Source: Polaribacter marinus
GTDB lineage: Bacteria > Bacteroidota > Bacteroidia > Flavobacteriales > Flavobacteriaceae
Direction of reading: 5' to 3'
Length of the DNA: 64,000 nucleotides
Assembly: GCF_022662535.1 (NCBI RefSeq)
Contig: NZ_JAKQYM010000001.1
Span: 372,001-436,000, forward strand
A program made the translations under genes and the position numbers. Of the stretch, positions 1 through 64,000 are shown in pieces. The notes below the pieces were generated by a model. The model was not told the DNA's origin and did no database searches. It worked only from the letters and a program-made list of their open reading frames with translations. Each line of letters begins with the position of its first letter. Position 1 is the stretch's first letter.

Positions 1-228
1 TTTGTTTATAAAGCTCCTTTTGATAATGGACTAACAGAGCATGAGTTAGATCATGTGATGATTGGTTATTTTGATGAAAGCCCAATACTTAACAAAGAAG
101 AGGTAGAAGACTTTAAATGGATGTTGTTGGAAGACGTAAAACTTGATATGGAGAAAAATCCATCAGTTTATACAGAATGGTTTAAAATTATATTTGATAA
201 ATCTTTTGAAAAATTAAGAAATGCCTAG
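1..228 (+). CDS. idi: Isopentenyl-diphosphate delta-isomerase, C-terminal part (cut by window edge)
   Basis: The frame is open from base 1 to a TAG at 226-228 (75 residues); the start lies outside the window. The visible end has the EHELDHVMIGYFD stretch and a following acidic/Trp segment (EDFKWM), the usual C-terminal half of Nudix-type (type I) IPP isomerase. The two glutamates of E-H-E would be the metal ligands of that family. The enzyme interconverts IPP and DMAPP for isoprenoid (menaquinone, carotenoid) synthesis in the cytosol. It overlaps queD by 8 bp, so the two are probably co-transcribed. Without the Nudix box in view the call rests on the C-terminus only. Confidence 0.85.
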   Translation, partial: FVYKAPFDNGLTEHELDHVMIGYFDESPILNKEEVEDFKWMLLEDVKLDMEKNPSVYTEWFKIIFDKSFEKLRNA

Positions 229-634
229 AGTAACCGTACATAGAAAAGCACATTTTAATGCAGCTCATAGATTGCATAGAAAAGATTGGTCTGTAGAAAA
301 GAATTTTGAAGTTTTTGGGAAATGCAGTAATCCTAATTACCATGGACATAATTATGAATTAGTTGTTTCTGTTACAGGAGAAATAGACAAGGAAACTGGA
401 TTTGTAATGGATTTGGCTATTTTAAGAAGATTGATAAAATCAGAAATAGAAGAGACTTTAGATCATAAAAATTTGAATGTAGAGGTTGACGAATTTAAAG
501 ACTTGAATCCTACTGCAGAAAACATTTCTGTAGTTATTTATAATAAACTAAGAGAAAAAATTAGCCAGGATTTAGAATTATCTATAAAGTTATATGAAAC
601 TCCTCGTAATTTTGTAACTTATTCAGGAGAATAA
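221..634 (+). CDS. queD: 6-carboxytetrahydropterin synthase / 6-pyruvoyl-tetrahydropterin synthase family
   Basis: 137 residues, the normal length for a single-domain QueD/PTPS. Zinc-binding histidines are H16 (in FNAAHRLH) and H41/H43 (YHGHNY); the catalytic cysteine is C35 in FGKCSNPNYHGH. PTAENIS and YETPRN near the C-terminus are also family motifs. QueD acts on dihydroneopterin triphosphate at the first committed step of queuosine/7-deazaguanine synthesis; PTPS homologues instead make pterin cofactors, and sequence alone does not fully separate the two. The ATG lies 8 bp inside the end of idi and manA follows after 9 bp, so it sits in an operon whose members are not functionally linked to it. 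Confidence 0.9.
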   Translation: MPRVTVHRKAHFNAAHRLHRKDWSVEKNFEVFGKCSNPNYHGHNYELVVSVTGEIDKETGFVMDLAILRRLIKSEIEETLDHKNLNVEVDEFKDLNPTAENISVVIYNKLREKISQDLELSIKLYETPRNFVTYSGE

Positions 635-643
635 AGAAAAATA

Positions 644-1615
644 ATGAAGCAACTATTAAAGTTTCAACCCATTCTAAAAGATAAAATTTGGGGGGGAGAA
701 AAACTAATCTCTCTTTTAAATAAAAAATCAAATAGAAAAGATATTGGAGAAAGTTGGGAAATTTCTGATGTAGAAGGAGATACTTCTGTGGTTGTGAATG
801 GAAAATTATCAGGAAAAGATTTAAAACAACTTATTTTAGAGTTTAAGTCTGATTTAGTAGGTCATAAGGTTTATCAACATTTTGGAGAAAAATTCCCAAT
901 TTTAATTAAGTTTATAGATGCTAAAGATGCACTAAGTATTCAATTGCATCCTAATGACGATTTAGCTAAAAAACGCCATAATTCATTTGGAAAAACAGAA
1001 ATGTGGTATGTAATGCAAGCAGATAAAAAAGCCAATTTAATTGTTGGTTTTCAAAAAGAAATTACATCAACAGAATATTTAGAACATTTAAAAAATAAAA
1101 CGTTGTTAGATGTTTTAAATGTAGATGAAGTCAATAAAGGCGATGTTTACTTTATTCCATCGGGAAGAGTACATGCAATAGGTGCTGGAGTTTTATTGGC
1201 GGAAATTCAACAAACATCTAATATTACGTACAGAATTTACGATTGGGATAGACCAAATCCTGATGGAACGTTTAGAGAACTACATACAGAAGAAGCAATT
1301 GATGCTATAGATTATTCAGCTCAAAATTCTTACAAGTCAGTATATTCTAAAGAAGAAAATACTCCTTCAGAAATTGTTTCTTGCCCATATTTTACAACAA
1401 ATGTTTTACCAATAAAAGGCAAGATATCTATCAATCATAATAATAAAGATAGTTTTGTGATTTATATGTGCGTAGAAGGTAGTGTAACGTTTCACTATGA
1501 TAATCAAACAGAAAAACTAGAAATGGGTGAAACCATTTTAGTGCCTGCTTGTATTAAAGCAATTGAGATTTTTTCTGAAGAAAAATCAGAATTATTAGAA
1601 GTGTATATTAAATAA
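644..1615 (+). CDS. manA: Mannose-6-phosphate isomerase, class I
   Basis: 323 residues, matching the short Bacillus-like class I phosphomannose isomerases. Cupin metal ligands are visible: Q100 and H102 in IQLHP, E119 in GKTEMW, and H177 in SGRVHAIG. The [15 protein letters not shown] segment (about 189-203) carries the active-site arginine region. The enzyme interconverts fructose-6-phosphate and mannose-6-phosphate in the cytosol, feeding GDP-mannose and surface glycan synthesis. The ATG is 9 bp after queD, and kdsB follows 5 bp after its stop. Placement beside kdsB suggests a role in envelope sugar supply. Confidence 0.93.
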
Positions 1616-1620
1616 TATTT

Positions 1621-2352
1621 ATGAAAATAATTGCAATGATTCCTGCACGTTATAGTGCTAGTCGTTTTCCAGGGAAGTTAATGAAAGACTTAGGAGGGAA
1701 ACCTGTAATTCTAAGAACTTATGAAGCAGCTTTAACAACCAATTTGTTTGATGATGTTTTTATAGTAACGGATTCTGATGTTATTTTTAAGACCATTGAA
1801 AGTGCAGGAGGGAAAGCAATTATGAGTAAAAAGGAACACGAATGTGGCTCTGATAGAATTGCAGAAGCTGTTGAAAATATAGAAGCTGATATTGTTATAA
1901 ATGTACAAGGAGATGAGCCTTTTATTGATGCCATTTCTCTTACTAAATTAATTGATGTTTTTAAAAAAGACAGCAAATATGAAATAGATTTAGCTTCTTT
2001 GAAAGTACAAATCACCGATAAAGAAGATATAGAAAACCCAAATAATGTTAAGGTAATTACAGATGTAAATAATTTAGCAATTTACTTTTCTAGAAGTGTA
2101 ATTCCTTATCATAGAGATAAAGATGTTGCGGTTAAATATTACAAACATAAAGGTGTGTATGCTTTTAGAAAACAAGCATTAATAGATTTTTACCATACAC
2201 CAATGACGCCTTTAGAAGCTGCAGAAAAGATTGAAGCAATTCGATATCAAGAAATTGGTAAAAAAATTAAAATGGTAGAAACTAATGTTGAAGCTGTTGG
2301 AATCGATACTCCAGAGGATTTAGAAAAAGCAAAAAAATATTTAGAAAAATAA
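1621..2352 (+). CDS. kdsB: 3-deoxy-manno-octulosonate cytidylyltransferase (CMP-Kdo synthetase)
   Basis: 243 residues, family length. The N-terminus [16 protein letters not shown] is the classic nucleotide-binding signature; NVQGDEPFI (about 100-108) and the [11 protein letters not shown] end are also conserved. It activates Kdo with CTP for lipid A core assembly in the cytosol, showing that this is an LPS-making Gram-negative. Its TAA shares one base with the ATG of the next gene (TAATG), implying translational coupling. Confidence 0.96.
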
Positions 2353-3044
2353 TGTACAAGAATATAAAAGTAATTGCTTTTGATGCTGATGATACTTTAT
2401 GGGTAAACGAAACTTACTTTAGAGAAGCAGAACATCAATTTTCAAAATTGCTTTCTAAATACGAAACAGAGAATAAAATAGATCAAGAGCTATTTAAAAA
2501 AGAAATTGAAAATCTAAAACTATATGGCTATGGCGTAAAAGGATTTGTCTTATCTATGGTAGAATGTGCTTTAGAGCTTTCTAATTATAATATTTCTCAA
2601 AAAACAATTGAAGCTATTTTAGAAATTGGTAAAGAAATGCTAGAAAAACCAATTGAATTATTAGAAGGAATAGAAGAAGTATTAGAAAAATTACAAGGAA
2701 AATATAAATTAATTGTTGCTACCAAAGGAGATTTATTAGATCAAGAGAGAAAGTTAGAAAAATCTAATTTACTTAAATACTTTCATCATATAGAAGTTAT
2801 GAGTGATAAGAAAAGGAAAGATTATAAAAAATTAATCAAACATTTAGATATCAAACCATCAGAATTATTAATGATTGGTAACTCATTAAAGTCAGACGTT
2901 TTACCATTAATAAACATTGGTGCTTCTGCAATTCATGTTCCTTTTCATACAACTTGGGTACATGAAGAAGTTACAAAAGAAGAGCAATCTAAAACCAATT
3001 ATAAAACAGTTTTAAATATAAAAGAAGTTTTAACGCTCTTTTAA
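2352..3044 (+). CDS. HAD-family hydrolase
   Basis: 230 residues. Motif I is FDADDTLW (nucleophile D11, general acid/base D13), motif II LIVATKG, motif III the lysine in KRKDYKK, and motif IV MIGNSLKSDV. The helical insertion between motifs I and II (about 25-100) is a C1 cap, as in YjjG-like and phosphoglycolate-type phosphatases. It probably dephosphorylates a small cytosolic metabolite; the substrate cannot be read from sequence. It is last in the idi-queD-manA-kdsB string. A link with Kdo metabolism (KdsC is also a HAD enzyme) is tempting, but this protein is longer and has a C1 cap that KdsC lacks. Confidence 0.85.
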   Translation: MYKNIKVIAFDADDTLWVNETYFREAEHQFSKLLSKYETENKIDQELFKKEIENLKLYGYGVKGFVLSMVECALELSNYNISQKTIEAILEIGKEMLEKPIELLEGIEEVLEKLQGKYKLIVATKGDLLDQERKLEKSNLLKYFHHIEVMSDKKRKDYKKLIKHLDIKPSELLMIGNSLKSDVLPLINIGASAIHVPFHTTWVHEEVTKEEQSKTNYKTVLNIKEVLTLF

Positions 3045-3054
3045 ATAAATAAAC

Positions 3055-3062
3055 TAAATTTG
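3055..3062 (+). promoter_or_regulatory. Bacteroidota -7 promoter element (TAAATTTG)
   Basis: TAAATTTG followed by C matches the TAnnTTTG(C) -7 consensus. It sits 22 bp before the ATG of the 86-aa gene. No TTTG is seen at -33. Confidence 0.55.
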
Positions 3063-3084
3063 CACCAATAAATAAAAAAAGATT

Positions 3085-3345
3085 ATGGCAAGTATAAAAA
3101 ACTTAAAAAAAGATATTAATTACGTTTTAGGAGATGTTATTGAATATACTTTAGATGTTTCAACTTTAAAAAATGAAGCTAAAAAAGGTGATGCACTTAT
3201 CGATGAAGCTATTGAAACATTTGATAGTTTAGTTGCTAAAGTAAACGACAAAAGTGTTGAGAATAAAAAAGCACATTTTAAAGCAATTAATGAAGAATTA
3301 GAAACAAAAGCTAAAAGCTTAATAGAGAAAATAAACAAGTTATAG
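3085..3345 (+). CDS. Small conserved helical protein of unknown function (86 aa)
   Basis: 86 residues, no signal peptide or membrane segment, rich in Lys/Glu/Ala with heptad-like hydrophobic spacing over about 20-84, predicting a two- or three-helix soluble bundle. Supported as a real gene by its own -7 promoter (3055-3062), a strong terminator immediately downstream (3371-3400) and monocistronic layout. It looks like one of the short orphan families common in flavobacterial genomes; I cannot name a function. Confidence 0.75.
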   Translation: MASIKNLKKDINYVLGDVIEYTLDVSTLKNEAKKGDALIDEAIETFDSLVAKVNDKSVENKKAHFKAINEELETKAKSLIEKINKL

Positions 3346-3370
3346 ACTTGAATTTTATCATTTTTTTAAG

Positions 3371-3400
3371 ACCATCATCTTTATAGATGATGGTTTTTTT
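3371..3400 (+). terminator. Intrinsic terminator of the 86-aa gene
   Basis: Perfect 10-bp stem ACCATCATCT / AGATGATGGT (3371-3380 and 3385-3394), 4-nt loop, then a T-run to 3400. Confidence 0.9.
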
Positions 3401-3402
3401 AT

Positions 3403-3410
3403 TAAATTTG
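3403..3410 (+). promoter_or_regulatory. Bacteroidota -7 promoter element (TAAATTTG)
   Basis: TAAATTTG directly after the preceding terminator, 63 bp before the ATG of the 64-aa gene. It implies an unusually long leader for this genome (about 55-60 nt). Confidence 0.45.
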
Positions 3411-3473
3411 TGTAGCTAGATATACTAAAATGTTTTAGATATCGTTTATTATTATAACTTAATTTTATTAAAA

Positions 3474-3668
3474 ATGGCTAGAGCAATGTTTGAGTACACT
3501 AAAACTGTACTAAAAAAAGTTAGTTTTAATTCAGATTTGTTTTGTAAAGAGTTAGATAAGGCTTTAAAAAGATTACTACCTTATGAAGTTGAAGAATTAA
3601 CAATTTGGTTAAAAAAGTATACAGCAAATAAACCAGAGCTATACGTTTGTATGAGCTTGATAAATTAA
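3474..3668 (+). CDS. Short conserved flavobacterial protein (64 aa), function unknown
   Basis: 64 residues, starting MARAMFEYTK with a central Lys-rich FCKELDKALKRLLPYEVEEL segment and a C-terminal YVCMSLIN. I recall near-identical short proteins in other Flavobacteriaceae (from memory, not searched), which supports reality despite the size. No signal peptide or transmembrane helix; probably a small cytosolic helical protein. It has its own promoter candidate (3403-3410) and a strong terminator at its stop codon. Confidence 0.75.
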   Translation: MARAMFEYTKTVLKKVSFNSDLFCKELDKALKRLLPYEVEELTIWLKKYTANKPELYVCMSLIN

Positions 3669-3700
3669 AAAAGGGAAGCTATTAAGCTTCCCTTTTTTTT
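3667..3700. terminator. Bidirectional terminator between convergent genes
   Basis: Stem GGGAAGCT / AGCTTCCC (3673-3680 and 3685-3692) with a 4-nt ATTA loop, flanked by A6 upstream and T8 downstream, so it works in both directions. Its T-run overlaps the stop codon of the minus-strand gene at 3699. Confidence 0.9.
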
Positions 3701-4169
3701 AGTTCTTATTGACTGTCTTTTTTCGTCTATATTTTTTCATTAAATTTCTTATAAAATCTCTTTCTGTTGATTTTAACTTTAGTATTTTTCTATATGATAA
3801 TACTTTTGTTAACTCAATATCCTGGTCTACTTTTGTGGTGTAGATTTTCTTATCTAAATCTGCAATCTTTTTCATTATCGTCTTAGCGTCATTTTCAGAA
3901 ATATTGTCAGTTCCGCCTGCGTCTTTAATTTGTGTGATTAGCTTATATTTTTCTACTCTTTCTAGTTGATGTAATTTTTCATCAAACTTATTGTAAATAG
4001 GCCAAAATTTTTGAGCTTCTTTAGAAGTTAAATTAAGTTGTTCTGTGATAAAAGCAATCTTTAAAGTTTTAATATTGGCTCCTTTAGATTCTTTTTTTTG
4101 TGCATTTGTAAAAAAGCTTGCAAAAAGAAGTACGGTTAATAATAATGCTGTTTTTTTCATTTTAATCAT
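3699..4169 (-). CDS. Periplasmic Spy/CpxP-like protein (sensor partner of ECF sigma operon)
   Basis: 156 residues with an N-terminal signal peptide (hydrophobic core about 6-20, cleavage near NAQ at 21-23). The mature protein is almost all helical and basic, with an LTSKEAQKFWPIYNKF segment (about 48-63) resembling the LTxxQ-type repeats of Spy/CpxP periplasmic chaperone-like sensors. In flavobacteria such genes accompany ECF sigma operons. It overlaps the anti-sigma-like gene by 8 bp and is last in the sigma operon, implying an envelope-stress circuit: periplasmic sensing, membrane protein, sigma factor. The biochemical role is inferred from context. Confidence 0.75.
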   Translation of the reverse strand: MIKMKKTALLLTVLLFASFFTNAQKKESKGANIKTLKIAFITEQLNLTSKEAQKFWPIYNKFDEKLHQLERVEKYKLITQIKDAGGTDNISENDAKTIMKKIADLDKKIYTTKVDQDIELTKVLSYRKILKLKSTERDFIRNLMKKYRRKKTVNKN

Positions 4170-4707
4170 TTTCTAAAATTAATGATATGTCTTCATGATT
4201 ACTTAAATAATTTTCAAGTTCATCATTGCTAATTGAGTTCGGAATTACTTCAGAATCTTCAAATTCTATATCTGTATAGGTTAGTGCTATATCGTTATCG
4301 TTTATTAGATTGATATTGTTAGAAACCCATTGTTCTACATCGTTATCATCTAATTGGTCAAAAAGGCTTAATTCTGTTTTGTTAAAAACAAGAGAATTTA
4401 AACCAATAAATAAGACTACAGAAGCTGCTGCTGCAACAGGAATAAACTTTAAGAGTCTGTCTTTTAAAGAAATTACTTTTACTTCTTTTTTTGTTGATGA
4501 AACTTTTGCTAAAATTTCATTGTCTATAGTATCAAAATAATTATCTGGAGTTTTAAAAACTGTTTTTTTAGCATGTTTCTCTTCAAACAAAAGAGTCGTA
4601 AATTGATTTTCTACCTCTTCAAAATAATTTGAAGGAGTAGAAAAACCAGTAGTTTTACCTGTTTTCTGATTTAAAAATTGAATACTATTTTTTAGATTTT
4701 TTTCCAT
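4162..4707 (-). CDS. Membrane-anchored anti-sigma-like protein
   Basis: 181 residues: a cytosolic N-terminal part (1-87), one transmembrane helix (about 88-108, VAAAASVVLFIGLNSLVF), then an acidic periplasmic tail rich in Asp/Asn. The N-terminal part contains two copies of an F-x-TP-x-NYF motif (22-29 and 51-58) each followed by an acidic helix. It lies between the ECF sigma gene and a periplasmic sensor, the expected place for an anti-sigma factor, but no ZAS zinc motif is present, so the sigma-binding role is inferred. An ECF-type promoter lies directly upstream. Confidence 0.7.
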   Translation of the reverse strand: MEKNLKNSIQFLNQKTGKTTGFSTPSNYFEEVENQFTTLLFEEKHAKKTVFKTPDNYFDTIDNEILAKVSSTKKEVKVISLKDRLLKFIPVAAAASVVLFIGLNSLVFNKTELSLFDQLDDNDVEQWVSNNINLINDNDIALTYTDIEFEDSEVIPNSISNDELENYLSNHEDISLILEND

Positions 4708-4713
4708 TCTATT

Positions 4714-4742
4714 ATTTAGACTTAACTTTTTTAAAAAGGTTT
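4714..4742 (-). promoter_or_regulatory. ECF-type promoter upstream of the anti-sigma-like gene
   Basis: Read on the minus strand: AAACCTTT, 14 bases, TCTAAAT (plus-strand AAAGGTTT 4735-4742 and ATTTAGA 4714-4720). Exactly the same two blocks with the same 14-base gap lie upstream of the sigma gene. TCTAA resembles the -10 box of RpoE-type ECF sigma factors. The ATG at 4707 is so close that a transcript would be nearly leaderless. Confidence 0.6.
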
Positions 4743-5289
4743 AATTTGTTTGTGTCTTTATATAACTTTCTATTTTCTTTACTGCATGAAAATAAGATGA
4801 TTTTAATGCTCCTACAGATGTTTCTAGTATGTCAGAGATTTCACTGTATTTTAATTCATCAAAATATTTCATGTTAAAAACTAATTGTTGTTTTTGAGGT
4901 AAAGTTGCAATTGCTTTTTGTAAAATTAATTGAATTTCATCACCAGAAAAATAAACATCACTTTCTAAAGTAGAGGCTAGTTCATTTTGTACATCAGAGA
5001 TGTCTACATTTCTTTCTTTAGCTCTTTTGTTAATAAATGTTATAGATTCATTTGTTGCAATTCTATACATCCAAGAAAAGAGTTTACTTTCTTGGTTAAA
5101 TTTATCAATATTTTTAAATATTTTTATAAAAGTATTTTGCAGCACATCATCTGCATCATCATGAGAAATTACTATTTTTCTAATGTGCCAATACAGGCGT
5201 TCTTTGTATTGCGAAATTAAATCGCGGAACGCTTTTTCTTTTGTTTGAGCATTTTTAAGCTCTTCTATAAAAGTAACTTCGTCTATCAA
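4741..5289 (-). CDS. ECF RNA polymerase sigma factor (RpoE-like)
   Basis: 182 residues with sigma region 2 at about 22-90 (core motif DADDVLQNTFIKIFKNIDKF, then WMYRIATNESI) and region 4 at about 118-176 (LPQKQQLVFNMKYFDELKYSEI and the helix-turn-helix SVGALKSSYFHAV). No region 3, as expected for ECF. The start is TTG at 5289; no ATG fits in frame. It heads an operon with a single-TM anti-sigma-like protein and a Spy-like periplasmic protein. A matched promoter pair (4714-4742, 5305-5333) suggests positive autoregulation. Confidence 0.93.
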   Translation of the reverse strand: MIDEVTFIEELKNAQTKEKAFRDLISQYKERLYWHIRKIVISHDDADDVLQNTFIKIFKNIDKFNQESKLFSWMYRIATNESITFINKRAKERNVDISDVQNELASTLESDVYFSGDEIQLILQKAIATLPQKQQLVFNMKYFDELKYSEISDILETSVGALKSSYFHAVKKIESYIKTQTN

Positions 5290-5304
5290 ATAATAGCGTT
5301 TTTT

Positions 5305-5333
5305 ATTTAGACGTTTAAAAAGAACAAAGGTTT
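5305..5333 (-). promoter_or_regulatory. ECF-type promoter upstream of the sigma factor gene
   Basis: Minus strand: AAACCTTT, 14 bases, TCTAAAT (plus-strand AAAGGTTT 5326-5333; ATTTAGA 5305-5311), identical in both blocks and gap to the element before the anti-sigma-like gene. The first block is also part of a near-palindrome CAAAGGTTTAACCTTG (5325-5340). Confidence 0.6.
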
Positions 5334-5348
5334 AACCTTGTTTTAAAA

Positions 5349-6797
5349 TTATTTTCTAGCTCTTGCTCTAGAGTATCCAAACAATCTTTTTTGTTTAATT
5401 GTTTCAGCAATTCCTTCTGGTAACATTTCTTCCCAACCGTGTTTGTTTTCTATAATCATTTTTAATACTTCTCTAGAGAAAATATCTAAAATATTTTTGT
5501 CAAAGTCATCTATATTAACAAGTTTACCATTTGTTTTAAAGAATTTATACAATTCTTTCATTCTTGGATGTACTTTTAAGTTTTCGCTATTAATATATTC
5601 TCCAGTTTCTTGATCGTGATATGGATACATATACACTTTTAAATCTCTATAGAAAAGTTTACCAAATGCTTCTAAAATTCCACCGCTGATGTCTCTATAA
5701 TATTTTTCATCAAAAATTTGAATAAGATTATAAACTCCCATTGCTAATCCCATTCTAGCTTTAGTAAATTCACTAAAATATTCAACCAATTTAAAGTACT
5801 GTTGAAAGTTTGTGATCATTACATTTTGTCCTAAAGAACAAAGTAATTCTGCTCTGTCCAAGAAATCTCTTTCATTTATTTCTCCTTCTGCTCTTAAATT
5901 ACTGAGTGTAATTTCAAAAATAATTTTTGTGTTTTTTTCATCAACTTTATTTTCAGCAAAAAAGAGTTTTTTAGATTTCTCATACATATCCATGTTAACC
6001 TTAGTAACGGGTCTAAAGCTACCACGTAGGGCTAATATGTTTTTTTTATAAAGTACGTGAGCTGGTAATAAGTTATTCCCATCAGGACCAAACATAACGG
6101 CATTGGTCATACCATTTTTAAGTAACTGTAAACTCATTAAACGGTTGTCCACATACATAAATCTTGGCCCAGAGAAATTAATCATATCAATTTCTAATTG
6201 ATCTTTATCTAAATTATCATAAAAAGATTTTACTAATTCTTTTGGATTGTCATTTAAATAAAAAGCTCCATAAATTAAGTTGACACCTAAAACGCCCAGA
6301 GTTTCTTGTTGTAGTCTGGCATCCGTTTCTTTAAAACGGAGGTGTAAAACAATTTCATTATATTCTTCTAAAGGATCTAGTTGAAAACGAATTCCTACCC
6401 AACCATGACCTTTAAACTTTTTAGCAAAATCTATTGTGGTTACTGTGTTTGCGTAACTAAAAAATAATTTATCTGGATGTTTGTGTCTACTTAAACGGTC
6501 TTCCATTAAATCAATTTCATGGCCTAACATCTTCTTTAAACGTGGTTGAGTAACATAACGTTTGTCTTCTTCAATACCGTAAATAGCATCAGAAAAATCT
6601 TTATCATATGCACTCATAGCTTTGGCAATTGTACCTGAGGCTGCACCAGATCTAAAGAAGTTACGTGCAGTTTCTTGTCCTGCTCCAATTTCAGCAAAGG
6701 TTCCGTAAATATCAGAATTTAAGTTTATTCTTAAAGCTTTACTTTTTATAGACGGTACAATGCTTATCTTTTGATCTCCTTTTAAAGAAATTGCCAT
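5349..6797 (-). CDS. Conserved 482-aa protein of unknown function
   Basis: 482 residues, cytosolic by appearance (no signal peptide or TM). The N-terminus MAISLKGDQKISIVPSIKSK and the segments GTFAEIGAGQETARNFFRSG (about 33-52), FSGPRFMYVDNRL and LRAEGEINERDFLDRAELLC are strikingly conserved-looking. I recall close homologues throughout Bacteroidota. Database names for this family are, as I recall, inconsistent (nicotinate-nucleotide adenylyltransferase, TonB-dependent receptor); neither fits, since there is no GxFxPxHxxH adenylyltransferase motif and no barrel or signal peptide. It has its own -7 promoter (6829-6836). The next gene downstream is the ECF sigma gene, with its own promoter. No function assigned. 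Confidence 0.8.
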   Translation of the reverse strand: MAISLKGDQKISIVPSIKSKALRINLNSDIYGTFAEIGAGQETARNFFRSGAASGTIAKAMSAYDKDFSDAIYGIEEDKRYVTQPRLKKMLGHEIDLMEDRLSRHKHPDKLFFSYANTVTTIDFAKKFKGHGWVGIRFQLDPLEEYNEIVLHLRFKETDARLQQETLGVLGVNLIYGAFYLNDNPKELVKSFYDNLDKDQLEIDMINFSGPRFMYVDNRLMSLQLLKNGMTNAVMFGPDGNNLLPAHVLYKKNILALRGSFRPVTKVNMDMYEKSKKLFFAENKVDEKNTKIIFEITLSNLRAEGEINERDFLDRAELLCSLGQNVMITNFQQYFKLVEYFSEFTKARMGLAMGVYNLIQIFDEKYYRDISGGILEAFGKLFYRDLKVYMYPYHDQETGEYINSENLKVHPRMKELYKFFKTNGKLVNIDDFDKNILDIFSREVLKMIIENKHGWEEMLPEGIAETIKQKRLFGYSRARARK

Positions 6798-6828
6798 AAA
6801 TATGATTTATTGATTTATTATGTGGTAA

Positions 6829-6836
6829 CAAATGTA
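6829..6836 (-). promoter_or_regulatory. Bacteroidota -7 promoter element (TACATTTG)
   Basis: Minus strand TACATTTG, 31 bp before the ATG at 6797, with a TTG 21 bp further upstream (6858-6860 as CAA on plus) as a plausible -33 element. Confidence 0.55.
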
Positions 6837-6882
6837 CTAAAATAGACACTCATCAGTCAATTTTTATCTTATTTTTGTTTTA

Positions 6883-7659
6883 ATGAAATCAAAGAAAATT
6901 AACATTACTTTTTTAGGTACAGGGACCTCACAAGGTATCCCTATGATTGCTAATAATCACCCCGTTTGTTTGTCTAAAAATAAAAAAGATAAACGTTTGC
7001 GATCCTCAATCTTAATTTCTTGGAAAACATATTCTTATGTAATAGATTGTGGTCCCGATTTTAGACAACAAATGTTAAGAGAAAATGTGCAATCTTTAAA
7101 TGGGGTTTTATTTACACATGAACATTCAGATCATACAGCTGGTTTAGATGATTTAAGACCTTTTTGTTATCAAATAGGAGAGATGCCAATTTATTTAAAC
7201 AAGAGAACCTTAGAAAGTTTAGAGCAACGTTTTCAGTATATTTTTAGTAAAGAAAATAGATACCCAGGAGCACCAAGTGTTCAGTCAAACTTAATTGAAG
7301 AAGACTCTTTTTTGTTAGAAGATTTAAAAGTAACACCTATTAATGTGATGCATGGTAATTTACCTGTTACAGGATATAGAATTGAAAATATTGCTTATTT
7401 GACAGATGTAAAACATATTTCTAAAGAAGAAAAGTTAAAGCTCAAAAATTTAGATGTTTTAATCGTAAATGCCTTAAGGATAGAAGAACATCCTACTCAT
7501 TTTAACCTGAAAGAGGCTCTAGATTTTGTTGATGAAATTCAGCCTAAAAAAGCATATTTTACTCATATAAGTCATAAATTAGGTTTTCATGAAGAGGTTT
7601 CTAAAGTGCTTCCAGAAAATGTTTTTTTAGCGTTTGATGGTTTAAAAATTGATGTTTAG
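6883..7659 (+). CDS. MBL-fold metallo-hydrolase (PhnP-like)
   Basis: 258 residues. The metallo-beta-lactamase signature THEHSDH is at 78-84, preceded by IDCGPDFRQQM (about 54-64). Further metal-ligand candidates are H in VMHGN (about 167), D in YLTDVKH and the final FTHISHKLGFH. This arrangement matches PhnP-type phosphodiesterases (cyclic phosphate or oligonucleotide substrates). Single gene between divergent and co-directional units; a TATTTTTG at 6870-6877 is only 5 bp from the ATG and would give an almost leaderless mRNA. Substrate unknown. Confidence 0.88.
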   Translation: MKSKKINITFLGTGTSQGIPMIANNHPVCLSKNKKDKRLRSSILISWKTYSYVIDCGPDFRQQMLRENVQSLNGVLFTHEHSDHTAGLDDLRPFCYQIGEMPIYLNKRTLESLEQRFQYIFSKENRYPGAPSVQSNLIEEDSFLLEDLKVTPINVMHGNLPVTGYRIENIAYLTDVKHISKEEKLKLKNLDVLIVNALRIEEHPTHFNLKEALDFVDEIQPKKAYFTHISHKLGFHEEVSKVLPENVFLAFDGLKIDV

Positions 7660-7680
7660 AAGTTTATAAACTGTTTTTTG

Positions 7681-7688
7681 TATATTTG
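7681..7688 (+). promoter_or_regulatory. Bacteroidota -7 promoter element (TATATTTG) for the GTPase operon
   Basis: TATATTTG, an exact TAnnTTTG match, 74 bp upstream of the ATG at 7763. It leaves a 5-prime leader of about 65-70 nt, longer than at most genes here. Confidence 0.5.
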
Positions 7689-7762
7689 TCAATATAGACA
7701 CTGTCTTGGGACAGAAAAAAGACTTCTACAAACCCCTAAATACTAACTCAACTTTAAAATAA

Positions 7763-8113
7763 ATGGGAAAAAATTCTGAAAAACCAACAACTTCAACAAA
7801 TGCTCAAGAAATTGATAGAATTGAAGCTGTTAGAAATTTAATATTTGGAGAAAATATTAAACAATACAATAATGAATTTGCAGACGTTTATGATAAAATA
7901 AAAGCGCTACAAGACCAAACAAATAAAAATCTATCAGAATCTGTTTCTAATTTAGAAAATAAATTAGCAGATTTAGAAAGTTTAATGGATCATAAATTTC
8001 AAGATTTAAATAGTGATTTAGATAAAAGACTTGCCGATTTAGATGATGAAAAAGCAGATAGAAGAACGTTAGGAAAAGCTTTAGAGAAAATTGCACTTAT
8101 GTTGCAAGAATAG
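7763..8113 (+). CDS. Coiled-coil protein, first gene of the Rab-like GTPase operon
   Basis: 116 residues. After a low-complexity Ser/Thr start, residues about 18-116 have heptad spacing (LENKLADLESLMDHKFQDL, DLDKRLADLDDEKADRR), predicting a long coiled coil; no signal peptide or TM. Database names for such proteins are often wrong because coiled coils match by chance. The TAG is followed directly by the ATG of the next gene, so the two are translated together. It may be a scaffold or oligomerising partner of the longin-like protein; that is inference from operon order. Confidence 0.8.
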   Translation: MGKNSEKPTTSTNAQEIDRIEAVRNLIFGENIKQYNNEFADVYDKIKALQDQTNKNLSESVSNLENKLADLESLMDHKFQDLNSDLDKRLADLDDEKADRRTLGKALEKIALMLQE

Positions 8114-8932
8114 ATGAAAAATACAACTGTAGATAACAATAAAGACAATCGTTTTGAGTTGCTCAGAGAACTTTTATTAGCAGAAGATAGAGAGAAATTT
8201 AATTCACTTAGTCAAGAAATTATTCTTAGAGAAAAATTGGCTAAAAGAGTTTCTCCTCTTGTCGATGAGAAAATCGAAGATCTTCGTGAAAATTTCCCGG
8301 TTTATTTTGGAGATACCATTACAGAAACCATAAAAGTTCAAATTAGAGACTCTCAAGATGAAGTTGTAGAAGCCTTGTACCCAATTATGGGTAAATTGGT
8401 TAAGAAAGCTATTGTTAGCGAAATCACTAAGTTATCTGACAGTATTAATAAAACAATCAAAGAAAAATTCTCTGTACAAGAAATTATAAAAAGATTTTTT
8501 AAAGGCAAAAAAAATGACGCAGATGTAGTTCTGCAAGAAGTTTTTGAACCAATTATAGAAGAAGTTTTTATTATTGAAAAAGATTCTGGTTTGCTTTCTG
8601 GAAGTTATTCTAGAGGGAATATAGCTGATAAAGATATGGTTTCTGGAATGTTAACAGCAATTAAATCTTTTGCCGAAGATGCATTTTCTAAAGAAGGACA
8701 GGATTTAGAAGATATTAAATTCGAGACTTTCCAAATTTCTTTAAAAAACTTTAAAACAATTTACATTGCCATTGCAACATCAGGAGTTTTAAACTCAGGC
8801 TTTAAAGACGAACTATCTGATCATATTAACAATATTGCTGAGATTATTTTAAGAGATCGTTCATACCTAGCTGAAGAAGAAAAATTAAATGATTTAATTA
8901 AACGTCATTTAATTCAAGAAAAATCTAGATAA
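8114..8932 (+). CDS. Longin/roadblock-like signalling protein with N-terminal helices
   Basis: 272 residues. Residues 1-135 are helical and charged. Residues about 148-248 (IEEVFIIEKDSGLL, then DKDMVSGMLTAIKSFAEDAF, then a strand IYIAIATSG and a closing helix) resemble the small sensory module found beside small GTPases in cyanobacteria and archaea (IEEVFLIHxxTGLL ... DxDMVSGMLTAIxxFVxDSF, recalled from memory). Such longin/roadblock-like folds typically bind Ras-like GTPases. The ATG abuts the TAG of the coiled-coil gene, and the Rab-like GTPase follows after 20 bp, supporting a partnership. The GTPase-binding role is inferred. Confidence 0.75.
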   Translation: MKNTTVDNNKDNRFELLRELLLAEDREKFNSLSQEIILREKLAKRVSPLVDEKIEDLRENFPVYFGDTITETIKVQIRDSQDEVVEALYPIMGKLVKKAIVSEITKLSDSINKTIKEKFSVQEIIKRFFKGKKNDADVVLQEVFEPIIEEVFIIEKDSGLLSGSYSRGNIADKDMVSGMLTAIKSFAEDAFSKEGQDLEDIKFETFQISLKNFKTIYIAIATSGVLNSGFKDELSDHINNIAEIILRDRSYLAEEEKLNDLIKRHLIQEKSR

Positions 8933-8952
8933 ATTTACATTATATTTATTAA

Positions 8953-9438
8953 ATGATTGCTAAAAAAGTTTTACTTGTTGGTAATTTTGGAGTTGGAAAA
9001 ACTTCATTAATTAGAAGGTTTGTTACAAATGAATTTTCCGAAGATTATATAAGTACAATTGGAGTTAGAATAAGCAAAAAAGAAGTTCAGTATAATGAGC
9101 AAATTGTAAAATTGCTAATTTGGGATGTTGCAGGGACTAGTGGTAATGAAAAAATACCAAAGGCCTATTTTTTAGGAGCTAATGCAGCAATGTATGTTTT
9201 TGATTTAAGTAGAGAAGAGACTTATATTGCATTAGAAGAAAACCTTAAAATGGTTAAAGAATTATCTGGTTTACAGAATATTACTTTAATTGGAAATAAA
9301 AAGGATTTATTAACATCAGAAGAATTAATAGCAGTAAAAAATAAAATTACAGTTCCTATAGATTTAATTACAAGCGCCAAAGATGATGAAAATGTAGAAG
9401 ATGCTTTCACATTACTTACGGCAGAATCTTTAAAATAA
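8953..9438 (+). CDS. Rab/Ras-like small GTPase
   Basis: 161 residues, a single G domain. G1 GNFGVGKT is 10-17, the G2 threonine T35 lies in YISTIGV, G3 WDVAG is 57-61, G4 NKKD is 115-118 and G5 TSAK is 140-143. The YISTIGV...KLLIWDVAG run is close to eukaryotic Rab proteins. The residue after DxxG is Thr62, where Ras/Rab normally have catalytic Gln, so intrinsic hydrolysis may be slow or differently catalysed. No C-terminal cysteines for prenylation. It sits between a longin-like protein and a hybrid kinase (6 bp to the TTG), arguing for a bacterial signalling switch. Effector and GAP are unknown. Confidence 0.9.
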   Translation: MIAKKVLLVGNFGVGKTSLIRRFVTNEFSEDYISTIGVRISKKEVQYNEQIVKLLIWDVAGTSGNEKIPKAYFLGANAAMYVFDLSREETYIALEENLKMVKELSGLQNITLIGNKKDLLTSEELIAVKNKITVPIDLITSAKDDENVEDAFTLLTAESLK

Positions 9439-9444
9439 TACCTT

Positions 9445-10965
9445 TTGATACCAGCAAAAATAGAAGATGTTTTTATACAAATTACAACAGATATAAATGG
9501 AGTGATTTTAAGTATAGATGCAGGTAAATTTGCAGAAAAAGAATTTACTTTACATCAATCTGTTTATAGGAGTTGCCCTTTTTTAGAAGGAACTTTAGAA
9601 GCGTTGCCTTATAATGAGCCTTTTCTTATTGAAGCAATGATTATACATTCAAATTCAATTGAATATAATGTTGATGTTGAGATTTTTAAAAGAGAAGAAA
9701 GTATTTCTGTTTTAATCCATAATAGAACAAATGTTTACAAGTATGTAGATCAACTGAATCAAAAAAGAAATGATATTTTCTTTATTAAAAGAGAAATTGC
9801 CGAAAAAAATAAAGAGTTAGATCGACTAAGAAAAATTGCTGACAAAGCGAATGAGGAGAAATCTCGTTTTTTAGCCATGATAAGCCATGAAATTAGAAAT
9901 CCTTTAAATGTTATTTTAGGTTATTCTGAAATGATTGCTGAAGAAAATGCAGATGTACAAAAATACATCAATTCTTTGTTGGATGCAGGACATAATTTAA
10001 AAGTAATTGTGGAAGATATTTTAGATTTATCTCGAATAGAAGCAGGGAAACTAGAATTGGTTTCAGAGCAAATTTCAATTACTAAAATTGTAGAAACTTG
10101 CATTGCTAATTTTTATCATCAACAAAAAACGAAAGAAGTAAAATTAGAATATTTTATTTCTGAAAAGGTGCCAACTTTTATTTTAGGAGATTCAGTAAGA
10201 ATTACTCAGGTTTTGTCTAATTTAATGAGTAATGCTATTAAATTCACTAAAAAAGGAATTGTAAAAATTGATGTTGAAGCTGTTTCTGAAACAGCAGAAA
10301 ATGCAGTATTAAAGTTTGTTATTTCTGATACAGGAAGAGGAATGACAAATGATCAAGTTGCTAAAATATTTGAAGAATATCAGCAAACAGAAATTAATGA
10401 CAACCGTGTTTTTGGGGGTGCAGGATTAGGGTTAGCTATTGTAAAACGTTTGGTTCATGCTATGAATGGAGTGATTTTAGTAGAAAGTAAGATTGATAAG
10501 GGAACACGTTTTTCAATTGAAATCTCTTTTAAAAAAGTTGTAAATCATACCTTACCTCAGAAACAAAAAAATGTTGAAGTCAATTTCAATAGTTTGAAAG
10601 GGCGAAGAATTTTAGTAGCAGATGATGATGTTTTAAATCAAACAATCGTTGCTCACATTTTAAATAAAGAAAAAACAGTAACAACGATTGTAAACGATGG
10701 ATTAGAGGCTTTAGATAAAATTAGTAAAGAATCTTTTGATGTAATTTTATTGGATATTAATATGCCAAATATGACAGGGGAAGATTTAATGAGGCAAAGG
10801 GATCTGTTTGATAAACTTAATATTGACACCCCTTTTTTAGCGTTAACAGCAAACACATCATCCAAAGATGTTCAAAGGTATTTATCGCTTGGTTTTTCTG
10901 GAATTATCTCTAAACCATACACAGCAACAGAATTTGTTGAAAAAATAAAAAAGGTCCTTCCTTAA
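9445..10965 (+). CDS. Hybrid histidine kinase (HisKA-HATPase-REC), soluble
   Basis: 506 residues with TTG start (9445), 6 bp after the GTPase stop; no closer ATG fits. Residues 1-100 form a PAS-like or other sensory domain, 100-140 a coiled linker, HisKA has phospho-acceptor H148 in ISHEIRNP, HATPase_c has N-box NLMSNAIKF (259-267), G1 DTGRGM and G2 GAGLGL, and the REC domain (385-506) has D393-D395, phospho-acceptor D437 and K490. No TM segment, so it reads a cytosolic signal, plausibly the GTPase/longin module beside it. No output domain is present after REC, so phosphate may pass to another protein. Confidence 0.92.
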   Translation: MIPAKIEDVFIQITTDINGVILSIDAGKFAEKEFTLHQSVYRSCPFLEGTLEALPYNEPFLIEAMIIHSNSIEYNVDVEIFKREESISVLIHNRTNVYKYVDQLNQKRNDIFFIKREIAEKNKELDRLRKIADKANEEKSRFLAMISHEIRNPLNVILGYSEMIAEENADVQKYINSLLDAGHNLKVIVEDILDLSRIEAGKLELVSEQISITKIVETCIANFYHQQKTKEVKLEYFISEKVPTFILGDSVRITQVLSNLMSNAIKFTKKGIVKIDVEAVSETAENAVLKFVISDTGRGMTNDQVAKIFEEYQQTEINDNRVFGGAGLGLAIVKRLVHAMNGVILVESKIDKGTRFSIEISFKKVVNHTLPQKQKNVEVNFNSLKGRRILVADDDVLNQTIVAHILNKEKTVTTIVNDGLEALDKISKESFDVILLDINMPNMTGEDLMRQRDLFDKLNIDTPFLALTANTSSKDVQRYLSLGFSGIISKPYTATEFVEKIKKVLP

Positions 10966-10981
10966 TTCTAGAAGTTCAAAA

Positions 10982-12085
10982 TTATATCAAACTTAAAAAT
11001 ATTTTAATCTCTTCTTTTGTTGTGAAAAAATTTGGACTAACTCTAATGTTTTCAGCTTGCAGACTAACTAATACTTTGTGTTCTTTAAGTTTATTATAAA
11101 GTATTTTTGTTGTTTTTAGAGCTCCTGTATTAAAATGTATAATAGCTGTTCTTTCTTCTTTGTTTTTTATAGGAGTTACTATTTGGTGCCCTTTTCCTTG
11201 AATTCCTTTAATTAGTATGTCTGTATTCTCTATTGCTTTATTATAAATATTTTGAACGCCAATATTTAAAAGTAATTCTAATCCGGCAGACCAAGCATCA
11301 AATAGGGAATATGCAATTGTGCCTGTTTCAAATTTTCTGGCATCATTATAATAAGTAAGTTTATCATGAATGTTTTCAGCAGCATACATTCCCGGTAAAA
11401 CCGGATGAATCTTTTCTACAACTTTTTTGCTTACGTATAAGAATCCTGTTCCGTGTGTTCCTAATAACCATTTAAAACCACAACCAGACATAACATCAAT
11501 TTGTTCTTTTTCAACATCTATTGGAATCATTCCTGCTGCTTGAGCCGCATCAACAACAAATATGGCTCCTTTTTTGTGAGCAAATTTTCCAATTGCAGAA
11601 AGGTTTGGTCTAAAACCGCTATTGTATCTTACGGCAGCAACTGCAACAACACGCGTTTTATTATCAATAAGTTTTTCAAATGCTTCAGGTTCTATTCGAT
11701 TATCCTTATGTACTTTAACAAATCTAATTTCAACTCCTTTTTTTTGAAGTTGTAACCAAGGAAAAGCATTGTTCCAATGCTCTCGCTCTGGAATTACAAT
11801 ATTGTCCCCTTTTTTGAAGGGGATACCTTGTGCAACGATTCCTAAGCCAACACCTGTACTCGTTGTTAAAGCATATTCTGAAGGAGATCCACCTAGTATT
11901 TTAGATAAGTGAATGCGTAAGTTATTGCGATTAAAGGCTTTTTTATAAAGAGGGTTTATTTCTGTTTTTAAGTATTCTTGAAGCTTTTTGTTTACTAATA
12001 AGTTTAAAGGGCTTTGAGAGGCACTATTTAGAAAAATAGCTTCTTTAGTTATTGGGAATAAAGATCTTATATGCTCTAGGTTCAT
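10982..12085 (-). CDS. Class V aminotransferase (cysteine-desulfurase-like fold)
   Basis: 367 residues. The PLP-binding lysine is K205 in SGCGFKWLLGTHGTGFLYVS; D179 and Q182 (VVDAAQAAG) stack on and bind the cofactor; TTSTGVGLGIV (74-84) is the phosphate-binding turn. It resembles SufS/NifS-like or isopenicillin-epimerase-like class V enzymes but lacks a clear persulfide cysteine loop, so cysteine desulfurase activity is not supported. Convergent with the hybrid kinase gene, 16 bp apart, without a clear terminator hairpin. Substrate unknown. Confidence 0.87.
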   Translation of the reverse strand: MNLEHIRSLFPITKEAIFLNSASQSPLNLLVNKKLQEYLKTEINPLYKKAFNRNNLRIHLSKILGGSPSEYALTTSTGVGLGIVAQGIPFKKGDNIVIPEREHWNNAFPWLQLQKKGVEIRFVKVHKDNRIEPEAFEKLIDNKTRVVAVAAVRYNSGFRPNLSAIGKFAHKKGAIFVVDAAQAAGMIPIDVEKEQIDVMSGCGFKWLLGTHGTGFLYVSKKVVEKIHPVLPGMYAAENIHDKLTYYNDARKFETGTIAYSLFDAWSAGLELLLNIGVQNIYNKAIENTDILIKGIQGKGHQIVTPIKNKEERTAIIHFNTGALKTTKILYNKLKEHKVLVSLQAENIRVSPNFFTTKEEIKIFLSLI

Positions 12086-12130
12086 TTTGAGTTAGCTTAT
12101 TTTATTTAAAATTTAGCAACTGTAAATCTT

Positions 12131-13366
12131 TTAATACCAGCGTTTCTTTTTCTTTTTAGAAGCTTCAGATTTTCTTCCTTTTTTATGTTTGCTGATTGTG
12201 TTTGGTTGCTTCTTTTTGTGTTTTGGTTTAGAAATTGGATAAGGATGTTCATCAATAACTTTAATCGGCTTTTCAATTAAAGTTTCTATAGTTTTAATGT
12301 ATCCATTTTCATCTGGAGAACAGAATGAAAATGCAATTCCAGATTTCCCAGCTCTACCTGTTCTACCAATTCTATGAATATAAGTTTCTGGAATGTTTGG
12401 AATATCAAAATTAATAATGGCATCTACATTTGTAATGTCAATTCCACGAGCAGCAACATCTGTAGCGATTAGAATATTTGCTTTTTTGTTTTTAAAATCT
12501 TCAATTGCTTTGTTTCTGATTGCTTGTGTTTTGTCTCCATGAATACTAGTAACTTTGTATCCATTTTTATTTAAAGACTCTTCTAATTTGTCAACACCAA
12601 ATTTTGTGCGTCTAAAAATGATTATTTTTCCATTGATTGTATTTCTTAATAAATGCAAACACAAATCTGTTTTATTCTTTTTTGGAAGATAATATAATAA
12701 TTGGCCTATGTTTTTTGCGGTTGTTTCTTCTGGGTTGATTTCAACCTTAATAGGATTTTTTAGAATCTTTTTTGATAATTCATCTATTTTTTCTGGGATG
12801 GTTGCAGAAAAAAGTAAAGTTTGTTTTTTCTTAGGACATAATGCTTCTATTTTTTTTACATCGTTTATAAAGCCCATGTCTAACATTAAATCGGCTTCAT
12901 CTAAAACAAAAATTTCAATCGCACTTAAATCTACGTTTCCTTGTAATTGTAGGTCAATTAATCTTCCTGGGGTTGCAATTAAAATATCTACGCCTTCTGC
13001 TAAGATTTCTTTTTGAGGTTCTAAAGAAACACCTCCAACAACTGCTGTTGTAATTAAATTGGTGTATTTGCTATAACTTTTAAAGTTTTCTAGAATTTGT
13101 ATTGCCAACTCTCTAGTTGGTGTAATAACCAAAGATTTTATCTTTTTTTTATCTTTTTCTACCTCTTGATTTTCAGATAAAAGCTGAATGATTGGTAGAG
13201 CAAAAGCAGCAGTTTTTCCTGTACCTGTATTTGCAGAAACAATAACGTTTTTTTTTGCTAATACTAAAGGGATTGTTTTTTCTTGGACTAAAGTTGGTGT
13301 GTGAAACCTTTCTTCAGCAACTGCTTTTAAGATGGATTTATGTAAGGGTAATTCAGAAAATTGCAT
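12131..13366 (-). CDS. DEAD-box ATP-dependent RNA helicase
   Basis: 411 residues. Motifs in order: Q-motif region (F..TPTLVQ, 21-28), motif I ANTGTGKT (45-52), Ia PTRELA (81-86), II DEAD (154-157), III SAT (185-187), and VI HRIGRTGRAG (about 331-340). The C-terminal 35 residues are very basic (runs of K), typical of an RhlE-type RNA-binding tail. It probably acts in ribosome assembly or mRNA turnover, often important in the cold. A clear TACCTTTGC promoter lies 16 bp upstream. Confidence 0.95.
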   Translation of the reverse strand: MQFSELPLHKSILKAVAEERFHTPTLVQEKTIPLVLAKKNVIVSANTGTGKTAAFALPIIQLLSENQEVEKDKKKIKSLVITPTRELAIQILENFKSYSKYTNLITTAVVGGVSLEPQKEILAEGVDILIATPGRLIDLQLQGNVDLSAIEIFVLDEADLMLDMGFINDVKKIEALCPKKKQTLLFSATIPEKIDELSKKILKNPIKVEINPEETTAKNIGQLLYYLPKKNKTDLCLHLLRNTINGKIIIFRRTKFGVDKLEESLNKNGYKVTSIHGDKTQAIRNKAIEDFKNKKANILIATDVAARGIDITNVDAIINFDIPNIPETYIHRIGRTGRAGKSGIAFSFCSPDENGYIKTIETLIEKPIKVIDEHPYPISKPKHKKKQPNTISKHKKGRKSEASKKKKKRWY

Positions 13367-13381
13367 TGAATAATTTTTAAT

Positions 13382-13390
13382 GCAAAGGTA
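13382..13390 (-). promoter_or_regulatory. Bacteroidota -7 promoter element (TACCTTTGC) for the helicase
   Basis: Minus strand TACCTTTGC exactly matches TAnnTTTGC; the ATG at 13366 is 15 bp downstream, giving a very short leader. Confidence 0.65.
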
Positions 13391-13471
13391 GTTTAAAAGA
13401 GTCTATGATTTTTTTAATTTTAAAAAGGTGTTTTCTGTAGGGTAGTATATGTGGTTTTGTAACAAAAGAAG

Positions 13472-14113
13472 TTATAAACGCTCTTCAATCCATGTTTTAA
13501 AGCTGTAAAAATTTTGTGGGGCAACTCCATGTCCAACAGGATATTCAGAATATACATTTTGTAAGCCTAAGTTATCTAGAAAAGGTTTGCTTTTTCTTGC
13601 CCAATCTATAGGTAATACTTGATCAACAGAGCCATGAGAGCAGTAATAACTAGTTTTAATGTCTTTAGAAATTGTTTGGGGTAATAATTCTGTATTTATA
13701 TATCCACTTAAAGCAATTACATGTTGTACTTTATTAGGATAGAAAAAACTTAATGAATAACTTAAAATAGCACCTTGACTAAAGCCTAGTAGAAAAGTTT
13801 TATCAGGATTTGTATTGTATTTTTTCTTGATTTCATCAATAAAAACAGCAATTTTATCTAAAGATTCTTTGGCTTCTTTTAAATCTGAAAACTTACCATT
13901 TTTATCATCAAAGTTAATAGAATACCAAGCATAACTTCCAAATCCCAAAGAAAAAGGAGCTTGTGCGCTAACAATTAATAATTCTTTAGGTAATTCTTCT
14001 GCAAACGAGAATAAATCTTGCTCATTACTTCCGTAACCATGTAAAAGAATAAGTAAAGGTGTGTTTTCTATAGTTATTTTTGGTGCTCTAATAAGGTAAT
14101 GCAAATTGCTCAT
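13472..14113 (-). CDS. Alpha/beta hydrolase (phospholipase/carboxylesterase family)
   Basis: 213 residues, the short esterase class (like YpfH or acyl-protein thioesterase). Oxyanion-hole LLHGYGSNEQDL is 24-34; nucleophile S112 in GFSQGA; D164 in GSVDQVLPI; H195 in VGHGVAP. No signal peptide, so cytosolic. It hydrolyses carboxylic esters; the natural substrate is unknown. It starts a minus-strand run that continues 5 bp upstream with the DUF4870 gene. Confidence 0.9.
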   Translation of the reverse strand: MSNLHYLIRAPKITIENTPLLILLHGYGSNEQDLFSFAEELPKELLIVSAQAPFSLGFGSYAWYSINFDDKNGKFSDLKEAKESLDKIAVFIDEIKKKYNTNPDKTFLLGFSQGAILSYSLSFFYPNKVQHVIALSGYINTELLPQTISKDIKTSYYCSHGSVDQVLPIDWARKSKPFLDNLGLQNVYSEYPVGHGVAPQNFYSFKTWIEERL

Positions 14114-14118
14114 AAATA

Positions 14119-14445
14119 TTAAAAGTTTTTAAACCAATCTTGAAAATGACCTCCAATAACTGGAATTGTTTTTTCTTCTCCTTGTAATGCGCCAATAATA
14201 CTTATTAACCAAAGGATAAAAATAACAACACCAAAAGCCCAACCAATAAATGAACCAATCATATCATAGACTAACCATTTGTTAATAATTAAAAGTAGGT
14301 TAATTCCTATTGATTGTTTGATATAAAAACTTGTAAAAGAGTTTTTCTTGCTGTTGTTTAAAAAGATGGCGATAATAAGTCCTATTAACCATAAATGACT
14401 AATAATTGCAAAAGCTTTTCCTTCGTTAACTGTTTGGTTTTCCAT
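14119..14445 (-). CDS. DUF4870-type small membrane protein
   Basis: 108 residues with three hydrophobic helices (about 11-28, 46-64, 66-88). The pattern of a short N-terminus, a FYIKQSIGINLLLII middle and a C-terminal GEEKTIPVIGGHFQDWF matches the DUF4870 family of small inner-membrane proteins. Function unknown. Packed between the esterase (5 bp) and the dihydroorotase-like gene (6 bp), so part of a minus-strand operon. Confidence 0.82.
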   Translation of the reverse strand: MENQTVNEGKAFAIISHLWLIGLIIAIFLNNSKKNSFTSFYIKQSIGINLLLIINKWLVYDMIGSFIGWAFGVVIFILWLISIIGALQGEEKTIPVIGGHFQDWFKNF

Positions 14446-14451
14446 AATGTA

Positions 14452-15708
14452 TTAGTTGATTATTAGTTGGTTATTTGCAAAAACTCCATATACTTGTCCT
14501 TTCATTTTTTTGTTGATGAAAGCACTGTTTTTAGAGGTTGATAGAATATGTTCTTTGTTGAATATGTATTCTGTTTCTGGGTTAAAAAAGGTTATTTCCG
14601 CAGGATTTCCTTCTGTAATTGAATTACTTTCTATCCCAAAAATTTGTTTTGGTTTCGATGTAATACTTTCTATGAAATCTTCTAATTTAAAAATTGTATT
14701 TAATGCTCCAAATGCACTCTCTAAACCAATGGTTCCGTCTTTAGCTTCGCTAAATTCTACTTTTTTATGTTCTATATCGATAGGGTTATGATCTGAAGTA
14801 ATAATGTCTATAATTCCAGATTTTACAGCCTTTTGTAAGGCTTTTATATCATTTTTGGTTCTTAATGGCGGATTCGTTTTATAGCTGCTGTCAAAACTAT
14901 GAAGTTCGTCGTCAGATAAACATAGGTTGTGTATTGCAACACTACAAGTTACTTGTAGCCCTTTCTTTTTTGCTTCTTTAATTAAATCTATAGATTTTGC
15001 AGTTGAAATTGTTGGTATATGTAATTTTCCTCCAGTGTATTCTAGTAAAAATAAATCTCTAGCAATTTGAATGTGTTCTGCCAAAGCAGGACTTCCTTTT
15101 AAACCTAGTTTAGTGCTATTGACTCCTTCGTTAGCAATTCCTTCACCAGCAATGGAATTGTTTTTAGGGAAACTGAGTACTAATCCATCAAAATTTTGAG
15201 CGTATAAAAGTGCAATTTTCATCAGGTTGTCATTTGCAATAGGTTTGTTGTAATCACCAAAAGCAATTGCGCCGTGTTTTTGCATGTCGTATAGTTCTGC
15301 TAAGTCTATTCCTTTACTTTGTTGAGTTAAAGCTGTAATAGGATACAGTTTAGTAGCTGAATTTGTAGATTTGTTAAGTAAATATTCAACAGATGATTTG
15401 TTGTCTATTATTGGGTTGGTATTTGCATTTAAAGCAACAGCTGTAAATCCACTTTTTGCGGCAACTTGTAAGCCATTTTTAATAGTTTCTCTTTCTTCAT
15501 AACCGGGTTCTCCAAAAGAAACACTTGTGTCAAACCATCCACATGAGACATGTAGGTTTTCTTTTTCTACAAGTTTATATTCATTTTTAAAAGGAATAGA
15601 GTCTGCTATTTTGTTAATTTTCCCATCAACAATTAAAAGGTCTTTATTTTGATTGTGATAAGGGCTTGAGGAGTCTATAATCGTTGCCGATTTTATAAGC
15701 GTGGTCAT
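14452..15708 (-). CDS. Dihydroorotase-like protein lacking the metal-binding HxH motif
   Basis: 418 residues, amidohydrolase fold of the dihydroorotase/allantoinase group. The canonical D-x-H-x-H-x-REPG signature is here DTSVSFGEPG (60-69): both zinc histidines are Ser (62, 64) and Arg is Gly. Other parts remain, e.g. TSDHNPID (about 303-310) and GLESAFGAL. From memory this variant is widespread in flavobacteria, so it is a conserved paralogue, perhaps a non-catalytic partner of aspartate carbamoyltransferase (like PyrC-prime), not a fresh mutation. A true dihydroorotase should exist elsewhere in the genome. It overlaps the BatA-domain gene by 4 bp (ATGA). Confidence 0.88.
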   Translation of the reverse strand: MTTLIKSATIIDSSSPYHNQNKDLLIVDGKINKIADSIPFKNEYKLVEKENLHVSCGWFDTSVSFGEPGYEERETIKNGLQVAAKSGFTAVALNANTNPIIDNKSSVEYLLNKSTNSATKLYPITALTQQSKGIDLAELYDMQKHGAIAFGDYNKPIANDNLMKIALLYAQNFDGLVLSFPKNNSIAGEGIANEGVNSTKLGLKGSPALAEHIQIARDLFLLEYTGGKLHIPTISTAKSIDLIKEAKKKGLQVTCSVAIHNLCLSDDELHSFDSSYKTNPPLRTKNDIKALQKAVKSGIIDIITSDHNPIDIEHKKVEFSEAKDGTIGLESAFGALNTIFKLEDFIESITSKPKQIFGIESNSITEGNPAEITFFNPETEYIFNKEHILSTSKNSAFINKKMKGQVYGVFANNQLIIN

Positions 15709-17648
15709 GGTTTATAGAATTTTAAAATCAAAATTTCTAACAACAAAGATACAATTGCCAATGCTAAAAACCATTTCCAAAGCCAATGAACTTCATTTTT
15801 TTTATTAATTTCTTGAAAAACATCTTTGATAGATGATGAAACTGTGATGTTTTTGTTTGTTATTTCATTAACATCCATAAAAATCATTGAACTTTCTTCT
15901 TTTGGATAATTATATGCCAAGGTTTTTATAGTGTCTTTTTCTTTTAAAATAGAATAGAACCCTGCTATTAAAGGTTGTTCTTTTGTGGTTAGTGTTACTT
16001 TATTTTGAAGTATTTGTTGAATAGGTATAAAAGCTGCATCCGAATTTGATACTGATACGATTTCGTCTTTAGATAGCTTTGTTTCAATATCAATCTTATT
16101 TTCTTTATCAATTCTATAATATAACTGAGAATGTTTAAAACTTAATTTAGCAAAATTATAAAATACAGGTACTATTAAAGGAGAGTTTAAGAAATTGCTG
16201 TTATTTCTATTGATGGCACTTGAAATGTAGTAAATGTTATTATTAGTATTCTGAATTTGACTGATGAAAGCTAAATTATTTTCTAGTGAAATAATTTTAC
16301 TGCTATTTTTTGAGGAAATAGGGTAGTAGTTTTTAATTATTGGATATTGAAAATTACTTACTTTTTTAGAAAATACATTCTTAAAAAATGGATGATTATA
16401 ATTGATGCTGGTAATTTTTAAAGTGTCAGAAATTTTGGTTTTAATTTTACCAATATTTAGTTTTTGTAAAAAAGAATTGTAGGAGTTTACGTTGGAGTTT
16501 TCATTTGGAATAATAACTAAGCTTCCTCCTTTTTTTGAGAAATCAAGAATATTTTTTGATAAAATTTCCGGGATATTTTCTAGCTCATTTAAGATGATAA
16601 TTTGTTGCTTTTGGAGGATGTTGTAATTTATGTTTTTTAGAGAGTAATTTGTGAAATTAAATTCGTTTTTCGTGTAAATTTTTGATAAAAAAATGGCATT
16701 ACTTCCTATCGATAAAACATTAACTTTTTTAGTTGAATTTATATTGAAATAAAAAGTGTTGTCAAAATCAAAAGTGTCGTTAAAAGTTAAAGTTATTTTT
16801 CCTAAAAAATCAGCTTGATTTTGAATTGTGAATTTTATGATTTTTTCAGTATTACTTTCAATCGAAAAAGACTGTTTACTAATTAATTTTTTTTGATCAT
16901 AAATTGCAATAGGGATGTTGTTTTGTTGCTCTCCGTAATTTTTTATAACTACATTAATTAAGAAATTATTGGTGTTTTCGTTTGTAATGTAAACACTGTC
17001 AATAGAAATATTGTTTTTTTGAGTTGCTGTAAGTTTTATAGCGGAAAAAGCAGGTGTTACATTTGTAAACATTTTTTTGTAAGTATTCTGAAAATCAGAT
17101 ATCAATATACTTTTACGTGAAGTGTTAGTTTTATTTTTTTGAAAAGTAGATATTTTGAGTAAAATATTCGAAAAGTCTAATTTTTTAGAAGTGTTTTCTA
17201 TATTTAGTAACCTGTTTTTTAATTCTTGTTGGTTTATGTCTTTATAAAAATTATTGTTAGTAAGTAAGGAATAGTTGTCTTTTTCTGAAGAATTTTCTAT
17301 AATTTCTTGCGCTGCCACCTGTAATAAATTTCCTTTTTCTCCTTTTGTATTTGTGCTTAAAGAATTGTCTAAATATACAAAAGTATGTTGATTTTTATTT
17401 GTTTTTTTATCACTAAAATAAGGTTGAGAAAAAGCGAATAGTATCGCAGAAAATAAAAGCAATCTTGTACATAAAATCAACCACTTTTTTATGCGAGAAC
17501 TTTTACGAGTTTCTTGTGCTAATTTTTGCAAAAAAGCAACGTTTGTAAAAGGAACTTTTACAAATTTTTGTAATTGAAAAAGATGCACTAAAATAGGGAT
17601 GATTAGCAGTGCTAAAAAATATAAAACTTCAGGGTTTTTAAATTGCAT
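15705..17648 (-). CDS. BatA-domain membrane protein
   Basis: 647 residues. The N-terminus (about 1-80) is the BatA/aerotolerance N-terminal domain: one TM at 8-24, the motif LFQLQKFVKVPFTNVAFLQ, and a second TM about 59-76. A degenerate metal-ion-dependent adhesion site YLDNSLSTN follows (about 92-100), then a large Asn/Lys-rich region likely in the periplasm and a final TM (about 622-643, WKWFLALAIVSLLLEI). Related to the Bacteroides aerotolerance membrane proteins but not a complete vWA protein. Translationally coupled (ATGA) to the dihydroorotase-like gene, an association I believe is conserved in flavobacteria. Function unknown. Confidence 0.87.
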   Translation of the reverse strand: MQFKNPEVLYFLALLIIPILVHLFQLQKFVKVPFTNVAFLQKLAQETRKSSRIKKWLILCTRLLLFSAILFAFSQPYFSDKKTNKNQHTFVYLDNSLSTNTKGEKGNLLQVAAQEIIENSSEKDNYSLLTNNNFYKDINQQELKNRLLNIENTSKKLDFSNILLKISTFQKNKTNTSRKSILISDFQNTYKKMFTNVTPAFSAIKLTATQKNNISIDSVYITNENTNNFLINVVIKNYGEQQNNIPIAIYDQKKLISKQSFSIESNTEKIIKFTIQNQADFLGKITLTFNDTFDFDNTFYFNINSTKKVNVLSIGSNAIFLSKIYTKNEFNFTNYSLKNINYNILQKQQIIILNELENIPEILSKNILDFSKKGGSLVIIPNENSNVNSYNSFLQKLNIGKIKTKISDTLKITSINYNHPFFKNVFSKKVSNFQYPIIKNYYPISSKNSSKIISLENNLAFISQIQNTNNNIYYISSAINRNNSNFLNSPLIVPVFYNFAKLSFKHSQLYYRIDKENKIDIETKLSKDEIVSVSNSDAAFIPIQQILQNKVTLTTKEQPLIAGFYSILKEKDTIKTLAYNYPKEESSMIFMDVNEITNKNITVSSSIKDVFQEINKKNEVHWLWKWFLALAIVSLLLEILILKFYKP

Positions 17649-17715
17649 TTATGGTTTTATTAAAGTCTAAATGTATTACAAAAAAGAGGATAAAAAAACA
17701 GTTGTTAATTTCTAA

Positions 17716-18480
17716 TTAAAACTTTTCAAAAACTCCTAATCCAAACAACGCAAAATCGTATTTTACTGGGTCTAATTTGTCTAATTTTCTTAAATTAGTG
17801 TCTAATTCAGATAGCGCTTTCCAATCGTTTTGTTTTCTTAAAAGTAGTTTTAACTTTCTTGCAACATTACCAGAATGAACATCTAATGGACAAGATAAAT
17901 TAGACGCCTTGTGAGATTTCCAAAGACCAAAATCAACACCTGCTTTGTCATTTCTAACCATCCATCTTAAAAACATATTGATACGCTTAGCTGCCGAATT
18001 TTTTAAGGGATCGGAAATGTGCTTTTGGGTTCTTTGTTGGTGATCAATTTCAAAAAAAATCTTTTTAAATTGATGAATTGAATTTTGATAATTGTTAGAA
18101 TTGTCTTTAATTAAAAGTACATTTTCTAAACTTGTATGCTTTTTGTAAATGTTTTGTAAAGATTTTACAAATTGTTGAAAATCGATGTGATTAAACGTTC
18201 TATGTACAAAGTTTTGAAACGTTTCTAGATCTTTTTCTTGGTGATTTAAGATGAAATCATGAGGAGAATTATCTAATAATTCCATCATTTTAGAAGCGTT
18301 TTTAATAATCATTTTTCTATTTCCCCAAGATATGGTTGCAGTTAGAAATGCGGCAATTTCAATATCTTCTTTATTTGTAAAACGATGAGGTATCTGTATG
18401 GGGTCTGACTCAATAAACTTTGGGTTGTTATAGAGAATTACTTTTTCGTCTAAAAATTCTTTGAGTTCAGATTTTTTCAT
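17716..18480 (-). CDS. TIGR02757/DUF2400 family protein
   Basis: 254 residues, family length. Conserved elements include IAAFLTATISWGNRKMI (about 43-59) and LSCPLDVHSGNVARKLKLL (about 195-213), then a C-terminal KYDFALFGLGV. The family has no established function that I know of. The LDVHSGNVARKL motif resembles the VDTHVxRVxxRL segment of HhH-GPD DNA glycosylases, an inference worth testing. It lies 6 bp after lolD, in the same direction. Confidence 0.85.
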   Translation of the reverse strand: MKKSELKEFLDEKVILYNNPKFIESDPIQIPHRFTNKEDIEIAAFLTATISWGNRKMIIKNASKMMELLDNSPHDFILNHQEKDLETFQNFVHRTFNHIDFQQFVKSLQNIYKKHTSLENVLLIKDNSNNYQNSIHQFKKIFFEIDHQQRTQKHISDPLKNSAAKRINMFLRWMVRNDKAGVDFGLWKSHKASNLSCPLDVHSGNVARKLKLLLRKQNDWKALSELDTNLRKLDKLDPVKYDFALFGLGVFEKF

Positions 18481-18486
18481 GTAGCA

Positions 18487-19146
18487 TTAAATAATTTTAC
18501 CATCAATCATGGTTAATTTTCTATCTGCCATATTTGCTAATTCTTCATTATGAGTAACTAATACAAATGTTTGGTTAAATTCATCACGAAGTTTAAAGAA
18601 TAATTCGTGTAAATTTTTTGCAGATTCACTATCTAAGTTTCCACTGGGTTCATCTGCTAAAATTACAGCAGGATTGTTTATTAATGCTCTGGCAACGGCA
18701 ACTCTTTGTTGTTCGCCTCCAGAAAGTTCATTTGGTTTGTGGTGTATTCTGTGTGATAATCCTAAAAAAGCTAAAATTTCTTTGGCTCTGCTTTCTGCTT
18801 CTTTTTTAGATTTTTTACCAATAAAAGCGGGAATACAAACATTTTCTAAAGCTGTAAACTCTGGTAATAATTGGTGGAACTGAAAGATAAAGCCAATATG
18901 ATTATTTCTAAAAGAGGACAATTCTTTATCTGAAAGATTTTTTAAAGATGTATTATTGATTGATAATTCAAAATCTTCTTCTTTTAAAGGTTTGTCTAAA
19001 GTTCCTAAAATCTGTAAAAGAGTTGTTTTTCCTGCGCCAGAAGGTCCTACTATGGCTACAATTTCACCTTTTTTAACGTGTAAATCTACACCTTTTAAAA
19101 CTTCTACTTCACCATAATATTTGTGAATATTTTTACTAATAATCAT
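18487..19146 (-). CDS. lolD: Lipoprotein-release ABC transporter ATP-binding protein
   Basis: 219 residues, LolD/MacB-type ATPase length. Walker A GPSGAGKT (34-41), Q-loop [16 protein letters not shown], signature LSGGEQQR (about 141-148), Walker [12 protein letters not shown], switch histidine in LVTHNEELA. With a LolCE-type permease (not adjacent here) it extracts lipoproteins from the inner membrane. Solitary lolD beside a DUF2400 gene is common in Bacteroidota as far as I recall. The partner could instead be a MacB-type exporter. Confidence 0.88.
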
Positions 19147-19170
19147 GCTTAGCTATTTGTAACGAAAGTA

Positions 19171-19210
19171 TAAAAAAGAAATCAGAAATACCTAAGCGTA
19201 TTTCTGATTT
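19171..19210 (-). terminator. Terminator of the DUF5916 gene
   Basis: Perfect 13-bp stem AAATCAGAAATAC / GTATTTCTGATTT (19179-19191 and 19198-19210), 6-nt loop; on the minus strand it is followed by a T-rich run (A-run at 19172-19177 on plus). Confidence 0.88.
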
Positions 19211-19241
19211 AATTTAAAATTTATGTTCTGTTTTTTTAGTA

Positions 19242-21728
19242 CTAGAAAAGATTCTTTAATTTATTGTAATCTATAAAATAGACCAATCTTACAGAAAAGG
19301 TATGTCTTTGTGATTGTTTAAAAAGGTTGTCTAAATTATTGAAAAAGCTTAAATTAGATTTATTGTCTTGATTAACTAAGGAGTTTCTGTAAAAAGCAAT
19401 TAGTTGGCTTCCTGGAGCAAATTGCCATACGTAATTTAGATCTAAATTCCAGCTATTAAAATTCACATCATCTCCACTATAAGTGTTGTTAGGGTCTAAA
19501 TTTCCTTCGGAATTTAAGGTGTGGTAACTATTGTAACTAACAGATCCCCAATAATGTCTAAAACTTAAGGCTAAAGAAGATTTTGTACTAAAGCTATATT
19601 TACCAGAAAGCGTATTTGTATAACTTTTTCTATCTCTCATTCCAAAAATAATGTCTGAAGCAACTTCATCTATATAACCTTGATCGTTATTTGTTTTGTT
19701 AAAGTTCATATTATAGGTTAAAGAAAATTGGTCTGTAAAACGATAACGTGGTGCAATGCTAAAACCGTAACCTGTTTTAGGATTGTTAGTATACCCTGTG
19801 TAATAAGCACTTGTATTTAATTCTAATTTCTTTTGAGAATTTGTAGAAATGTAGATATTGATGTTTTTACTTTCTGGTTGTAAAAAGTATACCCCACTAG
19901 TTGTTCCTTGTCTTGGTTCAAAAAAGTCCTTGCTTTCTGTAGAGTAGTTTATGTTTCCTCCATAAGAAAAGCGATTTCTAGTTTGTGCATTGTAGCTTAA
20001 ACTTAGGTCGTATCCTGTGTAAATACCAGAGAAATGTTGAAATTTCAACTGGTTGTAAAGGCTAAAGTTGTAACTATTAAATCTTTTTGTTGGTTGTAGT
20101 GTTGTCCATCCTGCACTACCGTAAATTGTTTGTTCGTTATTGCTAAAAAGAATTCCAAAATCATTTGGATTAAAGTCTTTGTTTTCGAAGTTGTATCCTA
20201 ATTCCCAGTTCCAATTCCCAGAATTATAACCAAAACTATTGTCAAAAGTGTATCCCGTATTTGGATTGTAGATATCGTCTGAAAGATTACTCATTTTAAC
20301 AGAACCATCTACATTGTATTTACTGTCTTTGGTTTCTATATGCCAGTTTAAAGCAGTAACATTGGCATCTCTAAATCTTCCGTTTCTAGTAACATTAGTG
20401 TTGATTAAAGATACTGTTGAGTTTTGATTAAATTGTTGGTCTAAGACTAAAATGTTAAAGTTGGTGAAAGGATCAATAACTTCTTTTCTTGTAGTAATAG
20501 TTTTAGAAGTTGCTCCTCCGTTTGTTTGTTCTGTTGTAGTTTTAATAGTAGCTTGTGTTTTTTCTGTAATGGCATTAAAAAAACCAATTCCTAATCCACT
20601 TTTTGTTCTTCCAGAAATTTTTACAGCATTTAGCATGGTAACCTTAGTAGGATAATCTATAATTTCTTCGTTTACTCTTTTTCCATTACTGTCAAAATTA
20701 TCTTGTTCTATTAATGTGGATGAAACATTGAATTGATCTATTGGAGAACTACCAATTCTTCTAGAGTAAAAAAGATTTCCTTTATTAAACAACTCTGTTC
20801 CTTCTGTGAAAAACTGACGTTGTTCTGTAAATTGTTGTTCAAAAGGGCCTAAGTTTAGTACTACATTATCAAAACCAACTTGACTAAAATCTGGGATTAA
20901 GGTTGCATCTAAAGTAAAGTTTTCTGTTAGTCCATATTTTATATCCATACCAAGACTGTAGTCAAATTCTGATTTTCCTTTATAACTTGTTGTCGTTGCT
21001 GATGCGTATGGGTATAGGTTTAGCCTTGTAGGAGGTTTGATGTCTTTAAAATCTGTAATTAAACCATCATATTGAGTCCAATTTCCTACCGAATTATCAA
21101 CATGCGTCCAAGTGTGTTGTGTATTTAATTTTTCTAATCTTCTATGAAAATTAAATCCCCAAGATTGAATAGGTCTGTTCGCAAAACGCAAAGCTCTATA
21201 AGGAATTTTCATTTCTACATTCCAACCTTTATGATCTGTAGAAACTGCGCTTTCCCAAACCGCACTCCAATTTAAATCTTCATTTCCGTTAGAAACTTTA
21301 GCATCTGCTTGATTTCCTGTTGCTTGAACAATAAATTCAAAAGGGTTTTGACCATCATCATTAGGATTTATGGTAACCAAGAAGAAATCTGATATACTGA
21401 AATTGTCTCTGATTGCAAATTCTTTAGGAATCTCTTTAGGGTTCGGATCATTCATTTGCGCAGAAATATAAACGGCATCATCATTATAAATAACCTTAAC
21501 ACTTGTTTGATATTCACGAGAAACAGGTTTGCCGTTATCGGGTCTAAAAATAACGAAATCTGTAATCACTTCAGTATTTTTCCAAGCGTCATCATTTAAA
21601 ATACCGTCTATTTTAGGAGCTTTTGAAACTCTTACTGTTTTAATAGTCTTTCTATTTGGTTTGTTTTGTGCGGATAACTGATAGGTATAAGTTAAAAATA
21701 TCAGTATTAGTAAATTTCTGTTTAACAT
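19242..21728 (-). CDS. DUF5916 / CBM9-like outer-membrane protein
   Basis: About 828 residues from the ATG at 21728 (an earlier in-frame ATG at 21755 adds nine residues before the signal peptide; the later one leaves a standard MLNRNLLILIF signal sequence ending in SAQ). Residues about 30-220 form a CBM9-like beta-sandwich (IDGILNDDAWKNTEVI, VKVIYNDDAVYISAQMNDP). The rest is repeated aromatic beta-strands of the DUF5916 barrel (e.g. WNWELGYNFENKDF), with a C-terminal strand ending in KNLF. It probably sits in the outer membrane. Substrate unknown; such genes are often near carbohydrate or peptide metabolism, but no such neighbours occur here. Confidence 0.87.
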   Translation of the reverse strand: MLNRNLLILIFLTYTYQLSAQNKPNRKTIKTVRVSKAPKIDGILNDDAWKNTEVITDFVIFRPDNGKPVSREYQTSVKVIYNDDAVYISAQMNDPNPKEIPKEFAIRDNFSISDFFLVTINPNDDGQNPFEFIVQATGNQADAKVSNGNEDLNWSAVWESAVSTDHKGWNVEMKIPYRALRFANRPIQSWGFNFHRRLEKLNTQHTWTHVDNSVGNWTQYDGLITDFKDIKPPTRLNLYPYASATTTSYKGKSEFDYSLGMDIKYGLTENFTLDATLIPDFSQVGFDNVVLNLGPFEQQFTEQRQFFTEGTELFNKGNLFYSRRIGSSPIDQFNVSSTLIEQDNFDSNGKRVNEEIIDYPTKVTMLNAVKISGRTKSGLGIGFFNAITEKTQATIKTTTEQTNGGATSKTITTRKEVIDPFTNFNILVLDQQFNQNSTVSLINTNVTRNGRFRDANVTALNWHIETKDSKYNVDGSVKMSNLSDDIYNPNTGYTFDNSFGYNSGNWNWELGYNFENKDFNPNDFGILFSNNEQTIYGSAGWTTLQPTKRFNSYNFSLYNQLKFQHFSGIYTGYDLSLSYNAQTRNRFSYGGNINYSTESKDFFEPRQGTTSGVYFLQPESKNINIYISTNSQKKLELNTSAYYTGYTNNPKTGYGFSIAPRYRFTDQFSLTYNMNFNKTNNDQGYIDEVASDIIFGMRDRKSYTNTLSGKYSFSTKSSLALSFRHYWGSVSYNSYHTLNSEGNLDPNNTYSGDDVNFNSWNLDLNYVWQFAPGSQLIAFYRNSLVNQDNKSNLSFFNNLDNLFKQSQRHTFSVRLVYFIDYNKLKNLF

Positions 21729-22018
21729 ATAAATTGGTTGATTTTTTATAAACACACAATTAAAGTATGAATTGCATAAAGGTAATTCGTTACAAAACTG
21801 TGTTAATTAATAGAAAGACACTTTAAAAATGAAAGTGTTACAAAAAAGAAGATCTTAATTAAATTTTAAAATAAATTAATGATGGTTAAACTTTAAAAGG
21901 TAACAAAAGTATAAAAACTTTTTTTGGTGCCTATTTGTTAAATAAGGCTAGTGTATAGATGATTTATAATTAAGAATTATTTTATAAAAAAATGTATAAA
22001 ATTTCATCTTTGAATTTG

Positions 22019-22026
22019 TACTTTTG
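22019..22026 (+). promoter_or_regulatory. Bacteroidota -7 promoter element (TACTTTTG) for sucC
   Basis: TACTTTTG matches TAnnTTTG and lies 24 bp before the sucC ATG. The rest of the 21756-22050 gap is AT-rich and shows nothing else I can support. Confidence 0.6.
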
Positions 22027-22050
22027 TAGCATTAAACAATATTCTTACAA

Positions 22051-23247
22051 ATGAATTTACACGAATATCAAGGAAAAGAAATTTTAAACAGTTTTGGCGT
22101 TAGAATTCAACGTGGAATTGTTGCAAGTACTCCTGCAGAAGCAGTTGAGGCTGCAAAAAAACTTACAGAAGAAACAGGAACAGGTTGGCACGTTATAAAA
22201 GCACAAGTTCACGCAGGTGGTCGTGGAAAAGGTGGTGGTGTTAAGTTGGCTAAAAACTTAGACGAAGTTAAAAGTATTTCTGATGATATTATTGGAATGA
22301 TGTTAATTACGCCTCAAACATCTGCAGAAGGAAAGTTAGTAAACCAAGTTTTGGTAGCAGAAGATGTATATTACCCTGGAGATTCTGAGCCAGAAGAATA
22401 TTATATGTCTGTTTTATTAAACAGAGCTACTGGTAGAAATATGATTATGTATTCTACAGAAGGTGGAATGGATATTGAAACTGTTGCAGAAGAAACTCCA
22501 CATTTAATTTTTACAGAAGAGATTGATCCTTTATTAGGAATTATGCCTTTTCAAGCACGTAAAATTGCTTTTAACTTAGGTTTGTCTGGAGTAGCTTTTA
22601 AAGAAATGACAAAATTTGTTACAAATTTATATAAAGCATATATCGGTTCTGATTCTTCTATGTTTGAGATTAACCCTGTATTGAAAACATCAGATTCTAA
22701 AATTATGGCAGTTGATGCTAAAGTTTCTTTAGATGAAAATGCGTTATATAGACATAAAGATTATGCAGCAATGCGTGATTTAAGAGAAGAAAATCCAATT
22801 GAGGTTGAAGCGAAAGCTGCAGGTTTAAACTATGTAGATTTAGATGGAAATGTTGGTTGTATGGTAAACGGAGCTGGTTTAGCAATGGGAACCATGGATT
22901 TAATTAAAGAGTCTGGAGGAGAGCCTGCTAACTTTTTAGATGTTGGTGGTACTGCAGATGCACAAAGAGTTGAAACTGCTTTTGGTATTATTTTAAAAGA
23001 TCCTAATGTAAAAGCTATATTAGTTAATATCTTCGGTGGTATTGTACGTTGTGATAGAGTAGCACAAGGTGTTGTAGATGCTTATAAGAGTATGGGAGAC
23101 AAGATTAATGTGCCTATTATTTGTAGATTACAAGGAACAAATGCTAAAGAAGCAAAAGAATTGATAGACAATAGTGGAATGGAAATTATTTCTGCTACTG
23201 AGTTTCAAGAAGCTGCTGATAAAGTGCAAGAAGTTTTACAAGCTTAA
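22051..23247 (+). CDS. sucC: Succinyl-CoA synthetase (ADP-forming) subunit beta
   Basis: 398 residues, normal for SucC. N-terminal ATP-grasp domain starts MNLHEYQGKEIL and contains KAQVHAGGRGKGGGVK (nucleotide-binding lysine and glycine loop); the C-terminal ligase domain has GNVGCMVNGAGLAMGTMD and FGGIVRCDRVAQGV. It forms the TCA-cycle enzyme with SucD, which is not adjacent here (as in many Bacteroidota). Codons are the most optimised-looking in the window, fitting high expression. Own promoter and strong terminator: monocistronic. Confidence 0.97.
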   Translation: MNLHEYQGKEILNSFGVRIQRGIVASTPAEAVEAAKKLTEETGTGWHVIKAQVHAGGRGKGGGVKLAKNLDEVKSISDDIIGMMLITPQTSAEGKLVNQVLVAEDVYYPGDSEPEEYYMSVLLNRATGRNMIMYSTEGGMDIETVAEETPHLIFTEEIDPLLGIMPFQARKIAFNLGLSGVAFKEMTKFVTNLYKAYIGSDSSMFEINPVLKTSDSKIMAVDAKVSLDENALYRHKDYAAMRDLREENPIEVEAKAAGLNYVDLDGNVGCMVNGAGLAMGTMDLIKESGGEPANFLDVGGTADAQRVETAFGIILKDPNVKAILVNIFGGIVRCDRVAQGVVDAYKSMGDKINVPIICRLQGTNAKEAKELIDNSGMEIISATEFQEAADKVQEVLQA

Positions 23248-23271
23248 GATTTTTAAGTTTACATATATTTA

Positions 23272-23308
23272 AAACGCCTTACATATTCTGTAAGGCGTTT
23301 CTTTTTTT
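23272..23308 (+). terminator. Intrinsic terminator of sucC
   Basis: Perfect 12-bp stem AAACGCCTTACA / TGTAAGGCGTTT (23272-23283, 23289-23300), 5-nt loop, then a C and a T7 run. Confidence 0.93.
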
Positions 23309-23431
23309 ACTAAAGCTTAGGATATATGTAATTGAGAATACTTAATTTGCCTTTAATCTGTGTTGATAGGTACTTGAGTAGGTTTATTTAATTATTACTT
23401 ATATTAGTGATTATTATTAAATTAATTATTT

Positions 23432-23995
23432 ATGAAAAAAATTGTATTTTTTATTTTATTTCCATTACAACTAATTGCACAAGACTTGACAAATTCTGAG
23501 GTATTTTGGAATACTTTAAAAGAACACTGTGGAAAAGCTTATGAAGGGAAAATAGTTGCAGGAGGTAAAGAAGGAGATGGTTTTACTGGCAAAAAATTAG
23601 TGATGCACGTTCGTTCTTGTTCGGAAAATACGATTAGAGTTCCTTTTTTTGTTGGTGATGATAAATCTAGGACTTGGATTTTTACAATGAACGATGATCA
23701 TTTGATTCAATTAAAACACGATCATAGACATATAGACGGATCAGAAGATAAAATTACCCAATATGGAGGTATAAGCGCTAATGTTGGTTTAGATCATCTT
23801 CAGGTTTTTCCTGCAGATAAACAAACAGCAGCTTTAATTCCTGCAGCTGCTACTAATATTTGGTGGGTTTCTATAGATAAAACAAGTTTTACCTATAATT
23901 TACGAAGAATAGGAAGTGAACGGTTTTTTTCTGTTAAGTTTGATTTAACAAAAGAAGTAAAAACTCCATCTGCTCCTTGGGGAACAGAAAATTGA
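23432..23995 (+). CDS. Secreted protein of unknown function (187 aa)
   Basis: 187 residues with a short signal peptide (MKKIVFFILFPLQLIAQ). The mature part has an unusual density of His/Asp (DDHLIQLKHDHRHIDGSED, about 88-106) and two cysteines (C33, C64) that could form a disulfide in the periplasm. It ends with TPSAPWGTEN. No recognisable domain; the His/Asp cluster could bind metal, but this is speculation. No consensus promoter seen in the 120 bp upstream. Convergent with the CAP-lectin gene. Confidence 0.75.
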   Translation: MKKIVFFILFPLQLIAQDLTNSEVFWNTLKEHCGKAYEGKIVAGGKEGDGFTGKKLVMHVRSCSENTIRVPFFVGDDKSRTWIFTMNDDHLIQLKHDHRHIDGSEDKITQYGGISANVGLDHLQVFPADKQTAALIPAAATNIWWVSIDKTSFTYNLRRIGSERFFSVKFDLTKEVKTPSAPWGTEN

Positions 23996-24052
23996 TTTGT
24001 TTTTAGAAAAGCTACCAAACAATAAACAACTCTTTACCTATGTTTTTTATAA

Positions 24053-24150
24053 TAATACTATATTTTTATAAAATTTATACTAGTATATTTTTAAAATTAT
24101 ACTAGTATTTTATATTTATTATACTAGTATATGTTTAAATCTTATACTTG
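24053..24150. repeat. Phased array of TATACTAGTAT palindromes, 22-bp unit
   Basis: Three near-perfect copies of TATACTAGTAT(A) begin at 24076, 24098 and 24120, exactly 22 bp apart. A degenerate copy (ATACTATAT) is at 24055, again 22 bp before, and a weaker one (TATACTTG) at 24143. Spacers are A/T tracts. The unit is a 12-bp self-complementary sequence repeated every two helical turns, inside the 369-bp gap 23996-24364. It may be an operator array or an AT tandem repeat. The rest of the gap holds only the terminator at 24303-24339. Confidence 0.75.
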
Positions 24151-24302
24151 CTGTTAATAAAATTTATAAGAGTTAATACTAAACATTTATATGAATATTT
24201 ATAAAAATTGTATTGTAAAATAAGTTTGATAACTGAAATCAAACACACAAAACATTTTTTTTTACTAAAATAAAAGTTATGTAAAAGACTATATAGATTA
24301 TT

Positions 24303-24339
24303 AAAAAAACCTTACCAGTTAGATTGGTAAGGTTTTTTT
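24303..24339. terminator. Bidirectional terminator
   Basis: Stem CCTTACCA / TGGTAAGG (24310-24317, 24325-24332) flanked by A7 and T7 runs, between convergent genes. Confidence 0.9.
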
Positions 24340-24364
24340 ATTAGTTATTTAAGGATAGTAATTT

Positions 24365-25699
<1,335 letters not shown>

Positions 25700-25777
25700 A
25701 GAATTTTTATACATAATTATAATGGTTTTATAAAAAGGGAGTGTGCTTTTTGTTAAAAAAAAAGAAGGCTACCTAAT

Positions 25778-25986
25778 TTAGTTAATGCGGCAATTTAAAT
25801 AAAAAAAGGAAAATATTGTAATATTTTTAATTTTGAATTCATAGAATTTTATTTTGGAAAGATTGCTTTTATATTCTTCTTTGGTAAGTGTACTTAAGTT
25901 TTCGTTTGAAAAAAGTATTTTTTTATCTTGTGAGTAAGTGCTTATTATGAGTGTTAATAAGAAAAAAATGTAATTGACTTCTTCAT
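25778..25986 (-). pseudogene. Frameshifted small secreted-protein gene
   Basis: Minus-strand ATG at 25986 starts MKKSITFF and runs into stop after 10 codons. Adding one T to the T7 tract (A7 at 25962-25968 on plus) restores a continuous frame of about 69 codons: a signal peptide (MKKSITFFFLLTLIISTYSQ) followed by DKKILFSNENLSTLTKEEYK and a Lys/Phe-rich tail, ending at TAA 25778. The restored signal peptide is convincing, so this is a decayed or phase-off gene, or a base-call error in the homopolymer. The remainder of the 25715-25998 gap shows nothing else. Confidence 0.6.
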
Positions 25987-25998
25987 TATTACAATAAT

Positions 25999-27987
25999 TT
26001 ATAGTTTTTCTTTTAATAGCGCAATTTTGTCTCGTAGTTGTGCTGCTACAATAAAGTCTAAGCTTTTTGCTGCGGCTTCCATTTGTTTACGGGTGTCTCT
26101 AATGCGTTTTTCTATTTCTTCTTTTGGTAAGTATTGTAAATCTTGTTCTGCAGCTTTTTGTTTTGCATTGTCGTAATGATAACTAGAAACAGCAGATTTA
26201 GATAAGGTATCATCTATCTTTTTATTGATTTGAGTAGGAGTGATATTGTTTTTTGTGTTGTATGCGATTTGTTTTTCTCGCCTTCTATCTGTTTCATCAA
26301 TTGTTTTTTGCATGCTGTTGGTTATTTTATCGGCATATAAAATAGCCAAACCATTTACGTTTCTTGCGGCTCTACCAACGGTTTGCGTTATAGAACGGTG
26401 AGATCGTAAAAAACCTTCTTTATCTGCGTCTAAAATAGCAACCAAAGATACTTCTGGTAAGTCTAATCCTTCTCTTAAAAGGTTAACACCAATAAGAACA
26501 TCGAATAACCCTTTACGTAAATCTTGCATAATTTCTACTCGCTCTAAAGTATCTACATCAGAATGTATATATCTACAGCGTATGGCAACCCTTGTTAAGT
26601 ATTTTGTCAATTCTTCTGCCATTCTTTTGGTAAGAGTTGTAACTAAAGTACGTTCGTCTTTTTCTACTCTTATTTGAATTTCTTCAATTAAATCGTCTAT
26701 TTGATTTAAACTAGGTCTAATTTCTATTATGGGATCTAGTAAACCAGTAGGTCGGATGACTTGTTCTACAAAAACACCTTCTGTTTTTTCTAGCTCGTAA
26801 TCTGCTGGTGTAGCAGAAACGTATATTACTTGATTTTGAATTGCTTCGAATTCATCGAATTTTAAAGGACGATTGTCCATAGCAGCAGGTAAACGAAACC
26901 CATATTCTACTAGGTTTTCTTTTCTGCTTCTATCTCCGCCATACATGGCATGTGTTTGTGGAATTGTTACGTGACTTTCATCGATAATCATTAGATAGTC
27001 ATCTGGAAAATAGTCTAATAAACAGAAAGGCCTCGTACCTGGTTCTCTACCATCTAAATAACGAGAATAGTTTTCTATACCAGAACAATAACCTAACTCT
27101 CTAATCATTTCTAAATCGAATTCTGTACGTTCTTTTAAACGTTTTGCTTCTAGGTGCTTGCCAATTTCTTTGAAGTAATCTACTTGTTTTACCATGTCTT
27201 CTTGAATCATATATATGGCATTTTGCAAGACATCTGGAGAGGTAACAAACAAGTTTGCTGGATAAATAGTAAGTTCTTGAAAGTTTTCTAAAACAGTGTT
27301 ACTTTCTAAGTCGAAAGATTCTATTTCTTCAATTTCATCTCCAAAAAAATGCACTCTGTATCCATTATCTCCATACGAAGGATATATGGTAACGACATCT
27401 CCTTTAACTTTAAAGGTTCCGCTTTTAATTTCTACTTCGGTTCTAGAATATAAACTTTGAACCAATTGATGTAAAAATTTTGTTCTGGCTATTTGTTGAT
27501 CTACATGAATAGGAATTACGTTTTTCTTAAACTCGACTGGGTTTCCTATACCATATAAACAAGATACGGAAGCAACGACTAATACATCTCTACGCCCAGA
27601 AAGTAGGGAAGAAGTGGTGCTTAAACGCAGACGTTCTATATCATCATTAATAGATAAATCTTTTTCTATATAGGTTCCCGTAACAGGAATGTATGCTTCT
27701 GGTTGATAATAATCATAATAAGAAACAAAATATTCTACAGCATTTTCTGGGAAGAATTGTTTGAACTCTGAGTATAATTGCGCAGCTAATGTTTTGTTAT
27801 GAGCTAATACCAGAGTTGGTTTTTTTACTTCTTTGACAACATTTGCTACAGAAAATGTTTTTCCAGAACCCGTAACTCCTAATAAAGTTTGAAATTTTTC
27901 TCCTTCATTTATCCCTTTAACGAGTTCTTTTATAGCTTGTGGTTGATCTCCTGTAGGAGAGAATTCTGATACTAGTTTAAATTCCAT
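25999..27987 (-). CDS. uvrB: Excinuclease ABC subunit B
   Basis: 662 residues, family length. Walker A GVTGSGKTFS (about 38-47), beta-hairpin region YYDYYQPEAYIP (about 91-102), DESH box IIDESHVTIPQ, and helicase motif VI QTVGRAARN are all visible; the C-terminus carries a UvrC-binding UVR motif (EEIEKRIRDTRKQMEAAAKS). UvrB verifies DNA damage in nucleotide-excision repair with UvrA and UvrC, which are not adjacent. It is 29 bp downstream of the first large T9SS cargo gene, on the same strand. Confidence 0.98.
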   Translation of the reverse strand: MEFKLVSEFSPTGDQPQAIKELVKGINEGEKFQTLLGVTGSGKTFSVANVVKEVKKPTLVLAHNKTLAAQLYSEFKQFFPENAVEYFVSYYDYYQPEAYIPVTGTYIEKDLSINDDIERLRLSTTSSLLSGRRDVLVVASVSCLYGIGNPVEFKKNVIPIHVDQQIARTKFLHQLVQSLYSRTEVEIKSGTFKVKGDVVTIYPSYGDNGYRVHFFGDEIEEIESFDLESNTVLENFQELTIYPANLFVTSPDVLQNAIYMIQEDMVKQVDYFKEIGKHLEAKRLKERTEFDLEMIRELGYCSGIENYSRYLDGREPGTRPFCLLDYFPDDYLMIIDESHVTIPQTHAMYGGDRSRKENLVEYGFRLPAAMDNRPLKFDEFEAIQNQVIYVSATPADYELEKTEGVFVEQVIRPTGLLDPIIEIRPSLNQIDDLIEEIQIRVEKDERTLVTTLTKRMAEELTKYLTRVAIRCRYIHSDVDTLERVEIMQDLRKGLFDVLIGVNLLREGLDLPEVSLVAILDADKEGFLRSHRSITQTVGRAARNVNGLAILYADKITNSMQKTIDETDRRREKQIAYNTKNNITPTQINKKIDDTLSKSAVSSYHYDNAKQKAAEQDLQYLPKEEIEKRIRDTRKQMEAAAKSLDFIVAAQLRDKIALLKEKL

Positions 27988-28016
27988 AGGGTAAAATACA
28001 GGTTGAAAAAAGATTA

Positions 28017-30758
28017 TTACTTTCTAACTAAACTAAAATTTCCAGACTCTTTAATAACGTTATCTTCTAAATCTGTAATTTCTGCTTTAAACCAGTAACC
28101 GTTAGACGATAATAATTTTCCGTTATAAGTTCCGTCCCAACCTTGAGTTCCAAATTCTGTTATGGTATGAACAATATTTCCAAATCTATCGAAAATAATT
28201 ATTTCCACAGATTTAAAAAAAGTACTATCTATACCTTTGATATTCCAATAATCATTGTTTCCATCGCCATTTGGAGTGAAAAATTTTTGGTAACCAATTA
28301 CAGATACATTGGTTTGTACTGGAGGTTCGCAATTATTGATATCTCTAACATATACTGTTCTAACTCCTGGATTTACATAGTTAAATGTATGTTCTAAGCC
28401 ATTGCCTAAAAAAGTTATGTTGTCTAATGAAAATTGATAGTTACTATTCCCCAAAAGCCTTACGAAAATAGTGTTGTTTTCTGTCTCTGTATCTACAATT
28501 ATTTCTTGAAAAACAGCCGAATCTGGATTGATAACCGTAAACTCTTTATCGCTAGAACACTCTATACCATTTTCGGTTCTATAAGCGGTTAAGCTAAAAC
28601 TACCAATGGTGTTTAATGTATATTCTCTATTTGTACTGATAATGTTTCCGGTTTCATCTTTCCATTCATATCTATGGTTAAAGGAATTTCCATCTAAAAT
28701 AATAGGAGGGTGTTGTGAAGGAATATCACATATGGTATAACTATCACTAAGATTGATAATCGGAGCTTTGTTTACCGTAAGTTTTATGGGTTCCATACCT
28801 CCGCAACCTAATTCATTATCTACCCTAACATAGATTGTAGTAGAAGGTGAAATGAAATTATCTGGAAGCAAATTATTTGTTGTTTGTGCGTCTATTAAGG
28901 TAGGGTAAAACCGAATTCTATTTGTATTATCTAAACCAAAATTTTGTTTAATTTGAGCTCTTTTTGTTCTTAAATCAAAAGCCCCCTTGGAGTCGCCGTT
29001 TGTTTGATCGGAGCTATCACAAGTAAACATTTCATCAATATTACCTAACGAAACAAATTTAGATTCAATAAAAAAGTTGGTAATGCTAGCACAGCCTTCT
29101 TTAGAAATTACTCTTACAAACAATTCTTGCGGATTGCTTTCGTTTTCAAAAGCTTCAGGATTTGCAATACTGTTTTGGTCATTTTCTGCATCGGTTCTAT
29201 TTCTGTAAAAAACAAAACTTTTATCGATGACATCTATTACCACTTTAGGACCAATATCAAACAAATCAAAATAATCTACACCGTTGTTGTCTGTATCACA
29301 TTGCACTAATCTTTCATTAGGAATTACATCAGGTAGAGGATAAACAGTAACTTTTTTGTAAACGGTAATAATTTCACCTGTATGAAGTGTAAGTTCTGCT
29401 TTTACAGTATAAGTACCACTTGCTCCATATAAATGACTTGGGTTTAATTGTATAGAGGTATTTCCATCTCCAAAATTCCAAGAAATAGATTGAATATCAG
29501 TAAAAGATTCTGCCTCAAAAGAAATTAATTCTCCAATACATTTATTTTCTGTGATTATTCTAGAAGCAAAATAAGACTGTATAAACGTTGGTAAACCAAG
29601 ATTGGAAGCTCCAGAATTAAGATTTATTGCATGATGTCTATAATTACTTTGAAAACCAGCTTTATTTGGTTCTTCGATTACATCTAAATAATCTCCTGAT
29701 ATGGTTTCTCCTTCTTCATCTCCGTAATATGATAGCGTAACATATATCTTACCGTTATTTGCTAATTGTAAAGACCCATCTATTAAACCCTCTTCATAAT
29801 AAAGGTAAGTTTTAGGATCTGTGCTTAGGTTTGGGGTTAAATCGTATTGTATAACACCAGAGATAGATTTAGAGCTATTTGTATACATGTAGTACAACAT
29901 TTTTGAATTTTGAGAAAACTCAATTCCATTTGGTAAGAATTTTGCTCCAAAAGGATCTGGGCTAATTTTATAGTTCTCTGTTAATTGACCTGTAGCATTA
30001 TCAAAATCATATAAGTAAATATATCTAGTATAGTTATTACTCGATTTTCCTGCAATGGCAAGTTTTTTTCCGTTGGGAGAAAATTTCATTGTACCTAATG
30101 CTGGAATGGGGTTGTCTAAAACAGTTCTAATTGGAATCCAGACAAGTCCTGTTTCATCAATTTTATAGATTGCCAAATTATTCATTGCTTCTTCATCAGA
30201 TTCATCTGGGTTGGTTAAAGTAGCTAACCAAATAGATTTACCGTCTTTATGATGAACTGCCGATAATTTTTCTGATGATGCGGAGTGAATTAAATAGGCA
30301 TTTTTTCTAATGATTTTTCCAAGAGGAAAATTATTTGATACTTCTATTTCGGTTAAATAAATTCCTGGAGCAAAGAAGTTTCCTAAATTATCAGGAGTAG
30401 AGTTTTCGCTTCTAGTTCTAAATATGTAAAAAATACTATCACTCCCAGGTTTAGGAATAATTAAACTAGATTGCATGTTTGTGGTTTGCCCTGTTAAACC
30501 TGAGCCATCATCTACTACGGTATGGTTTTTGTTCCAAATAGTTTCTCCGTTAGTATAAAACAATAAATTTCCATTTTTATCAGAAATTGTTGTACATCCT
30601 GCAGGTGTATCCATTACTCCATCTTCTAGAACGCGTACATCTCCTTGGTCAAAATCTAACCCCGCTTTATTTCCAAAATACCAATTGTTTGTTTCGTTTT
30701 GGGAAAACAAATTATAATTGATAATTAAAAGTAGTAGTAATAAAGTAGATTTTTTCAT
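28017..30758 (-). CDS. T9SS type-B sorting-domain cargo protein, propeller head and PKD domain
   Basis: 913 residues. Signal peptide 1-19 (MKKSTLLLLLLIINYNLFS). Residues about 25-390 are a beta-propeller-like head (NWYFGNKAGLDF, FYTNGETIWNKNH, MKFSPNGKKLAIAG). A PKD domain (SWNFGDGNTS) is at about 425-475, followed by stalk modules with QCDTDNNGVDYFDL and a second CD...GAFDL repeat. The C-terminus (about 820-913) is the gliding-motility-associated type-B sorting domain: FFTPNGDGNNDYWN, FDRFGNIV, GWDGTYNGK. It should be exported and presented on the surface. A tandem paralogue lies immediately upstream on the strand (30870). Confidence 0.92.
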   Translation of the reverse strand: MKKSTLLLLLLIINYNLFSQNETNNWYFGNKAGLDFDQGDVRVLEDGVMDTPAGCTTISDKNGNLLFYTNGETIWNKNHTVVDDGSGLTGQTTNMQSSLIIPKPGSDSIFYIFRTRSENSTPDNLGNFFAPGIYLTEIEVSNNFPLGKIIRKNAYLIHSASSEKLSAVHHKDGKSIWLATLTNPDESDEEAMNNLAIYKIDETGLVWIPIRTVLDNPIPALGTMKFSPNGKKLAIAGKSSNNYTRYIYLYDFDNATGQLTENYKISPDPFGAKFLPNGIEFSQNSKMLYYMYTNSSKSISGVIQYDLTPNLSTDPKTYLYYEEGLIDGSLQLANNGKIYVTLSYYGDEEGETISGDYLDVIEEPNKAGFQSNYRHHAINLNSGASNLGLPTFIQSYFASRIITENKCIGELISFEAESFTDIQSISWNFGDGNTSIQLNPSHLYGASGTYTVKAELTLHTGEIITVYKKVTVYPLPDVIPNERLVQCDTDNNGVDYFDLFDIGPKVVIDVIDKSFVFYRNRTDAENDQNSIANPEAFENESNPQELFVRVISKEGCASITNFFIESKFVSLGNIDEMFTCDSSDQTNGDSKGAFDLRTKRAQIKQNFGLDNTNRIRFYPTLIDAQTTNNLLPDNFISPSTTIYVRVDNELGCGGMEPIKLTVNKAPIINLSDSYTICDIPSQHPPIILDGNSFNHRYEWKDETGNIISTNREYTLNTIGSFSLTAYRTENGIECSSDKEFTVINPDSAVFQEIIVDTETENNTIFVRLLGNSNYQFSLDNITFLGNGLEHTFNYVNPGVRTVYVRDINNCEPPVQTNVSVIGYQKFFTPNGDGNNDYWNIKGIDSTFFKSVEIIIFDRFGNIVHTITEFGTQGWDGTYNGKLLSSNGYWFKAEITDLEDNVIKESGNFSLVRK

Positions 30759-30869
30759 TTCATGTTTAATTTATAAAAACTCCTTTATTGTTAATGAAAC
30801 TCTTTTAAAAGTATAAGCTCTTATTATTAATATAAATTTCATACTATACAAAACGTATGAAAAATGGTG

Positions 30870-33614
30870 TTATTTTCTAACTAAACTAAAATTTCCAGAT
30901 TCATTAATATGGTTATCTTCTAAGTCTACAATTTCTGCTTTAAACCAATAGCTATTAGACGTTAATAATTTTCCATTATAAGTTCCATCCCAACCTTGAG
31001 TGCCAAATTCTGTTATGGTATGAACAATATTTCCAAATCTATCGAAAATAATTATTTTCACAGATTTAAAGAAAGTACTATCTAAACCTTTTACGTTCCA
31101 GTAATCATTATTACCGTCTCCATTAGGCGTGAAAAATTTTTGATATCCAATAACAGAGACATTTGTTTGTATAGGAGGTTCACAATTATTTAAATCTCTT
31201 ACATAAATGGTTCTTAAACCAGGATTAACATTGTTAAAAGTGTAATCTAAACCATTGCCAAAAAAGGATGTATTGTCTAAAGAAAATTCATAGTTGCTAT
31301 TTCCATTAAGACTTACAAAAATGGTGTTGTTTTCTGTTTCTGTATCTACAATTATTTGATTAAAAATAGCTGCATCAGGATTAATGACTGTAAATTCTTT
31401 ATCACTAGAACATTCTATGCCATTTTCGGTTCTATATGCAGTCAAACTAAAATTTCCTGTTGTATTTAAAGTATACTCTCTGTTTGTGCTGATGATATTT
31501 CCATTTTCATCTTTCCATTCGTATCTATGGTTAAAAGAATTTCCATCTAAAATAATAGGAGGGTGTTGTGAAGGAATATCACATATGGTATAACTATCAT
31601 TTAGGTTGATAATTGGAGCTGTGTTTACCGTAAGACTAATAGGTTCCATACCTCCACAGCCTAAATCATTATCAACTCTAACATAGATTGTTGTAGAAGG
31701 TGATATGAAATATTCTGGAAGAAGATTGCTAGTTGTTTGTGCGTCTATTAAGGTAGGGTAAAAACGAATTTTATTTGTATTATCTAAACTAAAGTTTTGT
31801 CTAATTTCTCTTCTTTTTTCTCTTAAATCGAAAGCTCCATTTGAATCTCCGTTAAGTTGGTCAGAGCTATCACAGGTAAACATTTCATCAATATTACCTA
31901 GCGAAACAAATTTAGATTCAATAAAAAAGTTGGTAATACTTGCGCAACCTTTATCGGAAATTACTCTTACAAATAGTTCTTGCGGATTGCTTTCGTTTTC
32001 AAAAGCTTCAGGATTTGCAATGCTGTTTTGGTTATTCTCTGCATCGGTTCTATTTCTGTAAAAGATAAAATTTGTATTAATTGGGTTTCTAACAACTTTA
32101 TCTGCAATATTAAATAAGTTAAAATAATCTACACCATCATTATTTATGTCGCATTGAATTAACTCTTGATCTGGAGTTACTTCTGGTAAAGGATATACCA
32201 CTATTTCTTTGTAAAAAGGAATATCGGTTCCGTTAATAGTTACTATACATGTAACTATATATTTTCCTGGAGTTGCATATTGATAACTAGTATTAAGATC
32301 TGTAGACGTAAAACCATTACCATCTCCAAAATCCCAATTAGCTGCTGTTATGGGATTGTATGCATCAAGGCTAAAATGAAAAGTATCTGTAACACATGTA
32401 TTTTCGCTTACTATTCTGTTTCTAAAGTAAGATTGAATAAAGTTAGGTAAACCTCTAAAAGAAAATCCATCTTCTAAATTGATTACATCGTGGGTATAAT
32501 CTGCAGCAACTCCTAACTTATTTGGTTCGTTTATAACTCCAATGGTTTTAATTGGTAAAAATTCAAAGCCAAGATAGGTATCATTTTCATCATAAAGACT
32601 TTCGTAGAATACTTGAGCTACGTATATTTTACCATCTGATCCTAAATTTATAGAAGCAGACAACCTATTTGGTTCTGTAATAAATATAGGTTCTCCTTTA
32701 TAGTATTCATCAGGATGATCTAGAGGTAATTGCATTATTCTGTAGCTACTTCCATTACGATCTGCGTAGTTAGCAGAATAATATAAAAGTTTAGAATCAG
32801 GAGAAAAGCTTAAGCCATAACTACTATATCCGCCTACAAACTCTGCAATGGTCGTGAATTTATTTTTAGTTAATTCTCCAGTTTCGTTATTAAAATTTAA
32901 TAGATAGATAACACCATCATTATATAATGCTATTTTACTGCCATCTGGAGAAGCTTTCATTTCTCCAGGAAGACTTGTGTTAAATTTTAAATGTTCAATT
33001 TGAGAATTAATAGGCGATCTATTAACACCATCTTTTGTAATTAATGTAGCATAAAAAATATCATTTACACCTTGATAAGAATCGCTACCGTAGCTAATTA
33101 CCCAGATATCTTCTCCATTTTTGTGATGTACAGCTGTGATTTTATTGGTTGTAGAGTTAGCAATTCTCATATTTTTAAACTTTACTCTTCCTAAAGGGTA
33201 TGTATTAGAAAATTCAATTTCTGAGTGATAAATACCTGGATAAACTAAAGGGTTGCTTTTTTCTTCTTTTTGAGTAGTAAAAATATAATAAGTGTTGGTA
33301 CTGTTTGGTTTTGGTATTATGATTGAAGATTGTGTGTTTCCTAGATCACCAAACAAACCCTCTCCATTAATCATTATTTCGTGATTTTTATTCCAAATAG
33401 TTTCTCCGTCTGAATAGAATAATAAATTTCCTTGAGGATCTGAAATACTAGAAGAACCTCTTAAAACAGTCATTTGACTATCATTTAGAACGTCTATATT
33501 TCCTGCATTAAAATGCAATCCAGCTTTATCACCAAAGTACCAATAATCAGTTTCTCTTTGAGAAAAAACATTGAGGCTTATTAATGTTAATAATATGTAA
33601 ATTTTTTTTTTCAG
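30870..33614 (-). CDS. T9SS type-B sorting-domain cargo protein (paralogue), non-ATG start
   Basis: 914 residues if it starts at CTG 33614; a mechanical start at TTG 33518 falls inside the conserved head (GDKAGLHFN) and removes the signal peptide. Upstream of 33518 the frame reads KKKIYILLTLISLNVFSQ then RETDYWYFGDKAG, an intact signal peptide and head start, but no ATG, GTG or TTG precedes it (codons ATA ATA ATC CTG AAA). The inferred length (914) matches the 913-aa tandem paralogue. Domains match it: propeller head, PKD (WDFGDGNGF), CD...FDL repeats, sorting domain FFTPNGDGNNDYWN. Either CTG/ATA initiation or a start lost by mutation. Confidence 0.88.
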   Translation of the reverse strand: MKKKIYILLTLISLNVFSQRETDYWYFGDKAGLHFNAGNIDVLNDSQMTVLRGSSSISDPQGNLLFYSDGETIWNKNHEIMINGEGLFGDLGNTQSSIIIPKPNSTNTYYIFTTQKEEKSNPLVYPGIYHSEIEFSNTYPLGRVKFKNMRIANSTTNKITAVHHKNGEDIWVISYGSDSYQGVNDIFYATLITKDGVNRSPINSQIEHLKFNTSLPGEMKASPDGSKIALYNDGVIYLLNFNNETGELTKNKFTTIAEFVGGYSSYGLSFSPDSKLLYYSANYADRNGSSYRIMQLPLDHPDEYYKGEPIFITEPNRLSASINLGSDGKIYVAQVFYESLYDENDTYLGFEFLPIKTIGVINEPNKLGVAADYTHDVINLEDGFSFRGLPNFIQSYFRNRIVSENTCVTDTFHFSLDAYNPITAANWDFGDGNGFTSTDLNTSYQYATPGKYIVTCIVTINGTDIPFYKEIVVYPLPEVTPDQELIQCDINNDGVDYFNLFNIADKVVRNPINTNFIFYRNRTDAENNQNSIANPEAFENESNPQELFVRVISDKGCASITNFFIESKFVSLGNIDEMFTCDSSDQLNGDSNGAFDLREKRREIRQNFSLDNTNKIRFYPTLIDAQTTSNLLPEYFISPSTTIYVRVDNDLGCGGMEPISLTVNTAPIINLNDSYTICDIPSQHPPIILDGNSFNHRYEWKDENGNIISTNREYTLNTTGNFSLTAYRTENGIECSSDKEFTVINPDAAIFNQIIVDTETENNTIFVSLNGNSNYEFSLDNTSFFGNGLDYTFNNVNPGLRTIYVRDLNNCEPPIQTNVSVIGYQKFFTPNGDGNNDYWNVKGLDSTFFKSVKIIIFDRFGNIVHTITEFGTQGWDGTYNGKLLTSNSYWFKAEIVDLEDNHINESGNFSLVRK

Positions 33615-33626
33615 GATTATTATTTT

Positions 33627-33669
33627 AAAAACTAAAAATAATGATAAATGTACCTTCTTTTTAGTTTTT
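33627..33669. repeat. AT-only inverted repeat between two cargo genes
   Basis: AAAAACTAAAAA (33627-33638) and TTTTTAGTTTTT (33658-33669), 12-bp perfect arms, 19-base loop. It lies 23 bp downstream of the stop of the 33693 gene and just upstream of the non-ATG start at 33614. It could be a weak terminator or a leader hairpin. Confidence 0.55.
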
Positions 33670-33691
33670 TATGTTAATAAATATAATTTTT

Positions 33692-36561
33692 CTTATTTTC
33701 TCAACAGAGAGAAGTTTCCTTTTTTGTGTATTGTCGGTTTGTTTGTATTTGCAGGAACGAGAGTTATGTCGTACCAATAATCATCAGAAGGGAGTATTTT
33801 TCCTCCATAAGCACCATTCCACCCCTGACTATCTATAGGTATTTGTGCAACTAATTTACCAAATCTATTAAAGATATTTATTTTAGCATTAGGGTAGAAG
33901 GTTTGATTAGCTCCTTTTACTAGCCAAGTATCATTTGTACCATCACCATTAGGAGTAAAGAATTTAGGGAATTGAATCACAGAGACTAATAAAGTAGTAT
34001 CAGGCGCACATCCATTTTTATCATTTACAATAATGGTGTAAATACCACCTTCTAAGTTTTCAAAAAGAGGTTGGTCTTGGAATCCAATAGATGGGATTCT
34101 TACATTATTATCATTATTAAAGATAGCAAATTGATAATCACCAGGCCCTAAATCATTGTCAATAGTATTGATGTAAATAGAGATATTATCTTGACTACCA
34201 ATATTATTAGATTCGTCAATAATGGTAATAAAGCTTTCTTCTAAGACCGCGATATTAGATTCTTTTACAATAATAGTTCTGGTTCTAGAGCATCCGTCAG
34301 GAGATTGATCAGAAGCCGTTACAATGTATTTACCGCCTGTTGTAACATTTAAAGTACTTGCGTTTCCTAATGGGTTACCAGTGTCATCGGTCCATTGATA
34401 ATCATAAATAGCTCCCGGATTTTCCGCTTCAAGAGTTAATGGTAAATTATTTAAACAAATTATTTGTGGATCGTCTATGCCTTCTTCTCCCATCACTGTA
34501 AAGCTAGGTAATGGTTTTATATTGATGTTGAAAGACAAATTTGTGTTCACACATACAATCGGTGTGTTTTTAACATTTTCTACACGCACATAAATGGTTT
34601 CGTTGTTAGAAGCATTTTGATAGGCATCTTCATTTAAAGCAAGTGATGTATCTCCAGATTCAGCATCCGCAAGAGATGTATAAAAAGTTACACTAAAATC
34701 GTTAAACTCGCTTGGTTGATAATTGGCAAGAATTTCAGGGATTTTATTTTTTAAAGAGATGTCTCCATTAATACCATTGTCATCATCATTAAAAGAGTCA
34801 GAAGTGTTATCACAATCTGTATAATTAGAGATGTTTACTGGGATATTAGGTTCAGGATAAATCAACAAATTAAAAGTAGCAAATACCGATTCACATTGCG
34901 TTCCTGTTTGATCGATTACTTTATAGAAAATGGTTTGCGAACCAGGATCATCTGTGTTAAAGTCAGCAGGGAAGGTTGTTAAAGCAGGATCATTTTCATA
35001 ATTATTTGTATTAACAATTTCCGGTCCACCATTGATTGCATTTTGTGATGATGTATAAAAAGCAACCCTATGATTTGTTCTACCATTTAATATTTCTGGT
35101 ACTTTGGAAGTTAAATCGATGTTTTGTGCAATTCTGTTTCTCGGATCTGCATCTGTAGCGTTAGGAATATCACAGAAAGGTAAAGGCGTAATTGCAGTAA
35201 CGACAGGTAATGGATTGACAATGACTTTAAAAGAAGCGCTGTTAGCGTTGTAACAAGTAGGGTTTGCACTTCTGTCTTGTACTCTAACAAAGATTTCTTG
35301 TTCACTCACATCTCCAGTAGTAAATCCAGCAGGCGCTGAGTTTCTAAAGTCGGTATCGTTTGCAATTCCGTTACTAGAAAGATCATTCGCATCTGTAAGA
35401 GAAGTGTGAAATGTTACTATATAATCAGCTTCAGTTTGAGTTACTCCTAAAATTTCAGAAACTTTATCACGAAGGTTGATTCCAATGTTTTCTCCATCAG
35501 TAGTACTTCCAGAAATAGCATCATCACAGAATTCAAAATTAGAAGGAATATTGGCAACAGGTACAGAATTTACTTGTAAAAAGATATTAGCAGTTCCGGC
35601 ACAACCATTGTTGTTTTTATTAACAATTTTCACATAAATAGTTTGATTATGTGCGTATGTAGGATCGTTGTTGTTTCTATGATTGGCAATTTCACTATTG
35701 ATATCATTAATAGAAGCATCTCTATCGGCATCAGTTTCATAATAATAGACTTCTAAATCAGGTTGTGAAGCAGCAGGGAATAATGCTTTGATATCATTGG
35801 TAGCATCACTAAAATCAAATGTTGAAATTCCATCAGTATCAGAATTAGCAGCCGTATCATTACCGTCAGCATCTAAGAAATCATCACATTGTGTATATGT
35901 ATCATTAAAAGGGAATAGGGTATTAAGATCAGCACTAAAGTTTACCGTTATTTCAATTTTAGCAATACGATAACAATTTTGTGAAGAAATGACTCTAACC
36001 CAAGCTTCACCATTTGCCGTAACAGGATATGTTTCTATGTCTGTACCCGTTATTTCATTACTTTCAGCAATAGCATCTGCTTGCGTAGGAAAATATCTAA
36101 AAACTTCATTTGTATGATTCGTAGAAATATTAGGATTTGCTAATTTTAAATTAACCGTTGTTGTTAAATCAGGATTGTTATGACATTGAATAAGTTGAGC
36201 TGTATTGACTACAGGTAAAGGATCTACAATTAATTGAAAAGACATAAAAGTACTTCCTGCAGTATCGTCAGAAATAGCATTACAATTGGTATTGTCTACA
36301 TTTTCTACACGAACAAATACTTGTTGCGAGTTGGTTACTTCATATCCGTTGTTTTTATCAATAGGGTTTGTAGCGCTGCTTGTTTGTGCATCTGCCAAAG
36401 AGGTATGATAAGACACATTGTATTGTAAAGGATCTAAGGTACCTAAAACCTCAGCATCTTTTGTGCTTAATAGAAAGAGACTTTTATTGTCAATATCTGA
36501 ACCACTAGCAGTATCATCACATAAACGATATTCTGTAGGTTGCACAGGAACAGGGATGTCA
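33692..36561. repeat. Direct repeat copy A (about 2.87 kb)
   Basis: Matches 37865-40734 at a constant offset of 4173 bp. The translated part (about 955 residues) is identical in both genes and the flanks diverge abruptly: C/T at 36562 versus 40735, and T/C at 33691 versus 37864. I compared translations and the edge bases, not each interior base. Confidence 0.93.
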
Positions 36562-37733
36562 CTTACTAGTATATCAAAACTTGTCATATCGAAACAAGTT
36601 GCATTGTTTTTGTTTTGAATTCTAGCATAAATAGTTTCTCCTTGAAAAGCTGTTGCATTTGTATATGGACTTGCTAATTCTGTACCTGTAACATTTGCGG
36701 TTGCTTCTGCCATAGAGTTGAAATACAAAACTTCGAATTCTGTTGCAGATTGACCATTTAAAACTTGAGGTGTGATATCTGTATCTAAATCAAATTGATG
36801 AAAACCAGATGCATCACAAATAGAACGATCATTAGGTTGATTTGCAACTGGGATTTCTGAAAATGTGATTTCTACTTCGTCTTGACCTATAGCTCCATTT
36901 GTATCTGTAACAATTACTTTGTAAATACCAGAAATATCATTGGTTATTTCTAAAGTAGCATTAGTTTGTCCTGCAATGGTAGTGAAACCACTACCTGTGT
37001 CTAATTGCCATTCATAAGTATCTACGGTTCCTGTTGCTGGAGTACCATCTAAATCTACTTGAGTACCCTTACATACATTTTGGTCTTCGCCTAATTCTCC
37101 TACAATAATAGAGCAGTCTGTAATACCTGCTCCAGCTTCTCCAAAATTAGTTTGTTCTAATTTGATAAAACCTGCAGTTCCAGGACTACCTGCAGGAGCC
37201 CAATTAGTAACAAGAAGCACGTAATATTTACCAGCTTCCGCATTTGGTATAGTAAAACTTTCTTCAGATTGATTAGACCAACTACAGTCTATAATATTAG
37301 TACCATCTTGATCATTAATGTAAAAATTTGGATCAGCTGTATTATCAGGGCAATTTCCCCCAATACATCTGTTTGCTAAAGTTGTACAATTTGAGTCAGG
37401 ATTATCAAAAGGTCCCCAAGCAACAAAATCGACATCAATTGGAGAACCGATTGGATTTCCATTCGTGTCAAATTGTGTGTTTTGTATAATATTAAATTTT
37501 AATTCACCTGTTTGATCAACTTTTATAAAAAACCAAGCTCCGTTAGGAGAATCTTGTAGACAACCAAAATCTCCTTGACTTGCGACCCCAGTTACATTTG
37601 GGAATATCTTGACACCAGTTGCGTCTGAACATGCAGGTTCTGCACCATCACATGTTGGTGAACCATTTTGTGAGAATATACTTATTGTAAAAATAAAAAA
37701 TAAAAGGGGTACTATATTTTTAAAAAATTTCAT
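33693..37733 (-). CDS. Giant T9SS type-B cargo protein with cysteine-rich head
   Basis: 1346 residues. Signal peptide 1-22 (ends SIFSQ). Residues about 24-205 form a Cys-rich head (CDGAEPACSDATG, DFGCLQDSPNGAWFFIKVD, ADPNFYINDQDG), then an Ig-like segment (VCKGTQVDLDGTP) and seven repeats of about 90-120 residues starting with CD/CN and a FDL-like or NLRDKV motif. The last part holds an Ig-like module (DYQWTDDTGN) and a type-B sorting domain (FFTPNGDGTNDTWLV ... GNFSLLRK). From IPVPVQPTE to the end it is identical to the neighbouring 37866 gene. Expected surface or secreted adhesin-like role. Confidence 0.92.
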   Translation of the reverse strand: MKFFKNIVPLLFFIFTISIFSQNGSPTCDGAEPACSDATGVKIFPNVTGVASQGDFGCLQDSPNGAWFFIKVDQTGELKFNIIQNTQFDTNGNPIGSPIDVDFVAWGPFDNPDSNCTTLANRCIGGNCPDNTADPNFYINDQDGTNIIDCSWSNQSEESFTIPNAEAGKYYVLLVTNWAPAGSPGTAGFIKLEQTNFGEAGAGITDCSIIVGELGEDQNVCKGTQVDLDGTPATGTVDTYEWQLDTGSGFTTIAGQTNATLEITNDISGIYKVIVTDTNGAIGQDEVEITFSEIPVANQPNDRSICDASGFHQFDLDTDITPQVLNGQSATEFEVLYFNSMAEATANVTGTELASPYTNATAFQGETIYARIQNKNNATCFDMTSFDILVSDIPVPVQPTEYRLCDDTASGSDIDNKSLFLLSTKDAEVLGTLDPLQYNVSYHTSLADAQTSSATNPIDKNNGYEVTNSQQVFVRVENVDNTNCNAISDDTAGSTFMSFQLIVDPLPVVNTAQLIQCHNNPDLTTTVNLKLANPNISTNHTNEVFRYFPTQADAIAESNEITGTDIETYPVTANGEAWVRVISSQNCYRIAKIEITVNFSADLNTLFPFNDTYTQCDDFLDADGNDTAANSDTDGISTFDFSDATNDIKALFPAASQPDLEVYYYETDADRDASINDINSEIANHRNNNDPTYAHNQTIYVKIVNKNNNGCAGTANIFLQVNSVPVANIPSNFEFCDDAISGSTTDGENIGINLRDKVSEILGVTQTEADYIVTFHTSLTDANDLSSNGIANDTDFRNSAPAGFTTGDVSEQEIFVRVQDRSANPTCYNANSASFKVIVNPLPVVTAITPLPFCDIPNATDADPRNRIAQNIDLTSKVPEILNGRTNHRVAFYTSSQNAINGGPEIVNTNNYENDPALTTFPADFNTDDPGSQTIFYKVIDQTGTQCESVFATFNLLIYPEPNIPVNISNYTDCDNTSDSFNDDDNGINGDISLKNKIPEILANYQPSEFNDFSVTFYTSLADAESGDTSLALNEDAYQNASNNETIYVRVENVKNTPIVCVNTNLSFNINIKPLPSFTVMGEEGIDDPQIICLNNLPLTLEAENPGAIYDYQWTDDTGNPLGNASTLNVTTGGKYIVTASDQSPDGCSRTRTIIVKESNIAVLEESFITIIDESNNIGSQDNISIYINTIDNDLGPGDYQFAIFNNDNNVRIPSIGFQDQPLFENLEGGIYTIIVNDKNGCAPDTTLLVSVIQFPKFFTPNGDGTNDTWLVKGANQTFYPNAKINIFNRFGKLVAQIPIDSQGWNGAYGGKILPSDDYWYDITLVPANTNKPTIHKKGNFSLLRK

Positions 37734-37814
37734 GTATTTAGATTGTAAAAAGCTAAAATAATAATAACTTAAAACTATTTGCTAATAAAATAAAGTTTAT
37801 TGAGTGTAAAGCAT

Positions 37815-37842
37815 AAAAAAAAGCTACAAAATTAATTGTAGC
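37815..37842 (-). terminator. Terminator of the 37866 cargo gene
   Basis: Stem GCTACAA / TTGTAGC (37823-37829, 37836-37842); on the minus strand it is followed by eight T (A-run 37815-37822 on plus). Confidence 0.85.
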
Positions 37843-37864
37843 CCTTTTTTTTAAAATTTATATC

Positions 37865-40734
37865 CTTATTTTCTCAACAGAGAGAAGTTTCCTTTTTTGT
37901 GTATTGTCGGTTTGTTTGTATTTGCAGGAACGAGAGTTATGTCGTACCAATAATCATCAGAAGGGAGTATTTTTCCTCCATAAGCACCATTCCACCCCTG
38001 ACTATCTATAGGTATTTGTGCAACTAATTTACCAAATCTATTAAAGATATTTATTTTAGCATTAGGGTAGAAGGTTTGATTAGCTCCTTTTACTAGCCAA
38101 GTATCATTTGTACCATCACCATTAGGAGTAAAGAATTTAGGGAATTGAATCACAGAGACTAATAAAGTAGTATCAGGCGCACATCCATTTTTATCATTTA
38201 CAATAATGGTGTAAATACCACCTTCTAAGTTTTCAAAAAGAGGTTGGTCTTGGAATCCAATAGATGGGATTCTTACATTATTATCATTATTAAAGATAGC
38301 AAATTGATAATCACCAGGCCCTAAATCATTGTCAATAGTATTGATGTAAATAGAGATATTATCTTGACTACCAATATTATTAGATTCGTCAATAATGGTA
38401 ATAAAGCTTTCTTCTAAGACCGCGATATTAGATTCTTTTACAATAATAGTTCTGGTTCTAGAGCATCCGTCAGGAGATTGATCAGAAGCCGTTACAATGT
38501 ATTTACCGCCTGTTGTAACATTTAAAGTACTTGCGTTTCCTAATGGGTTACCAGTGTCATCGGTCCATTGATAATCATAAATAGCTCCCGGATTTTCCGC
38601 TTCAAGAGTTAATGGTAAATTATTTAAACAAATTATTTGTGGATCGTCTATGCCTTCTTCTCCCATCACTGTAAAGCTAGGTAATGGTTTTATATTGATG
38701 TTGAAAGACAAATTTGTGTTCACACATACAATCGGTGTGTTTTTAACATTTTCTACACGCACATAAATGGTTTCGTTGTTAGAAGCATTTTGATAGGCAT
38801 CTTCATTTAAAGCAAGTGATGTATCTCCAGATTCAGCATCCGCAAGAGATGTATAAAAAGTTACACTAAAATCGTTAAACTCGCTTGGTTGATAATTGGC
38901 AAGAATTTCAGGGATTTTATTTTTTAAAGAGATGTCTCCATTAATACCATTGTCATCATCATTAAAAGAGTCAGAAGTGTTATCACAATCTGTATAATTA
39001 GAGATGTTTACTGGGATATTAGGTTCAGGATAAATCAACAAATTAAAAGTAGCAAATACCGATTCACATTGCGTTCCTGTTTGATCGATTACTTTATAGA
39101 AAATGGTTTGCGAACCAGGATCATCTGTGTTAAAGTCAGCAGGGAAGGTTGTTAAAGCAGGATCATTTTCATAATTATTTGTATTAACAATTTCCGGTCC
39201 ACCATTGATTGCATTTTGTGATGATGTATAAAAAGCAACCCTATGATTTGTTCTACCATTTAATATTTCTGGTACTTTGGAAGTTAAATCGATGTTTTGT
39301 GCAATTCTGTTTCTCGGATCTGCATCTGTAGCGTTAGGAATATCACAGAAAGGTAAAGGCGTAATTGCAGTAACGACAGGTAATGGATTGACAATGACTT
39401 TAAAAGAAGCGCTGTTAGCGTTGTAACAAGTAGGGTTTGCACTTCTGTCTTGTACTCTAACAAAGATTTCTTGTTCACTCACATCTCCAGTAGTAAATCC
39501 AGCAGGCGCTGAGTTTCTAAAGTCGGTATCGTTTGCAATTCCGTTACTAGAAAGATCATTCGCATCTGTAAGAGAAGTGTGAAATGTTACTATATAATCA
39601 GCTTCAGTTTGAGTTACTCCTAAAATTTCAGAAACTTTATCACGAAGGTTGATTCCAATGTTTTCTCCATCAGTAGTACTTCCAGAAATAGCATCATCAC
39701 AGAATTCAAAATTAGAAGGAATATTGGCAACAGGTACAGAATTTACTTGTAAAAAGATATTAGCAGTTCCGGCACAACCATTGTTGTTTTTATTAACAAT
39801 TTTCACATAAATAGTTTGATTATGTGCGTATGTAGGATCGTTGTTGTTTCTATGATTGGCAATTTCACTATTGATATCATTAATAGAAGCATCTCTATCG
39901 GCATCAGTTTCATAATAATAGACTTCTAAATCAGGTTGTGAAGCAGCAGGGAATAATGCTTTGATATCATTGGTAGCATCACTAAAATCAAATGTTGAAA
40001 TTCCATCAGTATCAGAATTAGCAGCCGTATCATTACCGTCAGCATCTAAGAAATCATCACATTGTGTATATGTATCATTAAAAGGGAATAGGGTATTAAG
40101 ATCAGCACTAAAGTTTACCGTTATTTCAATTTTAGCAATACGATAACAATTTTGTGAAGAAATGACTCTAACCCAAGCTTCACCATTTGCCGTAACAGGA
40201 TATGTTTCTATGTCTGTACCCGTTATTTCATTACTTTCAGCAATAGCATCTGCTTGCGTAGGAAAATATCTAAAAACTTCATTTGTATGATTCGTAGAAA
40301 TATTAGGATTTGCTAATTTTAAATTAACCGTTGTTGTTAAATCAGGATTGTTATGACATTGAATAAGTTGAGCTGTATTGACTACAGGTAAAGGATCTAC
40401 AATTAATTGAAAAGACATAAAAGTACTTCCTGCAGTATCGTCAGAAATAGCATTACAATTGGTATTGTCTACATTTTCTACACGAACAAATACTTGTTGC
40501 GAGTTGGTTACTTCATATCCGTTGTTTTTATCAATAGGGTTTGTAGCGCTGCTTGTTTGTGCATCTGCCAAAGAGGTATGATAAGACACATTGTATTGTA
40601 AAGGATCTAAGGTACCTAAAACCTCAGCATCTTTTGTGCTTAATAGAAAGAGACTTTTATTGTCAATATCTGAACCACTAGCAGTATCATCACATAAACG
40701 ATATTCTGTAGGTTGCACAGGAACAGGGATGTCA
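37865..40734. repeat. Direct repeat copy B (about 2.87 kb)
   Basis: Second copy of the 33692-36561 segment, covering the C-terminal 955 or so codons of the 37866 gene. No transposase, terminal inverted repeats or target-site duplications flank either copy, which points to recombination or gene conversion. Confidence 0.93.
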
Positions 40735-42488
40735 TTTACGGATAATTTAAAATCTGTAATGTCAAAACAAGCATTTGGAGCGTTTTTATTGTGCACACGA
40801 GCATAAATAGTTTGTGAGCTGAAAGCTGTTGGATTTGTATATGGATTTGGTAACTCTGTTCCTAGCGCATTATCGGTTGCTTTTGCTAAAGTATCAAAAT
40901 ATAAAACTTCAAAAATTGTTGGGTCTAAAGTATCAAGAATTTCTGCAGTTTTATCGGTTTGTAGATCAAAACTATTAAATCCGTCTCTGTCTGTATCACA
41001 GAAATCGATGTCTACTGGTTTTGTTGCTACGGCAGTTTCGAAAACTTCGATATTAAAAGTACCATTGTACTGTGTGATGTTTCCACAAGCATCTGTTAAT
41101 TCAATTTTTAATGAATAAATACCATTATTTGCTGGTGATAAATTGGTTAAAACTAAGTCTGGTGTATTGCTAATTACTGAGCTAGTCGTACCGTTGTCAA
41201 ATGTCCATTCATATGTTTTGTTAACACCAACTACAGTTTCAGAAACAATTGTTTTGTCTTGGCCAACACAAAATGCTAAATCTTGATTGTTAATTACGTC
41301 ACCTGTTCCAGAATCTGTAATTTCAATTGGTAATAATAAAGAAGATATAAATGGAGGTAGTCCTTGTGTGGCTACTTCAGTTCCATTACCAACCCTAACA
41401 GTTTGGTGAGAGTAATTACAAGCAGCTCCCGTTTGATCAGGATTGTTAATTACACTTATGTTTCGAGAACCATCACTTGTCCAATAAATTTTACCATCTG
41501 GACCTAATTGTAAGGCACCTCTAGTATTAAAATAGCTATGGACTAAAAATCTAGAAGCATTTAAATCTGTAATAGTAGTTTTGGTTAAATCAAATTGATA
41601 TAAATTCTCTGTAGAATTATTAAAAGCTCCCGTAGAGATATATAGTTTTCTACTAGATACAGAAAATTCTACTCCATATCCATCCCCACTAATGTCTAGT
41701 GATTTTGGATTATTTGATGTTGTAGTATCAAAGTTTGTAACTTCACCTGTAACGTCATTAAAGTTAAAAATAAAAGTACCTCCGCCCATATTTGCGGCTA
41801 CTAATTTTGTACCGTCAGGAGAAACTTTTAAATACCCTCTAGGGTCACTTGCGTTATATCCTGGGATATGGCTAATTTTTGGGTTTGCTATATCTACACC
41901 AGAATTGTCTACTTTGTATGCGTAAAAATTACTTTCATGTGAAGAAATTACCCAAAAAGTATTACAAGCATCTGCTCTAACAGCTGTTACTTTTTCAGTC
42001 CATGTTGGGTGGTCTGCTGCATTTCCTAAAATAACTGGTCCTGCAACAATATCACCTAAACCTCCGTTTGCAGTCATATCTATGGTGTAGTAGAAAAAAC
42101 CAGCATTACCACTAGATTGTGCCCCTACTGTAAATAAATAATATATATCAGGTCTTCCAGGAGCGGGAACTGTAAGAGCCGACTGAGAACTAGATGCATC
42201 TCCTTTTATACCGACTCCATTTGGCATTGGTGAATTATTCTTGTTCCAAACCGTTAAGTTTGATGTGCTAGGAGTTGGAGCTCCAATATAAAATAATAAT
42301 TCTCCATTTGCATTAGAAAAAGAAGAACAACCTTCTGTGGTATTAAGTTCGCTACCAGCAACAGGAACAGGAGTACCTGAATTAAAATCTAGAGCAGCTT
42401 TATTTCCAAAATACCAAAAGTTAGCTTCTTTTTGAGAAAATGTATTTAATGCAAAAAATAAGAGTATAAAAGGTAGTAGTTTCTTCAT
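37866..42488 (-). CDS. Giant T9SS type-B cargo protein with propeller head
   Basis: 1540 residues from ATG 42488 (an in-frame ATG at 42503 adds MKFRQ before the signal peptide MKKLLPFILLFFALNTFSQ; the -7 promoter at 42514-42521 favours the later ATG). Residues about 25-390 are the propeller-like head (ANFWYFGNKAALDFNSG, PDGTKLVAANMGGG) related to the 28017/30870 proteins, then an Ig/PKD-like module and the same seven CD...FDL repeats, Ig module and type-B sorting domain as the 33693 protein. The C-terminal 955 residues are identical to that protein. Likely surface-exposed. Confidence 0.92.
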   Translation of the reverse strand: MKKLLPFILLFFALNTFSQKEANFWYFGNKAALDFNSGTPVPVAGSELNTTEGCSSFSNANGELLFYIGAPTPSTSNLTVWNKNNSPMPNGVGIKGDASSSQSALTVPAPGRPDIYYLFTVGAQSSGNAGFFYYTIDMTANGGLGDIVAGPVILGNAADHPTWTEKVTAVRADACNTFWVISSHESNFYAYKVDNSGVDIANPKISHIPGYNASDPRGYLKVSPDGTKLVAANMGGGTFIFNFNDVTGEVTNFDTTTSNNPKSLDISGDGYGVEFSVSSRKLYISTGAFNNSTENLYQFDLTKTTITDLNASRFLVHSYFNTRGALQLGPDGKIYWTSDGSRNISVINNPDQTGAACNYSHQTVRVGNGTEVATQGLPPFISSLLLPIEITDSGTGDVINNQDLAFCVGQDKTIVSETVVGVNKTYEWTFDNGTTSSVISNTPDLVLTNLSPANNGIYSLKIELTDACGNITQYNGTFNIEVFETAVATKPVDIDFCDTDRDGFNSFDLQTDKTAEILDTLDPTIFEVLYFDTLAKATDNALGTELPNPYTNPTAFSSQTIYARVHNKNAPNACFDITDFKLSVNDIPVPVQPTEYRLCDDTASGSDIDNKSLFLLSTKDAEVLGTLDPLQYNVSYHTSLADAQTSSATNPIDKNNGYEVTNSQQVFVRVENVDNTNCNAISDDTAGSTFMSFQLIVDPLPVVNTAQLIQCHNNPDLTTTVNLKLANPNISTNHTNEVFRYFPTQADAIAESNEITGTDIETYPVTANGEAWVRVISSQNCYRIAKIEITVNFSADLNTLFPFNDTYTQCDDFLDADGNDTAANSDTDGISTFDFSDATNDIKALFPAASQPDLEVYYYETDADRDASINDINSEIANHRNNNDPTYAHNQTIYVKIVNKNNNGCAGTANIFLQVNSVPVANIPSNFEFCDDAISGSTTDGENIGINLRDKVSEILGVTQTEADYIVTFHTSLTDANDLSSNGIANDTDFRNSAPAGFTTGDVSEQEIFVRVQDRSANPTCYNANSASFKVIVNPLPVVTAITPLPFCDIPNATDADPRNRIAQNIDLTSKVPEILNGRTNHRVAFYTSSQNAINGGPEIVNTNNYENDPALTTFPADFNTDDPGSQTIFYKVIDQTGTQCESVFATFNLLIYPEPNIPVNISNYTDCDNTSDSFNDDDNGINGDISLKNKIPEILANYQPSEFNDFSVTFYTSLADAESGDTSLALNEDAYQNASNNETIYVRVENVKNTPIVCVNTNLSFNINIKPLPSFTVMGEEGIDDPQIICLNNLPLTLEAENPGAIYDYQWTDDTGNPLGNASTLNVTTGGKYIVTASDQSPDGCSRTRTIIVKESNIAVLEESFITIIDESNNIGSQDNISIYINTIDNDLGPGDYQFAIFNNDNNVRIPSIGFQDQPLFENLEGGIYTIIVNDKNGCAPDTTLLVSVIQFPKFFTPNGDGTNDTWLVKGANQTFYPNAKINIFNRFGKLVAQIPIDSQGWNGAYGGKILPSDDYWYDITLVPANTNKPTIHKKGNFSLLRK

Positions 42489-42513
42489 TTGACGAAATTT
42501 CATGTATAAACGT

Positions 42514-42521
42514 CAAATATA
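42514..42521 (-). promoter_or_regulatory. Bacteroidota -7 promoter element (TATATTTG)
   Basis: Minus strand TATATTTG in the 44-bp gap between the ABC permease stop (42533) and ATG 42488. Shows the cargo gene is transcribed separately from the exporter operon. Confidence 0.6.
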
Positions 42522-42532
42522 TTTAAAAAGTA

Positions 42533-43378
42533 TTATAAATCCCTCTTTTTTAACAATACAAAAGACAAATAAATAAAGATAAATGTCCAAAATGAAACAA
42601 TTAAAATTGTGGAAAATTCTACAGCATAACTTTTAGTAAAAGTTTCTCCCATCATATTTGCTGCAGATTTTACGGCATTTAATCTAGAAAAAGGTTCTTT
42701 TATAAGGTTAGATATTGATTCTAAAGGTAAGAATTGCATGATTCTATTTACTTTTTCTGTGGTGTTTTCTGCGTTTTGAAAAGTCCAAAATAAATATCCT
42801 TTAAATATGCTTTCTATAATCAACCAAACAAACATTGCACCTACTGCAAATGCAGAACGTTTTACTAATATTCCTAAAAACAATCCGAAAGAGAAAAAAG
42901 CAACAAGTTTTATAAAAAAAGCGAACAGATATTCTAAATCTGTCGTAATAATTGATAATTCGTTGTAATCTGAGTAAGCGAACCCTAAGATTAAAGAAAT
43001 TACAAAAACAAAAATGGTTGAAACCAATGCAAAAAGAATAACTGCATAGAATTTTGATAGTATGAATTCTTTTTTACTTAAGCCGTCTATTAAATTTTGT
43101 TTTAAGGTTTTGTAACTATATTCATTGGCCATCATAGAAACAATTACAAGTAATAAAAAGAACTTAAGTATTGCAGCCATGTATGTATTAAAGTGCCAAA
43201 TGTAAGGGAAGTTGAAGATTCCAGCATCTGCTAAATGCAATTTAAAATTTCCAAATTCAAATTTTATGGCAGCAATTAATGCGATTGAAGTTAGTAAACC
43301 AAAATAGATGAGTGATAAAACTTTACTAGCCCTATTATGTTTTAATTTATGAAACTCTATGGTTAATAATCTTAGCAT
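42533..43378 (-). CDS. ABC-2 type transporter permease
   Basis: 281 residues with six hydrophobic helices (about 20-38, 64-84, 107-133, 146-168, 172-195, 255-275) and a start typical of ABC-2 permeases (MLRLLTIEFHKLKHNR). It pairs with the ATP-binding protein 82 bp upstream (43461). Together they form a NatAB/CcmA-like exporter whose substrate is unknown. The T9SS cargo genes downstream have their own promoter, so a functional link is not supported. Confidence 0.87.
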   Translation of the reverse strand: MLRLLTIEFHKLKHNRASKVLSLIYFGLLTSIALIAAIKFEFGNFKLHLADAGIFNFPYIWHFNTYMAAILKFFLLLVIVSMMANEYSYKTLKQNLIDGLSKKEFILSKFYAVILFALVSTIFVFVISLILGFAYSDYNELSIITTDLEYLFAFFIKLVAFFSFGLFLGILVKRSAFAVGAMFVWLIIESIFKGYLFWTFQNAENTTEKVNRIMQFLPLESISNLIKEPFSRLNAVKSAANMMGETFTKSYAVEFSTILIVSFWTFIFIYLSFVLLKKRDL

Positions 43379-43460
43379 TATGTTATGTGTTTTTTGTTGA
43401 ATTAGTTATCGATTGCTCTCGAGTAGAGAAATGATGCACTAGAACAGATGTATTAATTGA

Positions 43461-44360
43461 TTAGTTGTTGCTTGTTAAATCTAAAAATTGTTGCTCTAAG
43501 CTAGGTTTACGCTTTACTAAATGTGATAGAACAAGTCCGTTTTTAAATAAGTATTCATTTATTTCTGTTGATGAAATTTCGGTATTTAAAGTAGCTATGA
43601 AGGTTTCGTGCTCTTTATTTATTTTATCAATTGCAGAGTGCTGTTTTAAAAGCTCAATTAGTTTTTCTTCATTTTCATCAACTTTTAATTCGAATAAACC
43701 TTTAGATGCTGTCATTTCATTTACGCGACCACTGTATAGTTTTACACCGTTTCTAATAACAACCACATGAGAACACACTTTTTCTACTTCATCTAAAAGG
43801 TGAGAGGCTAATAAAATTGTTGTTCCGTTTGCTGCAATTTCTTTAATAATTTCTCTGATTTCATGAATCCCTTGAGGATCTAAGCCATTTGTAGGCTCGT
43901 CTAAAATTAAAATTTCAGGATCATTTAGCAGTGCAGAAGCAATGGCTAAACGTTGTTTCATCCCTAAAGAAAAGGTTTTAAATTTACTGTCTCTTCTTTC
44001 AAAAAGATTTACAGTTGTTAACTTTTCATTAATCTTGTCTGTTGATATTCCTTTAATTTTACAAATCAAGTTTAAGTTTTGAGTTGCCGTCATATAAGGG
44101 TAGAAGTTTGGGCGTTCTATAATTGCCCCAACTTTTTTTAACGCTTCATGTGTAGAAAGTTTTCCATTAAACCAAGAAAACTCACCAGAAGTTCTGTTTA
44201 CAACATTTAAAATAATTCCTAGAGTAGTAGATTTTCCACTTCCATTTGGACCTAAAATTCCGTAAACATTTCCTTTTTGTATGTCAAAAGAGAGGTTGTT
44301 TACAGCATGAACTTGCCCGTATTTTTTATCGAGTTTTTTAAGAGATAAGATAGTTTCCAA
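43461..44360 (-). CDS. ABC transporter ATP-binding protein (ABC-2 exporter)
   Basis: 299 residues. Walker A GPNGSGKST (38-46), signature FSLGMKQR (about 128-135), Walker B LILDEPTNGLDP (about 150-161), H-switch in LLASHLLDEVE. The C-terminal 80 residues form the regulatory tail usual in ABC-2 (drug/natural-product) ATPases. It precedes the permease at 42533. The 190-bp gap upstream (44361-44551) holds nothing I can identify. Confidence 0.92.
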   Translation of the reverse strand: METILSLKKLDKKYGQVHAVNNLSFDIQKGNVYGILGPNGSGKSTTLGIILNVVNRTSGEFSWFNGKLSTHEALKKVGAIIERPNFYPYMTATQNLNLICKIKGISTDKINEKLTTVNLFERRDSKFKTFSLGMKQRLAIASALLNDPEILILDEPTNGLDPQGIHEIREIIKEIAANGTTILLASHLLDEVEKVCSHVVVIRNGVKLYSGRVNEMTASKGLFELKVDENEEKLIELLKQHSAIDKINKEHETFIATLNTEISSTEINEYLFKNGLVLSHLVKRKPSLEQQFLDLTSNN

Positions 44361-44551
44361 AGAAATTGTTTTTAGTCGATTATATTTGTAAGACGACTAA
44401 TTTACAATTTTGTTACGGTAAAACAAGTAAGTAGCTTTTAATTGGCAGTAATTGGTTAAGTTAAGAATAGAGGTAGTTGGCCTAAATTTGATTACTAATA
44501 ACTTAAACGTTAGTATAAATGGAGTAGGATAAACTACAATTGAATACGATA

Positions 44552-45052
44552 TTAATATTCGTTGTAATCAAAATCATCAAAATGTCCAAACTCATCATCA
44601 ATATCTTCTTCATCTCCAAAAACATCAATTGATTTATCAGCAACAAACTCTTTTTGAGGAGCTTCATCAGGAATTTCGCCTACAGAAAGTATTATGAGTG
44701 GTAAATTTGCTTTTTCTTCAGACGAAATTTCAATTACATCTACATAAAAAGTCCACATATTTAAGAAATCGTAGACATATATAAGTTTATTATTTACATT
44801 AGGTAAAGTATCTTTTAAAATGCAAGTTTGCATAGAAATTCCCTCACCTGTTTCATCCATATTAAATAATGGAATTTCTTCACCTTGATTCCATTCATCA
44901 TCTGTTCTATAAAACGAAGCCATTTCTTTACCTCCAAAACCAAAAGAAGTTGCTATGGTTGTATGTAAGTTTTCTAAATTAATGTGATTATCAACTAAAA
45001 TAGTTCTAATTACATCTTCTTTTGTGTCTAAAATGATACGGATTTTGTACAT
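44552..45052 (-). CDS. Plasmid pRiA4b ORF-3 family protein
   Basis: 166 residues from ATG 45052; an in-frame ATG at 45085 would place the start inside a TATTTTTG promoter box (45075-45082), so the downstream start (MYKIRIILD) is preferred. The core (YKIRIILDTKEDVIRTILVD, then LENLHTTIATSFGF, then FYRTDDEWNQGEEI) matches the PRiA4_ORF3 fold found in plasmid and IS-passenger proteins and as a free-standing gene in flavobacteria. The last 40 residues are strongly acidic (DVFGDEEDIDDEFGHFDDFD). Function unknown; no mobile element is nearby. Confidence 0.82.
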   Translation of the reverse strand: MYKIRIILDTKEDVIRTILVDNHINLENLHTTIATSFGFGGKEMASFYRTDDEWNQGEEIPLFNMDETGEGISMQTCILKDTLPNVNNKLIYVYDFLNMWTFYVDVIEISSEEKANLPLIILSVGEIPDEAPQKEFVADKSIDVFGDEEDIDDEFGHFDDFDYNEY

Positions 45053-45074
45053 AAAATGCTCTAAGTTTCGACTG

Positions 45075-45082
45075 CAAAAATA
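45075..45082 (-). promoter_or_regulatory. Bacteroidota -7 promoter element (TATTTTTG)
   Basis: Minus strand TATTTTTGC, 22 bp before ATG 45052; it decides the start of the downstream gene. Confidence 0.6.
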
Positions 45083-45122
45083 CAAATTTTTATATGTACT
45101 TTTACACTAAAATCTTAACAGT

Positions 45123-45539
45123 ATGAACAAAAAAGATATTTTAAAATCTTTTAATGATCGTAATAAAAATACATTAATGGAAACACTTGATATAGAGTAT
45201 GTTGCTATTGGTGATGATTTTTTAACGGCAAAAATGCCTGTAAACGCTAAGGTTCATCAACCTTATGGGCAATTACATGGAGGGGCAACAGCTGCTTTAG
45301 CAGAGACGGTAGGTAGTGCTGCTTCTAATTTTTTTATTGATACAGAAAACCAATTTATAAATGGTATTCAACTATCTATAAATCATATAAAGAGTAAAAG
45401 AGAAGGTGTTGTGTTTGCGACAGCAAGAAATATTCATGCAGGTAAAACTACACATCTATGGGAAGTGACTATTGTTGATGAAAATGATGATTTAATTTCT
45501 GTAGCAAAAATGACTAATATTATTCTTAAGAAAAGATAA
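45123..45539 (+). CDS. PaaI-family hotdog thioesterase (probable DHNA-CoA thioesterase)
   Basis: 138 residues, single hotdog domain. Active-site region HQPYGQLHGGATAALAETVGSAAS (about 47-70) contains the HGG motif and catalytic Glu typical of the YbgC/PaaI/MenI class. Its stop is 24 bp before isochorismate synthase, so it is most likely the 1,4-dihydroxy-2-naphthoyl-CoA thioesterase step of menaquinone synthesis; this is inferred from the neighbour, since hotdog thioesterases are hard to separate by sequence. Confidence 0.87.
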   Translation: MNKKDILKSFNDRNKNTLMETLDIEYVAIGDDFLTAKMPVNAKVHQPYGQLHGGATAALAETVGSAASNFFIDTENQFINGIQLSINHIKSKREGVVFATARNIHAGKTTHLWEVTIVDENDDLISVAKMTNIILKKR

Positions 45540-45563
45540 TTAACTGATTGTAAAAATTGTAAA

Positions 45564-46625
45564 TTGAATATTTGCTTTAAAAAAATAAAAGATTCGTATT
45601 CTAATAAACTGCCTTTTGTAGTTTATAGAAAACCCAAAGAAACTACTATTTCTAGTTTTTTCTTAAAAGATGATATGCTTTATACAACATCTAGTTTTAC
45701 AGAAAAAGGATTTGTTTTTGCCCCTTTTAATGCTGAAGAGAAGGCTGTTTTATTTCCTTTAGAAAAATCAGAATATTTAGAAGAAGAATTGTTTTTAGGT
45801 GGGGAAAAAACTTTAAAAGATTACTTTAAAACAAATGAAACCTCTAAAGAAGATCATATAAAGTTAGTAGAAAAAGCAATTGATGAGATCAATAATAATG
45901 AGTTACAAAAAGTAGTTATTTCTAGAAAAGAATTGGTAGCAATAACCGATTTTAATTTGGTTGAGATTTATCAGAAATTATTAGATAGTTACGCAAATGC
46001 ATTTGTATATGTTTGGTTTCACCCTAAAATTGGCTTGTGGTTAGGGGCTACCCCAGAAACCCTTTTAGAAATAGAAAACACTAATTTTAAAACCATGTCT
46101 TTAGCAGGAACACAAGTTTTTAAAGACACAGAAGATGTAATCTGGAAAGCAAAAGAATTAGAAGAACAACAATTGGTTACATCTTTTATTGAAAATCAAT
46201 TAAAGATGATTTCTTCTCATTTAGAAATAGATAAAACAGAAACAGTGAGAGCAGGGAACTTACTTCATTTAAAAACCAAGGTAAAAGGTGTTTTAGATAC
46301 AAGTTCTAATTTAAAAACGTTAATTAGAGCATTACATCCTACGCCTGCTGTATGTGGCTTACCAAGGGAATTAGCAAGGAGTTTTATATTAGAAAATGAA
46401 CATTATACAAGAAGTTTTTATACAGGTTTTTTAGGTGAGTTAAATTTAGGTCTCTCTTCTTCTAAAACCGTAAAATCAAATTTGTTTGTTAATTTACGAT
46501 GTATGCAAGTTGAAGATAATATTGCATCAATTTATATTGGAGGAGGAATTACTAAAGATAGTAAGGCTAAGAAAGAATGGAAGGAAACCGTTGCAAAAAG
46601 TAAGGTTATGAAACTAGTTTTATAA
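45564..46625 (+). CDS. menF: Isochorismate synthase (chorismate-binding enzyme)
   Basis: 353 residues with TTG start (45564, MNICFKKIK); the next Met is 33 codons in and would remove conserved sequence. Chorismate-binding features: KVVISRKELV (about 114-123), WLGATPETLLEI (about 151-162), FKTMSLAGTQ, ALHPTPAVCGLPRELA (about 249-264), YTGFLGELNL and YIGGGITKDS. It makes isochorismate for menaquinone, the expected respiratory quinone of flavobacteria. A salicylate or siderophore role is less likely without such genes nearby. Confidence 0.92.
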   Translation: MNICFKKIKDSYSNKLPFVVYRKPKETTISSFFLKDDMLYTTSSFTEKGFVFAPFNAEEKAVLFPLEKSEYLEEELFLGGEKTLKDYFKTNETSKEDHIKLVEKAIDEINNNELQKVVISRKELVAITDFNLVEIYQKLLDSYANAFVYVWFHPKIGLWLGATPETLLEIENTNFKTMSLAGTQVFKDTEDVIWKAKELEEQQLVTSFIENQLKMISSHLEIDKTETVRAGNLLHLKTKVKGVLDTSSNLKTLIRALHPTPAVCGLPRELARSFILENEHYTRSFYTGFLGELNLGLSSSKTVKSNLFVNLRCMQVEDNIASIYIGGGITKDSKAKKEWKETVAKSKVMKLVL

Positions 46626-46630
46626 AATAT

Positions 46631-46663
46631 AAAAAACCGCAAATAGTAAATTTGCGGTTTTTT
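46631..46663 (+). terminator. Terminator of the thioesterase-menF unit
   Basis: Stem AACCGCAAA / TTTGCGGTT (46635-46643, 46651-46659), 7-nt loop, A-run before and T-run after, so it may also serve the convergent DUF3276 gene. Confidence 0.9.
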
Positions 46664-46757
46664 GTGTAAATTGAATTTGAATTGAAATCGTTTTGTAAAG
46701 CTATTTAAAAAAAAAAAATATTTATAAAATGACTTTACAGTAATAGTCTAATTATTT

Positions 46758-47126
46758 TTAAATATCATCAAAAGAAACGTCAGTAAAACTTTCTGTAGAT
46801 TTTGTTTCTTCAGTTGTTGTTTCCTCTTCTTCTTTTTTGAAATCTTTTTGGTGGCGTTCGCTAATTACTTCGCTACCTTTCTCATTTAAAATATAATCCG
46901 TTGCTTTTCCTAACATTTCTTGAAAATCAGAAAAATCTTCTTTATATAAATAAATTTTGTGCTTTTGATAATGAAAAGTACCATCATCATGGGTAAATTT
47001 TTTACTTTCAGTAACTGTTAAATAGTAGTCATCTGCTTTTGTTGCTCTTACATCAAAAAAATAGGTTCTTCTTCCAGCTCTTAATACTTGTGAAAAAATT
47101 TCTTCCTGTTCAACTCTCTCTGCCAT
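46758..47126 (-). CDS. DUF3276 PUR-alpha-like nucleic-acid-binding protein
   Basis: 122 residues. Residues about 5-78 form one PUR repeat (IFSQVLRAGRRTYFFDVRATKADDYYLTVTE, SKKF...HKIYLYKEDFSDF), the bacterial single-stranded DNA/RNA-binding fold also seen in Borrelia BpuR. The C-terminus is acidic and Thr-rich (EEEETTTEETKSTES) and ends FDDI. It may regulate transcripts or act at cold temperature; its target is unknown. Single gene with no clear promoter consensus in view. Confidence 0.88.
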   Translation of the reverse strand: MAERVEQEEIFSQVLRAGRRTYFFDVRATKADDYYLTVTESKKFTHDDGTFHYQKHKIYLYKEDFSDFQEMLGKATDYILNEKGSEVISERHQKDFKKEEEETTTEETKSTESFTDVSFDDI

Positions 47127-47207
47127 AATTCTTATTAAATAGTAATTATAAATTGTTTGTTTTACTTGACAAATCTAACAAAATATTTTACGTAGCAATG
47201 TTAAAGA

Positions 47208-48962
47208 TTAAATTTCTTTTTCTAAAAGTTGTTGCTCGTATAAATCTTTGTAATATCCTTTTTCTTTTATTAGTTGATTGTGAGTTCCTTGTTGTATGAT
47301 TTCTCCTTTGTCTAAAACAATGATTTTATCTGCATTTTTAGCAGATGAAACTCTATGACTTATAATAAATGTAGTTTTATTTTTTGATACTTTTTCTAGA
47401 TTAGATAGTATTTTTTCTTCTGTTTCTGTATCGACAGCAGATAAACAATCGTCAAAAATTAAAATTTTAGGGTTTTTAATAATTGCTCTAGCGATAGAAA
47501 CACGTTGTTTTTGTCCTCCAGATAAAGTTACCCCACGTTCTCCAAGTATTGTATTGTAACCATTTGTAAATTCAATAATATTGTTATGCACAACAGCGTT
47601 TTTTGCTGCGGCTATAATTTCTTCTTTTGTGGCGTCTTCTTTACCAAATTTTATATTATTTCCAATCGTATCAGAAAACAAAAAAGGATCTTGTGGGACG
47701 AAACCAATTTGATTTCTTACATCGTTTAAATTGGCTTCTTTAATAGGTGTGTTGTCTAGTAAAATTGTTCCTTTAGTAGTGTCATACAATCTAGAAATAA
47801 GTTCTATTATGGTAGATTTTCCAGATCCAGTATTTCCTAGTATTGCAAGAGTTTCTCCAGATTTTACAGAGAAATTAATGTTTTTTAATGCAGTAATATT
47901 TGTATCATCATAGGTGAAAGTTACCTCTTTAAAAGTTACATTTCCTTTTAGTTCGGTATGTGAGTTGTTGGTGTTTTGAATCTCCGGAACTTGTTCTAGA
48001 AACTCATTAATTCTTACTTGTGATGCTTCTGCTTGTTGCACCATCGAAGTTACCCATCCAACAACAGCAACCGGCCATGTTAATATGTTTACATATAACA
48101 TAAATTCGATGATGGTTCCTATTTGAATTTCTCCATTAATATATTGTTTCCCACCAATATAAATTACCAATAAATTACTAATACCAATTAATAAAATCAT
48201 TAGTGGAAAAAAAAGTGCATTTGCTTTTTGAAGGTTGATGTTTTTTTCTTTGCTTTCATCAGCAATTTCATCAAAACCTTTGATGATAGACGCTTCAATT
48301 CCGTAAGATTTTACGACATTGATACCTGAGAAAAATTCTTGATTAAAAGTGGTTAATTTTGATAAATATTGCTGAACGATAGTACTTCTTTTATGGATAA
48401 CTTTACTTAAAACAAAAATAGATATTGATAAAAGAGGAAAAGGAATTAATGTATATAAAGTAAGTTTTACATCAACTTGAATCATTTGTGTAAATCCAAC
48501 AACAAAAAGTACAATCATATTCATACTATACATAATTGCGGGGCCAACGTACATTCTAACTTTAGAAACATCTTCTGAGATTCTATTCATTAAATCGCCG
48601 GTTCTATTTTTTTTGTAAAAGTTTAGAGACAATCTTTGATATTGTTGATAAATTTCATTTTTTAAATCAAACTCAATTAATCTAGAAGTTACAATAATTG
48701 TTTGCCTCATTAAAAAAGTAAAAAAACCAGCAATAATAGCCACACCAATAATAATTAAAACATTAATTAATAATTGATGTTTAACCTCTTCTATATCAGT
48801 AGTAATTCCGTTTTGATAATCTTCTACAATATTTAGAGAATCTCTAATTATTTGAGGAATTTTTAATGCTAAAAGTTTAGATAAAATTGTAATTAAAATA
48901 CCGATTAATATTCGCCATTTATATTTAGAAAAGTATTTGTTTAAGTATTGTAAGGCTTTCAA
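47208..48962 (-). CDS. ABC transporter, fused permease/ATPase (exporter)
   Basis: 584 residues: six TM helices in residues 15-310 (type I exporter permease) and an ATPase domain with Walker A GNTGSGKST (about 374-382), signature LSGGQKQR (about 480-487), Walker B ILIFDDCLSAVD and H-loop ISHRVSS. MsbA/MDR-like half-transporter that acts as a homodimer or with another half-transporter. D-D-C-L in place of D-E-P-x in Walker B (DDCLSAVD) means the catalytic Glu is Asp, which is common in one half of heterodimeric exporters. Substrate unknown. Confidence 0.92.
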   Translation of the reverse strand: MKALQYLNKYFSKYKWRILIGILITILSKLLALKIPQIIRDSLNIVEDYQNGITTDIEEVKHQLLINVLIIIGVAIIAGFFTFLMRQTIIVTSRLIEFDLKNEIYQQYQRLSLNFYKKNRTGDLMNRISEDVSKVRMYVGPAIMYSMNMIVLFVVGFTQMIQVDVKLTLYTLIPFPLLSISIFVLSKVIHKRSTIVQQYLSKLTTFNQEFFSGINVVKSYGIEASIIKGFDEIADESKEKNINLQKANALFFPLMILLIGISNLLVIYIGGKQYINGEIQIGTIIEFMLYVNILTWPVAVVGWVTSMVQQAEASQVRINEFLEQVPEIQNTNNSHTELKGNVTFKEVTFTYDDTNITALKNINFSVKSGETLAILGNTGSGKSTIIELISRLYDTTKGTILLDNTPIKEANLNDVRNQIGFVPQDPFLFSDTIGNNIKFGKEDATKEEIIAAAKNAVVHNNIIEFTNGYNTILGERGVTLSGGQKQRVSIARAIIKNPKILIFDDCLSAVDTETEEKILSNLEKVSKNKTTFIISHRVSSAKNADKIIVLDKGEIIQQGTHNQLIKEKGYYKDLYEQQLLEKEI

Positions 48963-49052
48963 TGTATAATTCTAATAAAATTAAAATATCGTTTTTAAAA
49001 ATTAACAAAAAATAATTTTCTGTTAAATAATATGTAATTTAAAAATGTTTTG

Positions 49053-49084
49053 TTTGATATGATTTAGGAATATCATATTTTTGC
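49053..49084 (+). promoter_or_regulatory. Full Bacteroidota promoter: TTTG-N19-TATTTTTGC
   Basis: TTTG at 49053-49056 (-33), 19-base spacer, TATTTTTGC at 49076-49084 (-7). The best full promoter in the window. The ATG at 49133 follows about 40 nt after the expected transcription start. Confidence 0.75.
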
Positions 49085-49132
49085 TATGTAATATTTGAGA
49101 ATACTTTAATTTCTCAATAATAAAAAACATAG

Positions 49133-50233
49133 ATGACATCAGAAATTATATCAACAAAAGCATTAAAAAACGATCCAGTTTTTGGTCAAATGTCTTTTGA
49201 CGGTCATGAGCAAATCGTTTTTTGCAACGACGAAGATACAGGTTTAAAAGCAATTATTGGTATTCATAATACAGTTTTAGGACCTGCACTTGGAGGTACA
49301 AGAATGTGGAATTATGAAAGTGAATGGCATGCATTAAATGATGTTTTACGTTTGTCGAGGGGTATGACCTATAAAGCTGCAATAACAGGATTAAATCTTG
49401 GTGGAGGAAAAGCCGTTATAATTGGTAATGCAAAAACACAAAAAAATGCAGCATTAATGCGTAGATTTGGAGAATTTGTGCATTCTTTAAGTGGGAATTA
49501 TATTACAGCAGAAGATGTAGGTATGGAAACCTCTGATATGGATATCGTAAGAGAAGTTACACCTTATGTTACAGGGATTTCGGAAAGTAAAGGAGGGGCA
49601 GGAAATCCATCACCAATAACGGCATATGGTGTTTTTATGGGGATGAAAGCTGCTGCTAAACATCAATTTGGAACAGAAAGTTTAGATGGGAAAAAAGTTT
49701 TAGTTCAAGGTGTTGGTCATGTTGGTGAAACTTTGGTGAAACATATTACAAATGAAGGAGGGCAAGTTATTATTAATGATATTAATGAAGCTCGTTTAGC
49801 AGAATTAAGTAAAAAATACAATGCAAATGTTGTTTTAGGGAATGATATTTACGGTTTGGATGTAGATATTTATGCTCCTTGTGCCTTAGGAGCTACAATA
49901 AATGACAAAACGATTCATCAATTAAAAGCAAAAGTTATTGCCGGAGCAGCAAATAATCAATTGGCAGATGAAATAAAACATGGAAGGTTGTTAAAGGAAA
50001 AAGGAATTGCTTACGCACCGGATTTTTTAATTAATGCAGGTGGAATTATTAATGTTTACGCAGAATTAGAAGGTTATGGTAGAGATGAGATTAATAGAAA
50101 AACCGAAAATATATACAATACAACACTAGATATTTTTAAGCTTTCAGAGCAAGAAAATATTACAACTTATAGAGCAGCATTTAATATTGCACAGAATAGA
50201 ATAGATTCTAAAAAAAAAGAATCTAAATCATAA
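49133..50233 (+). CDS. Leucine dehydrogenase (Glu/Leu/Phe/Val dehydrogenase family)
   Basis: 366 residues. The substrate-domain signature GPALGGTRMW (about 49-58) and the catalytic-lysine segment GMTYKAAITGLNLGGGKAV (about 77-95) are present; NAD-binding VLVQGVGHVGETLVKH is at about 189-204. The length and the GGTRMW motif fit leucine/valine dehydrogenase more than glutamate dehydrogenase. It catalyses reversible oxidative deamination of branched amino acids with NAD. Monocistronic with an excellent promoter and a terminator hairpin at 50265-50299. Confidence 0.93.
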   Translation: MTSEIISTKALKNDPVFGQMSFDGHEQIVFCNDEDTGLKAIIGIHNTVLGPALGGTRMWNYESEWHALNDVLRLSRGMTYKAAITGLNLGGGKAVIIGNAKTQKNAALMRRFGEFVHSLSGNYITAEDVGMETSDMDIVREVTPYVTGISESKGGAGNPSPITAYGVFMGMKAAAKHQFGTESLDGKKVLVQGVGHVGETLVKHITNEGGQVIINDINEARLAELSKKYNANVVLGNDIYGLDVDIYAPCALGATINDKTIHQLKAKVIAGAANNQLADEIKHGRLLKEKGIAYAPDFLINAGGIINVYAELEGYGRDEINRKTENIYNTTLDIFKLSEQENITTYRAAFNIAQNRIDSKKKESKS

Positions 50234-50255
50234 GAGAATAAAAATAAAATAATAC

Positions 50256-50264
50256 TATTTTTGC
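50256..50264 (+). promoter_or_regulatory. Bacteroidota -7 promoter element (TATTTTTGC) for nusB
   Basis: TATTTTTGC abuts the first arm of a terminator-like hairpin (50265). A TTG at 50261 that could open the nusB frame lies inside this box, so it cannot be the start; the ATG at 50318 is used. Confidence 0.65.
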
Positions 50265-50299
50265 AGAGCGTTAGAAAAAAATCTTTCGCTCTTTTTTTT
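50265..50299 (+). terminator. Hairpin with T-run downstream of leucine dehydrogenase, in the nusB leader
   Basis: AGAGCG (50265-50270) pairs with CGCTCT (50287-50292), with an inner AGA/TCT pairing, followed by T8 (50292-50299). It lies between the leucine dehydrogenase stop and nusB ATG. It could terminate upstream transcripts; transcripts starting at the nusB promoter begin at or inside the first arm. Confidence 0.7.
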
Positions 50300-50317
50300 A
50301 AAAATAAGTTCTTTAGA

Positions 50318-51256
50318 ATGATTAATAGAAGACATATTAGAGTCAAAGTAATGCAATCTGTATATGCAATGTTGCAATCTCATAATGATGATATCATTAG
50401 AGAAGAAAAATTTTTAAAACATAGCATTTTAAAGATGTTCGATTTGTACGTTTTAAACCTTCAAATGATGGTAGAAGTACAAAAATTGGCAGCAAAAAAA
50501 ATGGCACTTTCTAAAAAGAAAATTCTTGCCACTAAAGAAGATTTAAAGCCAAACACAAAGTTTGTAAACAATAAAGTAATTAATGCAATTGCAGAAAGTG
50601 TAAGTGTTGAGAGTTATATTGCTTTGAATAATTTAGACAATTGGCAAGAAAATGATGAATATGTAAAAATTATTTTTGATGAATTGCAAAAAAGTGATTT
50701 ATATAAAAATTATTTAAATACAGAAGAAGATTCATTTAAGGTAGATAAAGCTTTTGTCATCGATTTTTTTAAGGAAATTATTGCGCCAAATGAAAAATTA
50801 GCAGAATATTACGAAGACAAAATGATTTCTTGGGTAGATGATATTCCGTTTGTAAATACTTGGGTTGTAAAATCTTTGAGTAAATATAAAGAGGTTGCAA
50901 TTTTTGTGTTAGGAAAATTATATAAAGACAAAGACGATGAAGACTTTGTATCAACTTTGTTTAGGAAAACTGTTTTAAAACATAAAGAATACGAAAAAGA
51001 TATTACAGATAAAACTCCTAATTGGGAAACAGATAGAATTGCAGATATAGATTTAATTCTTATAAAAATGGCTGTAACAGAATTTGTTAATTTCCCATCA
51101 ATACCCACTAGAGTAACTATAAATGAATATATAGAGGTTTCTAAAGATTATTCAACAGAAAAAAGTAGCTACTTTATAAACGGTGTTTTAGATAAGATTT
51201 CAAAAGAATTTATTGAAGACAAACGTATTGTTAAAATTGGGAGAGGTTTATTATAA
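50318..51256 (+). CDS. nusB: Transcription antitermination factor NusB, long Bacteroidota form
   Basis: 312 residues from ATG 50318 (MINRRHIRVKVMQSVYAMLQS), longer than the 140-aa E. coli protein; the NusB-like helical domain is at both ends, with ARREA-equivalent RRHIRVKVMQSVYA at the N-terminus and the conserved DLILIKMAVTEF and TRVTINEYIEVSKDYSTEKSSYFINGVLDKI near the C-terminus (about 246-295). The middle is an insertion common in Bacteroidota NusB proteins. Acts with NusE in rRNA antitermination. An upstream TTG at 50261 is excluded by its overlap with the promoter. First gene of a unit with a DUF1573 lipoprotein and yajC. Confidence 0.9.
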   Translation: MINRRHIRVKVMQSVYAMLQSHNDDIIREEKFLKHSILKMFDLYVLNLQMMVEVQKLAAKKMALSKKKILATKEDLKPNTKFVNNKVINAIAESVSVESYIALNNLDNWQENDEYVKIIFDELQKSDLYKNYLNTEEDSFKVDKAFVIDFFKEIIAPNEKLAEYYEDKMISWVDDIPFVNTWVVKSLSKYKEVAIFVLGKLYKDKDDEDFVSTLFRKTVLKHKEYEKDITDKTPNWETDRIADIDLILIKMAVTEFVNFPSIPTRVTINEYIEVSKDYSTEKSSYFINGVLDKISKEFIEDKRIVKIGRGLL

Positions 51257-51285
51257 TTTATTACTTTTACTAAAATTTTATTATC

Positions 51286-51747
51286 ATGAAAAAAACAATT
51301 ATTTTATTAGCTTTTATAGCAACATCAGCTGTTTTTGTATCTTGTGCAGATAGTAATGCAAAAGCAAAAATAAACAAAACAAACTTAGACAAAGCAAAAT
51401 CTAGGGATGTAGAAATTAAAAGAGGCGCAGCGTTAATTTCATTTGATCAAAAAGTATTTGATTTTGGAACAGTAAATGAAGGAGATATTGTGTCTACGGT
51501 GTTTAAAGTTACTAATTCTGGAAAAACAGATTTAGTAATTACAAATGCACAACCTTCTTGTGGATGTACAGTTCCTGTTTGGCCAAAAGCTCCTATTAAA
51601 CCAGGAGAAACAGGAGAAATTCAAGTTAAATTCAATACTGCAGGTAAAACAAATAGACAAAACAAAACCATAACATTAACAACAAATACTGAATCTGGAA
51701 GAGAAGTACTTACTCTTAAAGGTTCTGTAACACCTAAAGCAAAATAA
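51286..51747 (+). CDS. DUF1573 lipoprotein
   Basis: 153 residues. Lipoprotein signal with lipobox VFVSC (C20). The DUF1573 domain (about 48-150) has the FDFGTVNEGD start, SCGCTVPVW in the middle and TAGKTNRQNKTITLTTN at the end, an Ig-like fold of unknown function very common in Bacteroidota. It is probably anchored to the inner or outer membrane facing the periplasm. It lies 29 bp after nusB and 4 bp before yajC. Confidence 0.9.
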   Translation: MKKTIILLAFIATSAVFVSCADSNAKAKINKTNLDKAKSRDVEIKRGAALISFDQKVFDFGTVNEGDIVSTVFKVTNSGKTDLVITNAQPSCGCTVPVWPKAPIKPGETGEIQVKFNTAGKTNRQNKTITLTTNTESGREVLTLKGSVTPKAK

Positions 51748-51751
51748 GAAT

Positions 51752-52069
51752 ATGTTTACAACAATAATTTTACAAACTGGCGTTAGCAGTTTAACTAGTA
51801 TGTTGCCTTTTTTAGCAATGATTTTAGTCTTATACTTTTTTATGATAAGACCACAAATGAATCGTCAAAAAAAAGAAAAATCATTTCAAACAGAAATTAA
51901 AAAAGGAACTAAAGTTGTTACTTCTAGTGGTATTCATGGTAAAATAGTTGATATACATGATGCGGATAATACAGTAACAATTGAAACTGGCGCAGGTAAA
52001 ATTAAATTTGAACGCTCTGCAATTTCTATGGAATTAAGTAAGAAATACTTAACTCCTGCAAAAAAATAA
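51752..52069 (+). CDS. yajC: Preprotein translocase subunit YajC
   Basis: 105 residues. One TM helix (about 13-33, SLTSMLPFLAMILVLYFFMI) is followed by IRPQMNRQKKEKSFQTEIKKGTKVVTSSGIHGKI, the classic YajC signature, and a soluble C-terminus. It assists the SecYEG-SecDF translocase in the inner membrane. The position after nusB and a DUF1573 gene, before ybbR and coaE, is typical for flavobacteria. Terminator directly downstream. Confidence 0.93.
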   Translation: MFTTIILQTGVSSLTSMLPFLAMILVLYFFMIRPQMNRQKKEKSFQTEIKKGTKVVTSSGIHGKIVDIHDADNTVTIETGAGKIKFERSAISMELSKKYLTPAKK

Positions 52070-52090
52070 TTATCTTAAGATAACTAATTT

Positions 52091-52139
52091 AAGTGAGCTT
52101 TCTTTAGAAGAAGATAAGCTCACTTTTTTGTTTACAAGC
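52091..52139 (+). terminator. Terminator after yajC
   Basis: Stem AAGTGAGCTT / AAGCTCACTT (52091-52100, 52126-52135) with an inner small hairpin in the 25-nt loop, followed by a T-run. Confidence 0.88.
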
Positions 52140-52171
52140 TTTTCATTAGATTGCCATAAAAATTAATTAAC

Positions 52172-53113
52172 TTGACTAAATCAAAAAACAAAATACCAAA
52201 AACATTTGTAGGTTTTTTAATAGCCTCTTTTTTAATTTGGCTGTTAATTACTTTATCTAAAGAATACAATACAATTATTAGATATCCAGTAATATATAAA
52301 AACATACCACAAGATAAATTATTGCAAGAAGATCCTATCAAAGAAATCGATCTAGCTGTTAAAGCAACAGGTTTTAAATTAATATCTTCTCAATTTAAAC
52401 ATCAAACAATTGCTATAGAGGCTTCTAGTTTACAAAGAAATAAATCCTCAAAATTTTATCTTTTACCAAAAAATCAAACTGTAAGTATTCAAAAACAATT
52501 ACTTTCGGGAGTTCAGTTACAAGAAATACTTAAAGATACTATTTATTTAAATTTAGGCATTCTTACTTCTAAAAAAGTACCTTTAAAATCACAATTAAGT
52601 ATAAATTATCATATCGGTTATGATCTTTTAAAGGATATAAAAGTTGAACCAGATTCAATAATAATTTCTGGACCAAAATTACAAATAGATAGAATTAATT
52701 TCTTAAATTTAAGTAAGTTGGTTTTAGATGATGTAAGGTCTGATTTTACTGAAAAAGTAGCTATTTTAACTCCAAAAAACAGTAAAAATTTAAAATTTAA
52801 AATTAAAGAAGCTACAATATCTGGTAAAGTAGAAAAGTTTACAGAAGGAACTTTGATAATCCCTTTTACAGTTAAGAATTTACCTGAGGGTACAAAAATT
52901 ACAAGTCTTTTTAAATCTGTAGAAGTTATATATGTTGTTGCCTTATCTAATTTTGCAAAAATTTCAGAAAAATCTTTTAAAATTGAATGCGATTTTGACC
53001 TTTCTAAAAAGAATAATTTAAGTTATTTAATTCCTAAAGTTTTAGAGCATCCACCTTTTATAAAAAGTTATAAAATTGTTCCTTCTAAAATTGATTTTTT
53101 AATTCAGAAATAG
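52172..53113 (+). CDS. YbbR-like domain protein
   Basis: 313 residues with TTG start at 52172; the protein has no other Met, so no alternative start exists. One TM helix near the N-terminus (about 12-30, FVGFLIASFLIWLLITL) and then two or three YbbR-like repeats with VPLKSQLSINYHIGYDLLKDIKVEPDSI and related strands. YbbR/CdaR proteins are extracytoplasmic and in Firmicutes regulate a diadenylate cyclase; no cyclase gene is next to this one. It runs straight into coaE (TAG then ATG). Confidence 0.85.
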   Translation: MTKSKNKIPKTFVGFLIASFLIWLLITLSKEYNTIIRYPVIYKNIPQDKLLQEDPIKEIDLAVKATGFKLISSQFKHQTIAIEASSLQRNKSSKFYLLPKNQTVSIQKQLLSGVQLQEILKDTIYLNLGILTSKKVPLKSQLSINYHIGYDLLKDIKVEPDSIIISGPKLQIDRINFLNLSKLVLDDVRSDFTEKVAILTPKNSKNLKFKIKEATISGKVEKFTEGTLIIPFTVKNLPEGTKITSLFKSVEVIYVVALSNFAKISEKSFKIECDFDLSKKNNLSYLIPKVLEHPPFIKSYKIVPSKIDFLIQK

Positions 53114-53704
53114 ATGAAAATTGTAGGTTTAACAGGCGGCATTGGAAGCGGAAAAACAACCGTAGCTAATTTTTTTTCAGAATTTAAAAATGTAGCTATT
53201 TATATTGCAGACAAAGAGGCTAAAAAATTAATGAACTCTTCTATTGTAATACGAAAGAAATTATTGCAAGAGTTTGGAGAAAATGCATACCTAGATAATC
53301 AATTAAACAAAAAATTTATTTCAGAGATTGTATTTAATAACCAAAAAAAACTAAGTGTTTTAAATGCAATTGTACATCCAGAAGTAAGAAAACATTTTAA
53401 TAACTTTGTAAAACAAAATTCTGATAAAGCATATATCATTTATGAAAATGCTATTTTATTTGAAAGTAAAAGCAATCAATTTTGTGATATTATTATAACT
53501 GTTCAATCTAGCTTGAACACTAGAATAGAGCGTGCTATTTTAAGAGATAACGTATCGCGTAAAGAAATCTTAGATAGAATAAAAAATCAATGGTTAGAAG
53601 ATAAAAAAACACTGCAGTCTAACTATGTTATTCTTAATGAAGAACTTATGAATACAAGAATTCAAGTAAAAAAAATCCACAATATTTTAACAAAAAAGGA
53701 ATAG
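53114..53704 (+). CDS. coaE: Dephospho-CoA kinase
   Basis: 196 residues. P-loop GLTGGIGSGKTTVA (5-18), DKEAKKLMN (about 34-42) and LVHPEVRKHF-like AIVHPEVRKHF (about 85-95) are family features. It catalyses the last step of CoA synthesis, phosphorylating dephospho-CoA with ATP. Its ATG abuts the ybbR stop codon, so both genes are translated from one mRNA. Confidence 0.95.
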   Translation: MKIVGLTGGIGSGKTTVANFFSEFKNVAIYIADKEAKKLMNSSIVIRKKLLQEFGENAYLDNQLNKKFISEIVFNNQKKLSVLNAIVHPEVRKHFNNFVKQNSDKAYIIYENAILFESKSNQFCDIIITVQSSLNTRIERAILRDNVSRKEILDRIKNQWLEDKKTLQSNYVILNEELMNTRIQVKKIHNILTKKE

Positions 53705-53804
53705 CTGATTTGAGTATTGTTAGTTTTTTTGTTAAAATAGTCTTAAAATTTCATTAAATTTGTTAATCTACGTTAAAAACGTTAATCGCAATTTTTGAAA
53801 GCAC

Positions 53805-53812
53805 TAACTTTG
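53805..53812 (+). promoter_or_regulatory. Bacteroidota -7 promoter element (TAACTTTG)
   Basis: TAACTTTG is only 4 bp before the ATG of the kinase gene (53817), implying a leaderless or nearly leaderless mRNA if used. Confidence 0.45.
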
Positions 53813-53816
53813 ATTT

Positions 53817-55388
53817 ATGAGCAAAAAGATGTTTACTCTAATTGTAGTTTTAATGAGCATTTCCTTGGTAGGAATTATTGCTGTACAACTCTATTGGATA
53901 AATAATGCAGTAGAAAGTAAGAAAGAACAATTTAAGAATGATGTACAAAAAACATTAGGAAGTGTTTCGGAAATAATAAACAATAAAGAAGCTGCTTTTT
54001 TTGAAAAAAAAATAGAAGGACTAATAGAAAGTGTAGGTTTAGCAAATGACGCTCAATTAAAGAATTATTTGTTTCAAGAAATAGACACAATATCAAAACA
54101 AAAACTAACTTTTGGCTCAACAATTCTTGAAGAAAATTTTAAGCTACCAACAACAGAATTTTTAGATAACGATTCTACTATTGTAAAAAGAGTAACAGGG
54201 AAACAAGATTTTTTTCAATCTAAATTAATAAAAGGAGTCGATAATCTTTTTTCAACAAAAGAAGAAAAAAGATATTCATTTACGAAAAGGTATTTTGATA
54301 TTGAAAAAGCGTATTCTTCAAAATTATTTGAATCGTATAAAAATAAAAAGCCCATTTACCAAAGAGTTAGTAACAGAGAATTAAACGAAACTATTAAAGA
54401 AGAATTAAAAAAAAGAAATATAGACTTAGATTTTAAATACGGTGTATATACTAAAGATGGTTTAGCTACAAAATTAAAATCTGGTTATTATACTATTAAC
54501 AAAGAAGATAGTTATAAATATCCACTTTTCTTTAATTCAGATGATCAAGTTGATTATATGTTATATGTTACGTTTCCTATGAAAAATGAACATATTTTAT
54601 CTGGAATATCAAATATCTTGCTATTATCATTACTTTTTATTTTTATCATTATAATAGCATTTTCAAGTTCTCTATATCAATTGGTAAGGCAAAAAAAGAT
54701 ATCAGAAATTAAAACAGATTTCATTAATAATATGACGCATGAGTTTAAAACACCTATAGCTACTATAAACCTTGCTTTAGATTCAATTAAGAACCCAAAA
54801 ATTATAAATGATAATGAGAAGGTTCTGCGTTATATACAAATGATTAGAGATGAAAATAAAAGAATGCACTCACAAGTAGAAAACGTTCTTAGAATTTCGA
54901 GACTAGAGAAAAATCAATTAGATATTAGTAAGGAAACCATAGATGTACACGACATAATAGAAGATGCCATTACACATGTAAGTTTATTAATTAATGATAG
55001 AAAAGGAAGTCTTGAAACACATTTTCAGGCAATAACATCAGAGGTTCCAGGGAACCAGTTTCATTTAACAAATGTAATTGTAAATATATTAGAAAACGCT
55101 TTAAAATATTCTGAAGGAGCACCAAAGATAGATGTCTATACAGAAAGTACCAATAAGTTTTTTATCTTAAAGGTAAAAGATGAAGGAATTGGAATGAGTA
55201 AGAGTGTACAGAAAAATGTTTTTGATAAATTTTATAGAGAACAAAAAGGAAATATTCATAATGTAAAAGGCCATGGTTTAGGATTGGCATATGTAAAAGA
55301 AATCGTAGAAAAACATCACGGAACAGTTTTTGTTGAAAGTGAAAAAGGAAAAGGAAGCATATTCACTGTTAAGTTACCTTTAATTTAA
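53817..55388 (+). CDS. Membrane sensor histidine kinase (RprX-like)
   Basis: 523 residues. TM1 about 7-27, periplasmic sensor about 28-263, TM2 about 264-284, HisKA with H308 (NNMTHEFKTPIA), HATPase with N-box NVIVNILENALKYS, G1 DEGIGM and G2 GHGLGLA. The pairing with an OmpR-type regulator 24 bp downstream and the overall layout match RprXY of Bacteroidota, thought to respond to envelope or ion stress; the signal is unknown. Good family call, gene name not certain. Confidence 0.93.
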   Translation: MSKKMFTLIVVLMSISLVGIIAVQLYWINNAVESKKEQFKNDVQKTLGSVSEIINNKEAAFFEKKIEGLIESVGLANDAQLKNYLFQEIDTISKQKLTFGSTILEENFKLPTTEFLDNDSTIVKRVTGKQDFFQSKLIKGVDNLFSTKEEKRYSFTKRYFDIEKAYSSKLFESYKNKKPIYQRVSNRELNETIKEELKKRNIDLDFKYGVYTKDGLATKLKSGYYTINKEDSYKYPLFFNSDDQVDYMLYVTFPMKNEHILSGISNILLLSLLFIFIIIIAFSSSLYQLVRQKKISEIKTDFINNMTHEFKTPIATINLALDSIKNPKIINDNEKVLRYIQMIRDENKRMHSQVENVLRISRLEKNQLDISKETIDVHDIIEDAITHVSLLINDRKGSLETHFQAITSEVPGNQFHLTNVIVNILENALKYSEGAPKIDVYTESTNKFFILKVKDEGIGMSKSVQKNVFDKFYREQKGNIHNVKGHGLGLAYVKEIVEKHHGTVFVESEKGKGSIFTVKLPLI

Positions 55389-55412
55389 AAAAAAAATATA
55401 AAAAGTATAAAA

Positions 55413-56114
55413 ATGGGAAGTAAAAAAATTTTATTAGTAGAAGATGATCCAAACTTTGGAACAGTTTTAAAAGATTATTTAGCGTTAAATGATTACAACG
55501 TAACACATGCTAAAGACGGTATAGAAGGTTTAATTATGTTTAAAAACAGCGATTATGACTTATGTATTTTAGATGTAATGATGCCTCGTAAAGATGGATT
55601 TTCTTTAGCGCAAGATATTAGAGTAACAAATAAAGAAGTGCCAATTATTTTTTTAACGGCTAAAACATTAAAAGAAGATGTTTTAAAAGGGTATTCTGTT
55701 GGTGCAGATGATTATTTAAATAAACCTTTTGATTCTGAAGTATTATTACATAAAATAAAAGCAATTTTACAAAGAAAAGATACAGATAAAACGGCAGAAT
55801 CTGAACAATTCGAATTTACAATTGGAGGGTTTGCTTTTAATTCTAAATTAAGACATTTATCAACAAGTAATGATGTAGAGCCTATAAAATTATCACCAAA
55901 AGAAAGTAAATTGCTACGTATGTTAGCGATTCATAAAAACGATTTAATGCCACGTGAATTAGCATTGACTAAGATTTGGAGGGATGATAATTATTTTACA
56001 TCTAGAAGTATGGATGTTTATATTGCAAAACTTCGTAAGTATTTAAAAGACGATGAAAATGTAGAGATTTTAAATATACATGGAGAAGGATTTCGATTGG
56101 TAGATAAATCTTAA
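55413..56114 (+). CDS. OmpR/PhoB-type response regulator (RprY-like)
   Basis: 233 residues. REC domain 1-120: acidic pocket E10-D11-D12, phospho-acceptor D54, T82 in FLTAK, K104 in NKPF. C-terminal winged helix (about 135-232) with KLSPKESKLLRMLA, DDNYFTSRSMDVYIAKLRKYL and HGEGFRLV. DNA-binding transcription factor of the kinase upstream; the cognate operator was not identified. Confidence 0.94.
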   Translation: MGSKKILLVEDDPNFGTVLKDYLALNDYNVTHAKDGIEGLIMFKNSDYDLCILDVMMPRKDGFSLAQDIRVTNKEVPIIFLTAKTLKEDVLKGYSVGADDYLNKPFDSEVLLHKIKAILQRKDTDKTAESEQFEFTIGGFAFNSKLRHLSTSNDVEPIKLSPKESKLLRMLAIHKNDLMPRELALTKIWRDDNYFTSRSMDVYIAKLRKYLKDDENVEILNIHGEGFRLVDKS

Positions 56115-56134
56115 TTAAAGAACCTTCCCAAAAT

Positions 56135-56171
56135 AAAAACTCAATTTGATACTTTCAAGTTGAGTTTTTTT
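56135..56171 (+). terminator. Terminator of the two-component operon
   Basis: Ten-bp stem CTCAATTTGA / TCAAGTTGAG (56140-56149, 56155-56164, one G-T wobble), A5 before and T7 after. Confidence 0.85.
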
Positions 56172-56210
56172 GTACTTTTATAATACCACATCAAAGTAAG
56201 AAAGTATACT

Positions 56211-56831
56211 ATGGCAGAATTTATTAAAATTTATAACGAAAATCCAAACCCAAAAGAAATTGATAAAGTTGTAAAAGTTTTACAAAATGGTGGTTTAATA
56301 ATTTACCCAACCGATACAGTGTATGGTTTAGGATGTGATATTACTAATCCAAAAGCTTTAGAAAAAATAGCAAAAATAAAAGGAGTAAAACTAGATAAGG
56401 CTAATTTCTCTTTTATTTGTAATGATTTAAGCCATTTGTCAGATTATGTAAAACAAATTGACTCTTCAACCTTTAAACTATTAAAAAGGGCTTTACCAGG
56501 ACCTTATACATTTATTCTACCAGGAAGTAATAATTTACCAAAAGCCTTTAAAAAACGTAAAACTGTTGGGATTCGTATTCCAGATAATACTATTGCTAGA
56601 ACACTGGTAGGCGCTTTAGGGAACCCTATTGTATCTACTTCTATACGTGATGATGATGATGTTTTAGAGTATACAACCGATCCGGAATTAATTTTCGAAA
56701 AATGGAAAAATCTTGTAGATATTGTTATTGATGGTGGATATGGAGATAATTATGCGTCTACAGTAATCGATTTAACTTTAGATTATCCAGAAGTAATAAG
56801 AGAAGGAAAAGGTAGCTTAGATGTTTTATAA
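56211..56831 (+). CDS. tsaC: L-threonylcarbamoyladenylate synthase (Sua5/YciO/YrdC family)
   Basis: 206 residues, a single YrdC domain without the extra Sua5 C-terminal domain. Signature GGLIIYPTDTVYGLGCDITN (about 28-47), LPGPYTFILP (about 95-104), KRKTVGIRIPDN, and GNPIVSTSI. It makes the threonylcarbamoyl-AMP used for t6A modification of tRNA with TsaB/D/E. Some proteins of this size are YciO paralogues with unknown function, so a second copy may exist elsewhere. The gene end is 1 bp from the convergent glycosyltransferase. Confidence 0.87.
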   Translation: MAEFIKIYNENPNPKEIDKVVKVLQNGGLIIYPTDTVYGLGCDITNPKALEKIAKIKGVKLDKANFSFICNDLSHLSDYVKQIDSSTFKLLKRALPGPYTFILPGSNNLPKAFKKRKTVGIRIPDNTIARTLVGALGNPIVSTSIRDDDDVLEYTTDPELIFEKWKNLVDIVIDGGYGDNYASTVIDLTLDYPEVIREGKGSLDVL

Positions 56832-56832
56832 A

Positions 56833-57831
56833 CTATTTTAATTTATCAAACGTTTTTCTACCCAAAGCAAAATATTGCCAAACAATACTCGTGTGTAAAT
56901 TATAATCTTGTTTTTTGTTTAATACTTTACGTTTTTTTAGAAATCTAAAAAAGTTTTTATAAAAACTAAAATGTGCTTTTACAATTGCCCAAGTATGAAT
57001 GGGTCTTAGTTCTATTAAAAATTTTATTCCTGCAATTCCATCTAAAATTAAACGAGAAAAGACAACAAATAAAAACCATTTTCTAGGAACATTTTTAACC
57101 ACATTTAGCAAACTGTTTCTAAAGTTTAAAAATGTTTTTTGAGGATTTGTTTCTTTAAGTGTAGCGCCGCCAACATGAAATACAGTAGATGTTCCTACAT
57201 ATTTAACTTTATACCCAGCGTTTCTAGTTCTCCAACATAAATCTATTTCTTCCTGATGTGCAAAATAATCTTCATCAAAACCATGTAATTGATGATACAC
57301 TTTTGAACGAATAAATAAACAAGCACCAGAAGCCCAAAAAATTTCTGTAATATCATTAAATTGGTGATGGTCAATTTCTAAATTATTAAAAATTCGCCCT
57401 CTACAATAAGGGTAACCATACAAATCAATAAATCCCCCAGCAGCTCCTGCATATTCAAATTTTGTTTTATTTTTAAAATCTAATATTTTGGGTTGAATGA
57501 TAGCTGTTTCTTTTTCATCTTTAAAAACGTTTAAAACTGGTTGTAGCCAGTTTTCTGTGACTTCAACATCAGAATTTAGTAGACATAATATATCTGCTTT
57601 GATAGTTTGTAAAGCATCATTATAACCTTTTGCATACCCACCATTTGTTGTGTTTTTTACAATTTGAATAGAAGGAAAATGTTTTTTTATAAATTGTATA
57701 GAATTATCTGTAGAAGCATTGTCTGCAACATAAATATCTGCTTCTTTAGAGCTAAAATTTACAACAAATGGCAAAAACTGTTCTAATAGTTTTTGTCCAT
57801 TCCAATTTAATATAACGATTGCTGTTTTCAA
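56833..57831 (-). CDS. Glycosyltransferase family 2
   Basis: 332 residues. GT-A N-terminus MKTAIVILNWNGQKLLEQFL, nucleotide-sugar aspartate in YVADNASTDNS, DxD-like LLNSDVEV (about 83-90), acceptor region GFDEDYFAHQEEIDLCWR (about 183-200), and a C-terminal basic/aromatic helix that probably associates with the membrane. The FDEDYFAHQEEIDLCWR motif is typical of rhamnosyltransferase-like GT2 enzymes. Probably builds a surface glycan; substrate unknown. No other glycan genes are adjacent. Confidence 0.9.
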   Translation of the reverse strand: MKTAIVILNWNGQKLLEQFLPFVVNFSSKEADIYVADNASTDNSIQFIKKHFPSIQIVKNTTNGGYAKGYNDALQTIKADILCLLNSDVEVTENWLQPVLNVFKDEKETAIIQPKILDFKNKTKFEYAGAAGGFIDLYGYPYCRGRIFNNLEIDHHQFNDITEIFWASGACLFIRSKVYHQLHGFDEDYFAHQEEIDLCWRTRNAGYKVKYVGTSTVFHVGGATLKETNPQKTFLNFRNSLLNVVKNVPRKWFLFVVFSRLILDGIAGIKFLIELRPIHTWAIVKAHFSFYKNFFRFLKKRKVLNKKQDYNLHTSIVWQYFALGRKTFDKLK

Positions 57832-57933
57832 GTTTGCGAATTTACTGTTTAAAAACCAGTTTTTCTTTAAAGTTTTCTTAATTCTACTTTTATGTAAAGT
57901 GGTTGTAGAAGCATAAAAAAATGTAATGCAAAA

Positions 57934-58380
57934 TTATTTATAATTTGGTATTTCTTTTAGAAAGATATAGGTTTCTTTTTCAAAATCCATTTTACAATAA
58001 AAATGCTCTAAACCGTTAGTTACAATTAAATAATTAGCTTGTAGTTTTAAATTATACCGTGCAATTTGGTCAAAAGTATCTTGTGTGATTTTAATTTTTG
58101 GAGCCTTACATTCTACAATTATGTCTGGTTTTCCATCTGTATTAAACACCAAAATATCTGTTCTTTTTTTTCGATTATTAATGGTTAATTGCTTTTCTAA
58201 AGCAATTAAAGAGGTTGGATATTTTTTTTCTTCAATTAAAAAACAAACAAAATGCTGACGCACCCATTCTTCTGGTGTTAGTACCATATATTTTTTTCTC
58301 AATTTATCAAAAATAAGCGTCTTATTTTCGTTACTTTTGAGTTTGAATTTATATGTTGGAAGATTGAGTTTTTGCATCAA
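57934..58380 (-). CDS. HsdR N-terminal-like (restriction nuclease domain) protein, stand-alone
   Basis: 148 residues (MM start; the second Met is also possible). Nuclease-like motif: D75 in RTDILVF and E90-C-K92 in IIVECKAPK, as in the PD-(D/E)xK domain of type I restriction HsdR N-termini. No motor, HsdM or HsdS gene accompanies it. It is divergent from holA by 14 bp. From memory this pair is conserved in flavobacteria, suggesting a role in DNA repair or replication instead of restriction; that is inference. Confidence 0.85.
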   Translation of the reverse strand: MMQKLNLPTYKFKLKSNENKTLIFDKLRKKYMVLTPEEWVRQHFVCFLIEEKKYPTSLIALEKQLTINNRKKRTDILVFNTDGKPDIIVECKAPKIKITQDTFDQIARYNLKLQANYLIVTNGLEHFYCKMDFEKETYIFLKEIPNYK

Positions 58381-58394
58381 TCAAAAGTAAGAAA

Positions 58395-59396
58395 ATGAAC
58401 GAAATAAGAAGTATTGTTTCTGATATTAAAAGTGGTAACATAAAACCTATTTATTTTTTAATGGGTGATGAACCTTATTATATTGATAAAATTTCTGATT
58501 TTATTGAAGAAACTGTTTTAGATGAAGCAGAAAAAGGGTTTAATCAACAAGTTATGTATGGTAGAGATGCAACCATAGAAGATATTGTTTCGTCTGCAAA
58601 ACGATTTCCAATGATGGCAGAAAGACAGGTTTTAATTGTTAAGGAAGCTCAAGATTTAAGTAGAAATATAGAAAAATTGGTTTCTTATGCAGAAAATCCA
58701 CAGCCTACAACGGTTTTAGTTTTAAATTATAAATATAAAAAACTAGACAAACGTAAAAAACTACACAAAGCCATTGCAAAATCAGGAATGATTTTTGAAA
58801 GTAAAAAATTGTATGAAAATCAAGTTTCAGACTGGATTCGTAGAGTTTTAGCTGGAAAAAAATATCAAATTGAGCCAAAAGCAGCTTTAATGTTGGTAGA
58901 ATTTTTAGGAACTGATTTGAGTAAGATTTCTAACGAATTAGATAAATTAATTTTAGTGCTTCCTAAAGAAACAGTTATAACTCCAAATCATGTAGAGGAG
59001 AATATAGGTATTTCTAAAGATTTTAATAATTTTGAATTACGAAAAGCAATAGGAGAGAAGAATATTGTAAAAGCAAATAGAATTATCAATTATTTTGCAG
59101 AAAACCCTAAAAACAACCCTTTGGTAATGACTATCTCTTTATTAAATGGTTTTTTTACACAGTTACTTTCTTTTCATGGTCTAAAAGATAAATCTAAAAA
59201 TTCTGTTGCAAAAACTTTAGGAGTAAACCCGTATTTTGTAGATGAATATTTTTTAGCTTCTAGAAATTATCCTATGCGAAAAGTAGCTCAGGTAATTGCC
59301 TTTTTACGAGAGGCAGATGTAAAAAGTAAAGGAGTAGGGGCAAGTCAATCTGATGAAGATATCTTAAAAGAATTATTGTTTAGAATTTTACATTAA
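58395..59396 (+). CDS. holA: DNA polymerase III subunit delta
   Basis: 333 residues, family length. N-terminal IYFLMGDEPYYIDKISDFIEE (about 17-38) and the AAA-like clamp-loader fold (MMAERQVLIVKEAQDL, LGTDLSKISNELDKLIL) are typical. As the wrench subunit of the clamp loader it opens the beta clamp. The coding start is 14 bp from the divergent HsdR-N-like gene, so their promoters must overlap. Its stop overlaps the 3-prime end of the convergent 59393 gene by 4 bp. Confidence 0.93.
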   Translation: MNEIRSIVSDIKSGNIKPIYFLMGDEPYYIDKISDFIEETVLDEAEKGFNQQVMYGRDATIEDIVSSAKRFPMMAERQVLIVKEAQDLSRNIEKLVSYAENPQPTTVLVLNYKYKKLDKRKKLHKAIAKSGMIFESKKLYENQVSDWIRRVLAGKKYQIEPKAALMLVEFLGTDLSKISNELDKLILVLPKETVITPNHVEENIGISKDFNNFELRKAIGEKNIVKANRIINYFAENPKNNPLVMTISLLNGFFTQLLSFHGLKDKSKNSVAKTLGVNPYFVDEYFLASRNYPMRKVAQVIAFLREADVKSKGVGASQSDEDILKELLFRILH

Positions 59397-59704
59397 TATT
59401 TATTCCATACTTTTTTATTTTTTGCTCTAGGGCCTTGAAGCTCTTTCCTTTTGTTGTTTGTAGTGACAATTATTTCAGATTTAGTTTTTGTTTTATTCCA
59501 AATTTTCTTGTTTTTAAATTTTGCCCCGTACGTATCTTTATTAACAAAGCTTTTCACTTTAATTAAGGTGTTTACTTTTTTAAGTTGCCAAGGTTTTTGA
59601 TTTTTGACTTGTGGGCCCGTAAGGATGTTTTTTTCTTGAGCAAGAAAGCTACTTCCTAACATTATAAATAATATAAAAGTTGTTTTTTTAACTAATAGTT
59701 TCAT
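59393..59704 (-). CDS. Small secreted basic protein with repeated GPxxKNxKxW motif
   Basis: 103 residues. Signal peptide about 1-22 (KKTTFILFIMLGSSFLAQ). The mature protein is extremely Lys-rich and has three related segments: GPQVKNQKPW (about 30-39), GAKFKNKKIWN (about 60-70) and GPRAKNKKVWN (about 92-102). Probably a short structural repeat in the periplasm or cell surface; could bind nucleic acid or an anionic polymer (speculative). Overlaps the holA stop by 4 bp. The 59705-59999 gap upstream holds only the M28 gene terminator (59945-59979). Confidence 0.72.
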   Translation of the reverse strand: MKLLVKKTTFILFIMLGSSFLAQEKNILTGPQVKNQKPWQLKKVNTLIKVKSFVNKDTYGAKFKNKKIWNKTKTKSEIIVTTNNKRKELQGPRAKNKKVWNKY

Positions 59705-59944
59705 AATACCTTATTTAAACAATTAATTCAAATTTAAAAAACAAGAAAAGATTAAATGTTAAGATTTTGTAAAAATGAAAAATAAATAACTTAAAAATAG
59801 GAGTTTAATCATAGAAATACTCTTGTTCGTATAAGATTCCTTTTATTTAAATTGAAACTTTTTTAAATTAAGTAAGCCATTTATTACGATTTGTTGCTAT
59901 TTTATGAGTTGTTGTTAATAATCTTTACCTTTATTTAAAAGCAC

Positions 59945-59979
59945 AAAAAAAACCGAACAAATAAGATTGTTCGGTTTTT
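59945..59979 (-). terminator. Terminator of the M28 peptidase gene
   Basis: Thirteen-bp stem AAAAACCGAACAA / TTGTTCGGTTTTT (59948-59960, 59967-59979), 6-nt loop, with an A-run at 59945-59952 on plus (T-run on minus). Confidence 0.9.
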
Positions 59980-59999
59980 AATTTTTACAAAAAGTAAGT

Positions 60000-61052
60000 T
60001 TATTTACCTTCTTCTTTTTTTTGCTCAACTTTATCAGCAATAATTCTATTTTCTCTGTTAGCAACTTCCCAAGCTGTATAGAACACCAAGCGAGTTCTAT
60101 TTTCTAACAACTCGTAATTAATTTTGTCTGGTGTATCTGTATGTTTGTGATAATCGACATGAGTACCATTAAAGTAAAAAATAATTGGCACATTATGTTT
60201 TGCAAAATTATAATGATCAGATCTGTAGTAATAACGATTTGGGTCATTTTCATCATTATACTTATAATCTAAATTAATATTCATGTATTTTTTATTAACC
60301 GCTTCAGAAAGATTGTGTAACTCTGTACTTAACTTATCTGAACCAATTAAATAGACATAATTTGGATCTGCTTTATGTCTGTCATCAATTCTACCAATCA
60401 TATCAATATTTAAATCACAAACCGTATTTGCAATTGGAAATAAAGGGTTTTCTGTGTAATATTTAGAACCTAATAATCCTTTTTCTTCTCCTGTTACGTG
60501 TAAAAATAAAATTGACCGTTTAGGGCCTTTACCCGCTTTAACTGCTTTTTGAAAAGCTTCTGCAATTTCTAAAACTGCAACCGTACCAGAACCATCGTCA
60601 TCTGCTCCATTATAAATTTTTCCATTTTTTATTCCTTCATGATCTAAATGTGCAGAAATCACAACAATTTCATCTGGTTTTTCTGTTCCTTTTATAAAGG
60701 CAACTACATTTTCTGAAGATTTTAAATTTCCACGTCTTGAGTTTTTATTTAACCATTCTGCAGGAACTTCTTGAAAATAATCATCTCCACCAAGGGCAGA
60801 GGCAATTCCATTTTTCACATAAAAGTTTTTTAAATATTCAACCGCCTTTTTTTGACCTGGTTCACCTGTATTTCTTCCTTCAAATTCATCTGAAGCATAA
60901 GTAAATAAATGTGTACCTAAGTCTTTAGCGGTAATTGTAGCAGCATATTTTGCAGCTTGGTCTACATTAGCATCATCATTTTTGGATGCGTTTTGACTAG
61001 AACTACACGCCATAAAAGCTAATGCACTAGCAACATAAAGTATTTTTTTCAT
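60000..61052 (-). CDS. M28-family metallopeptidase lipoprotein
   Basis: 350 residues. Lipobox AFMAC with C16 modifies the protein as an envelope lipoprotein. Zinc ligands of the M28 fold: H in VVISAHLDHEG (about 134-144), D in GADDDGSGTVA (about 149-159), E-E in VTGEEKGLLGS, D in LNIDMIGRIDD, and H in THVDYHKHTDTPDKI. An aminopeptidase-like role on peptides in the periplasm is likely. The promoter is a full TTTG-N20-TACTTTTG (61090-61121) and the gene has its own terminator. Confidence 0.93.
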   Translation of the reverse strand: MKKILYVASALAFMACSSSQNASKNDDANVDQAAKYAATITAKDLGTHLFTYASDEFEGRNTGEPGQKKAVEYLKNFYVKNGIASALGGDDYFQEVPAEWLNKNSRRGNLKSSENVVAFIKGTEKPDEIVVISAHLDHEGIKNGKIYNGADDDGSGTVAVLEIAEAFQKAVKAGKGPKRSILFLHVTGEEKGLLGSKYYTENPLFPIANTVCDLNIDMIGRIDDRHKADPNYVYLIGSDKLSTELHNLSEAVNKKYMNINLDYKYNDENDPNRYYYRSDHYNFAKHNVPIIFYFNGTHVDYHKHTDTPDKINYELLENRTRLVFYTAWEVANRENRIIADKVEQKKEEGK

Positions 61053-61089
61053 CGAGTTAAAATGTATTTTGTTTGATATGATTAGTATT

Positions 61090-61121
61090 CAAAAGTAACA
61101 AAAAGTTACGCTAGCATCAAA
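61090..61121 (-). promoter_or_regulatory. Bacteroidota promoter: TTTG-N20-TACTTTTG
   Basis: Minus strand: TTTG (61118-61121 on plus as CAAA), 20-base gap, TACTTTTG (61090-61097). It is 37 bp before ATG 61052, and the -33 box sits 1 bp from the stop of the upstream ABC gene. Confidence 0.7.
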
Positions 61122-61122
61122 T

Positions 61123-61911
61123 TTAATTTTTGTTGATGACAAACTGTTCTAATGTTCTGTTAAAATTAATGAGTTCTTTTGGGAATAAATTGTCAAAAGC
61201 ATTTTGTGAAATTAACTGGGAAGGCTTTCCTGTGTATAAATTATTATCTGTAAAAAGAATAATTTCATCAGATAGTTTAATGGCTAAATTTACTTCATGA
61301 GAAGAAATAAGAATCGTTTTAGAAGTCTCTTTAACCAACTTCTTTAACAATGAAAAAATTTTAATAGTATGATGCATGTCTAAATGTGCTGTCGGCTCAT
61401 CTAAAATAATGATTTCTGTGTCTTGAGCTAATGCTCTCGCAATAAGAACTCGTTGTAATTGTCCATCACTTAGTTCGTAAAAACGATTGTCTTTTAAGTG
61501 TGTTATTTCTGTTTGTTGAATTGCTAGTTCTACTTTTTGGATGTCTTCTTTAGAAAGTTTGTCAATCCAATTGGTGTAAGGTTGTCTGCCTAATGCAACT
61601 AACTCAAAAACAGTTAATTGACTTTCTGGTAAACGCTCTGTTAATACAAGACTTAACTGAGTAGATAATTCTTTTTCAGAGTAATTACTAATGTTTTTAT
61701 CATTTAACAAAATTCTCCCAGAAATGGGTTTTTGTACTTTAGAAATGGTTCTTAAAAAAGTAGATTTTCCAATTCCGTTTTTTCCTAAAACAGTAATTAA
61801 TTTATTTTTCTCTAATGACAGATTGATGTCTGAGAAAACAATTTTATCTTGCTTTTTTTGATGATATCCAATGGATAGTTTTTCGATTTTTAGAATACTA
61901 TTTTTACACAT
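61123..61911 (-). CDS. Iron/cobalamin-type ABC importer, ATP-binding protein
   Basis: 262 residues. Walker A GKNGIGKST (about 38-46), signature LSDGQLQR (about 146-153), Walker B IILDEPTAHLD (about 167-177), H-switch ISSHEVNLA. The signature has D at the position of the second G of LSGGQ, within the tolerated variation of BtuD/FepC-type ATPases. Its ATG is directly next to the permease stop (62940-61912 on minus), so the two form a unit. No periplasmic-binding protein gene is next to it. Confidence 0.9.
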   Translation of the reverse strand: MCKNSILKIEKLSIGYHQKKQDKIVFSDINLSLEKNKLITVLGKNGIGKSTFLRTISKVQKPISGRILLNDKNISNYSEKELSTQLSLVLTERLPESQLTVFELVALGRQPYTNWIDKLSKEDIQKVELAIQQTEITHLKDNRFYELSDGQLQRVLIARALAQDTEIIILDEPTAHLDMHHTIKIFSLLKKLVKETSKTILISSHEVNLAIKLSDEIILFTDNNLYTGKPSQLISQNAFDNLFPKELINFNRTLEQFVINKN

Positions 61912-62940
61912 CTAAATAAAGATTTTCTTTTTTCTGATAAGCAACCAAATAACAATAGGAGCTCCAAATAAAGATGTTATGGCATTAATTGGAAGCGTAA
62001 ATTCACTTGTTGGTAATTGTGCAATTATATCGCAAATTAATAGTATAATTGAACCAATAATTGCTACTGAGGGTAATAATATTTTATGATTTGAGCTTGT
62101 GAAAATCATTCTAGCAATGTGCGGAACGGCTAAGCCAATAAAAGCAATTGGACCAGAAAAAGCCGTAATAACTCCGGTTAATAAACTTGTAATCAATAAA
62201 ATAATATTTCTACTTTTCTTTACATTTATACCTAAACTTTTGGCATAATTTTCTCCTAACAAAAAGCTATTTAACGGTTTTATAATTGAGACAGTTGCCA
62301 ACATTCCTATTATATAAATAATAAAGAAAACAGAAATTTCATTCCAAGATAAATTCCCTAAACTTCCAAAGCTCCAAAATAAATATTGTTGAATTTGTGC
62401 AGCTTCACTAAAATAAGCTAAGACACTAATTACTGCAGATGTTAAAGATCCAAACATCAATCCAATAATTAAAATAGACATGGTGTTTCTAACTTTATTT
62501 GCAGCAATAATTACAGCCGACAAAACTAAAAAAGCACCCAAACTAGCAGCAATAGGTAAAGACCAATTAGAAGCAGAGTTAGAGAGTAAAAAACCACCAA
62601 AAAGAGAAGAGCCTAAAATTAAAATAGCAACACCTAGACTTGCTCCAGATGAAATTCCTAAAACAAACGGGCCTGCAAGTGGATTTCTAAATAAAGTTTG
62701 CATTAATAGACCACAAACAGACAATCCAGAACCAACTAAAACCGCAGTAATTGCTTTTGGTACTCTAAAGTTAAGAATGATTGTTTCCCAACTTTCCTTG
62801 GCTACCTCTCCACCAAAAATGCTGTTAAAAATATCTTTAAATGGAATAGAAACAGAACCAAAACTAATATTCAAAAAGAACAAAATTATCAGTAAAACTG
62901 ATAAAATAAGGAAGTATTTTGTATAAGATTTGTTTTCCAT
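61912..62940 (-). CDS. FecCD/BtuC-type ABC importer permease
   Basis: 342 residues with about ten TM helices, the BtuC/FecCD pattern. Family motifs: VPKAITAVLVGSGLSVCGLLMQTLFRNPLAGPFVLGISSGASLGV (positions about 54-98 in three parts), GAFLVLSAVIIAANK, and the C-terminal SGPIAFIGLAVPHIARMI (about 261-278). It imports a chelated iron, heme or cobalamin; substrate not determined. No riboswitch or Fur box is visible upstream. Binding protein and TonB receptor are likely elsewhere. Confidence 0.92.
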   Translation of the reverse strand: MENKSYTKYFLILSVLLIILFFLNISFGSVSIPFKDIFNSIFGGEVAKESWETIILNFRVPKAITAVLVGSGLSVCGLLMQTLFRNPLAGPFVLGISSGASLGVAILILGSSLFGGFLLSNSASNWSLPIAASLGAFLVLSAVIIAANKVRNTMSILIIGLMFGSLTSAVISVLAYFSEAAQIQQYLFWSFGSLGNLSWNEISVFFIIYIIGMLATVSIIKPLNSFLLGENYAKSLGINVKKSRNIILLITSLLTGVITAFSGPIAFIGLAVPHIARMIFTSSNHKILLPSVAIIGSIILLICDIIAQLPTSEFTLPINAITSLFGAPIVIWLLIRKKKIFI

Positions 62941-62996
62941 TTATGAATGTCAGGTTGATCGAAATTTGTAATTATAATTTTTTTATAATGACAATT

Positions 62997-63578
62997 TTAT
63001 GAGTAGTTTTTCTCTAAAAAAGCAACTAATTTCTGTATTGCAATTCCTCTATGAGAAATTTTATTTTTTTCTTCAGAACTCATCTCAGCAAAGGATTTAT
63101 TGAAACCTTCAGGTTTAAAAATAGGGTCGTAACCAAAACCTTTTTTCCCTTTTTTTTCTGTTAAGATTTCTCCCTTGCAAACACCTTCGAAAAGAATTTT
63201 CTGATGCTTTAAATTTAAAGCAATTGCAGTTCTAAATTGTGCTTTTCTGTTGGTTTTATTTTTTAGTTTAAGAATTAATTTCTGCATATTGTTTTCAGAA
63301 TTACTTGGCTCTCCTGCAAAACGAGCAGAATAGACACCAGGTTTTCCATTTAAACTTTCTACTTCCAAACCTGTATCATCGGCAAAACAATTAAAACCAA
63401 ATTTTTGTGTAATGTAATCTGCTTTTAATTTGGCATTACCTTCTAAAGTTGTTTCCGTTTCGTCAATTTCATCAAAACAATGAATGTCTTTTAAACTCAA
63501 TAGCTCTATCGAGTTGGGTAACATTTTTTGCACTTCAGCAAGTTTGTTTAAATTATTGGTTGCAAAAACTAATTTCAT
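62997..63578 (-). CDS. rdgB: Non-canonical purine NTP pyrophosphatase (RdgB/HAM1)
   Basis: 193 residues from ATG 63578 ([16 protein letters not shown]); an in-frame ATG at 63596 overlaps the -7 promoter box (63594-63601) and is excluded. Motifs: [35 protein letters not shown] (about 67-88), [12 protein letters not shown] (about 148-159), and [11 protein letters not shown]. It removes ITP/XTP and similar nucleotides from the pool. The stop is 56 bp before the importer permease gene. Confidence 0.95.
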
Positions 63579-63593
63579 TTGTTTTAATTTCAG

Positions 63594-63601
63594 CAAATGT
63601 A
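63594..63601 (-). promoter_or_regulatory. Bacteroidota -7 promoter element (TACATTTG) for rdgB
   Basis: Minus strand TACATTTGC, 15 bp before ATG 63578; it decides the rdgB start. Confidence 0.6.
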
Positions 63602-64000
63602 AGAAATTTAAGAGTGAGATTTTAGAAGGTCTTAACTTGTTAAAAAATATGGTGAATGAAGATTGTTCTACTTAAAAAAATCTCTTAGATAGATTTTGAT
63701 TTGAATTTTTATAAAGATAACTTGCCAATGTAGACTTACAAAAAAGTTTAAGTAAGTATATTATTCTTCCCCCGAATTATAAATAATTACCCATTTTATT
63801 TTGTAATAAAAAATGATATTGGCAAGCTTTTTTAATGAATTTTTGCTAAATTCAAACTCTTTATAAATACTACTCAAAAATAAAACTAAATAAACAATTA
63901 ATCTTATTGAAAAATTTATAAGGTTAATGTTTTAGAAGAATCAGTAAGAGTTTTAGCATATCAGTAAACTATTTTTTTATAGAGAAAGTATTTGTCTTAC
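63597..64000. other. Gene-free stretch at the right edge
   Basis: About 400 bp with no credible open reading frame on either strand; the AT content is very high. It holds the rdgB promoter at the left and one structured segment (63721-63836). Nothing else can be supported. Confidence 0.6.
63721..63836 (+). repeat. Spaced inverted repeat with T-run, possible ncRNA or terminator element
   Basis: CTTGCCAAT (63721-63729) and ATTGGCAAG (63818-63826) are perfect 9-bp arms 88 bp apart; a T6 run follows the second arm. Between them a smaller hairpin, CTTAC / GTAAG, lies within about 63735-63757. The arrangement resembles a small structured RNA with a terminator-like end, but no promoter is clear. 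Confidence 0.4.

Follow-up and report, generated by a model that had tools for sequence, protein, structure and literature searches.

The window, the whole stretch of 64,000 nucleotides that we analysed, holds two adjacent genes for predicted type B cargo of the type IX secretion system (T9SS), with unlike 5' parts, here called heads, and a common 3' part, the tail (Table 1). We refer to the genes as S and P after their heads. Both proteins score far above the cut-off of 35 bits for the type B sorting domain TIGR04131 (98.5 bits in S, 98.3 in P), both exceed the cut-off for CHU_C and both end in GNFSLLRK; their N-termini, judged by eye, are hydrophobic and end in FSQ. A Pfam scan of the two genes at E 0.001 returned a PKD-type domain and CHU_C and nothing else, and the repeated modules of about 110 residues were read from the protein sequence by eye. 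The P head appears beta-propeller-like in its structure model (mean pLDDT 65), which matches solved propellers with Z of about 20, with TM-scores on the query of at most 0.40 among the 50 Foldseek matches listed. Neither the P protein nor the tail profile has a solved relative by sequence at E 0.01, and a tail model from a five-sequence alignment reached a mean pLDDT of only 55. PorP/SprF-like genes are common, if not universal, beside type B cargo genes; none lies on contig C11, which carries S and P, and the three PorP_SprF matches of this genome lie on contigs C44 and C46.

Table 1. Features of the locus, by position in the window
Feature	Position	Strand	Remarks
uvrB	25999..27987	-	conserved downstream edge of slot (D1); Pfam; adjoins slot in other species too
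Second neighbouring type B cargo gene	28017..30758	-	tail type that of 30870-33518; sorting-domain and Pfam matches
Neighbouring type B cargo gene	30870..33518	-	propeller-like head, shorter and different tail; sorting-domain and Pfam matches
Tail copy 1	33692..36561	-	final 955 codons of gene 33693-37733 with its stop, 1 extra base at each end; 2870/2870 against 37865-40734
S-head T9SS type B cargo gene (CDGAEPxCSD type)	33693..37733	-	1346 aa; K319L-like PKD domain, ~110-aa repeated modules, CHU_C
Unique part (head) of S gene	36562..37733	-	orthologues elsewhere
Spacer between S and P genes	37734..37864	.	holds candidate terminator
Tail copy 2	37865..40734	-	final 955 codons of gene 37866-42503 with its stop, 1 extra base at each end
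P-head T9SS type B cargo gene (beta-propeller-like)	37866..42503	-	1545 aa; PKD, modules, CHU_C
Unique part (head) of P gene	40735..42503	-	orthologue elsewhere
ABC-2 permease	42533..43378	-	conserved upstream edge of slot (U1); Pfam; adjoins slot in other species too

The spacer contains a hairpin (37823-37842), preceded by a run of A and followed on the + strand by a run of T, which is possibly a two-way terminator; the call is a consensus match only, with two such matches found against 4.4 expected by shuffling. The two other cargo genes of the slot agree with each other at 76-97% in the final 14 of the 30-codon windows along their tails, and at 37-67% before.

Comparison of the whole window with itself confirmed the repeat of the original prediction in its coordinates, its offset and its length of 955 or so residues: the tail copies are identical at all 2870 bases, and the offset of 4173 contains a single exact run of at least 15 bases. 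The repeat consists of 955 codons and the stop, with one base beyond the stop and one of the preceding codon. Past the stop codon the two copies are unlike and the edge is sharp, while on the 5' side they are diverged yet relatable (past the 60-codon window in which the edge falls, the two following windows agree at 71 and 54%). A DNA search of this genome returned these two copies and no others. Transposon features were not seen either: no transposase family was found in the nine proteins scanned (of 14 listed open reading frames of at least 150 aa between 24 and 52 kb), and the window has no inverted repeat of at least 60 bases, a feature that together with a recombinase would mark a shufflon or other site-specific switch. 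A deletion between the copies would indeed leave one head, as had been proposed, but the map corrects which one: the upstream head, that of P, would be kept and the head of S lost.

The heads have histories of their own. Among 97 genomes searched, the first 190 residues of the S head after the signal stretch have orthologues of 60-65% in 12 other genomes and two further, weaker matches (44-50%), and the best match of the P head in another genome reaches 77% over 368 residues. P followed by S between the ABC-2 permease and uvrB is also the order in G066, G071, G079, G012 and the named record L033. Because the pair lies between the same neighbours in other species, the genes look old and the identity of their tails alone looks recent.

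The tail was found at 1e-60 in two of 199 genomes of the family, this genome and one of another genus, and among public named genomes the tail matched a single locus. The pattern is not unique to this locus, which is one case of its recurrence through a genus, probably Tenacibaculum. In a comparison set of one genome per species, we counted nearest matches for 48 genes drawn from 21 genomes, each with two or more genes of this kind, a non-random sample chosen partly for paired matches; the nearest tail was in the same genome for 40 of the 48 genes, and the nearest head was so for 0 of 47. On a tree built from 71 tails, a single branch set the tails of a genome apart from all others in 16 of the 21 genomes, against a mean of 0.16 and a maximum of 2 in 1000 shuffles of the labels, and head class required 33 changes on this tree against a shuffled mean of 33.3, so that tails do not cluster by head type. 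Exact runs of at least 300 bases occurred in 18 of 39 within-genome pairs and in 0 of 2589 between-genome pairs (73 genes). Within single genomes the tails agree at 100% over 3027 bp (G091), 98.4% over 2984 bp (G010) and, in assemblies of a single contig, 99.94% over 3350 bp (G055, with inverted loci separated by 1.3 Mb), 99.1% over 2520 bp (G023) and 95.9% over 3064 bp (G029).

The sister pair G023/G072 dates the process. Between these genomes, two orthologous S-type heads have dS values of 0.40 and 0.45; for the tails that follow these heads the values are 0.53 and 0.52 (last 360 codons), whereas tails of different genes within one genome differ by dS of just 0.017-0.053; homogenisation therefore postdates the split. 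By inspection of 60-codon profiles, tails are sharp-edged mosaics of exact and diverged stretches (for G023, 97 100 100 100 100 100 81 84 93 93 68), and the 3' flanks of the compared tails are not clearly related, with 14-31 matching bases among the first 60 and no exact run longer than the 15 bases of G091.

We also noted by eye that in 16 of 18 comparisons the 5' tract edge falls between 21 residues ahead of and 10 residues past a module-opening Cys-Asp pair; one of the remaining two edges is mid-module and the other (G091) is masked by unread bases. We give no weight to the idea that module starts set the breakpoints, as unlike modules upstream would yield an equal edge.

Some genomes do not fit. 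No within-genome tail match of at least 85% over 150 bp was found in G004, G012, G041, G044, G066 or G079; the tails of G004, G066 and G079 nevertheless pair by genome on the tree, and those of G012, G041 and G044 fail to do so. G023 and G072 form no exclusive tail groups on the tree. By eye, tracts of at least 88% are present in seven of the eight single-contig genomes for which the matches listed include at least two genes with 550 or more tail residues, the exception being G081, whose two tails are merely 64-68% alike.

Heads and flanks have been re-paired as well. Of the 12 ways to pair three upstream with four downstream neighbours, nine occur among 44 slots. U1-P-D1 is the most frequent arrangement, and U2-Q-D2 is present in G036 and, with two extra genes between, in G029. 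G083 has U1-P-D2 together with U2-Q-D1, the reciprocal of these arrangements, and thus carries both of the products expected of a crossover; in G046 the P and Q heads occupy swapped slots relative to G050. In 9 of 12 genomes inspected, uvrB has no such cargo gene within 11-14 kb upstream, so the re-pairing of flanks does not form a clean series of reciprocal swaps.

With tails homogenised within genomes, orthologous heads, mosaics, a shared gene order, re-paired flanks and an exact identity at this locus all observed, we are confident that the shared tails result from repeated homologous recombination among tails, for the most part conversion. S and P would be old paralogues for surface proteins, each with a signal peptide, a gene-specific head, a long stalk in which modules repeat, and a T9SS sorting domain of type B. 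Their 3' parts (stalk and sorting domain) would be homologous, and one gene's copy would repeatedly overwrite the other's, mostly by gene conversion, leaving many genomes each with a near-uniform tail of its own; heads, being non-homologous, would escape conversion and evolve separately. The latest such event here would be so recent that 2870 bases are still identical, and some exchanges would resolve as crossovers, joining heads to new downstream segments of the chromosome. We infer that RecA-type homologous recombination is the agent and that the process is ongoing in living populations.

Exact identity with sharp ends is also what a recent segmental duplication would leave, the gene or its 3' part having been doubled in this lineage and another head fused or kept, and many genomes of the genus do show one long-tail gene among the matches listed. 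We nonetheless regard such an origin as very improbable: the P-S order recurs between ABC-2 and uvrB in the five records listed above, each genome with this order bears its own version of the tail, the heads have their own orthologues (up to 77% for P, 60-65% for S), mosaic profiles are unexpected from one event, and the P and S tails of G012 and G066, 83-92% and 68-86% alike in nine windows, come near to what a pair predating the identity would look like. Of the very recent gene conversion or segmental duplication originally predicted, conversion is thus supported by homogenisation of tails within most of the genomes compared, orthologous heads and mosaics, and duplication as the origin of the pair fits poorly with the gene order of other species. 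A largely similar picture would be expected if tails had been fused time and again to heads already present.

It is unlikely that assembly produced the identity, with short reads imposing it on tails that differ at sites or the assembler unrolling a loop into a second tail. Near-identical tails are found in the single-contig genomes G055, G023, G029 and others, some at distant loci, and both heads belong to distinct genes with orthologues, each needing a 3' end. These observations stand against the draft state of the source genome (50 contigs, and no 16S gene found by a search positive in 9 of 14 control genomes), the breaking of other drafts' contigs at such tails (P and S contigs share their terminal 121 or 119 bases in G061 and G019) and the unread bases beside the tail of G091. 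In this draft, a few true differences between the copies may have been smoothed out by the assembler. Heads and neighbours do combine in many ways, given 9 of 12 pairings among 44 slots and the swapped P and Q heads of G046 and G050, as they might if tails were built-in recombination anchors that switch the head expressed at a locus; yet the observed events separate species, no recombinase or silent store of heads was seen among the nine proteins scanned, and programmed antigenic or phase variation of this kind seems to us highly unlikely.

Under recurrent recombination between tails, uniformity within a genome may reflect selection (e.g., for one shared shuttle, with PorP/SprF not alongside) or be a by-product of homology. 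More tentatively, and with some doubt, we raise the possibility that one stalk-and-address module serves many surface heads throughout the genus as their common chassis, constant recombination matching its copies to one shuttle or anchor, letting new heads mount and making crossing points for chromosome rearrangement. If so, the cell would keep an exchangeable adhesin set riding on one evolving tail. The pattern provides a natural example, replicated across genomes, of genes with one half in concerted evolution within genomes and the other under ordinary descent, in what are likely surface proteins of T9SS-bearing bacteria, and whether shuttle-less type B cargo is constrained to a common tail becomes testable. 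Trees, orthologue calls and short-read assemblies based on such genes should be viewed with caution, as they blend histories, and tail recombination would account for contig breaks at these genes. In the accessible text of a literature that included few subscription journals, we came across no study of gene conversion between type B cargo genes, nor of such tails in Tenacibaculum.

Orphan type B substrates of Flavobacterium johnsoniae share the shuttle Fjoh_1677 and have sorting domains more than 44% alike, according to the available part of that report (PMC12618676). Like S and P, they are type B cargo without an adjoining PorP/SprF gene; unlike the tails here, their sorting domains are not identical. 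S and P may share a shuttle. For the KLIKK proteases of Tannerella forsythia, the authors suggest, in the portion of the text available, fusion of genes to shared ends, and the terms 'gene conversion' and 'recombination' are absent from it (PMC4404884). Those proteins are proteases ending in KLIKK, whereas ours end in GNFSLLRK, have no protease domain by Pfam and share a near-identical part of up to 1115 residues (G055).

The hagA, kgp and rgpA genes of Porphyromonas gingivalis resemble the present genes in being T9SS cargo genes with differing N-terminal parts; the accessible sections of two reports describe identical repeats within and between them that automated assembly resolved only in part, virtually identical 3' ends of hagA and kgp, and a loss of kgp ascribed to homologous recombination (PMC5266723, PMC9328147). 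They differ in carrying gingipain protease and cleaved-adhesin domains, and Pfam at E 0.001 found neither gingipain catalytic nor cleaved-adhesin domains in S or P, which have other modules and type B sorting. The sorting domains of hagA, kgp and rgpA are of type A. Here, moreover, several head types take part and the pattern is seen across a genus.

In multigene families that evolve in concert through gene conversion, paralogues are closer within than between species. As in the classic case, tails here are closer within a genome than to their orthologues (40/48; 16/21), and the unconverted heads follow orthology (0/47); unlike it, the concert is confined to one half of the genes, and the other halves are unrelated.

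Here we report that two adjacent cargo genes of the window, P and S, carry unlike heads on one identical tail, where tail denotes the shared 3' part and head the remainder. The apparently exact direct repeat claimed in the original prediction was borne out: 33692-36561 and 37865-40734 agree at 2870 of 2870 bases, the sole identical run at offset 4173 in the window; searching the own genome (G000) at the DNA level gave no third copy of the tail. One edge of the repeat lies one base beyond the stop codon; the other falls within coding sequence, beyond which the two genes are related but diverged (71, then 54% in 60-codon windows). Both proteins end in a type B sorting domain of the type IX secretion system (T9SS; TIGR04131, 98.5 and 98.3 bits; cut-off 35). 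By eye, the tail is made up of six modules, each about 100-120 residues long, plus additional Ig-like stretches and the sorting domain; its last 560 residues gave a structural model of too low quality to be used. The P head models as a predicted beta-propeller (mean pLDDT 65; Z about 20 against solved propellers, VIA), with Foldseek TM-scores on the query of 0.40 or less among the 50 matches listed. Because P is the upstream gene, its head would be the one to remain after recombination between the two tails, which would remove 4173 bp.

Genes of the window and neighbours used to type cargo-gene slots
Feature	Position	Strand	Length	Description
S gene	33693-37733	minus	1346 aa	3' part is a tail copy
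P gene	37866-42503	minus	1545 aa	3' part is a tail copy
Gene 24365-25714	24365-25714			CAP and B-lectin matches
U1				upstream neighbour; ABC-2 permease
U2			447 aa	upstream neighbour; no family match found
U3				upstream neighbour; pirin
D1				downstream neighbour; uvrB
D2				downstream neighbour; carboxyltransferase-like protein
D3				downstream neighbour; isocitrate lyase
D4				downstream neighbour; IF-2

Of the 97 genomes searched in the genus (G numbers), at least 72, counted by eye, carry the tail at 1e-60, and in a family-wide set of 199 genomes it was found in the own genome and one of another genus; G020, a member of the same genus in that set, fell below this threshold. A tail relative lies in the fetched locus L033 (NZ_CANNBW010000006.1), labeled “Uncultured Tenacibaculum sp.”, whose first 6 kb are 87% like G071 of the window's genus. 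Several of the 97 genomes have two equal-score tail matches in genes of unlike length, among the matches listed.

Within single genomes, tails are 100% identical over 3027 bp and 178 kb apart (G091), 99.94% over 3350 bp, 1.3 Mb apart and inverted (G055, a single contig), 99.1% over 2520 bp (G023), 99.2% over 2475 bp (G072), 98.4% over 2984 bp (G010), 95.9% over 3064 bp (G029), with 88.6-95.4% along tracts of 1.7-2.6 kb in G001, G035, G046, G049, G050, G064, G071 and G083; the last ten 60-codon windows of the G001 tails reach 98-99%. In G004, G012, G041, G044, G066 and G079, each with at least two such genes, the search yielded no within-genome match of at least 85% over 150 bp. The fetched genomes, one per species, were picked partly for showing paired tails. 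Among the matches listed, eight single-contig genomes have by eye at least two genes of at least 550 tail residues (G001, G023, G029, G046, G050, G055, G071, G081); seven show tracts of at least 88%, and the exception, G081, has tails 64-68% alike. Of 39 within-genome pairs, 18 contain exact runs of at least 300 bases, versus 0 of 2589 between-genome pairs (73 genes). Two broken genes were also seen: a Q-type gene of G023 (L051:1806-8055), split over two frames in its tail, the tail DNA being 99.1% like its neighbour's, and a further tail-bearing gene of G010 (L050:3506-10428), broken over three frames, with a tail 96-97% like the intact copies.

Heads of the fetched genes cluster into five main types, P, Q, S, V and N, with S joining two sub-types. 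Genes with a tail score of at least 200, excluding genes cut off at the 3' end of a contig as well as the broken G010 gene, numbered 77; removal of two lacking an intact sorting-domain end and four fragments below 700 residues left 71. Forty-eight of these, in 21 genomes with at least two each, entered a best-match test, in which the best tail match lay in the own genome for 40 of 48 genes and the best head match for 0 of 47. On a tree of the 71 tails, head type changes 33 times (33.3 for shuffled labels), while in 16 of 21 genomes a single branch separates the genome's own tails from all the rest (shuffled mean 0.16, maximum 2, 1000 shuffles), the exceptions being G012, G023, G041, G044 and G072. 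G023 and G072 are close relatives. Between them, dS is 0.40 and 0.45 for two orthologous S-type heads and 0.53 and 0.52 for the tails attached to these heads; for Q the values are 0.06 (heads) and 0.42 (tails), the broken Q gene of G023 being compared over 157 codons. Tails of different genes in one of these genomes have dS of 0.017-0.053 (last 360 codons). Such low dS within and high dS between the genomes indicates that the tails were homogenised after the species split.

The identity had been read as very recent gene conversion or segmental duplication. Conversion is the part we favour, and a single duplication fits poorly with mosaic profiles, 3' flanks of no clear relation and what appears, because its gene order is common to several species, to be an old P-S pair. 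Two S-type genes of G023, compared per 60 codons from the C-terminus, give 97, 100, 100, 100, 100, 100, 81, 84, 93, 93 and 68%, and other G023 pairs stay near 100 for a longer stretch. The 3' flanks are without clear relation (14-31 of the first 60 bases identical; longest exact run 15, in G091). L033, G066, G071 and G079 share the order ABC transporter, ABC-2 permease, P, S, uvrB, as do G012, where a third gene is present, and the window, where two more cargo genes precede uvrB. The P and S tails of L033 match at 96-100% through nine 60-codon windows before dropping to 85 and 61%, and the L033 tail is 40% identical to the window's; homogenisation of this old pair therefore seems to have taken place independently in different species. 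Over nine windows the pair is 83-92% alike in G012 and 68-86% in G066.

Neighbours of the cargo genes bear on crossover between tails. Among 44 slots (cargo tail score at least 200, both edges seen, typed by hand), 9 of 12 U-D pairings were observed: U1-D1 28 times; U2-D3, U2-D4 and U3-D2 three each; U1-D2 and U2-D2 two each; U1-D4, U2-D1 and U3-D4 one each. Fifteen extra slots, with unlike tails or fetched later, gave U1-D1 9, U1-D2 5 and U2-D2 1. G083 holds U1-P-D2 and U2-Q-D1, the exchange that would be expected of a tail crossover between U1-P-D1, the commonest arrangement, and U2-Q-D2, which is found in G036 (its tail only 45% like the window's) and, with two more genes between, in G029. 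In G046, a single contig, the U1 slot holds Q and the U2 slot holds P. Against a simple crossover picture, uvrB lacks such a cargo gene in the 11-14 kb upstream in 9 of 12 genomes examined (L139-L141, L143-L148); some members of the genus may have lost or relocated the slot's contents.

The own genome is a draft of 50 contigs, and a search of it for 16S genes gave none. In drafts G061 and G019 the P-gene and S-gene contigs both end in the tail, with their last 121 and 119 bases in common, as assemblers do at a repeat. Given the draft status and such breaks, assembly may have erased a few true differences between the two tail copies of the window; that such tail identity exists is shown by the single-contig genomes. 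Separately, G091 (L046) has unread bases in its P gene right at the shared-tail edge.

The other two cargo genes of the window, 28017-30758 and 30870-33518, share another tail, 76-97% alike in the final 14 windows of 30 codons and 37-67% before, which makes them an older case of tail sharing. The listed start of 30870-33518 is a TTG within the head, and the frame runs on upstream through a signal-peptide-like stretch without ATG, GTG or TTG; a rare start codon (CTG precedes the lysines) may be used, or the start may be lost. Gene 24365-25714 contains a perfect TAT repeat of 14.3 units (24748-24790) encoding an asparagine run that may vary in length, and downstream of it lies a 22-base AT-rich unit in 4.7 copies (24044-24148).

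With a common tail, several heads would stay compatible with a single shuttle or anchor; alternatively, homology alone could sustain tail recombination. Three PorP/SprF matches were found in the own genome, none on C11, the contig of P and S. Two adjoin other type B genes, and the third (G000:C44:196151-196993), adjoining none of the CHU_C matches, is a candidate shared shuttle. In Flavobacterium johnsoniae, excerpts of one report describe one shuttle serving three type B proteins that have no shuttle gene of their own (PMC12618676). We found no published account of this head/tail pattern in literature mostly without subscription journals. Near-identical 3' ends and recombination between genes are likewise described, in the portions of the sources available, for hagA and kgp of Porphyromonas gingivalis: automated assembly did not fully resolve the identical repeats that hagA, rgpA and kgp contain and share with one another (PMC5266723), the hagA and kgp 3' ends are virtually identical, and kgp loss in two variants was ascribed to homologous recombination at hagA-kgp (PMC9328147).
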